A stretch of 64,000 nt of DNA, from NCBI RefSeq assembly GCF_016097555.1, contig NC_054711.1:36081550-36145549 (forward strand), written 5' to 3'. The position numbers and the translations under genes were made by a program. Within the stretch, counting starts at the first letter, position 1; each line of letters begins with the position of its first letter. Of the stretch, positions 1 through 64,000 are shown piece by piece. Under the pieces are notes generated by a model. That model saw nothing but the letters and a program-made list of their open reading frames with translations, made no database searches and was not told where the DNA came from. The DNA comes from Gigantopelta aegis (taxonomy: Eukaryota; Mollusca; Gastropoda; Neomphalida; Peltospiridae).

Positions 1-275
1 TTGTTTTTAAAGATATATAAAAGTGAAATGGGTAAAATATTGGGGAAATAATGTTAATAAATTAGTATTTTCGATATGATTGCTGTACACTGCTTTTGAA
101 ACCTAAAAAGATTATTTAGATTCAAGGAAACTTTTCAAAGAACACAAAAATAATTTGTTTCAAGAAAAAATTCCCATTGTTTTTATTAAAAATAACTAAT
201 CACCAATTTTTGTACTTCAGTAGATAAAACTTTTAATTTTTAATACATATATTTGATTCCATTCACATTAATATT
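1..275 (+). repeat. Direct repeat copy 1 (partner 1286-1555)
   Basis: The stretch from TTGTTTTTAAAGATATATAA is repeated about 1,285 bp downstream at about 85 percent identity. The copies may be parts of one element or a segmental duplication. Confidence 0.75.
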
Positions 276-434
276 TAGATGCTTTTTATGGACAGGATGA
301 AAAATCAACATTAAGATTAGAAAGTATGATCTGGAATGTTTAAACAAATCAGTTCATTGTGTAGAATACAGAACTTTTTTTACGTGCCCATATCCAACTT
401 AGGTTCAGACCAGTGGTCAATTCCGGGGCAGGAA

Positions 435-454
435 GGGGGGGGGGGGGGGGGGGG
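435..454 (+). repeat. Poly(G) tract
   Basis: A run of 20 G. Other long G or C runs in the window: 3159-3178 (C), 7804-7820 (G), 24170-24182 (G), 51965-51989 (25 G), 53278-53290 (G), 60478-60492 (C), 61866-61892 (27 G). Confidence 0.9.
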
Positions 455-597
455 TGTGGCAAAATTCACTATGTAAACAATTATCACTGAGTTTTATTTG
501 AGGTAACCTCAGCAAAACAATCACTTAAGTTAATCGAAATGTTTTTAGTCCTCAAACTATGGACATTTTAGACACCAAACATTTTCGATTATACAGT

Positions 598-776
598 ATG
601 TTGTAATGTCGTCTTTATAGACATAGCTGTAAAGAATGAACTGTATCTGTTGTACTGTCTTCTCTATAGACATAACTGTAAGGGAAGCGCTATATCTGTT
701 GTAATCTCTTCTCTATAGACATAACTGTAAGGGAAGCACTGTATGTGTTGTAATGTCTCACTTTAGACATAACATA
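598..776. repeat. About 62-bp direct repeat, three copies
   Basis: Three diverged copies of a unit containing TTGTAATGTC..CTATAGACATAACTGTAAGGGAAGC follow each other. The region is LARP4 intron. Confidence 0.8.
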
Positions 777-861
777 TCATACGGGTGCAATACAAATAGC
801 CAGTCGACCGCCAGTTTGGATAATCTCTTCCAAATATGGTAAGAATTTGCTAACAGTCATA

Positions 862-1135
862 TCATTTCATTTCAACTTATTTTTGTGCTTACATCCAATT
901 AAGGTTCAAGCACACTATCCTGGGCACACACCTCAGCTATCTGAGCTGTCTGTTCAAGACAGTGCTTTAGTTGTTAGTTGGTTAGTAAAAAAAAAAGAGG
1001 TTGTAGTGGTCTTACACGTACCCACTGAGTCGTTAAAACTTGCTTTGGGTGGGAGCCAGTACCAGGCTGCAAACCCTGTACATACCAGCCTTAGGTCCAA
1101 TGACTTCACCACGACACCACCAAGGCTGGTCTTTG
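862..1135 (-). mobile_element. tRNA-derived SINE, family D
   Basis: Reverse orientation: the tRNA-like head is at the right end (CCTTGGTGGTGTCGTGGTGA .. GTACAGGGTTTGC), and the tail at the left. A close copy is at 62537-62818 and a third fragment at 28655-28770. ORFs on both strands here are by-products. Confidence 0.75.
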
Positions 1136-1285
1136 TACAATAAAATATGTTTTCCATCAACTAATAAGTTACGTAATTCGCTACAACAACAAAGTAGCCA
1201 GGGACGAATGTGGTCATTTTAACAAGGTCCGATTCTCGTCAAAAGTATTTTTAAAAAACAAACGACGTTATCATTAGCAGCTGTT

Positions 1286-1555
1286 GTTTTTAAAGATATA
1301 TAAAAGTGAATGTGTAAAAATATTGGGGAAGTAATATTAATAAATTAGTATTTAATATGATTGCCGTACACCCAATACCTGAAAAAGATCAAGATTCAAG
1401 GAAACTTCTCAAGGAACTCAAAAATAACATGTCCCTTAAAAAATGTCCATTATTCTTCTTATAAAACAAAAACAATCGCCAATTTTGATACAAAAGCTAA
1501 AATATACTCTGCCTTGACATTTTAATATTTAATACATGTATTTGAACCTCTTCAC
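1286..1555 (+). repeat. Direct repeat copy 2 (partner 1-275)
   Basis: It begins TTGTTTTTAAAGATATATAA and stays alignable to the first copy through GATTCAAGGAAACTTCTCAA and beyond. It has no coding content. Confidence 0.75.
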
Positions 1556-1567
1556 TGTACTATGCCA

Positions 1568-2246
1568 TGGTTCGCACGGTTTTGAAAAGTGCTTAAATTT
1601 AGGAGTTTGAAATGAAAAGTGCTTATTTGCTTGAAAACTGCAAAAGTGCTTGAAAAGTCCTTGAATTTTATGTCAGTGTGACTAGCGCGTCATTTTATCC
1701 AGAAATTATGGAACAATCTCGAAAGAAATTTAGCATTTTTACTTCCGTGTTCGCACTTTAATTCCAGCACTCGCGACGTTCCGCGACCCGAATGTACTCG
1801 GCCCATTCCGGGAAAAATGCTATGTTCCGAATGCCTCAGCCGAGATTTACCGATTAGTGACGAGCGTAATAGCCTTGTTTTGAGAACTGCAAACAATAGT
1901 TAGGCGAGACGACACGGAATCACTTAGATTTTGAAGTTTTTGCAAGCACATGTTCAAATTTAAACATGCCTAGTGGAAAGTGTGTTTTTAACGTAACGTG
2001 GTGTCGAAAATATGCGTGGATCAAAGAGAGTAAGGACGTGTCAAAGGCCGTGTGTTCCTGTTGTCGCAAGGATATTAACATTGGCGCCATGGGCGAGAGC
2101 ACACTCAAATCGCACGATTTTTATTCTTTTCTATTAAAAAACATTGTTCGAAAAGGCTAGTTAAGGTTTGTATTTATGGTCCTTGAAAACATAAGGTAGG
2201 TCCTTGAAAAGTCCTTGAATTGTATGGGTCCTTGCCTGTATGAACC
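1568..2246 (+). mobile_element. Decayed DNA transposon with zinc-finger remnant
   Basis: Left end TGGTTCGCACGGTTTTGAAA and right end (reverse complement) TGGTTCATACAGGCAAGGAC are similar in inverted orientation, and CTTGAAAAGTCCTTGAATT occurs near both ends. Between them is a short zinc-finger reading frame. It is probably a non-autonomous derivative that kept the 5' end of a transposase gene. Confidence 0.5.
1966..2160 (+). pseudogene. BED-like zinc-finger fragment (transposase N-terminus)
   Basis: The 64-residue frame reads MPSGKCVFNVTWCRKYAWIK and then AVCSCCRKDINIGAMGESTL KSH. The spacing C-x2-C with a downstream H, after a W-rich lead, resembles the DNA-binding finger at the start of hAT-type transposases and related zinc-finger proteins. 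The frame ends soon after and the catalytic domain is missing. Confidence 0.5.
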
Positions 2247-2873
2247 AGATATGCATTATTCTTAAACATTTTCTACTAATTTACTAAGCCTTGTCCAAGT
2301 TGTGCAAGTTGACTTACTGAATACAACATAAACAACATTTCCCTAGTCCATATTTTATGCCATTTTCGTACCCCTCTGGTCAGACATATGAGTAGAAGGA
2401 AGTTAGTTTTGTCCTCTTTTTTTTTCTTTTTCTTTTTATAAGTAACTGTGCATTTTGTGTTGAAAAAGCTTTTTTTTAGTGAATGTTGCTTGACAGCAGA
2501 TGGGGAATATCTAGGTTATTGATATTGAATACTGGGGTATGAAACATTTTTATTTCAAACAAATATCACTGTTAGAAAAACCCACAAATATACTTAACCT
2601 TTCGCACATTATATACAGACCTTTTACTTAAAAATATATGTGTGAAAGTTATAAACTTATAGCCCCCAATGTGATATTCGTCGAAATTAATCCAGTATTC
2701 TAAAGGTTATGTTTAGTTACTGTAAGCTTCAGAATAACAAAGGCACAATAGATGTGTATAAAGTAATATTCCAGTTATAAAATGGTAATACTACATTCAA
2801 GTATTTGCTAAATGCACTGTTTGAAGAAAGGAATTTAGTTCTTAATAATTTAATATTTACTGTTTTCCTTCAG

Positions 2874-18257
<15,384 letters not shown>

Positions 18258-20859
18258 GCTAGTCTGTTATATATTGAAACAACTGAAACCAGTATAAAGT
18301 AAAGAAATGACAAACACTGAATGGGGTATGGGTTTGGTAAACAACTTGGGTGTGCAGTTTATTAAAAAAGAAACTTTAATTGGAAGGATTTTTTGTTTTC
18401 GAAATGGCAAAGCAGATAAGTTTTATATATGATGTGATGGTTCTTACAAAAATTGGCTGCCGCCAAATAACTTGCAAAGCTGAAACAGGTTCGGAAAGAA
18501 GAGACGCACTGGAACTGTGGTTGGATTGCCGATAGTTTGTAGTACAACAGCATGTTTTGGGCTGAAGGAAATAGAATAGAATCTTACCGTGACGTAGGCT
18601 GGCCTTTGTGATAGGGAGAGAAGATTGTTAAAATTGTTGCTTGAACTAGAGTGCCTGGTTTGCTTCTTTCAGTGGGTCAGAGTAACCATTCGAGATGGGG
18701 AGGATGTGAAGCGATCTGATTGGTTGGTTACTGTCAAGTTAACTGCAGTTTGATTGGTTGGTTACTGGAAACAAACCGTTCAATTGGGTGGTTTACAGCA
18801 AATCATCCTGTTGGTTGGTTAGTGTGGTCTGCGTGCTTTTTGATTGGTCAAGAAGTTGATGAAAGCCAAACCAAAGTTTACTTGTACAGATTTTAACGAA
18901 GTTTGAACTTTTTGTGTTTTCATTTCTATAAGTGCCGCTTGCGAGGAGAGCAGGCAGACATTAAAAGAGAAAGGAATTTCTGTACTGTATTTCTGCATTT
19001 TATGTCGTCCGTTTCGTCTTTCTTGGATTGTTCGGGAACTCTTTAGTGTCGGGAGTTGATGCCCTTTATTTTTTTGCTGAGTGTGTGTCTGTCCACTAGG
19101 TGGCTGTTATAAACAGATTTAGGAGGAAGTTGGGACTCTACGTGACATAATTATTTTTATGTAGAAATATTTTGTTAAAAAAAAAAAAATGTCAGTGTTG
19201 TAAATTTTATTTCATTAATTGTTTTTCTTCTTCAATACAGTAATGTGGTTTTGATATTTTGTGTATATGTTTTAGTTTATGCTTTGTATATTTTTGTATT
19301 ATTGTGCTAGTTTTTTTTTTAGGTGTTTAGTTTTTTTCATTATGAATCTGTTCTGCTATTGGTGCCAAACTGCTGTTATCTAAATAAGCCCTCGCAATTC
19401 GGAAAGCTACCTCTACAAAAAATTCTTAGTCAATTTTGCTTCAGATGAATACATTTTGCCATGGTAATATTTTTTCCAGGAGGTTTGTAGATATAAATAC
19501 AGGGTAATTATTTATTTGTAAAGCAAACTGTATGACTATTTTGACGAGGTGGGTGGGGGTAGGTGAGACCTGAAAATGTTATCGATCATTAATGAATGGC
19601 AGCTTTTCTTTGAGATATATCCACCATTTTAGGGTCATCGAGTCAGTAAAACAAGAGATGGTGTTAGTGGATTTCACAAAAGACAGCTGATGCTGATTGC
19701 GAGGGCTAAAATAGACATTTATGGACTCGTAACTCAACTAATTTACAAAAGATGGTTTAGTAATATAAGTCACCAACTACTACTTTTTAAGAAATATATC
19801 TGAATGTGGGACAATTTTTTTTATTTGATAAAAGTTTAAAAAATAATAATTTGGCTTTGGTTCTCTGTATCACACTTTTTGGAAGTTACAAGCCATTGAT
19901 TGAAAATTAATTTTCAAGTTACGAGTTTCTTTGTTTATCTTAACATATTTCTTTTCATAGTTATGGGGGATAAAAACCAAAAGCCATAATAATACATTAC
20001 TTCTATCTCATTTGTTTCACTTTATATCTGTCTTTTCCATTACTTCAGGTATTAATATTTATGCCTGAATGACATCATAATGTCGTTTATTTCTTGTCCA
20101 TTCAAACTGTTGTTGTTTATAGAACATACTTCGAATCCAGCACTGTGGACATTCTTGATTTGTTCGATTACACCAGGATATTGTGACGGGCACATGTCCC
20201 CATGATTTCTCAAAGCAGCCTATTAAAGTGGAGTGGAAATAATTAAAATTCCGTCAATTGTTAACAGTCGGTGACATAGCTCAAAAATTAACAGCAAACC
20301 TGCATCTGTCTTTTGTTTTTTGGTTATTGCTAATAGTGTTTTACTAAGAAGTTTGACAAAGTATGGTAGACTAAACACCTCTGAGTCATTTTCACCATTT
20401 TTGGGGCATTTGTTTTTTTTTCAATTTTTAAAGACCTAAAAACTAAATTGAAAAATTGAAAGAAAGAATAATTAATGTGCCTACTTTAATAAATGAATGC
20501 AAGATATATAACAGGCGTATTTTATTAATTAATAATTAATTTTCTGAGTGTTTTATGAAGCCAATTTTAGAATTAATTATTGAAAAAGTCTCTTAATTTC
20601 GGGCAGCATAGTGCTAGACTATTGAAGCATGATGCTGCGTCGTGCTAAAACTAGCAAGGGAAAACACTAGGTAATATTTTCTGCTCCTGCCTACAAAATC
20701 CTCGGAGCCATTTATTCCTGTTAGTGGTGAAATTAATATTTTCTGAAGTATAGAAGCAATGAAAATACTGATTTAGTAACATAAAGATCATGTTTTGTTT
20801 CATACCTTTATTGGCTAATTGACCATTGAAACGTTTATTAGTTACTTTTTTCACGTACC

Positions 20860-20997
20860 AATTTATTTGATGAAAAGTGAGCCATCATTTTGCATTCTGT
20901 ATCACAATTTATTTGATGAAAAGTGAGCCATCATTTTGCATTCTGTATCACAATTTATTTGATGAAAAGTGAGCCATCATTTTGCATTCTGTATCAC
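20860..20997 (+). repeat. 46-bp tandem repeat, three copies
   Basis: Units start at 20860, 20906 and 20952 (AATTTATTTGATGAAAAGTG ..) and are essentially identical. It lies in the LARP4 downstream region. Confidence 0.92.
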
Positions 20998-21118
20998 AAT
21001 TGTTTTGTAATATCATATTTTTTTTACATCTCTTTAGCCGAGGAACTTGGGCATTATTTTCAATATGTTTCTCATCTTTTAATAGATATATACTTGTTAA
21101 AAGCACTCGGCATATATT

Positions 21119-21210
21119 CTGAACTGAATTTTTTAAAGATGTCTTCTTAATTCATTAACAATCTCTGAACTGAATTTTTTAAAGATGTCGTCTTAATTCA
21201 TGAACAATTT
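21119..21210 (+). repeat. 46-bp tandem duplication, two copies
   Basis: CTGAACTGAATTTTTTAAAG begins at 21119 and again at 21165. It is unrelated in sequence to the 20860 array but has the same period. Confidence 0.88.
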
Positions 21211-21408
21211 TGAAAAGCTGAAATCAGAATGATTAGTCTTCATATCAGAGGAGTTTCAAAATGGCTTCTCGCTTGTTATTACCCATGTGGGCTCAAATAT
21301 GTGGGGTAACAATTACACAGTGTACACTGATTGGCTAACTTACATTTGGTTTTGGCCGTAATTTTACTTTCATTCACTTAATGTTCCCATTTGGGAGGAG
21401 GACCGCTC

Positions 21409-21521
21409 TATAGTCCGAAGGTTCAATAGTCCAGGGTTAGGTCTATAAACCTTTGGACTACTGAACCTAGGGCTAGGGTTAGTGTTGAACCTTCGGACCA
21501 CTGAACCTTCAGACTATAGAG
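21409..21521. repeat. Foldback repeat with TATAGTCCGAAGGTTCA arms
   Basis: GCTCTATAGTCCGAAGGTTC .. and its inverse GAACCTTCAGACTATAGAGC flank a centre with AACCTAGGGCTAGGGTTAG. It is one of the few mobile-like items in the LARP4 downstream region. Confidence 0.75.
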
Positions 21522-23752
21522 CTGTAACCGTAAGCTGTACATTGACAATCTGCAGATACTAATGAAAAATGTTTGGCTGATGTATTTTATAATCGTGAAA
21601 ATTAAAAGCCTACCATTTCATAAGTAATGACTATTACAATATATAGAAACAAGTTCATTGCATTAAGTCATTGTAGACATTTTGTTGCTAAAAGAATATC
21701 ATTCTGTTATGATGTTACGATTTATTTCGGCCAGTTATATCGCTTGTATTACAATGGCAACTATGTGCACAGGGATATGTGAAATAATGGCTAATGGAAT
21801 TGCTATAGACAGCAGAGTGATTTTTATTAAAAATTAATCAGGTTAAGTGAATTGACAATTGGAAATGAATGGAATCACCAACTCCAGACTTTACAAATTA
21901 CCTGTCCCTTGTTAATCAACTCCTAGCTTGTCAATCTTTAATTATATGCTTTTTGCTTACATAATGTGCAAATTTTTCCTTTCAATAGTCCCATATACAA
22001 GACATTTGAATTTCTTATGCATTTCCCATAGGTTTCCGACGTCATTGCTGAATGTAAGAAAGATTCCTGATCTGTTTACGAGACTTCTGATTTGCTAACT
22101 TGAATTCTTGACCATTTACAAGGTTCATTTATTGTGCATTTGTGTAAAGAATATCAAAATATCTATTAAGAAGTTGGTATGATATTATGAGTTGTGAAAT
22201 GTCATCAGTGTTGTGATGGAAAAAAAAAAAAAAAAGAACAAAAAGTATGCCAGTTGCATCTTTAAAAAAAAATGTTTTTTATCCTCATCACTTCTGGTTT
22301 CATGTAGTCTGCAGCCTTTAAAAACTTTTGAAGCATTGTTACTTGGTTGTTAACAAAAAAACTCATCAAGGGTTTACCTATCTCTAGATGAGGCAAAGAA
22401 TAATTTGACGTGATTGGGACATTTAAAATTTTTATTCTAATATAAAGATAAAAAAGATAAAAACTTTATTGCATATAAACATTCCACATACGGAACTGGA
22501 TGCAAAACATATGCATAAACAAGAAAAAAATGATTAATTGACAGGATGTTAATTATTTAAATCATCTGATAGGATCAGATGTGTGTTTCATAATGTTACA
22601 GTTGGATGAGGATGATTTCATATTCAAATTTAATGGACGACTATTAAATTCCATGTCTAGTAAAAAAAACCCAACCCAATTACCGTAATTTTAAACATAT
22701 CGGTGCAGTGAAAAAAATTGCTTTTGAAGACTTGTTAAAAAATCAGTTTTTATTGTACATTGAGGAATCAGGATATTTGCATTCTCTTATAACAAAGGTT
22801 AGAAAAATCATGGCTCAGAAAAGTCAAGGTGTGAAAGGTTACTTAACCTGCAGGGTGCAGGACGACGTCTATTTAGCTCTGTTCATTGAAGGGTTTTTAT
22901 GGCAGGTTTATAGGTACTACTACAGTCATTAATCTCAAATTTTACATCATGAGTTTTAAAACAAGATTTAAAAAAACTATAAATGTTTTTGTACTAAGGA
23001 TGTGTTAGGCAAGGTATTTGATTCTGCAATTTTTATTATTTTTAAATGGAATCAAGAAATATTTTTTTTTTTTTTTTTTATTATGCGAAGCTATTACAGT
23101 GGGATGTTAAGAAACCATGCAAATGTTTTATAATTGGATTCAAGAAATGGAGAATTGCAAACGGATGTTGGATGGTAATCTTTAAAAAAAAGAAAAAAAA
23201 AGGAATAACAGAAATGTGTGTGCCTGCCTGTCTGTCTGTCTGTCTTTGTGTTTTTGTTTGTTTACAGGATTTGGAAAACAGCAAAAACATGCCAAATTGT
23301 TTAAAAGTTGTACTAATAGAATTTGGAACCTAAACCAGTATCTGAAAGCAGGAATTGAGAGAGGAAATGTAAAACATTGGACTGTAATGTAACTGCCCTG
23401 ACCGTTTCCTAACAACTGCAGTTTACAGTATGGACACACGGTCTCGACCATTTGCCATTTCATATTGTGTTGACTGTATATACCGTTACTTGGAAGGGGC
23501 TGAGCTAGTGTTATTGTTTGTATGTTTGTGTATATATACATATATATTATAACCTTCCGCAATTGTTTTGTTACTCGCTGGGTTTGTCCATAATTGATGC
23601 AGCAGAATTTATCCTAAATAACATTGTCATGTTTCTGGTTACGGTTTTCTAATTTTGAACCATTTTTACCTGTTTGTTTTTTTTGTTTTCTTCCAATTTA
23701 AGAAATTATTACTGAACTTGAAAATGTCTTAATTTATGTACAAGATATGTTT

Positions 23753-23803
23753 TGTTTGTTCTGCAGCAAGGTGTCTTTGTTTGTTCTGCAGCAAGGTGTC
23801 TGG
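23753..23803 (+). repeat. Short tandem duplication (TTTGTTTGTTCTGCAGCAAG)
   Basis: A unit of about 25 bp containing CTGCAGCAAGGTGTCT is present twice in tandem. Confidence 0.8.
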
Positions 23804-26800
23804 TTAGTGTATGTACAACTTCGGTCACGTGGTCAGTAGAAATGGGTACAGCCCAACTGTTGCCACTTTAACAGTTATTGTCTGGGGTGTTTTCCCAGAC
23901 TTCAGAGTTCCTTACATCTATCCTTTATCGGCAAGATTCCAGTTGTCCGTTACCAAACAGGAATTTATGCTGAATTTTGCAAATATATTTCATAATAAAT
24001 TTGTCCCATTTTTTTATTTATTTTAAACATTACAAATGAATGTATTACTGTAAGCTTTTTTATTGTTGCAGTTTGATGAAGAAATATCTTAATTTACTAC
24101 ATATTTGCAAAGACAATTTGTGGTATTTGCTAATGGTATTAAGGTCTCTTAGGGGTTGGTGTGTGTGTGGGGGGGGGGGGGGAGAGGGGGGTATTAATCA
24201 TTTTAAAATGTAAATTGAATGAGAATACTGCCTATCAATCACAGCATAAAACAATAACCCCTGCCCCCTTCCCTACAAAAAAACAAAAAAAAAAAAAGAA
24301 GCTGTATTTGCAGAAATTAGATGAAGCATTTGTTCATGCATATAACAATCACATTATGTTACATCATCATCCTAACATGTGCATCATACAAAACGAATAC
24401 AATTAGTTGAGTTGCATACAGAATGCACGTATGTGAAATAATGTTATCTATAGTCCATCACAGTCTCCATGAACATTGTCTTCTGTAAATAATTTCAATT
24501 TGATTTGTCTTACGGAAAAACGTAAAGTGTTTTGGAAATAACAAAAAAAAACCCACACTATTTTTGTGTTCAATTTAGGAAGCAGTAAGAAAGAAAGAAA
24601 TAACTTGTGGTACATAAAATAGTAAGAAAACGATGTCTCTTTGTTGGAAGGACTAGTTCAGTCTGATGAGCAACATTGGTGAAAACAGTTGGGCTGTTCC
24701 GGTTGTTACAGTAGCATACACGAGATATCAATCGATACACTTGCTACATGCTTTACACTTGAAACACAATCCTAATGGTGGCACGAGGTTTTCATTCTCC
24801 TCTTAAAATGCAGAATTCAAACATGGAAGTCTGCATCCAGAGTCCATACCTATTCTGTGGTAATTGGTTGATGTGCTTGGATATCATGGCTTGTTTTATT
24901 TTGTGTTACCATTTCAAACATTGCATGTGCTCAAATGTTCATCAGCAGCTAACTTATTCATGTTGTCTATAATTGCATTATGCTATGTTAACTTTATCAT
25001 TATTATTACATACCAGGACTATTGTGTTTTTCTTCTTTCTCACTTTTTTTTTTTTTTTTCATTTTTAAAAAATTTGTTTTGGTATGTTAGACAGATTGTC
25101 ATGTTAGGGGTATTGTAATCAGATGATATACATGTGTACATAACTATATAAAATAAGACTATATTATATATAAATATAAATATATATATTACACTGATGT
25201 TTATCGATTTAAATTTTGAGTTGAATTATTGGTTGTTTCATGGTGAATTCCGTGAAATCTCATGCAAACTGAAATGTATTCCAGTCAATTCTGCTCCTCA
25301 TTCTTCTGTCTCATGCTGTCCGGTCACCCCTAATTTTAAAATTGGACTGGCCAGCCATATCAATCTGGTCTAGTGCCAAGGCAATGTGTATGGGGTGAAA
25401 TTAATTACTTGGCAAAATGTGATAACTTTTTTTGACAGATGAGGTGTATGAAATTATTCTGGACATGTTTGCTGTTGGTTGGTGTTTCCTAGGCAATACA
25501 GTTGACAGCTTGACAGTTCAAGAAATTTATTTTTTTGTTGAAGTATGAAATGATGTAACTATAGAAAGGTTGTGTAATTTTTCTGGTGTTGTGACAGTTT
25601 TATAACCTGCTTGTTTGTCATTAACAGGTTCTGTTACTTTCAGTGCTTTACAGTGTTCAAATATGACAAGCTGGTAGGAGTTTGATTCAAATGATGCAAT
25701 TTGGCAGTTGTTTTCTTGGCTAGGTAATTAAAATATTGCACTGGTTATAATTTCATGACACTAGTGAAAATATCTTAGATGTGATTGATGTGGAAATGGC
25801 ATGTTTTGACAAATGTGTTGCCTGGGAGAGCACCTTCCACCAGTTTAGATGTCTTGACAACCAAAACCTTCACTCCATAATTCTAGATTTGTATTTGTGT
25901 ACAGTGCTGTATAAAGTGTTAAATTGGACAGTGTTAATGTATGGAATTGATGCTGTGTTTTTTCTTTTCACCCAGACCATATGACACCACAGGATAGTAC
26001 ACACTGTTTAAACGAATAAATTCTTGGCAGCCTGGATTTAGATTCTAATTTAGTATTGAAGCTGGACAGTGGTTTCAATCCAGACTCGAAGTATAGGCTA
26101 CAAATCTGTGTTCATGTAACTTGAGTTTAGACTTTGAGCTAAAATTGAGTCGGGTACCATTGAGTCGCACAGAATGAATGCAATTTATGTCCCGATTTTA
26201 AGTGTGATTCTAGTACAGGCCCAAAATCAAGTCTCGAGCTTAAAACAGTGTCATATTTGTTTCAAATTGAATGGTTCTGTTGAAGACCTATGTCCATGAC
26301 TTTTGTTTCAAAGCCCTTTGTTGAAAGACAAAAGCCAACAAACCTTGTTGGGGCCAAGAAAAGACACCAAGAAAGAATTGGTTAGCAACAATAATGAAGA
26401 TGAAAGTACCCAAAACATTTTATTGACACAAAGATGGTACTTTTCTTTCCTTTTTTTGTTTGTTTTAGGCAGGGTGTCGCATTTTGTGGGGTCATGTGGT
26501 TTGGTTATGAATAGTGTGTGTGTATATGGGTATGTCCCGAGTATCGGTTTGGTTTATTGATTGATTTCAGGATTTGTTTTATTGAATACTGCTAACAGTT
26601 ACTGTGGAATAATATTATGTTGATAATTCTGGATCACTTGTACCAAGTGTGAACAAATCCTGTTGAAGAAATTTTTGCCAGAATGCACAATACAGAATGT
26701 ATAGTTAACGTTCTAGCGTAGCATCAGTGCAGGTAGCCATTTGCACAGATTTCCCTTTAACTTGTGTGTATTATTGTCAAGTATTACTCTAGTGGGGGTG

Positions 26801-28654
26801 ACGTCTACGACTGTATTGGTAGTTTGACACTTAACTATATTGGGATGCACCCCAAGTTCTGCTAGGTAACGTTTGCGAACTATTTGACTGGTTCCTAACA
26901 GACATTTATCGTGAAGCACATAAACCAGTCTGCTTGGTCTGGCTGTTTCATGTTTCTAGGAGTTATTATCGAGTCCAATCCCATCCCCAGTCCCCAGCCC
27001 ATTTCACTGGATCACATAAAATGTAAGCATCCAAATTTGTTGTCTGAAATAAAAGTACTTGAAACAACAAAAGGAACGTTACTCATGTCATTTGAAGGGA
27101 AGACACTTTGTGGTCGTTTCAAGGGAAGTCACTCTGTCATTGCGTGATAGATGTGCTTCATTTCTCATAATTATAAAATCTTAAAATTGTATCTTATTTA
27201 TCAGTTTATCTTATTATTGACCTGATCTCAGGATGGCTTTTATTGCCTATTCACTGGTCGACAAATCAAATCACCTGCCACAATATTAAAAAGAAATTAC
27301 TCTAGTTTGTGTGTGTGTGTGTACACACATACATGTATACCAACTTTGTCAATAATTATATGCAAATTTAAAGGGAAATGTGCAAATGGCCTAGCAGGTA
27401 CTTTTGCAAGAGTAGATGACTAACCGCTAGCATTGTTGCCGTAGTAAAATTCTAGTCTCTCTAGCATGAAGCTACTATTGTAGTGCAAATCCTGTACATA
27501 GTGTTAACACTGAATCAGTCTGTTACATTTGTTCATCTCTACAGTGTCACTGGTATGCTACAGTGTCACTGGTATGCTTCATTCGGTTTCAGTCATCTCG
27601 TAATTAACCCTTTTACTGCTGAAATTCTCAAATTATGAAACCTCAAATTAGAGTAAAGGGTGGAACATTGTTTAAAGGTTCTTGATGCATTATTTTGTTC
27701 AGATGTTGACAGTGGGACAAGAAAGCATTGTTCTGGAGATTTCCACATGCTGTTTGAAGTAAAACTTGCATATCAATGTCTGTTCTTTAGAAATCATGAT
27801 AAATGAAACTTGGGTGGGGACAATATTCAGAATATTGCTAAAATTATGACTACTATTAATTTTTAATTGCAGAAATATAATATATGTAATGATTTGACAA
27901 AATTATGAAATAAATGTTCATGTTAATGGGACTTGAACGATGTTTTATTTATTTTTATTTCATACAATTTTCAACTGATATTTTGTATGCTTCTGAGCTT
28001 TCTTGCCATGGTTAGTGCTGAGTGACACCTCATTTCATGTCATCACTGCATTCAGTCTGAGGGCTGGAATAGGGAAGCTTCTGCAAATGTATTCATTATT
28101 GAATATTCCATAGCAGTTTATAATAGTCCGACTTGCCTAATATGAAAACCAGATCATGTAATTTTTATGCCTTTTGTCCAGCTAAGGTTGAAGCCTATGG
28201 TCCTGGGTACAGATTTTTTAAGCTATATTTGCACTACGATGTCATAAAACTGTCGTAGTCTATTACTTCATTGCAATACATGCCACAGTGACGTCATGGC
28301 CTACGATGGTTGTACAATATTGTAGCGTAGGATAGCTTAGAAAATATGGTCCCTGGGTCACGTTTTACAGAAGGATCTTTGCGCTAAAATGACCTGAGTG
28401 CCTTACTATCTTGTTCACTGAGGTGATTTTAGCATCAAGATCGCCTTGTAAAACAACACCAGGACACATACCCCAGGTGTCTGGGCTTTGTCGAGGGAGG
28501 GTTTAGTGTGAGAAATTGATGTTGTCATCTTGCACTTGAAAACAGTGGTGTATTCTATACTCTTGATGTGAAGCCAGATCCCATCTCTTAAACCTACTGG
28601 TGTAACCACTGTGCTGTATTATAGGTGATTTTAGTTTGACTTACGTATGTGTCG

Positions 28655-28770
28655 TGTCTTTGCACCTTCCCAGTGAACAGTTAAAACTTGCTCTGGGTTA
28701 AAACCAGTGCTTGTATGCGAACCCAGCCCAAAACCAATGGCACAACCACTGTTCCACTGAGGCTGGTCAT
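28655..28770 (-). mobile_element. SINE family D, fragment
   Basis: CAGTTAAAACTTGCTCTGGG and CCACTGTTCCACTGAGGCTG match the head half of the family D copies at 862 and 62537. A second, older D-like fragment may lie at 28430-28620. Confidence 0.6.
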
Positions 28771-29276
28771 TTAATTAACTGAACACATTTAAAGAGCCAG
28801 GCTTATCTAAAATGTAATTTACCATTGTTTGGTATCTATGTATACCTTTTACATTATATATGAAATACATGTATCAATAAAACAAATTCCAAAACCACTT
28901 TTTTACCTTGGGATTTTTCAAGAATTGATTATGGGGGTGGAGAACTTTTTTTTTTTAATACCCATCACCCATAAACTAAAATAAAATGATATTTAAATCA
29001 AGTATACACAGAGGGAAAATGTGGAGACCTACCAGGAATAAAATAATTAGTGTCGCCCCCACAATGTGATAATTCTGTCACAAGTGGTTTCTTCTTTCTT
29101 TCTTTTTTATAATCTATTGACCATTATGAATCTCTCTAACACACTAATGGACCCGTATACATGCTCCTGTTGAATGTTCATCATTTGAGATCCTTTAATA
29201 CTGGGTTTGAAAATGAGCAAATTTCTTAATGGTCTTCCAGAGGTTGCACAATACTGGATTGCATTTAAATAGGATT

Positions 29277-31160
29277 TGGGATTCTATCAGCACAGACTAC
29301 TTGAAACGTGAGTAACACACATACACCATAATCTAGCCATTGGGATTCTATCAGGATAGTGTATTTGAAACGTGAGTTACACATACACCATAATCTAGCC
29401 ATTGGGATTCTATCAGGATAGTGTATTTGAAATGTGAGTTACACACACATCATTATCTATTGGGATTCTATGAGCACAGACTACTTGATACGTGAGTTAC
29501 ACACACCATAATCTAGCCATTGGGATTCTATCGAGATAGTCTACTTGAAACGTGAGTTACATGTACACCATAATCCAGCCATTGGGATTCTATCGAGATG
29601 GTCTACTTGAAACGTGAGTTACATGTACACCATAATCCAGCCATTGGGATTCTATCGGGATGGTCTACTTGAAACGCTAGTTACACACACATCATTATCT
29701 ATTGGGATTCTATGAGCACAGACTACTTGATACGTGAGTTACACATACACCATAATCTAGCCATTGGGATTCTATCAGGATAGTCGACTTGATACGTGAG
29801 TTACACATGCACCATAATCTAGCCATTGGGATTCTATCGAGATAGTCGACTTGATACGTGAGTTACACATGCACCATAATCTAGCCATTGGGATTCTATC
29901 GAGATAGTCGACTTGAAACGTGAGTTACACATGCACCATAATCTAGCCATTGGGATTCTATCGAGATAGTCGACTTGAAACGTGAGTTACACATGCACCA
30001 TAATCTAGCCATTGGGATTCTATCGAGATGGTCGACTTGAAACGTGAGTTACACATGCACCATAATCTAGCCATTGGGATTCTATCGAGATGGTCGACTT
30101 GAAACGTGAGTTACATGTACACCATAATCCAGCCATTGGGATTCTATCGGGATGGTCTACTTGAAACGCTAGTTACACACACATCATTATCTATTGGGAT
30201 TCTATGAGCACAGACTACTTGATACGTGAGTTACACATACACCATAATCTAGCCATTGGGATTCTATCGAGATAGTGGACTTGAAACGTGAGTTACATGT
30301 ACACCATAATCCAGCCATTGGGATTCTATCGGGATGGTCTACTTGAAATGCTAGTTACACACACATCATTATCTATTGGGATTCTATGAGCACAGACTAC
30401 TTGATACGCGAGTTACACATACACCATAATCTAGCCATTGGGATCTATCGAGATTGGACTTGAAACGTGAGTCTATCGACACCATAGTCGGGATTCTATC
30501 GAGATAGTCGACTTGAAACGTGAGTTACACATGCACCATAATCTAGCCATTGGGATTCTATCGAGATAGTCGACTTGAAACGTGAGTTACACATACACCA
30601 TAATCTAGCCATTGGGATTCTATCGAGATAGTCTACTTGAAACGTGAGTTACACATACACCATAATCTAGCCATTGGGATTCTATCGAGATAGTGGACTT
30701 GAAACGTGAGTTACATGTACACCATAATCCAGCCATTGGGATTCTATCGGGATGGTCTACTTGAAATGCTAGTTACACACACATCATTATCTATTGGGAT
30801 TCTATGAGCACAGACTACTTGATACGCGAGTTACACATACACCATAATCTAGCCATTGGGATTCTATCGAGATAGTCGACTTGATACGTGAGTTACATGT
30901 ACACCATAATCCAGCCATTGGGATTCTATCGGGATGGTCTACTTGAAATGCTAGTTACACACACATCATTATCTATTGGGATTCTATGAGCACAGACTAC
31001 TTGATACGTGAGTTACACATACACCATAATCTAGCCATTGGGATTCTATCGAGATAGTCGACTTGATACGTGAGTTACACATACACCATAATCTAGCCAT
31101 TGGGATTCTATCAGGATAGTCGACATGAAATGTGAGTTACACATACACCATAATCTAGCT
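29277..31160. repeat. 62-bp minisatellite, about 30 copies, between the convergent genes
   Basis: The unit begins GGGATTCTATCGAGATAGTC and includes ACTTGAAACGTGAGTTACAC and ACCATAATCTAGCCATT. At least two unit types alternate; the GAGCACAGACTACTTGATAC type recurs about every 190-430 bp, indicating higher-order duplication. One disrupted unit is at about 30440-30490. Confidence 0.93.
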
Positions 31161-31861
31161 ATTGCTTCATCTTCCATCTTAATGGATTTAAATATGTCAA
31201 TGTGACTGCGAAACAGAACCAAGGATGGGTATTAACCCTTTTAATCTCATAAGCCACTGAACCAGAAAAGGGTTAATGGAGTTTGGTGATAGTTTTCCTA
31301 AAACCGTGGTCCTGTAGGTAACACTCCTGCACTCCCCCCCCCCCCCCTTCCCCTCCCACTACATATTTTGAGGGATTTACCAGAGAATCTCCGTTACACT
31401 ATGAAAAGTTACCTACATCCTCCTCTGAGCAGTGACCACTTAGAATCCAGACACTTCGATTTATGGACATTGTTGTTCACACTGTAAAACTTAAAAAAAT
31501 CAGTGAAACAAGTCCCGTTCAAAATAAAATGTAACATGTTTATGAAAAGATGAAACAATAAGTACTCGTGATCAAAAAGGTTATTGGTCATGATGTACAA
31601 GGGATCATCTTTCTGTGAGCTTTCCCCCTTTGTTCTTATTGCTTAATATTTTTGTGAATGGAATATAAGAGAAAATTAATAAAATAAAAAAAACCTTTTG
31701 TCATAACATTTTGTTCTTTTATATTGTGTTAACATGATTGCAACCAGATGAAAAATAATCCACAACTACATGTGAAATGGATACTGGTACACACTTGAAT
31801 ATAATATCTTGGCTAATCTGTTTAAAACCAGTTCAGTTGCCTAGCAGAACAAAAGACAAGA

Positions 31862-32157
31862 CATAGCGGTCGGTTTGAGATCGATCCCTGTCGATGGGCC
31901 CATTGGGCTATTTCTCACTCCAGCCAGTGCACAACGACTGGTACATCAAAGGCTGTGGTATGTGCTATCCTGTCTATGTGATGGTGCATATAAAAGATCC
32001 CTTGCTGCTAATCAGAAAGAGTAGCCCATGAAGTGGTGACAGCGGGTTTCCTCCCTCAATATCTGTGGTCCTTACCCATATGTCTGATGCCATATATAAC
32101 TGTAAATAAAATGTGTTGAGTGCGTCATTAAATAAAACATTTCCTTCCTTCTTTCCT
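31862..32157 (+). mobile_element. SINE family A, 5'-truncated
   Basis: It starts within the head (GCGGTCGGTTTGAGATCGAT) and continues to a TTCCTTCCTTCTTTCC tail. Confidence 0.82.
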
Positions 32158-32169
32158 AGCAGAACAATA

Positions 32170-32515
32170 CAGGGTTTCTAAAATGTTTATACACTAGCCA
32201 TGGGATCAGTGATTTAAAACATTTACTAGTCCTAATTACAAATTCACTAGCCCTTCTTTACTTAAGTTAATACAATTTTACTAAATAAAATAGTAATAAT
32301 AAAATATGTCACCTAAAGAGGGAAATAGAGCTTAAAAACACTAATAATGGGGGGTTGGGGTGGGGGCAGGATATTCATGTTTACAAAATACTTAACTGCA
32401 ACATTTGACCAAAACAATTCACTAGCTGTCGGGCATGGCAATAGTAGTTTTTTACTAGCCCAACATTGAAAATCACTAGCCATGGGAGTGGGGCTACTAT
32501 AATCTAGAAGCCCTG
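32170..32515 (-). mobile_element. CAGGGCTTCTAGA element, copy b
   Basis: Target duplication CAATA at 32165-32169 and 32516-32520. Interior CACTAGCC, GTCACCTAAAGAGGGA and CTAGCCATGGGAGTGGGGCT match the other copies. Confidence 0.87.
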
Positions 32516-33086
32516 CAATAAATATTAAAGTGGTTCCCAAAGTTGGTTCTGGCTATTTTAGCATCAATGTCTATAGATGGAAACAAAAACCTTTGTTTTA
32601 ACAATGCCCCAGCACTTTTTTAACCTACCGGCATGACTGGGATGTAGAAGTTAAAAAACACATTTCTGACTTCCACCAACCTGCCACCACAACAGTAGCA
32701 AGAACTCTTTCATTATGAGCATTTTTTCCATTATATGAACAATCCATTTGCACATAACCAATATGATGGCTAGTGCTAATTTTGATCAAATCACTTGCCT
32801 ACAAACAAAAATGGCTTGTAATTCACTGGATGACTAGTTAAAAGTTTGTTTTGTTTAACGACTGCACTAGAGCACAATGATTTATCATTTGATCAGAGAT
32901 AATGTGTATAATAATCTAGACTGCTGTACGTTTTAAAGGAACTAAATGTATGGAATGCTGCTTTTTTTTCTTACAACAAAACAGACAAACATTCTTCCCC
33001 CATATGCACACACACACATATATAGGGATAAATACATTCGGAATGACCGTCCCCCAATTTCAGGTGTGTTTTTTTTGTTGCTTTTG

Positions 33087-33372
33087 GAAGTCTTTATTTA
33101 ATGACACTCGTCACATTTTGATGGTTATATGGCTCAGACGTGATGAAGGATCAAGAGAGGAAACCTGCAGCTGCCACTCCATGGCCTAATCTTTATTAAT
33201 TAAGAGCAAGGGATTTTTTATATGCACTATCCCACAGACATGATGGTACATACCATGGCTTTTGTCATGGAGCGCTGGCTGGAACAAAAAATAGGCCCAC
33301 TAACGGGAATCGATCCTAGACTGACCACGCATCAGGCGAGTTCTTTACCACTAGGCCGTGTCTCAACCCCCT
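33087..33372 (-). mobile_element. SINE family A, reverse orientation, diverged
   Basis: Left end TTTATTTAATGACACTCGTC is the inverted tail. ATGCACTATCCCACAGACAT and CGATCCTAGACTGACCACGC are the inverted core and box B. The head ends at TTACCACTAGGCCGTG. Confidence 0.78.
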
Positions 33373-33451
33373 TGGAAGATATTTTTAAAATGTACGTACT
33401 AAATTATTTTAGGCAATAGGGTACAAAAACATTAAGATGTGCAGAAAAGTT

Positions 33452-33597
33452 CAGTTTGTTTTGTTTAATGACACCACTAGAGATTAATCATCAGCTATTG
33501 GATGTCGAAAACTTAAAATAACCATGATTGACATTCAATAGCCGATGATTTCATTAATGTGCTCTAGTGATGTGGTGAAATAAAACAAACTTTTTCA
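33452..33597. repeat. Head-to-head palindrome of SINE family B tails
   Basis: GTTTGTTTTGTTTAATGACACC (inverted B tail) runs into CATTAATGTGCTCTAGTGAT and AAATAAAACAAAC (direct B tail), making an imperfect inverted repeat of about 145 bp with GATGTCGAAAAC at its centre. Confidence 0.75.
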
Positions 33598-33603
33598 CTT
33601 TTA

Positions 33604-34235
33604 AGTCTGTTTTGTTTACCACCACCACATTGATTTATTAGTCATCGTCTCTTGGATGTCAAACATTTGGTAATTCTGACTTGTAGTCATCAGAGGAAAC
33701 ACGCTGCATTTTTCCTAATGTAGCAAGGGATCTTTTATATGTACTTTCCCACAGACAGGAAATCACATACCACGGTTTTTGTCCATTTGTGACCGGCCTC
33801 GATGGCGTCATGGTTAGGCCATCGGTCTACAGGCTGGCAGGTACGGGGTTCGGATCGCAGTCGAGGCATGGTATTTTTAATCCAGATACCGACTCCAAAC
33901 TCCGCCATGGTTTGTGCTATCCTGCCTGTGGGAAGCGCAAATAAAAGATCCCTTGCTGCCTGTCGTAAAAAAAGAGTAGCCTATGTGGCGACAGTGGGTT
34001 TCCTCTAAAAAAAAACAGTGTCAGAATGACCATATGTTTGACGTCCAATAGCTGATGATAAGGTAAAAAAATCAATGTGCTCTAGTGGCGTTGTTAAATA
34101 AAACAAACTTCTTCGTCCATTTGTGGTGCACTTGTTGGAACAAGAAGAAACCCAATCAGTTGAATCAATCCACCGAGGTGGTTTGATCCTGCGACGCGAG
34201 CATTCAGCCGACTGAACTAAATCCCCCCACCCCCC
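33604..34235 (-). mobile_element. SINE family B, reverse, split by a family C SINE
   Basis: Tail-to-core half at 33604-33791 and head half at 34115-34235 (GGTGCACTTGTTGGAACAAG, GGTTTGATCCTGCGACGCGA). They are contiguous once the insert and one copy of GTCCATTTGTG are removed. Confidence 0.82.
33792..34114 (+). mobile_element. tRNA-derived SINE, family C, inserted in a family B SINE
   Basis: Head GGCGTCATGGTTAGGCCATC (box A) and GGGGTTCGGATCGCAGTCG (box B), core GCAAATAAAAGATCCCTTGC, family B-like tail. It is flanked by a perfect 11-bp duplication GTCCATTTGTG (33781-33791 and 34115-34125). Confidence 0.9.
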
Positions 34236-34269
34236 CCCCCCCCACTTTAACTTTAACCTTCCTTCAGTT

Positions 34270-34592
34270 CGTGGCGGGATGTAGCCCAGTGGTAAAACGC
34301 CCACTCGATGCACGGTCGGTCTGGGATCGATCCCCGTTGGTGGGCCCATTGGGCTATTTCTCATGCCAGCCAGCACACCACGACTGGTATATCAAAGGCT
34401 GTGGTATGTACTACCCTCTCTGTGGGATGGTGCATATAAAAGATCCCTGGCTGCTAATCAAAAAGAGTAGCCCATGAAGTGGCGACAGCAGGTTTCCTCT
34501 CTGAATCTGTGTGGTCCGTAACCATATAACCGTAAATAAAATGTGTCGAGTGCGTCGTTAAATAAAAATTTCCTTCCTTCCTTCCTTCCTTT
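34270..34592 (+). mobile_element. tRNA-derived SINE, family A
   Basis: Nearly full length, with TAGCCCAGTGGTAAAACGCC, GGGATCGATCCCCG and a TTCCTTCCTTCCTTCC tail. The tail repeat suggests a relatively recent copy. Confidence 0.88.
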
Positions 34593-34908
34593 CAGTTCTA
34601 TGCAAACTTGAAGCATGCTTACGGTAGGTAGGTTTTTAAACAGCATCACTCACTGAACCAAACTTTCTTATCAGCTGATGGTATATCAGTTATCACAAAC
34701 GTTTCTGTGCTACGCATGGTTATTGCAGACTTTCAATGCTTTGACAACTGTAGATAATTCCTCGTGCTGTTGTACTCAGGCTGTCGGTCATGATATCGAA
34801 AGTGTGCAGTAACCATGCATACCTTGTACTTAACTTGGATATATTATACAGTAAATTTAACTTGGATGGGATCATGTATTATACAGTAAATTTAACTTGG
34901 ATGTAGAA

Positions 34909-35306
34909 TAGGGTCTCCACGAGTACTTGGGCATGGGTCTAGTCTAGCAAGACCCGAGTCCGTTCACAGGACAAGGTGGAATACAATGATCAACTATAAT
35001 ACAATGGACAATGTAGGCCAATAATTTCAGCAGTAGATAATCAACAATACAAGTTACACAATAATTATATGATCACGTGCTAGTTTCTTTTTAAACTGGC
35101 CGTTCGTCCATCAGAAGACTGCACGTATCAACCTGTTTTTAAATCCATTACAATGGCATGATTTGGCATCCATGTTCAGCGCTGGAATAAAGATGTGTAA
35201 TGCAATTTTACCGTATTCCTTAATCTCGGCATCATCTAGTGCAAGTGTCGGGTACTCGAGTCCGGGTCGAACTCGACCCTCGAGTCAAATATTCATGAAG
35301 GCCCTA
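34909..35306. mobile_element. Non-autonomous hAT-type element, 398 bp, 8-bp target duplication
   Basis: Ends TAGGGTCTCCACGAGTA and (inverted) TAGGGCCTTCATGAATA, flanked by ATGTAGAA at 34901-34908 and 35307-35314. An 8-bp duplication with a TAGGG end is the hAT pattern. The interior is AT-rich with ACTCGAGTCCGGGTCGAACTC near the right end and has no ORF. Confidence 0.75.
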
Positions 35307-35569
35307 ATGTAGAATTACACCAAACATCTGACCTGATATGAATTTTTGTGCTGTTCCCCACATTAGACCATCTAATATTGCTACATTTGTTATTGGCGAG
35401 ATCTGTCGTTAGTAATGAATGCCTGATCTTAAAAAGAAAGAATTATTTTTACTCTGCACATTTAAAACAATGGCCATTTCAATATTTGTCAAGAAAGCAT
35501 ACCCACCGCCAGTAGATTATTTCATATAATGCATTAATACTAGGGACGGACTGTTCTAATTAAGGATGG

Positions 35570-35795
35570 GTATTGCCTAAATTTTCGTATTGTGATCAAT
35601 TGTGATACAGGAATCTGAATTGTGGTACGTACCACGATGTATTGCTATGACCTATTCTTAATTACTAGAATTTATAAAGTGCTCCAATTTTGTGTAATTT
35701 AATAAAATGATACACCAATCTACACCGATTCCAAATAAGTGAAGCTATCGTTTCTTTTCTTAAACTGATAGGGTTTTTTTTTAAATATAATGTGT
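35570..35795 (+). repeat. Dispersed repeat, copy 1 (partner 38640-38845)
   Basis: TTTAATAAAATGATACACCA, GATTCCAAATAAGTGAAGCT and TTTCTTTTCTTAAACTG are shared with the partner in eIF1 intron 3, in the same orientation and about 85 percent alike. Confidence 0.75.
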
Positions 35796-35941
35796 GTGAC
35801 TAACACACGTACAAAATATATAAGAACAATATTACCGGTACGCTAGAAAAATAATAAAATTGTTTAAAATTTATATTGCAGCTTACCAGTTATACTGTAT
35901 GTAATTTACACAAATCAGCGTACCGGGTGCCATTGTGCTTC

Positions 35942-36316
35942 AAATAAAGAAAGAAGTGTTTTATTTAACGACGCACTCAACACATTTTATTTACGGTTAT
36001 ATGGCGTCAGACATATGGTTATGGACCACACACATTTTGAGAGGACACCCGCTGTCGCCACTACATGGGCTACTCTTTTTACGACAGGCAGCAAGGGATC
36101 TTTTATTTGCGCAGGATAGCACAAACCATGGTCTTTGTTGAACCAGTTATGGATCACTGGTTGGTGCAAGTGGTTTACACCTACCCATTGAGCCTTGCGG
36201 AGCACTCATTCAGGGTTTGGAGTCGATATCTGGATTAAAAACCCCATGCCTCGACTGGGATCCGAACCCAGTACCTACCAGCCTGTAGATCGATGGCTAA
36301 CCACAACGCCGGTCAA
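35942..36316 (-). mobile_element. Chimeric SINE: family C head, family A tail, reverse
   Basis: The left end is the inverted family A tail (TTTATTTAACGACGCACTCA). The right half is the inverted family C head (GACTGGGATCCGAACCCAGT, CGATGGCTAACCACAACGCC). Confidence 0.8.
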
Positions 36317-36317
36317 C

Positions 36318-36606
36318 TGGACAAAGGCCGTGGTATGTGCTTTCCTGTCTGTAGGAAAGTGCATATAAAAGATAGCTTGCTGCATTAAGAAAAATGTAGC
36401 GGCTTTCCTCTGACGACTACGAGTCATAATTACCAAATGTTCGATATCCAATAGCCTATGATTAATTAATGTGCTCTAGTGGTGTCATTAAACAAAACAA
36501 ACTTTTTTTGTTGTTCAGTTGTGGTGCACTGGTTGGAACAAGAAAAAACACATGGTGGTTTAATCCTGAGATAAAAGCCTCACGTGAGTGCTCAACCGAG
36601 CTAAAA
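36318..36606. mobile_element. SINE family B core/tail (+) joined to an inverted family B head
   Basis: 36318-36505 reads as the family B core and tail (TGCATATAAAAGATAGCTTG, TGTGCTCTAGTGGTGTCATT). 36516-36606 is the inverted family B head (GTGGTGCACTGGTTGGAACA, GTGGTTTAATCCTGAGATAA). The arrangement needs a rearrangement or two insertions. Confidence 0.65.
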
Positions 36607-36945
36607 TGCAACATATATGCAAGTTTGTCAAATAAATGAAAACCTTTGCTACCAGAATCATTTGGTAGTGTTATACCAAACAGCTACTCACCAGGTTCAA
36701 GTGCCCCAAACTTTGAATAGTCATAAAACAACAGACGCTTAACACCTTGCCAAATATCTGTATATGATTGTCAAAGACAATGTGGGGAAAAAAAAGAAGA
36801 AAAAGGGTCAAACATAAGAGTGAACTTGTTGAATGCATTTCTCAATGGGTGAAGTCGGTTATGTGATATCGCTATTTGGGAAGTGCACAAACCACAAGAG
36901 GTGGTGGATTATGTCAAAAAACCTTTTCTATCAGATTGGCTATTG

Positions 36946-37274
36946 AAAGAAGAAAGAAATGTTTTATTTAACAATGCATTCAACACATTGTATTTACGGT
37001 TATATGGCATCAGACATATGGTTACGGACCACACAGATATTGAGAGAGGAAACCCACTGTCACCACTTCATAGGCTACTCTTTTCGATTAGCAGCAAGGG
37101 ATCTTTTATATGTACCATCCCACAGACAGGGTAGTACATACCACGGCCTTTGATATACAAGTCGTGGTGTACTGGCTGGAATGAGAAATAGCCCAAGGGG
37201 CCCACCAACAGGGGCATATCCCACACCAACTGCGCTCCGAGCGAGCGCTGTACCACTGGGCTACGTCTCGCCCC
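36946..37274 (-). mobile_element. tRNA-derived SINE, family A, with target duplication
   Basis: Full-length inverted copy flanked by a perfect 13-bp duplication AGATTGGCTATTG (36933-36945 and 37275-37287). The head end is TACCACTGGGCTACGTCTCG. It lies just past the 3' end of eIF1. Confidence 0.92.
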
Positions 37275-37334
37275 AGATTGGCTATTGGGTGTCAAACAAA
37301 TGAAGTATATGAATATAAAGAAGACAGTTGTATT

Positions 37335-37711
37335 TAGATGTGAATATAGTCATTTATTACTGAATTAATACATAAATAAAAGGATGACGAAATAAATTGC
37401 TACTTTTCAAAAAATCTACGACCTTCACATTTAATCTTTTGAAATGTACACCAAAATCAAATTTCCATTAAAAGTGAAAATCATTACTGCATTGATTTAC
37501 TTAAGTTAAAATATGCAAAATGACAAAATAAATATGTACACAATGTATTTATACATTCAAACCATGTGACAGATCAGGATAGACTTTTGAAAGACAGAAT
37601 GTACAATAAAAACGGCACCAGGACTCGTGACAAGTTAACATCTAACATGAAGTCTACACAGAATTTATCAGCAAGTTTTGAAACTCCTTTTCTTCCCATC
37701 AGTGTTATAAA
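37335..37711 (-). other. EIF1: eIF1 3' UTR
   Basis: From the stop codon towards lower coordinates the sequence is AT-rich and unique. An AATAAA signal lies on the - strand at 37353-37358. Cleavage would be expected about 10-30 bases beyond it, giving a 3' UTR of roughly 370-380 nt. A SINE (36946-37274) lies just beyond. Confidence 0.6.
37353..37358 (-). terminator. eIF1 polyadenylation signal AATAAA
   Basis: Canonical hexamer on the - strand about 355 nt after the eIF1 stop codon. It is the first AATAAA found after the stop in my reading. Confidence 0.6.
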
Positions 37712-37726
37712 GTTAGAAACCATGAA
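37712..37726 (-). CDS. EIF1: eIF1 exon 4, last four codons VHGF and stop
   Basis: Too short for an ORF scan. The text after TTTTTCGTTTCAG is GTT CAT GGT TTC TAA, exactly the conserved eIF1 end VHGF. It joins exon 3 in phase 0 after the codon for lysine. Confidence 0.93.
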
Positions 37727-40700
37727 CCTGAAACGAAAAATATAGTAAAATGTTTTACTAGAACACAAAAAGTAGACCAATTAAAATTTAACAATTTGGC
37801 AAACAAATTTAGGGTGAAAGAAAAAAAAAGTTCTATCCATCCATTAATGGGCAACAAATAAATATATATATTTACAGGGCTCATATATTTTTTACATAGT
37901 TTTGAATACAAATACATTTTTATTAAATAAAATGTATTTCTGGTATGTATCTTAATTAACTCACATCAAATCAAAAAATGTGTTTTATTGTTCATATTTA
38001 GTTGTATATTCCAAATAACCACAAATAATACTTGTTGGTATACTGGCCCATAAAATAACCACAAATAATACTTGCTGGTATACTGGCCCATAAAATAACC
38101 ACAAATAATACTTGCTGGTATACTGGCCCATAAAATAACCACAAATAATACTTGCTGGTATACTGGCCCATAAAATAACCACAAATAATACTTGCTGGTA
38201 TACTGGCCCATAAAATAACCACAAATAATACTTGCTGGTATACTGGCCCATAAAATAACACAGCAGGGCTTCTAGAATTGTTTTTAAATCCACTAGCCAT
38301 GGGGATCAGTAATTTAATTTTTTTTACTAGCCACGATTAAAAATTCACTAGCCCTACTTTACTTTAAGTTAATACAATTTTACTAAATAATAGTAATAAT
38401 CAGATATGTCACCTAAAGAGGGAGATATAGCTTACAAACACTAACATTGATGGGTTGGAGTGTGATTTGTATATTCATATTTACAAAATAGATTTAATTG
38501 CAACATTTGACTTCTGTTTTTTTCACTAGCTGTCTGGCATGGCAATAGTAGTTATTTACTAGCCCTACATTGAATATCACTAGCCATGGGAGTGGGGCTA
38601 CCATAATCTAGAAGCCCTGCAGAGCATACACTGTTTGCCAAAATGTTCATATATGATATATAGCGATACAGGTAACTGAACTGTGATAGGTACCAGGATA
38701 TATTGCAAAGACCATTTCTCAATTATTATAATTTATAAAGGCACTAATTTAATAAAATGATACACCAGTCAATCAAGATTGATTCCAAATAAGTGAAGCT
38801 ATTGTTTCTTTTCTTAAACTGGTAGGTTTTGTTTGGAAATATAACTATTCCTTGTTGTAGATTTTATCTAAATGTACGCAGATTAACCCGGTTCCACCCC
38901 TCCAATTCTGCCACTGTGTCAGAGAGTACACTGACTTTGACCTACTCCTTGTTGACGATTGTATCTAAATGTACGCAAATTAACCCGGTTCCACCCGTCC
39001 AATTCTGCCACTGTGTCAGAAAGTACACTTACTTTGACCTACTTCTTGTTGACAATGGTATCTAGATGTACATGGATTAACACAATTACACACCCCACCC
39101 CTCCAATTCTACCACACTGTCAGACAGTACACTTACTTTGAACTGCTCATTGTTGACGACTGTATCTAAATGTACACAGATTAATCCGGCCCCCCCCCCC
39201 CACCCCCTCCAATTCTGCCACTGTGTTACACTATACTTACTTTGACCTACTCCTTGTTGACGATTGTATCTAGATGTACACAGATTAACACAATACCACC
39301 CCCAACACCCTCCAATTCTGCCACTGTGTTACACTATACTTACTTTGACCTACTCCTTGTTGACGACTGTATCTAGATGTACACAGATTAACCCGGTTCC
39401 ACCACCCCCCACCCCTCCAAGGCCGCCACTGTGTCAGACACTACATTTACTTTGACCTGCTCCTTGTTGACGATTGTATCTAGATGTACACAGATTAACC
39501 CGGTTCCACCACCCCCCTCCCCTCCAAGGCCGCCACTGTGTCTGACACTACACTTACTGTTGATCTGCTCCTCGTTGACGATTGTATCTAAATGTACACA
39601 GATTTACCCAGTTCCACCCCCCCCGTCACCCCTCCAATTCTGCCACTGTGTCTGACACTACACTTACTGTTGATCTGTTCCTTGTTGATGATTGTATCTA
39701 AATGTACACAGATTAACCCAGTTCCACCCCTCCCCAACCCCTCCAATTCTGCCACTGTGTCTGACACTACACTTACTGTTGATCTGCTCCTTGTTGATGA
39801 TTGTATCTGAATGTACACAGATTAACCCAGTTCCACCCCTCCCCACCCCCTCCAATTCTGCCACTGTGTCAGACACTACACTTACTTTGACCTGCTCCTT
39901 GTTGACGATGCCAGTGGTGATGAGGAAGTTGCTGATCAGTTGTCGCTGGTCTCCCTGCAGCTGGATCACCTCACCATACTCTGGGTGCTCCACTACCGTG
40001 CCGTTACACGCAAACTCCTACAATAATACACACAGGTACTGTACAAACTCCTACAGCAATACACACAGGTACAGTACAAACTCCTACAATACACAGGTAC
40101 TGTACAAACTCCTACAGCAATACACACAGGTACAGTACAAACTCCTACAATACACAGGTACTGTACAAACTCCTACAACAATACACAGGTACTGTACAAA
40201 CTCCTACAATACACAGGTACTGTACAAACTACAATACACACAGGTACAGTACAAACTCCTACAACAATACACACAGGTACTCTACAACAATACACACAGG
40301 TACTTTACAAACTCCTACAACAATACACACAGGTACAGTACAAACTCCTACAACAATACACAGGTACTGTACAAACTCCTACAACAATACACACAGGAAA
40401 AGTACAAACTCCTACAACAATAAACACAGGCACTTTACAAACTCCTACAACAATACACACAGGTACTCTACAACAATACACACAGGTACTTTACAAACTC
40501 CTACAACAATACACACAGGTACAGTACAAACTCCTACAACAATACACAGGTACTGTACAAACTCTTACAACAATACACACAGGAAAAGTACAAACTCCTA
40601 CAACAATAAACACAGGCACTTTACAAACTCCTACAACAATAAACACAGGCACTTTACAAACTCCTACAACAATACACACAGGTACTCTACAACAATACAC

Positions 40701-43700
40701 ACAGGTACTTTACAAACTCCTACAACAATACACACAGGTACAGTACAAACTCCTACAACAATACACACAGGTACTTTACAAACTCCTACAACAATACACA
40801 CAGGTACTCTACAACAATACACACAGGCACTTTACAAACTCCTACAACAATACACACAGGTACTCTACAACAATACACACAGGTACTGTACAAACTCCTA
40901 CAACAATACACACAGGTACTCTACAACAATACACACAGGCACTTTACAAACTCCTACAACAATACACACAGGTACTCTACAACAATACACACAGGCACTT
41001 TACAAACTCCTACAACAATACACACAGGTACTCTACAACAATACACACAGGCACTTTACAAACTCCTACAACAATACACACAGGTACTCTACAACAATAC
41101 ACACAGGCACTTTACAAACTCCTACAACAATACACACAGGTACTCTACAACAATACACACAGGTACTGTACAAACTCCTACAACAATACACACAGGTACT
41201 CTACAACAATACACACAGGTACAGTACAAACTCCTACAACAATACACACAGACACACAGGTACAGTACAAACTCCTACAACAATACACACAGGTACAGTA
41301 CAAACTCCTACAACAATACACACAGGTACAGTACAAACTCCTACAACAATACACACAGGTACAGTACAAACTCCTACAATACACAGGTACTGTACAAACT
41401 CCTACAACAATACACACAGGTACTGTACAAACTCCTACAACAATACACACAGGTACAGTACAAACTACAATACACACAGGTACAGTACAAACTCCTACAA
41501 TACACAGGTACTGTACAAACTCCTACAACAATACACACAGGTACTGTACAAACTCCTACAACAATACACACAGGTACTCTACAACAATACACACAGGTAC
41601 AGTACAAACTCCTACAACAATACACACAGACACACAGGTACAGTACAAACTCCTACAACAATACACACAGGTACAGTACAAACTCCTACAACAATACACA
41701 CAGGTACAGTACAAACTCCTACAACAATACACACAGGTACAGTACAAACTCCTACAATACACAGGTACTGTACAAACTCCTACAACAATACACACAGGTA
41801 CTGTACAAACTCCTACAACAATACACACAGGTACAGTACAAACTACAATACACACAGGTACAGTACAAACTCCTACAATACACAGGTACTGTACAAACTC
41901 CTACAACAATACACACAGGTACTGTACAAACTCCTACAACAATACACACAGGTACTCTACAACAATACACACAGGTACTCTACAACAATACACACAGGTA
42001 CTGTACAAACTCCTACAACAATACACACAGGTACTCTACAACAATACACACAGGTACTCTACAACAATACACACAGGTACAGTACAAACTCCTACAACAA
42101 TACACACAGGTACTCTACAACAATACACACAGGTACTCTACAACAATACACACAGGTACAGTACAAACTCCTACAACAATACACACAGGTACTCTACAAC
42201 AATACACACAGGTACTCTACAACAATACACACAGGTACAGTACAAACTCCTACAACAATACACACAGGTACTCTACAACAATACACACAGGTACTCTACA
42301 ACAATACACACAGGTACTGTACAAACTCCTACAACAATACACACAGGTACTCTACAACAATACACACAGGTACTCTACAACAATACACACAGGTACAGTA
42401 CAAACTCCTACAACAATACACACAGGTACTGTACAAACTCCTACAACAATACACACAGGTACTGTACAAACTCCTACAACAATACACACAGGTACTGTAC
42501 AACAATACACACAGGTACTGTACAAACTCCTACAACAATACACACAGGTACTGTACAAACTCCTACAACAATACACACAGGTACTGTACAACAATACACA
42601 CAGGTACTGTACAAACTCCTACAACAATACACACAGGTACTGTACAAACTCCTACAACAATACACACAGGTACTCTACAACAATACACACAGGTACTCTA
42701 CAACAATACACACAGGTACTCTACAACAATACACACAGGTACTCTACAACAATACACACAGGTACTCTACAACAATACACACAGGTACTCTACAAACTCC
42801 TACAACAATACACACAGGTACTGTACAAACTCCTACAACAATACACACAGGTACTGTACAAACTCCTACAACAATACACACAGGTACTGTACAAACTCCT
42901 ACAACAATACACACAGGTACTCTACAACAATACACACAGGTACTCTACAACAATACACACAGGTACTCTACAACAATACACACAGGTACTCTACAACAAT
43001 ACACACAGGTACTCTACAACAATACACACAGGTACTCTACAACAATACACACAGGTACAGTACCAGGGCTTCTAGAATGTTTATAAAATCCACTAGCCTT
43101 GGGATCAGTGATTTTAAAAATGTACTAGCCACGATTAAATATTCACTAGCCCTACTTTAAATAAATGCAATTTTACTAATAGTAATAATCAGATATGTCA
43201 CATAAATAGGAAGATTGACCTTAAAAATCTTTAGATTGGGGTGGGAATAGGGGGCAGGATATTCATATTTTAAAAAAAATATGTAAATGCAGCATTTGAC
43301 AAGGGGTTTTCCACTAGCCGTCGGGCTAGTTATAGTAATTATTTACTAGCCCAACACTGAATATCACTAGCCATGGGAGTGGGGCTACCATAATCTAGAA
43401 GCCCTGAGTACAAACTCCTACAACAATGCACAAAAATATAGAACAAACTCCTACAATACATACAGATATAGTACAAACTTTCAACACGGCTCAAAATAGC
43501 GACCTGTAAAAAGCTGTCTACTTTTTAGATCTAGAAGGAGAAATAGAAATTCACCTGCTAAAACCACCACAAAAATTGCAGGTAATTTTTTTTAGAGATA
43601 TGGTTGTTAGATTATCTCATCTGCTATTTAGCTCGTAATTGTTATATTTTAATTCCATAATGCTCTAAAATCCATCGAAGAGGTCATAATTCCCCCCCCA

Positions 43701-46700
43701 ACCACCAAATGATCAGCTCACCCTATCCTATCTTTTTTCCAGCAGGTTCTCTCTTTTTTTTTCTTTTTACATAAACAGTAGGACATCTCTCTTTTGACCT
43801 GCTATTTTAAAGAAAATAACAGCAGCCCATATTTTGCTTCCTATTTGAAGCCTTGTAACAATATGTAAATACAGTACGAACTCCTACATCACTATATACA
43901 ATGAATCTGACCTACTTCCACCAAACTGAGAAACCTAGTTTAAGCCTAAAAATACGTATGTATTTCAGGTTTCAGTCTTGGGAAACAAAATAGGGTAAGT
44001 AGGTAGGAACCTTTTTTCTTCTTCCTTTTAAAAAAAAAGTATATATATATATATATACAGTCATCTCCACTTATTTGCACATCGGTTTATAGCATAATTC
44101 GGTTAATCGACTATTTTCACCCAACACGGAACCATTTGCCCTTATAACACTACAAAACATCTGGTTAATTGCACAGACTACAGGCTATATATCGGTTATT
44201 TGCACATATAAATAACGATTTTTTTTTTTTTTTGTGCTAAATTAATGTCACAAATGACTGAGAATGTCTATCAAACTTTGGCAAAAAAACCTCAAATAAA
44301 TCACGATTAATCTGTTTTGTTTGAGCTCACTGTGTGGTAAGCCGACTGTAATCACTGTTTAGTCTACGTGTGACATGCAAATGAGATGGTGTGCACGTTA
44401 CTACTGGTGAATCACAATACCCGACTACAAGATTTAAGAATGACATAATTAAGTTGAATAAACCTAAGACATAATGTTTTGTTTGCAATATATTGCTGTT
44501 AATCAGAGGCAATCTCAATAACTGGTAACTCTCCGACTATTATTTTTAGAAGTACCGCCTGTGCGCTTGTACGCATGCGCACTCAACTATTGAGGCCCTA
44601 TTCGATTGACGTGTTCAGGGCAATCATTGTTCTGTATCAATTATTACGTTATGTTGAGAAGCCTTGTTAATAATTAAAAGATTACAGATCAATCGTCCTA
44701 GGCGGTTATGTTTTTAATAAATGTGATCGAGAAAGGGTTGTTGTTCACTTATTCATTAGATGCAGTGTACGCTATATCTGTTAAACGCAAAAGAAACGAT
44801 TTATCACTTGCTTCCCGGAAAATGTAGCGGGAAAAAAAAAGACTGGTGGGGGAGGTCGTCAAAAAAAAAAAACATAACAAAGACCGTTATTTATGGATCG
44901 TCCCTAAGTTTCTGCTATATTGTTAGACACCAATCAGTCGGACCGCACCATGAAGGTCAGTTAGACCGGTCATGCATGCAATGCAGACTGCTGGAACTGA
45001 TAACGACTCACTAGCCGAGCTTAACTTTAATTGCTTAACAATAGCAAAGTCATTATTTGGGGATCACAAATAATACCAAAGCTTGCCATATCTTTTGGGA
45101 TGGAAAGAACACCATACCAGCAAATGCATAGAAGTTCACGTAATTCTCTTCGGTCAATCAACAGCCCGGTAATTCCGGAAACTGACGTCATTTTGTAAAC
45201 ACGTGCACCGATGAAACGTGAACTTTTTGATGGTTCTGTTGTTTCAAGTTTATCTCATTAACTACATGGCTAATACACTTTGTTTACACTAGTGGATGAT
45301 CAGTGTTTTTTTTTTTTTAATGCACAAAGTTTGTGTTTTTAGAAAACGACGCCCAGTGACGGCCGTTGTTGGTTTTTTAAAAAATGATTTCTGGTCTGGA
45401 AGATTAAAACAAAAACGTCATGCTAATTATATATATATATATCGATAGATATATTTTTTTACATTTATATATATCCAACTGCATGTGACATGTGTTAACT
45501 GTAATAGTTCCGGTATGAAGTACCGCATTATGCTAGACTGTCTCCCATGCCACTTTGTAGTTGGATGGCTGTTACAAAGTGAAAGTCGGTACTCTATCGG
45601 TTAATCGACTAACCCGGTTAATTGCACAAAATCGAGCAGCACCGAGGGTATGCAAATAAGCGGGTTTGACTGTATATATATATATATATAATCAAACCGA
45701 GAAACAGTAATCGGCCAGTGTTCTAAATCTAGTTTGCTAATTGCAAAACATCAGGGATCATGATGGATTTTGTTTTTGTTTTTGTTCGTCGGGAAACTGG
45801 AAACACACATTGTTTTAGAACTTATGTGTACCAAGGGTACATATGGAGTATCAGTGTTAGTCTTTGCCAGGAAAGTGGTTTTTTGGCAAGAGGTATCACT
45901 TGACAACAAGTGTGGACCTTTTGAGGATGTCACAGCTAATTTTGATAGTTTTACTATCAGTGAACATAACTTTGAAATAGAAATTTTAGTTTTGTTTCCA
46001 AAATGCTTTGTGATCGGCAAAACAGTGAAAAAAGTCCCCAAAACTATATGTGGGACAAACGGGCGGATAGAGACAGACAGAAACAAAACCTACAGTCCCC
46101 TCCGGTTGGACCAGTAGGGGACTAAAAATACCGGCTAGTTTTAGCCCCATGATAATTCACTTCAATGTAAAACTATATTGTACCTTCTTGGCATGTTTTA
46201 CGATCTTCCTGAAGTCGTATTTCGGGTTGATGCCCTGGACAGTGGTCAACATTTTGCGACCATTCCGTTGCTGAATACGGATATGGACGGGATCTTGAAT
46301 ACTGGATCCACTCGTAACATCGCTGTCCTCAGAATCAGCAAATGGGTCGGTAACTTGATTTCGAGCAGCTGCCAAAATAACACAAACACAATGTTATGAA
46401 CTTTACAAGAAAAACCAGTGTTTCTGCCAGAAAGACATTTTTGGGTATGGCACTATGGAATTGAATGTAACCAGTCAGTAGGGGATATGGGTGGCCTCCT
46501 CCAGAAAGAAAATGGGTCAAGTTTAGGATTAGGGTTAAGAAAATCATATGTACAGCAATGATAAGAGTAATTAATTTTGACAATTTGTTTTACTTAAAAA
46601 CAAAATTTGGCCAAAATATTTGGGTATGGTGCCATACCCATTTTACCCTCTGGCAGACACACTGATAACTGTTTTAACCCAACCATCTATTGTCTGTTGG

Positions 46701-49700
46701 CTGATCCCTAAACCACTTATTTTTACGGTAGAGGGCATTATTTTCTGTTGCCCATTTAGGCAAATTGATAGTGTTGGTTGGGACATTGACATTCACGTGG
46801 CATTTTTAATTCAACCAGTCTCCCTCCCTCAACATTTTGTAACACGTCATTTGACCTACCACTACAAGTTATGAACGGCTGACAGCGTTACGTCATTGAT
46901 CTAGAACGGCCCCAATGTTGATAAAAAATATATACAAACTCTGACAAAATCTGTCATTACAAAGGATTTTATTCAAAACATGGGATGCCATAATAAAGAT
47001 AATAATAAACCCCATAATTTTAGACACCATCATCAATGCGTAGTAAGTTGTCAAGTAGACCAGCGTGTGCGTGCAGAATTCCAAGAGTAAAAATTATCCG
47101 ACCCCAATAGCTCTGATTAGTCAATATGCCATAAAGTACTGCGCATCAAATCATGTTCCAGTCACATGGACTGTGACTTTCTAACAAACGAAACAAAAAT
47201 TAAATAGACAACACTGATTATTTTGATTACTCAGGGCCTCTAGATTATGGTAGCCCCACTCCCATGGCTAGTAATATTCAGTGTTGGGCTAGTAAATAAT
47301 TATTATAACTAGCCCGACGGCTAATGGAAACAAAACCTTGTCAAATGTTGCATTTACATATTTCGTAAATGTGAATATCCTGACCCCTCTTTCCACCCCT
47401 AATCTAAGAATTTGTAAGCTCAATCTCCCTCTTTAGGTGACATATCTGATTATTACTATTAGTAAAATTGGATTTATTTAAAGTAGGGCTAGTGAATTTT
47501 TAATCATGGCTAGTACGTTTAATCACTGATCCCATGGCTAGTGAATTTTTTTTAAATTCTAGAAGCCCTGGATTACTGTTACTATAGTATGTACATATAT
47601 AAATAACATATGCACATTCATTAACCTCTGGCTGAAATACAAATATTTAAATGAAGTTTTATTTGATATTTTTTTAAAGATAAAAAAGAAAAATAATAGA
47701 CATAAAAAACCATACCTAGGCTTATTCAGGGGTTAATCCATGTCAAATCAACAAATATTTGAGGTCGCCCACGCACTTCGGTCTCAGATTCACTTGAAAT
47801 TTGTACCAAACATGCCTCAGTTATCCACATGAAAATTTGTGAGGTTTCTAAACAATTTTTTTGTACTCGTGGTCATACTATACAAGCAACAGTAAAAATA
47901 TTTCAACGATTCCAATTCCAAGGGGTTAAATGAGCTTATGTTTTTAGTGTTACTGAAGAAAATATTTCATCCTGTAAACAATTACTAATCTTAAATCTAT
48001 ATAAGTAGCAAAATAACTGAAATGTGGGTGTTTTATAATGAGAAAATACATTAACCATGTAACTGTTTATATCCTCCGAAATGCTTTGCATATATGCTGA
48101 AGTCATGCATAATTGAAAGATAAATTTCCCAAGCAGGGCTTCTATATGGATAATGAAATTTGGCACACACAAACTACATCACACTAGCTATAAAATGAGC
48201 TCAGTTTCAGGATTTTTGAAGTTAACCCACATTGGTTTTTTTGTCATTGAAAATGTTCCCAATCTGACATTTTTCTTATTTCAGAAGGGCGTTATTCCAT
48301 AACTAAACAGCACATAGATGTAAAACTTTACAATTATGTAGTGACTGGGGTGGACTTCATAGACAAAAAAGATTATGTGTGTGCAGTGAATGTAAGACAT
48401 TGTTTTAGAGTCTGGAAAATGGGTGCTCGTGAAATAAACTTGCATTTTCGACATTTTTATTTGTATCCAGTCATTTAATATGACGACTGAAAAGCACCAG
48501 TCTGCTATAAATCAGTCCTTTATTACCTCCTTAGTGCCCATGCAAAATTTCAGGCTCTTAAGTCCATTATGTCCTAAGATAATAGGTCTTGAAATATAGC
48601 AGGAAAATTATGGCAGCCATTTTTCAGCTAAATTTAACTCTTACCGTAGTTAGGAAAATGTCCATTACTTCAAAACTATTTGAAATACAGAGCTCAAACT
48701 TGAGATTTGTTCATGTGGATAACTGAGGCATGTTTGGTACAAATTTCAATCTGAATCTGAGACCGAAATGCATGGGCCATTTGTTGATTTGACATGGAAT
48801 GACCCTCAGTCTAAATTCCATTTTTTTTAAATAAAGTATAAAATTACATGATTGCCATTTTTGGGACCTCGTGTTAATCTTTGTAGGCTAACAGTTATGA
48901 ACTAAGTTTACTGACTTCGCTCATTTCTGTAACAAGTTCATTTGTGTAGGCTACAGAATCCAGTATTTAATTCAATCCCTTTTCTCTGTCATAACTATAT
49001 GAACAGTATAAATGAGTTATCCTTATCAGACATTGTGATCTATTACCTTATAAAAGTGGACCGTTTCTAATTAATAATAAAGAACTTTTGATTGGATTGG
49101 TACGTCTTCAAAGATGTCTATTAAACATGTGTTTTCCAATTTGTATAGCAAAGATAAGTACCAGTCATATATGAAAATCTTGCGTGGATGCTACCATTCT
49201 CATGTTTATTTTCTGGTATTAAACGGATCTTTCTATCAGCTACATAAGGTAAATAGTGGCAATCAATATGCACAATTATTTTATGTGCGTCGTTTGTTAA
49301 TAGGGACTGTGGACACTTTTTAAATATGACAAGAATGATATTGATTGTTTGTTATACTGAAGAAATACCTTCAAAAGAATAATAAAAAAAGAAAAATAAA
49401 GAAAAATCAATTGGCCCTGACCCCAAAATAAACATTTTGTAATCGGGGTAGGTAACTTAGAGGCACTGATTTTCCATTTTAGATTTTTCACTTTTCCCGT
49501 TTCATAATATTACAAATTCCGTTTTTTTCCGTTTCAGTATTAAACAAATTCTGTTTTTGTTTCACTCACACACACACACACACCACAATTAATTGCTGGT
49601 ATAAAATAAATAAATATGCAATAAGGCAAAACATGTCAGTAGTTTGTATTTATTTTTGGCTTAAATTTAACCACGAATACGCCACGAGACAGACATTTTC

Positions 49701-52700
49701 GGTTTTCTTTACGATATGATCGGGAAAATGCCCTTGTATAATTTATTTTGAACAAAGCCTGGCATACAATATGCAATTACTGCATTCCTTTGTGAGATCG
49801 TAATATGGCAATGCCGCAAATGTTAAAAATTAATAAGCAAACATAACATAATATATCTTTCACTTGAGTAAATATCGGACAATTTTAGCTCACGTTCGTT
49901 TTTTCCCGTTAAATCGCCGGGAATAAGCGAAGAAAACACAACTGGTAAAATGTCTAGATACTCTACATTAAACATTTGGCGTAACATACAAAGGTACTAG
50001 TGTCGTAGCGTAGCACAGGCAGATGTCAGTGTCCATAGTTTTTAGTTCGAAAAATAAATTTTAATTAATCAAATGCGCTAAAATTAAATGTTTTGGAAAA
50101 AAAATCGGGAATTCCGTTTCAGATAGGTATTTCCGCGATTCCGCGTTCGCGAAAAATCAGTGCCTCTAGTAGTAACTCTTGTTTTGCAAAAAATAAAACC
50201 CCCAAAAGTTTGGCACACTCAAAATTTTAGGAATATATTCATTATTTTAAAATAAAATACCTTCAATACCAGGGCACAATATTTCATGCGAACCGCCGTT
50301 CTGTTCGCATGTCGGTTACGCAAAATTAAATTTACGCGAACCACAAATCAGTTACGTCATGACCTGTAGACGTTCAGAAATTAAAACTTGCAGACTTCAC
50401 GATTACAGTAAGTTTATTCATGCAGACATACTACTAGTATTCCGACAAATGTTTTAGACTGATTTTTAGATACTTGATGTGCAGCAAACCAGTAGCCAAC
50501 GGTATATTGCAACGGTTGTAACTTGTGACCGAAGACTCAGTATAGAGTCGAGCCAAAAGTTGTAAAGAAATGTGCACGGATCGCTAAGGCGCCTAAATTA
50601 TCTGCTGTTATTCTATCTCTAAAGGAATATATGTAGACATAATATTGGATTGCCTATAATTTTAGAAAGGTTGAAAACGGTTTTAACGTAAACAAAAATG
50701 CAAAAATGTCACAAAAGCTGAAAAATACTAACATCGCATAATGAGCTTTAAATAACAAACATTTGGAACATCACTGTAGTATAGAAGTACCAGCGATAAA
50801 GTGAAAGTAGCATCACCACCGCAAAATATCGGTGTCAAATTGTGGTCTTTCTTTTTATGTTATTATAAGATTTATGTTTATTAATCTAATCATGCACCAT
50901 CGAGTAGCCTGTTTTATAGTTCAGAGGAACTGGACATTTGTTGCTTGGGTTTTTGGAGAGTGTTTTTTTTTTTTTTTCAGTCTCCTGTATACTAAATTTT
51001 ACATATCAGTGACAAATGGTAGCCTTTATTTGTTATTTATAAAAGAAAATTATTAGTCTAATCATACACCAGGGAATGGGCATTTTTCCTCCAAATGTAT
51101 CTATTTTGTTTCAGTACTGGGCTGATATTTAGTCATTTTACAATAGCGTTAACTTCCGCAAGCTGCACAGAGATTATAGAATACGGTGGCCCGATGTCCG
51201 AGGACAGTGGTTTTTAGATTCGGGCAACTAAAAATTACTTTTTGCGATCCCGATGGCAAATGGTGAAGAATAATAATAAAAGTAAATCTACAACGCTACG
51301 ATCGTACGAAAACAAAAGAAACATCTACAAGTCACTTCTTTCGATTTGCAAGCATTAAAGAAACTTCTATAAAAAGTTTTCTTTTGTATTTTGTTTTAAC
51401 TTTGTTTGAGCTAAAAATTATGTATTTGAATATAATTTCAACGTAACTTTGAGGTAACCAATCAGGTAATCCACAGGTTACGCAAATATAATTCACGTAA
51501 CCGAACAATTGGTTACCTAGGTAAAAACCACGTGAACCGACTTACGGTTACCTCAGATTTAGAAATATTGTCCCCTGAATACCATAATATAATCAGTATA
51601 ATTGATTAATTGGTCATAATACCCATCCACCCCTAAAAAGGGTTCAACATAAGAAAATGGCCATTTTTGTCGCATAAGCATATATCATACAACATGTGGA
51701 ATGTAGTAAAACTCATTTGTGCATTATGGTCATGTGCTACATGTAGTAATCAGCCAACTCCTCAATCGTTACCCACATTATCACAGCATGCTCAATTATA
51801 CAGAGTAAAGAGCATCAGTCGGCCATGGAAAGTGATATACAGGTCAATGGTCAATATGTAAGAGGACAAAATGTGTACCATTAATGTTGTATCTGTCAAA
51901 ATGTCAACTTGTGTTGTGTGTGTGTGTGTGTGTGTTTTATGAGATAAGAGAGAAGTGAGACGGTGGGGGGGGGGGGGGGGGGGGGGGGGAAAGAAGGACA
52001 GAGCAGGAGAGATAACAGATGTATTTGTTAGGTTTTGGGAAATTGAGTTTCTTCATAATTACAAAATTTGGAATAATTAGAGAATGCTTCATTGTTGGTT
52101 GTATGGCTTATTAGCCTGTCTTTGATTTTTTTTAAATAAGTTAGTGGCATTAAAAAACAAAATTACATCACCCATGCTGTGTTATTGAAACAATTATACA
52201 CACATTTAGTGCTGTCAAAGGTGTGCAAACAGTGGTTTAATTGGTGAAATGAAAAAAGTCGTAGAATAGTTAGGATTTTTTGGAGGTTTTTTTTTTACAC
52301 TTGTATTTATAAGTATAATGTTAAAGTTGACATTTTTACCTGGGTACCACTTTAATAGATTACAGCCAGTGCTCCACAACTGGTGTAACAAAGGCTGTGG
52401 TGTGTACTATCCTGTCTGTAGGATGCCTGGATGGTACATATAAAAGAATCCTTGATCCTAATCAAAAAGAGTAGCACATCTTAAAAGGCAAGGTCTAAAC
52501 GTCCCGAAACGAAGTGTCATGTCGGATTGATAAATTGCTGATCCATTTATCTTTGAAGATAGTTTCCGCTGTTCGAATAATTTGTTTTTGTTCTACAATC
52601 AGTGACCTAAACATTGGAGATGATCCCAGAAAAAACATGCAAACGTCATTTATCGTTGTAACAACACTCGCGGATATAGCCTCCTGACTTCCTGCTTTTA

Positions 52701-53629
52701 AGAAGTAATTCCAATTGGTGAGCATGATGCCATTTTCAAATAATGTATATAACCGTCCGAATTATTGGACTTATCACTTTCTAATATCACTTTCCAACAA
52801 AATGCCGACATATCCGTGTTCCTTTTGTTCCAATGAAGTTCGACCCAGACAACATGCATTACGCTGCGACGTTTGTTCACGATGGCAACACCGCACCTGT
52901 AATTCTGTCGTAATTTTACTGCTTTGGCATATGAATACTGTATTGATTGAGAAATACTAGGATAAACTGTTCAATTCTGCTACTTGAAAATCTGATTTCG
53001 ACATATAGCCGCTTTCCACAAGTATCAATGAACCCGTATCAATAACTCGGGGCCGAGTTGTCTCGGACAGCTCGGCCCCGAGGCCGAGTTGTCCATGGGT
53101 CCGAGTTGTCTGGTCCCCTTTTGACTTACATGTTCAGGGCCGTTTCATCATGGGGCCGTTTTGACTGCATACCATCATGAGTACATTTGTTATGTTAGCC
53201 GATTCAATGAATGCATAAATATGCAAACAAATTAGTGGAAGGTGTTGGTGGGGATAGTCTGGTGAAAGAAATATATGGGGGGGGGGGGGTCGTGACATGC
53301 TCTCCCGAAAAACATACTGAAAAAAAAATGGGGTTAACGTCCCCCCATCCCAACTGAAACCCAACCCCCTGCACACGCGCCTGTACAAGGATCTTATCTA
53401 CAGAGATTGCCTCTAAGTAGCACCTTAAATTCAAATTATAGCCGTACGCTTGTCGGCAATTTCATAACCGGATATGTAATATATAGAAATATTTTTTACA
53501 TAATTTCCATCTGTTAAAACATTTGTTATGGGCGTCGCCATCTTGGTTCCAAACAATACTGCGACTTAATTTCTAAACATTAAATATCTTACCGAGTCCT
53601 GCTGTCAGATTTTGAATATCGCTTGACAT
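37712..53629 (-). CDS. EIF1: Translation initiation factor eIF1 (SUI1), complete, four exons
   Basis: eIF1 binds the 40S subunit near the P site and enforces stringent start-codon selection during scanning. Exons on the - strand, in order: 53629-53593, 46368-46184, 40017-39886, 37726-37712. All introns are GT..AG and phases agree, giving 122 aa (the human protein has 113). The N-terminal tail is MSSDIQNLTAGLAARNQVTD. The SUI1 fold follows: HIRIQQRNGRKMLTTVQGI with the basic 40S-binding loop, then FACNGTVVEHPEYGEVIQLQ, GDQRQLISNFLITTGIVNKE and the invariant end VHGF. The N-terminal tail is slightly longer than in vertebrates. The ATG has T at -3 and T at +4, a poor context expected for eIF1 autoregulation. 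The gene converges on LARP4. Confidence 0.95.
38012..38262. repeat. 40-bp tandem repeat, about six copies, in eIF1 intron 3
   Basis: Unit AAATAACCACAAATAATACT plus TGCTGGTATACTGGCCCAT. Copies are virtually identical (one G/T difference in the first), so the array is young or homogenised. It is open in three frames on the - strand, but this is a by-product. Confidence 0.92.
38264..38619 (-). mobile_element. CAGGGCTTCTAGA element, copy c, abutting the 40-bp array
   Basis: Inserted at the edge of the 40-bp tandem array in eIF1 intron 3. Ends are intact, but no clear 5-bp duplication is seen. Confidence 0.85.
38640..38845 (+). repeat. Dispersed repeat, copy 2, next to the 5' splice-junction array
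   Basis: Shares GATTCCAAATAAGTGAAGCT and flanking text with 35570-35795. It is bordered on the left by CAGGG element c and on the right by the array of exon 3 donor junctions. Confidence 0.75.
38846..39885 (-). repeat. About 105-bp minisatellite made of eIF1 exon 3 5' splice junction, about nine copies
   Basis: Each unit on the - strand carries a version of the last 24 bases of exon 3 (ATCGTCAACAAGGAGCAGGT..), a GTAAG donor and about 80 bases of intron (TGACACAGTGGCAGAATTGG, C-rich tract, TGTACAT). Donor-like GT pairs lie at 39776, 39667, 39557, 39450, 39343, 39240, 39136 and 39032, spaced 103-110 bp; 38934 is degenerate (GTCAG). Confidence 0.93.
39886..40017 (-). CDS. EIF1: eIF1 exon 3 (second half of SUI1 domain), both borders duplicated into arrays
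   Basis: Forty-four codons in phase 0 from EFACNGTVVEHPEYGEVIQL to NKEQVK. Acceptor GTATTATTGTAG, donor GTAAGT. The acceptor plus the first seven exon bases is the source or product of the array at 40018-43480. The donor plus the last 24 exon bases is repeated in the array at 38846-39885. The exon itself is intact and matches the family residue by residue in its core. Confidence 0.95.
40018..43480 (-). repeat. 33/23-bp minisatellite made of eIF1 exon 3 3' splice junction, about 100 copies
   Basis: On the - strand the 33-bp unit is the end of intron 2 (CCTGTGTGTATTGTTGTAG preceded by TACAGTA) plus GAGTTTG, the first seven bases of exon 3. The 23-bp variant lacks ten bases. The array abuts exon 3 directly, so the exon border is its last unit in transcription order. 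A CAGGG element (43064-43406) interrupts it and a few decayed units follow to about 43480. Long ORFs here (VCTVPVCIVVG repeats) are by-products. Confidence 0.95.
43064..43406 (-). mobile_element. CAGGGCTTCTAGA element, copy d, inside the eIF1 splice-junction array
   Basis: Flanked by AGTAC (43059-43063, 43407-43411), which is array sequence. Array units continue on its far side in decayed form, so it inserted into the array. Confidence 0.9.
44058..45672. mobile_element. pogo/Tigger-like TA element, 1,615 bp, no transposase
   Basis: Inverted ends CAGTCATCTCCACTTATTTGCA and (right, inverted) CAGTCAAACCCGCTTATTTGCA, between TA-rich flanks. CAGTCAAACC ends with TA targets are typical of pogo-type elements. 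GGTTAATCGACT and GGTTAATTGCAC are subterminal repeats at both sides. No frame longer than about 80 codons. Confidence 0.75.
46091..46122. repeat. Short hairpin AGTCCCCTcCGGTT..
   Basis: AGTCCCCTCCGG and its near inverse CCAGTAGGGGACT form a 30-base hairpin at the end of a frame-rich stretch 45751-46117. It may be the terminus of a degenerate mobile element. I do not recognise the overlapping ORFs. Confidence 0.5.
46184..46368 (-). CDS. EIF1: eIF1 exon 2 (N-tail and first half of SUI1 domain)
   Basis: The acceptor is TTATTTTGGCAG and the donor GTACAA. It encodes ARNQVTDPFADSEDSD, an acidic tail, then HIRIQQRNGRKMLTTVQGIN and YDFRKIVKHAKK. The NGRK loop is the basic surface that contacts 18S rRNA in the known family. 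It ends in phase 0. Confidence 0.95.
47232..47570 (+). mobile_element. CAGGGCTTCTAGA element, copy e, in eIF1 intron 1
   Basis: CAGGGCCTCTAGATTATGGT to TCTAGAAGCCCTG, flanked by GATTACT on both sides (7 bp). Confidence 0.87.
47727..48807. mobile_element. Element with about 110-bp terminal inverted repeats
   Basis: Left arm from CAGGGGTTAATCCATGTCAA and right arm, inverted, from GAGGGTCATTCCATGTCAAA align over more than 100 bases (TTTGTACCAAACATGCCTCA, GTTATCCACATGAA). The centre is AT-rich without a credible gene. Confidence 0.78.
49459..50167. mobile_element. Element with AGAGGCACTGATTTT inverted ends, 709 bp
   Basis: Perfect 15-base terminal inverted repeat. CCGTTT / AAACGG motifs recur (TTCCGTTTCAG near both sides). 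No coding frame. Confidence 0.75.
50270..51577. mobile_element. CAGGG-ended element, 1,308 bp, 5-bp target duplication
   Basis: Ends CAGGGCACAATATTTC and (inverted) CAGGGGACAATATTTC, flanked by AATAC (50265-50269, 51578-51582). GGTTACG/CGTAACC motifs cluster near both ends. Confidence 0.85.
51583..52361. other. Non-coding stretch with (GT)n and a 25-base G run
   Basis: A (GT)n run of about 20 bases near 51914-51935 and poly(G) at 51965-51989. No gene recognised. Confidence 0.5.
52362..52483 (+). mobile_element. SINE family A, internal fragment
   Basis: CAGCCAGTGCTCCACAACTG, GGTACATATAAAAGAATCCTT and CAAAAAGAGTAGCACAT match the core. Head and tail are absent. Confidence 0.7.
52802..52960 (+). 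pseudogene. PHD/treble-clef-like zinc-finger fragment
   Basis: MPTYPCSFCSNEVRPRQHAL then RCDVCSRWQHRTCNS: the C-x2-C .. C-x2-C .. H-x2-C pattern with W before H is PHD-like and resembles the finger found in mollusc proteins linked to MULE-type transposases (recollection, not searched). The frame then runs into non-homologous sequence and stops. It lies on the strand opposite to eIF1 within its intron 1, so it is a TE relic or an isolated exon. Confidence 0.4.
53047..53083. repeat. Perfect 12-bp-stem palindrome CTCGGGGCCGAG
   Basis: CTCGGGGCCGAG, a 13-base loop, then CTCGGCCCCGAG. GGCCGAGTTGTC is repeated around it (53050-53112). GC-rich in an AT-rich intron, probably part of a mobile element. 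Confidence 0.75.
53532..53552 (-). promoter_or_regulatory. YY1-like AAGATGGCGAC motif just inside eIF1 intron 1
   Basis: The - strand reads CCAAGATGGCGACGCCC about 45 nt after the exon 1 donor. AAGATGGCG is the YY1 core often found just downstream of transcription starts of housekeeping genes. It could instead be an alternative upstream ATG within a different first exon. Inference only. Confidence 0.35.
53593..53629 (-). CDS. EIF1: eIF1 exon 1 with start codon in weak context
   Basis: Thirty-seven coding bases encode MSSDIQNLTAGL plus one base, followed by GTAAGA. The IQNL tetrapeptide is shared with eIF1 N-termini of other animals, and the split codon G|CT joins exon 2 in frame, which fixes this exon although it is tiny and about 7.2 kb away. 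The start codon is read from CTTTAATGT. Confidence 0.9.
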
Positions 53630-54360
53630 TAAAGCTAATAAATGTGTATTCACGATAAGGTTATAAAAACTTCAAGTTCTATTTATTTAACAGTTATGGA
53701 TGTCTATGGATTACTTTCCGTACGATTCTTTACCAATGAGTATAAAAATAGAACATCAACGTCATTTGTATTTGAGGCTACGATTACAAAGAATCTTTAA
53801 TACTAATTGCAATTAAAATTGTTTCTATAATATATGTCTTGAATGTATTGTTCAATGTATTTACTCAAAATTATTTAAAATAGTTTATATGACATAAAAT
53901 ATTATTGAAAAAGTTATTTATTTGGAGAGTACAGTTATGGCCGACAAGGTGCAAGAAAGAGTCGAATGAGATCGTCAGTTGTAATGTAGAACAGCAGGTT
54001 TGCATTTAGATTACGTGTTAGATCAGTATATAACATTATGAGAAAAACTATGTTTTAATCAAACTGAGTGCATATAACGCTACCCCAGTTTCAGGTGGTG
54101 TGTGGGGGTCGAGGAAGAGTGAAAGGAGTGCCTGCGAAGAAAAACTACCGCAAATTTTGTGCCGATCAACGATCGGTTTAGCTGACTGGTTCGTCGAGCT
54201 GGCTTTGCGGCGGATTGGCTGGGAGCAGAGCGACGGTCGAGATGGCTGATTTCTACGATCCAGCAAGTCCAACAGAGTAAGTGACAGCAGTGAGCACAAA
54301 TTGTCATAGAAGGTAAACGCCGACATTCGGCCACAGGCATGTGACACATTCAACAAAATA
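53630..54360. promoter_or_regulatory. eIF1 5' flank / possible bidirectional promoter
   Basis: Between eIF1 exon 1 (-) and the candidate + exon. A locally GC-rich patch at about 54150-54260 contains ATTGGCTG (inverted CCAAT) on the + strand. Transcription starts cannot be placed by eye. Confidence 0.35.
54242..54276 (+). CDS. Candidate first coding exon of a divergent gene (MADFYDPASPT)
   Basis: An ATG in decent context (CGAGATGG) opens 11 codons that end at a strong donor GTAAGT, in a locally GC-rich, CCAAT-box-containing stretch about 600 bp from eIF1 exon 1 on the opposite strand. I found no convincing second exon to the right, so the gene would have to continue through a long intron or beyond the window. 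I do not recognise the peptide. It could be chance. Confidence 0.25.
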
Positions 54361-55465
54361 TTTCAGAGATCATTATTCTCCAACAATTCACACCTGACAC
54401 TCATTCAGAAACAATCACTCACAAAATTGATTACAGCCAAATTCAGGTATGTTTTAAAAAACAAACTACACCAACCATTTCCCGATACTGTAGGAATACC
54501 CGTTAACATATAATTTCAAGTATTCAGTTAGATAACAGCATATTCATAATATCTGTTCGTATTAGTACTATATTTGTACATTTTGATTATCTAGATGTAC
54601 ACACGTGTTCATATACCAGTAGTTGAGTTGGTAGACATGTATTCACGTTGAAGATTCAGTAACTACTTATTTCGTTTTGAACAGGGTTTTCTTTTTTAGT
54701 AGATTTTTTTGAAAGAACAGGAACTGAGGAAGACATCCAAGTTATTTTATTGAATCATTATAACTAGTATCACTTTCAAGTTGAAAGATTGACAAATGCC
54801 ATCCAGTATGTAGATTATTTATATAATGATAATCAGAGAAACACAGTTTAAAAATTAAATAAAACAATTTTCGAGTCACATTTTTAGTGACATCTTGAAT
54901 TCAAGTTACTGTAATCTTGTTCCCAGTACAGCCATATTATAATTATGTGATTCCAGTATAAAATCTATTAGGCTTTAAAACTAAAAAATAAACAAGGTGG
55001 TAAGAATTTAATTACTGTATAAAATGGTTGCATACAAATGTTTAGAATATGTTTTGAAAAATTGAGGAAAAGGGAAATAACTCTGACATTAAGTTTTTAT
55101 GAATACCCTCTTATTATTATTGGAAGGTACCGTACATGATTCCCCCATCCCACTGTGAATTATAAAATGAGTAGTGAAAACAAAAATAATTTTGGACACA
55201 GCGTTTATCTCTGTGACTTCGGTGCAATCTAAAGCCCTGAGTTGATAGGTTTAAATATTCTGTTACAGTGTATGAACAATTTTATTATTATTATTATTAT
55301 TATTTTTAGCAGTATTTTTCTTTCAAGCATGATATGGATTATAAAAAACTATTTGATGGTTTTTGTTTTTGTATGACTAACAAATCATATAATTTTTATT
55401 GTGATATTATCATCATAATGATTTGTGCATTTCTTAATTTTAATTTAATATAAAGGCATGTTTTG
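54360..55465. other. Non-coding AT-rich stretch, nothing recognised
   Basis: No exon, SINE or inverted-repeat element found. A (TTA)n run occurs at about 55281-55306. Confidence 0.5.
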
Positions 55466-55469
55466 CTTG

Positions 55470-55870
55470 TGAATGAATGAATGTTTAACGACACCCCAGC
55501 ACGAAAAATACATTGGCTATTGGGTGTCAAACTATGGTAATGCAAACAAATAGTGATGATCAACATCAATATAAAAATTCAAGATTTAAATAAAAACAGT
55601 GTAAAAAAAACTGTGCAAAAATACAAATATCACAGATATATACTGACTTTTACTCAAAATTTCAATTGTATCTCGAAGAAAACAAGGGGATTTGTGCTGT
55701 ATTGGCCATTCTCAAAGAGAATGTTACACCCCTGCACCTCGGTGAGGTTACAGCACGCGCAGGGGTTTTGCTTTTATTCATCAATGTGCAGATAGGTGTT
55801 TTGGGGATCAGAACCCATTCCTGTTCAAAGCATTCACCCCCCCGCCTTACAAAGTAAAAAGATGAGCTAT
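55470..55870 (-). mobile_element. Probable unclassified interspersed repeat
   Basis: AATGTTTAACGACACCCCAG .. TTGGCTATTGGGTGTCAAAC at one end is a text I associate with repeated mollusc sequences (tail-like, cf. SINE tails). A GC-richer stretch with TGTTACACCCCTGCACCTCG follows. No second copy is in the window. Confidence 0.4.
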
Positions 55871-56345
55871 CCACATGTAGGTTCCAGGTATTACTTTTCT
55901 GACAGCAGCCACAGAGACGACATTAACTTGTGCAGTTTTAATCACAACGTTAAAGGTTCGCCTATATATAGATCCATTTCTCCCAAACTAAGTCCCAGAT
56001 GGGTGAAATTTGGTTATGTACATGCACCTACAGTATGGAAGTTCATCACAATAGATAAAACAAATTACTTTAAACAAATTTAATTAAAATGCATTTAACT
56101 GTTTCTCACAAACATCAATGAAACTTGCTTTATAGTTGCACCTATGAATGTTTATCACAAACCATTTGAAACAAACAATAAAATAAAATGGTAAAATTGA
56201 TATTGGCTACTGTAAAACCAGCATAAAGGTATGCGAATGATTAAATACAACATGGTTATCCCCATTCTAATTCAATGAATCCATTAAAAAAGTTTGTTCT
56301 TTAACAAAAAACTGGTCACTGCTGTCATGTTCAAGTCATCTTCCT

Positions 56346-56702
56346 CACTGCTTCTAAATTATGGTAGCCCCACTCCCATGGCAAGTGATATTCAGTGTTG
56401 GGCTAGTAAATAACTACTATTACCATGCCTGACGGCTAGTGAAAAAACATTGTGAAATTATGCATTTAAATCTATTTTGTAAATACAAATATCCTGTCCC
56501 CACCCTACCTTCAATCTTAGTGTTTTCAAGCTCTAAAGATCTCCCTCTTTAGATGACATATCAGATTATTCCTACATGTATTATTAAATTATATAAATTA
56601 ATGTAAAGTAGGGCTAGTGAATTTTTAATCATGGCTAGTACATTTTTAAAATCATTGATCCCATGGCTAGTGGATTTTATAAAAAAAATTCTAGAAGTTC
56701 TG
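56346..56702 (+). mobile_element. CAGGGCTTCTAGA element, copy f, ends mutated
   Basis: Left end CACTGCTTCTAAATT, right end CTAGAAGTTCTG, target duplication TTCCT (56341-56345, 56703-56707). Interior as in the other copies. Confidence 0.85.
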
Positions 56703-57173
56703 TTCCTAAAGAAATGAATTATAGTACAAGCAAATTAAAATATAAATTTTTACTGTTGTTCCCAAATTTGTTTTGTATTTTATTGTTTTAATAACGACAA
56801 TGCTACTTGCTATTATTACCAATTTCACTAGTACTCAATAACAAGTACATTGCAAAGATTCATAATTCGATATAGTTGCTGTTGTTTACTTCAGCATTCC
56901 TGTCAGCATCACAGATGTGATGTCACACAAACCGTATAAACAGCATTTATCCCGCAATCACTGTATACATTGACAAGATATAATGACTAGATAAATCTCT
57001 ATTTTCAGTCACCGACCAAAAATATAGGTCACGTGACATAAACCCGACTCGACTCGAGTGTTTCAGACTAGATTTTCAATAAGCATACTCTTTAAGTCAT
57101 TTGTTTAAGTACAGTAAATACAAATAACTTTTGGTTTTGCGATAACAATACAAAACGTGTATATTTATAATTA

Positions 57174-58003
57174 CCGTATTTGACCGGAAATAAGCACATG
57201 TCTTTGAATAAGCCCACCTCCGTTTTGATAGCATTTAAGAAATTAGGCCCTCATTCGTAAATAAGCCCACCCCCAACTTCGTCACCTTATAAATAACATG
57301 AAATTGCAAGTTTGCTCAAAGTTCATTTAAAAGGTCATACTTCCTGCAGATAATTAAACACAAATGTAACACAATATTTTACCACCAGTGAGATTTAGCA
57401 GTCTAACAATAACAGTGTGTAACATTGTTTTCAATTTCATGCCTTCAGTATTTCTCTGAAGTATCCAAGCCAAGTATGAACTAAAAACCAGTGTCTATTT
57501 TTACCACCACACTGGGTCCGCAGTTAATGCTAATTAAGCAAATACCGTATTCTGATTGGCTAAGAACAATGACCTTAGATTGACAATTCTTTGCAGTGTA
57601 AGCAACGTGTCAGAAACGTGTGTATAGGCTATTGAGTTTGTTGTTAATTGCTGTTGTTTTAAGTCTTCTCAGCATTAAATTTTGGATGTAAATAAACAGC
57701 ACTGGTAAGTAATTGTAACATAGAAGGTGTGTTTCTGATAATTAGATACTAGTAAAAAAACAAACAATTTAATTAATAAACAATTATTATTTATTAATAA
57801 CAAATGGAACACTAATTAATAGATGTGCTACTGAACGTTTTTTGTTTTTTTCCTAGTTCATTTAAATATTGTTATTTATTTTAATTATTATTATTAAAAA
57901 AAATTTCAACAAAACTGGCCCCTTGTCTAGGAATAAGCCCACCCCATGCCAAGCTCACAATGAGTTGTCTTGGCCCCCTGGGCTTATTTCCGGTCAAATA
58001 CGG
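57174..58003 (-). mobile_element. TA-flanked inverted-repeat element T1, copy 2
   Basis: The same 830-bp element in opposite orientation, with TA duplications at 57172-57173 and 58004-58005. Interior features such as CACTGGGTCCGCAGTTAATG match copy 1 closely. Confidence 0.9.
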
Positions 58004-58193
58004 TAATTAAAGTTTAGAAACGCTTTTTGAATGTTACAGAATGTAGCTAGTGTCTTACAAAAAATGACGTCATGTATCTTGTGTGATGTCATACGGCAAA
58101 AGCCTTGCTAGTTGACAATACTCTATTTGCATACAGAAAAATGGAATAAATAATTATTTTCTGACTATTCTCGTAGGATTGCAAGATAAAAGA

Positions 58194-58324
58194 AATAACT
58201 GGTTACTGTCTTAAGATGTCGGCTTTATCCTGCTCAGGTCGAATGGTGAATGCAGCTGAGCATAGGCTCGCTGCATTCGCCATTCTAACCTTCGCAGGAT
58301 ATCTTAAGACAGTAACCAGTTATT
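58194..58324. repeat. 131-bp near-perfect hairpin (foldback element)
   Basis: AATAACTGGTTACTGTCTTA AGAT at the left is exactly inverted at the right, and pairing continues imperfectly (CTGCTCAGGTCGAATGGTGA / TTCGCCATTCTAACCTTCGC) to a loop near 58259. Confidence 0.85.
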
Positions 58325-58328
58325 CCCT

Positions 58329-59880
58329 ATTTACATCATAAAGGGCATAATTTAGCTCAATCGGTAGAGCGCTCACCTAAGGTGTTTGCGTTGCAGGATC
58401 AAACCACTTCAGTAGACCCATACTCTGATCAGACCTGTCAACCTTCAGTCAAGAGAAAGCAGGAGGTGTGTGTTGAAAAAGCAGGAGATTTTTTAAATTC
58501 ACACAATTTAACCCAAAATCGCAAGATTTAAAAAAAAACAGTATTACAATAAGTTATATGAATACTATATAATGTCATATATACTTGTTAACCTTAGATC
58601 TTGGCATTAAAAAAAAACAAATTATTATTATTTTTTTTTTTTTAAAGTTTAAATATTATTATGATTTAATACATATTTAAAAAAAAAAAAATATGTTATC
58701 CCAAAATGTTAAGAACATGAACAAGAAATAAAAAAATTAATTAGTACATTTACGGTATTACACTTACAGCCTTACAGGTTGCGTTACATTATCATTTGTG
58801 GTCAGTGTACCAAAGTACCAAAGACAAGTTTATTTTATTAAATTTTTACTATAATGAGGAACAGTGGCGTGGTACTTATTTAAAATCATTGTATTTTCAT
58901 TAATCATAAGTAAACCCTCATTACGGACATCGTGTGAAATATACCAGAATTATACCCTTTTCCGTGAGTAACTTTATGTCAATGTCAAACACAACGTTTT
59001 TTAATTGTACAAAAATAATTTCTTGAAGTGTACCCTTATAACCAACATTTTACTGCACAAACATACAAAATTAACTGACACAAGTATGTTTATACAGTTA
59101 ATTGGTCTTTTCGTTGTCTTGCTGTGACATGTGATTTTAACATGCATATTGTGTATCGCTGTTAACTCGGGAGTCTAGCAGTTCAGATTCGTCATAGTTG
59201 CATTATGTAATCCAGTGGGAAGACATTTTACAATTCAGAGGTGTTATTAGAACTAAATTGGATAGTTTTATATATGGCAACACTGAATGTCAATACACAG
59301 CCTGTTGAATTAGCAGCAACATGCTTCGTAGTCATTACGATGACAACAAACATTATAATAACACGTCATTTTATAAACTCCATGTGCTTTTTGAACAATA
59401 TAAATAGGCTATCCCACAATTCTCACTTCGGCAAAGGTTAAACAGTCGGGACAATTTGGCTTGTTACATTTTCAGAAACCGAAAGTAGTCGACATTTTCC
59501 GAATGAGAAAAAAAGGCAGAGTTACTTCCTTTATGTTATTTTGACAAAAGAGGATCGATATTTTTTTTATGCTTACAAAAATGTCATTTAAAAGGAGAAA
59601 TTGTCTCCCGCACAGGTGAAAGGAGATTTGATCAAATACCGGGAGACTCCCGCGGAATCCGGGAGGGTTGACAGGTCTGACTCTGATTGAGGTGTTTCCT
59701 GTCACAATGAACCAGTGACTACGATTGGTATATCAAAGGCCATGGTATGTGCTGTCATGTCCATATAAAAGATCCCTTACTGCTAATGGAAAAATGTATC
59801 AAATGTTTGATATCCAGTAGCCGATGATGAATAAATCTATGTGCTCTAGTGTTGTCATTAAACAAAACAAACTAATTTTA
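58329..59880 (+). mobile_element. SINE family B split by a 1.25-kb hAT-type element
   Basis: Head at 58329-58429 (TTTAGCTCAATCGGTAGAGC box A, GCAGGATCAAACCAC box B) and core plus tail at 59680-59880 (TTGGTATATCAAAGGCCATG, TGTGCTCTAGTGTTGTCATT). Removing 58430-59679 and one target copy restores one SINE. Confidence 0.85.
58430..59679. mobile_element. Non-autonomous hAT element, 1,250 bp, 8-bp target duplication
   Basis: Terminal inverted repeats CAGACCTGTCAACC / GGTTGACAGGTCTG, perfect 8-bp duplication ACTCTGAT at 58422-58429 and 59680-59687. The right end carries GGGAGACTCCCGCGGAATCC GGG. No transposase frame; the interior is AT-rich. Confidence 0.92.
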
Positions 59881-61059
59881 CATCATAAAATTTAGAGCAA
59901 GGCACATTTTGCTTCAGAAAAGTTTCAAAGGTGATATTTTAAAAGTAAGTACGCAAGAAGTAGGGTATGGATATGTAAATAGGCTCATGGGGAATCCCCT
60001 GAATTTCCGATCATTGATACTGAATAAGTTTATGATAGGTGAGATATCTAATTCCACAAAATTCTGGTGGGGAAGGGGGTCAAAATATATTATTTAATGT
60101 ACTTTGACAAATTTTAAACATCAGTTCTCGTACTATAATCTTCCTAAAAGTAAAAAAAAAAAGTTAAATTATTTTTCAGGATTTTAGCGTATGTAATTTT
60201 ACCCATTCGTGTAGAATGCAGGCAATTCAGGAGAGCATGTCCCCAAACCTCCCTAGAACATTGGGTGTTTGATGTTGTCAATCTGTGGCAGACTCCCAGA
60301 CCTCACTGTTTAAGGGGAGCAGTCACTCTCGCTCCTCATCACTCCCCTGAGACTGGTTCAAGGAGAGTAATTTGTAGCTCCCCTTAGCATGTGAATTTAT
60401 ATGCTATCCATGTGATGATATTTAAATTAGGGGAGTAATTAAGAACTCTTAAAACATTTTTTATGGCTGTCTTATTACCCCCCCCCCCCCCCAAAAAAAA
60501 AACCCAACAAAAACAAACAAACAACAACATTTCCTTCTGTTATGCTTGAAGAAGGTCAGTAATAGTATTGGAAAAAAAACCCAGCACCCCACCCCTTGCA
60601 TGGCTTTGCCCCTGCAGCACTGGACCTGCCTCAATTCAGGTCCCCATTGCTTAATTTCCTGCACCTGCAATGTTTAAAGGTTCAAGAATGAGGTATTAAT
60701 AACACGAGGCCCAAAATGGGATGTACTACTACATGTAATCCTGTGGCAAAAAAGTGATTCTGAACTGAACCATGTAGTTTAATTAATCAAGGTTTATTAT
60801 TATTTATTTTTTAATTTATATGGTCTACCTACATGTAGTCTCATCAACTAGAAATGTTCAGTGAATATGACGTTTTCAAGATGGCCTCTATTATAACTAT
60901 AGTGAAATAAACAAATTATAACAATTAAATGTTATTTTTTTAATTAATACCATTTAGTGGGAAAGCATTTATTCTTTGTAATTCTATACCTGGCAAACAT
61001 TTGTTAAAGAGGCATCATGGCTCAAATGCTGTGGTATGTGCTGTCCTGTCTGTAGGAAA
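59881..61059. other. Non-coding stretch, nothing recognised
   Basis: AT-rich with a C15 run at 60478-60492 and short frames only. Confidence 0.5.
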
Positions 61060-61515
61060 GTGGGTTTCTATTTAGGGTTGTCGGATGGGGAAGTGGTTTC
61101 TATTTAGAGTTGGATGGGGAAGGCGTTTCTATTTAGGGTTGTCGGATGAGGAAGGCATTTCTATTTAGGGTTGTTGGATGGGGAAGGCGTTTCTATTTAG
61201 GGTTGTTGGATGAGGAAGGCATTTCTGTTTAGGGTTGTCGGATGAGGAAGGCATTTCTATTTAGGGTTGTTGGATGAGGAATGTGTTTCTATTTAGGGTT
61301 GTTGGATGGGGAAGGCGTTTTCATTTAGGGTTGTCGGATGAGGAAGGCATTTAAATTTAGGGTTGTTTGATGGGGAAGGCATTTTTATTTAGGGTTGTCG
61401 GATGAGGAAGGCGTTTCTATTTAGGGTTGTTGGATGGGAAAGTAGTTTAGGTTTAGGATTGTCAGATGGGGAAGTGGTTTTTATTTTTGGTTGTCGGATG
61501 GGGAAAGGGTTTTGG
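61060..61515. repeat. About 32-bp minisatellite with TTTAGGGTTGT core, about 14 copies
   Basis: The unit is roughly GGCATTTCTATTTAGGGTTG plus TCGGATGAGGAA. Copies vary by about 10 percent. It contains TTAGGG by chance spacing but is not a telomeric array. Confidence 0.9.
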
Positions 61516-62204
61516 TTTAACATTGCTGATTGCCAAGTATGCTAATGAGAAGATACAATTTAGTACTATGTAGCTGTGTTTGTAGCTCCCAATAAGTGAT
61601 AATTAATTTGTAAATTGGAATTTAATTCCATGTGTTAGAAGTAAATAGTTATTACATACTATCTTCCTTATTGATCTCAGTTGTGCAGAATACAGTTTGG
61701 TGTTTTCCTGAAGCCAGATATTGATTTGTACTTGAGCTAGACCTTGTGTGACCTGGAAATGTTAATTTATGGTTGATGTGTGTACATCTGGAACTGGCTT
61801 TGTTGTGTTTCCAGGTGTAGGAAATTGTGCAAGGGGTTTCTAGACCAGCGAGAAAAGTTTTTTTTGGGGGGGGGGGGGGGGGGGGGGGGGGGCTGGCGAT
61901 TGGATTATGTTTCTTCAGACAGAAAATACATTAAAAAAAAAAAAAATTCTTGAAGCAGAGGGTTTTGATTTTCAACAAAACCTGCCCACCTTCCACACCA
62001 TGCACATGTGCCTGGATTCCTTCTTGTGAAATAAACCATTTTCTGCATTAATGTTACAAAGAAATACTAATTAAAACATTTAATATCTTATTATCTGTAT
62101 GTTTTCTAACCATACATGGACATGTATGTCCAACGCCATATTGTTGTAAATTAAAATGCGTTGCATGCATCCTTTAGTAAAACTTTCAGTGGGGCGTTTC
62201 CATC
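61516..62204. other. Non-coding stretch with a 27-base G run
   Basis: Nothing recognised except the poly(G) at 61866-61892 and a short SINE-tail-like piece near 62120-62180. Confidence 0.45.
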
Positions 62205-62316
62205 ATTTCATTAAAACTCGTACTACATTCATGAGAGTCAGTAGGCCCACCAAGATGCTAACCAAGCAACCACTAGCCGTAAGTCCTGTGGCGTAACCGT
62301 TACACCACTGAGGTAG
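62205..62316 (-). mobile_element. SINE family D-like head fragment
   Basis: CATTAAAACTCGTACTAC and GTGGCGTAACCGTTACACCA CTGAGG resemble the inverted family D head. Diverged. Confidence 0.5.
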
Positions 62317-62536
62317 TCTGAGATATTTTTAGATGGAAGAGATTAGACTAACCCATACTGTACATGTAGGTTGTAGTAATTTATCTTTGCTAATGTAAGC
62401 TGTGACAAAGCCTGTTATATGATATGTGAAACCATACAATACTGTCAGCTCCTGATCTAATTTACAATTAGAGGTATTACGTTATCTCATTATATTTCAT
62501 AGTGTTCATAGGACTTATTATTGCAGCAGTTAATAC

Positions 62537-62818
62537 ATTTCATTTCAACTTATTTTTAATGCTTATATCCACTGAAAGTTCAAGCATGCTGTCCTGGGCA
62601 CATACCTCAGCTATCTGGGTTGTCTGTCCAGGACAGTGAGTGAGTTGTTGGTGTTAGAGTTAGTGGTTGGTTAGTGAGAGAGAAGAGAGTGTAGTGGTCA
62701 TACACCTACCCATTGAGTCATTAAAACTCGCTCTAGGTGGGAACAGGGACCAGGCTGCGAACCCTGTACCTACCAACCGTATGTCCGATGGCTTAAGCAC
62801 AACACCACCAAGGCCAGT
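62537..62818 (-). mobile_element. tRNA-derived SINE, family D
   Basis: Close relative of the copy at 862-1135 over its whole length (CATTTCATTTCAACTTATTT at the tail end, GCTGCGAACCCTGTACCTAC and CACAACACCACCAAGGC at the head end). Confidence 0.8.
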
Positions 62819-62962
62819 TACCACAGATGGATTTTATTAATAAGTGGCAGGCTCTGGTTTTTAACCATTTGTATAAAAAAAAACCCATTCATACAGTATT
62901 AAATTAAAAAGAATAAATGTTTCCGGGGATTTTATTTACAATACAACGTAATAGTTATTGCC

Positions 62963-63803
62963 TTAAAGCCGCACGCCCTAGTTCCATCCAGTGAAAATAA
63001 ATTATAATTTGGTTAATCTACAAACCTGTAACACACTTAGATCACGTTTTTATCAAATGGAGTGAAAAAGCAGGTTTTATATCGATAAGTACCATGGGAA
63101 TCCCCATGTCCCAATTGCTTGAAATAATTTTGTAAGTTAGTATTCTGATGTCACCGGTAGATGTCGCTCGAAGCACAACAATGCCTACGTCACGACAAAT
63201 TTCACAGACTTGGGGTGCGTTCCTTTCACCTTTCCTGGACATGTTCCAACTGTTCTGTCCTGGTTGTATCCCCTCTCCAGATATCGTAAGACTTAGCAAA
63301 ATTATTGGTTTTAAGGGTTTGTAACGTTTTGTATTGAGACACTTACTTGTCTGAACTTTATTGTTACTGAAAATGTTCACGAACTGTGAAGAAAAATCTC
63401 ACAAATGAACAACAAGCAAATGACAACAAATCGGATGTTGATTGCATGAACCGTGCACGAGAAAACAAACCGAACCAAAATGATAACGGTCACGTGGTAT
63501 ACCAACGTCTGTGACATTGAAATGGAAATATCCCCTCTAAAAATAGATTAGACTTTGTCTGCTCAACGTTTTTTTCTCAGAGGCCCGTGCCATTTTATGA
63601 AATAAGAAAAATGCATTTTGTGGTATTACAAAAACCAGGATTACCAGGATTACCAAAAAACACTTCAGGTGAATGGAAATGTATATTCTAAATAATAAAC
63701 GGTAAGTAAAGTGCAAATTTTATTTGTGAAAAAATGGGTTTAATAGCGAAAAACAACGCCGTAATGGTTAACAACTAGCCGTAACTAGGGTGTGTCCCTT
63801 TAA
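62963..63803 (-). mobile_element. TTAA-flanked element P1, copy 2
   Basis: TTAA at 62963-62966 and 63800-63803. Reverse complement of the 5624-6435 copy with small indels (841 versus 812 bp). The 112-residue - strand frame inside is a relic or chance. Confidence 0.9.
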
Positions 63804-64000
63804 AAATGAATTTGTCTTACATTGACAGCACACGACACACACACACAAGAATCATATAACAGACACTACACTAACAACATACAAACAATAAGGTTAATTA
63901 AAAATATTAAATACAAATTTCAATTCAAGAAGTCGCACTATATTACAGAACAAGTCTAAGAAAGAAGTTAATCACTTAAAAGCAGTAATAATAGTTAAAA

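What the first reader, a model, noticed from the sequence alone, without database searches (positions are those of the whole stretch)
40018..43480. About 100 tandem copies of an eIF1 3' splice junction upstream of the real exon
Seen directly: the repeat unit on the transcribed strand is the last 26 bases of intron 2 plus the first 7 bases of exon 3, and the array touches the real exon. Each unit presents TTGTTGTAG, the same end as the true acceptor except for one base. Use of the adjacent 33-bp copy puts an in-frame TAG (the AG of the true site) 10 codons later, so misuse would poison the message. The transcript is also extremely UG-rich (UGUGUGUAUUGUUG), the type of sequence bound by CELF or TDP-43-like proteins. 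A conserved housekeeping exon is therefore preceded by a very large decoy acceptor field. It may be neutral or may tune eIF1 output.
Basis: partly seen in the sequence, partly recalled or inferred. Interest (0 to 1): 0.9.

Follow-up and report, generated by a model that had tools for sequence, protein, structure and literature searches.

The report
Splice-junction repeats bracketing a snail exon
In a deep-sea snail, one exon of the translation factor gene eIF1 has its two edges copied many times into the neighbouring introns, about a hundred times on one side and nine on the other, so the cell must pick the real splice sites out of a crowd of near-identical ones.

Summary
The window is from the vent snail Gigantopelta aegis. 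Before eIF1 exon 3 (40017-39886, minus strand) lie 104 copies of the 3' splice junction: 75 match the true site at 19 of 20 intron bases and 65 carry the first 7 exon bases; 36 are 23-bp units without them.

The other edge of the same exon is also an array: nine ~105-bp copies of the last 24 exon bases plus the 5' splice site, with decoy donors about as strong as the true one. And a third junction array (46 bp, eight acceptors counting the true one) sits at an exon of the neighbouring gene LARP4.

This matches the known amphioxus "mirages", minisatellites spanning exon edges. Best reading: tandem duplication of each exon edge; the copy joined to the exon body works, the rest is intron. My searches found no mollusc case. 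No decoy acceptor can give the native protein end. Whether decoys are used or tune eIF1 is untested. Array length may be mis-assembled, and clustering at exon edges depends on the null model.

The parts
40011..43480 (-). Acceptor-side array: 104 copies of the end of eIF1 intron 2, 65 of them with the first 7 bases of exon 3; commonest units 33 bp and 23 bp
40011..40017 (-). First 7 bases of exon 3 (GAGTTTG) shared with the 33-bp unit; the true acceptor AG is at 40019-40018
39886..40017 (-). eIF1 exon 3, 132 nt, bracketed by the two arrays
   Evidence: conceptual splicing gives the 122-aa database protein P0001
38849..39909 (-). Donor-side array: nine further copies, spaced 97-110 bp, of the last 24 bases of exon 3, the 5' splice site and about 80 bases of intron 3. 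Decoy donors at 39776, 39667, 39557, 39450, 39343, 39240, 39136, 39032 and 38935; seven of nine keep GTAAGT
39886..39909 (-). Last 24 bases of exon 3, shared with the donor-side unit; the true donor GT is at 39885-39884
5043..5457 (+). LARP4 acceptor array, 46-bp unit, eight TTCAG|ATATTTCC sites of which the last (exon at 5429) is the true one; the match runs 29 bases into the exon
5429..5512 (+). LARP4 exon behind that array
   Evidence: Alignment to Haliotis and Patella LARP4
43064..43406 (.). MITE-like element inserted in the far end of the acceptor array, AGTAC on both sides, 12-bp inverted ends; relatives at five other places in the window
46184..46368 (-). eIF1 exon 2
53593..53629 (-). 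eIF1 exon 1, coding part
37713..37727 (-). eIF1 exon 4, coding part (VHGF and stop)

Best explanation
Each array is a minisatellite born by tandem duplication of a short stretch that straddles an exon edge; replication slippage or unequal exchange then multiplied the copies. The copy still joined to the exon body stays the working splice site because selection on the protein keeps it; every other copy is intron. The right sites are chosen mainly because they are the copies next to the exon body (exon definition and exon-internal signals), since the site sequences themselves hardly differ. A low level of decoy use, removed by nonsense-mediated decay, is a likely by-product. Shown: the anatomy on both sides, near-identity of decoys, reading-frame consequences, that the exon part is ancestral, and a second gene with the same structure. 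Inferred: the duplication mechanism, near-normal splicing, the way sites are chosen, the leak.
For: Register match of arrays with both exon edges and with a LARP4 exon. Exon residues in the units are conserved in relatives: EF in 78 of 119 readable eIF1 records, and the LARP4 segment aligns to Haliotis and Patella, so exons came first. Nested block duplications, mixed unit lengths and degenerate copies at the far end are typical of minisatellite turnover. Splicing at the outermost copies gives exactly the 122-aa entry named for G. aegis. Same anatomy as amphioxus mirages, in which length varies and splicing is reported regular (PMC3087553, PMC3902484, passages). Eight minisatellite arrays placed at random with exons protected rarely give three junction overlaps (6,000 placements, P about 0.004; without the array the finding was chosen for, two of seven, P 0.023).
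Against: No transcripts were seen; the database protein is probably a gene prediction and no independent proof of splicing. When arrays may also cover exons, the overlap is not unusual (P 0.165 for eight arrays, 0.24 for 18; counted by edges 0.56 and 0.62). No copy-number variation, relative or population data were available.
Confidence: 0.68

Rival explanations
1. Dosage tuner: decoy acceptors and donors compete with the true sites, misuse gives early stops and decay, and the number of copies sets how much eIF1 is made.
For: Decoys are near-identical to the true sites on both sides. 58 of 104 decoy acceptors lead to a stop at codon 84 and seven of nine decoy donors to a stop 108 nt or more before the last junction. 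Exon 3's acceptor has no T-N-A branch-point core between -8 and -60, unlike the other 13 acceptors examined. Precedent: the human CBS repeat c.1444_1467+7 spans an exon edge, and a title in the reference list of PMC2630376 links it to reduced CBS activity.
Against: No RNA data. Only ten acceptor decoys lie within 300 nt of the true site. Amphioxus mirages are reported not to disturb splicing. Two decoy donors and twelve decoy acceptors would give long altered proteins rather than short ones.
Confidence: 0.17
2. UG-rich binding platform: the array transcript gathers CELF- or TDP-43-like proteins that hide or skip exon 3, as in CFTR exon 9.
For: 94 runs of three or more TG and 86 copies of TGTGTGTATTGTTG in 3,043 nt. 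CFTR exon 9 missplicing requires TDP-43 on UG-rich sequence upstream of the 3' splice site (PMC12171016, abstract).
Against: No binding data for this snail. The donor-side and LARP4 arrays are of other sequence, so UG content is not the common feature.
Confidence: 0.05
3. Intron-gain or exon-extension intermediate: array copies with splice signals are raw material for new exons and introns.
For: Proposed for amphioxus globin mirages (PMC3087553, passages); human tandem repeats at exon edges can form novel introns (PMC2812944, passages). The eIF1 frame stays open from exon 3 through the first two decoy donors.
Against: No sign that any copy has become an exon; this may be a consequence of the neutral process and not an alternative to it.
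Confidence: 0.05
4. Assembly artefact: the arrays or most of their copies are an error.
For: PacBio reads of one individual, Canu and wtdbg2; exact internal repeats up to 456 bp.
Against: Units vary in length and sequence, the far end is degenerate, a MITE-like element with AGTAC on both sides sits inside, and unique sequence continues correctly on both sides. The length may be wrong, but the existence is hard to explain as error.
Confidence: 0.05

Closest known systems
Amphioxus 'mirages' (Adh3, globins BflGb6 and BflGb9, PGBD5, troponin C); PMC3087553 and PMC3902484, passages
   Same: Minisatellite whose unit spans an exon-intron edge; acceptor or donor side; copies may keep AG or GT signals; the real edge is one copy of the array.
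   Different: There in cephalochordates. Copy numbers in the passages I read are 2-7 (Adh3's number not seen); here 104 and 9. In the passages read I saw no exon described with arrays on both edges.
Human CBS 31-bp VNTR, c.1444_1467+7, 16-21 copies; PMC2630376, passages
   Same: By its coordinates the unit spans an exon-intron edge (24 exon and 7 intron bases), as the eIF1 donor-side unit does (24 exon bases).
   Different: One side only, fewer copies than the acceptor array here; a health-related activity effect is stated in a cited title (Lievers 2001, not read), none is known here.
CFTR exon 9 UG-rich tract and TDP-43; PMC12171016, abstract
   Same: UG-rich sequence just upstream of a 3' splice site.
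   Different: No copied splice junctions there (recalled); protein binding shown there, unknown here.
Internal tandem repeats at exon edges in human segmental duplications; PMC2812944, passages
   Same: Tandem repeats at exon-intron edges that can change gene structure.
   Different: Recent primate paralogues, on average about four repeats; linked there to novel introns.

Membership tests
Mirage-type junction-spanning minisatellite | Tandem unit spans an exon-intron boundary | tested here: met
   7 exon bases (acceptor side), 24 (donor side), 29 (LARP4) in register
Mirage-type junction-spanning minisatellite | Copies keep AG or GT splice signals | tested here: met
   104 of 104 decoy acceptors end in TGTAG by the way they were counted; decoy donors match U1 consensus at 6-7 of 9, true 7
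Mirage-type junction-spanning minisatellite | Regular splicing is not disturbed | not testable with these tools
   No RNA reads; only consistency of the database protein with the true sites
Mirage-type junction-spanning minisatellite | Length instability between alleles or individuals | not testable with these tools
   One assembly only; nested duplications suggest it
CBS-like dosage VNTR | Unit spans an exon edge | tested here: met
CBS-like dosage VNTR | Copy number changes gene output | not testable with these tools
   No expression or genotype data
CFTR-exon-9-like UG repressor tract | UG-rich stretch just upstream of the 3' splice site | tested here: met
CFTR-exon-9-like UG repressor tract | UG-binding protein causes exon skipping | not testable with these tools
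   No protein-binding or RNA data

The most novel reading that the evidence does not exclude
In this snail lineage exon edges are places where minisatellites are born, possibly by a transcription- or splicing-linked DNA process, and at eIF1 the resulting two-sided field of 113 decoy splice sites acts as a copy-number-variable brake on a core translation factor.
Probability: 0.12. Interest if true: 0.85.

Novelty: new variant of a known kind. Interest (0 to 1): 0.6.

Why it matters
Splice-site choice is usually explained largely by local motifs. Here the local motifs of one exon's acceptor and donor are repeated 104 and 9 times, yet the gene still reads as a normal, conserved protein. That makes a ready-made natural experiment on how an exon is recognised when the junction sequence itself carries almost no information. 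Junction-spanning arrays in a mollusc as well as in amphioxus, and by coordinates in human CBS, raise the question whether exon edges are common birthplaces of minisatellites. That can be counted genome-wide.

Tried and rejected
Stable structure of the units as cause or function: three RNA folds have z -1.38, -1.40 and +0.55, two DNA folds z +0.52 and +0.57. Not supported.

Micro-exons inside the acceptor array: no GT there reaches 7 of 9 matches to the U1 consensus, but 2 reach 6 and 103 reach 5. Since the real eIF1 exon 2 donor and two LARP4 donors also score only 5, this is not excluded.

Exons created from the repeat: rejected, since the exon residues are conserved in relatives.

A second eIF1 gene in G. 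aegis that would make this copy dispensable: none is named among the 120 rows listed of 3,279 or the 120 listed of 670. But P0001 itself is not among the 120 rows, many rows have no name, and clusters hide members, so the test is weak. Left open.

Branch points: the three commonest units hold no T-N-A, but 6-10% of shuffled units also hold none, and the whole array holds 17. With the stricter motif yTnAy, two LARP4 acceptors (exons e and g) also have none between -8 and -60. A hint only.

Placement tests. I merged the 45 Tandem Repeats Finder rows by hand into 18 arrays, leaving out runs of short units and, by oversight, one two-copy 18-bp repeat at 5595-5628; eight with three or more copies form the main set. 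The acceptor array was taken as 40011-43480, whereas the Finder's own rows end at 43058. Five of the eight (599-773, 20859-21001, 29276-31164, 38013-38259, 61064-61512) touch no junction of the two genes. LARP4 exon edges were set by hand; one donor (exon i) was placed one base short (16382 for 16383), which spoils only its donor score. The window's first 2.8 kb and the stretches 18.3-37.7 kb and beyond 53.6 kb may hold further junctions that I did not find.

Pfam on 49 chosen ORFs (of 660 stop-to-stop ORFs of 40 aa or more): SUI1 in two members, and five other families in one member each, the best PHD at E 0.0001.

Papers: the original amphioxus Adh paper is not held (one search used a DOI recalled wrongly); what is said of it comes from PMC3087553 and PMC3902484. 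Statements that something is not in print rest alone (open-licence PMC papers); one search found no paper.

Full report
What the window is. The eIF1 exons give a protein that matches one database entry at 100% over the 105 aa queried, named eIF1-like of Gigantopelta aegis, a hydrothermal-vent snail. The gene lies on the minus strand: exon 1 (coding part 53629-53593), exon 2 (46368-46184), exon 3 (40017-39886) and exon 4 (VHGF and stop, 37727-37713); joined at these sites they give the 122 aa of the entry letter for letter. On the plus strand 2.8-18.3 kb holds eleven exons of LARP4, placed with Haliotis and Patella LARP4 as guides. G. aegis LARP4 itself was not named among the 120 rows listed.

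The acceptor-side array. Between 43500 and exon 3 there are 105 TGTAG ends, the last being the true acceptor. Of the 104 decoys, 75 match the true site at 19 of the last 20 intron bases and 45 match at 26 of 27 bases including seven exon bases. The common units are 33 bp (47 of 104 intervals) and 23 bp (36 of 104). The true site reads TTATTGTAG, most decoys TTGTTGTAG (90 of 104). The array has nested repeats with exact blocks up to 456 bp, degenerate copies at its far end, and a MITE-like element of about 343 bp (43064-43406) with AGTAC on both sides; relatives of the element lie at five other places in the window.

The donor-side array, not noted in the finding. The last 24 bases of exon 3, the GTAAGTG donor and about 80 bases of intron recur downstream nine times at 97-110 bp spacing. 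Seven of nine keep GTAAGT. Decoys match the U1 consensus CAG|GTAAGT (recalled) at 6 or 7 of 9 bases; the true donor matches at 7. The intron part of the true copy is almost the same as that of its first decoy, so copying or homogenising reaches the working site. Exon 3, 132 nt long, is thus bracketed by copies of its own two edges.

A second gene. The 46-bp array at 5043-5457 ends inside a LARP4 exon (5429-5512). It shows eight TTCAG|ATATTTCC sites, the last the true one, and the match runs 29 bases into the exon.

Is it more than chance? Within each array the register match with the exon is beyond doubt. Whether arrays cluster at exon edges is less sure. Of eight minisatellite arrays with three or more copies, three overlap one of 27 spliced edges of the two genes. 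Placed at random, but never covering more than 40 nt of an exon, the mean is 0.46 and three or more occur with P about 0.004; without the array for which the finding was chosen, two of seven remain (mean 0.28, P 0.023); arrays on both edges of one exon arose in 1 of 6,000 placements. If arrays may cover exons, the mean is 1.6 and P is 0.165. With ten short arrays added, three of 18 gives P 0.015 with exons protected and 0.24 without. Counted by edges instead of arrays, P without protection is 0.56 and 0.62. So the clustering is suggestive, not proven.

Direction of copying. The exon bases in the units encode residues conserved in other species: EF in 78 of 119 readable eIF1 records, and the LARP4 segment aligns to Haliotis and Patella. 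The exons came first and the arrays were copied from them.

What decoys would do. In the frame of exon 3 the bases just before it read TTG TAG. So a decoy acceptor in frame with exon 3 (37 of 104) must stop at or before the true site's own TAG, and the other 67 shift the frame; none can give the native protein end. 58 of 104 stop at codon 84, at least 132 nt before the last junction, which the usual 50-55 nt rule (recalled) marks for decay; twelve give altered products of 122 residues or more. Of nine decoy donors seven stop 108 nt or more before the last junction, and the first two give altered proteins of 161 and 241 residues. Ten acceptor decoys lie within 300 nt of the true site, where, by my inference, exon definition could still pair them with the exon 3 donor.

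What tells the true site from decoys? Locally very little. The three commonest units contain no T-N-A branch-point core, and exon 3 is the only one of the 14 acceptors examined with none between -8 and -60. But 6-10% of shuffled units lack it too, and by the stricter motif yTnAy two LARP4 acceptors also have none there. No strong donor (7 or more U1 matches) lies in the acceptor array, though weak ones like some real donors of these genes do. Folds of the units are not clearly better than shuffles. I infer that exon-internal signals and exon definition choose the site.

Known kind. In amphioxus, tandem repeats spanning exon-intron edges are called mirages. They are described in Adh3, globin genes, PGBD5 and troponin C; acceptor and donor edges can both be affected; length varies; splicing is reported regular (PMC3087553 and PMC3902484, passages). 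The human CBS 31-bp repeat is named c.1444_1467+7, that is, 24 exon and 7 intron bases (PMC2630376, passages). A title in its reference list ties the repeat to reduced CBS activity; that paper I did not read. My searches listed no mollusc case (one search returned nothing), and in what I read I saw no exon with both edges copied and no copy number above 7 in amphioxus; the original Adh paper could not be read. The library holds only open-licence papers.

Verdict. The structure is real and larger than reported. The best-supported reading is a pair of junction-born minisatellites of the mirage kind, in a mollusc, probably near-neutral with a possible leak into decay. Tuning of eIF1 and UG-binding proteins remain open and testable. 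The copy number needs long reads: the assembly comes from PacBio reads of one individual's foot, corrected with Canu and assembled with wtdbg2 (PMC7895826, passages).

Noticed in passing
38849-39909: Donor-side junction array of the same exon, absent from the finding; made part of the main result.
   Followed up: yes
5043-5457: LARP4 acceptor junction array; made part of the main result.
   Followed up: yes
43064-43406; also about 47228-47569, 56344-56697, 38265-38619, 32171-32515 and 16993-17298: MITE-like family of about 345 bp with CAGGGCTTCTAGA ends, six places in the window, one inside the eIF1 array.
   Followed up: partly
29276-31164: 31 copies of a 62-bp unit that holds a donor-like GTGAGT after an open stretch; no known exon was found beside it, perhaps a junction array of an unfound exon.
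   Followed up: partly
23751-23801: Two exact copies of a 25-bp unit that looks like an acceptor (TTTGTTTGTTCTGCAG then CAAGGTGTC); no exon identified there.
   Followed up: partly
38013-38259: Six copies of a 40-bp unit in eIF1 intron 3, about 290 bases from exon 4, not touching it.
   Followed up: partly
52709-52957: Plus-strand ORF with a cysteine pattern like a PHD finger inside eIF1 intron 1; one search found PHD (E 0.0001) in one of 49 ORFs, by eye probably this one.
   Followed up: no
6005-6353 (plus strand) and 63045-63398 (minus strand): Two similar stretches near opposite ends of the window share ORF text, probably an interspersed repeat.
   Followed up: no
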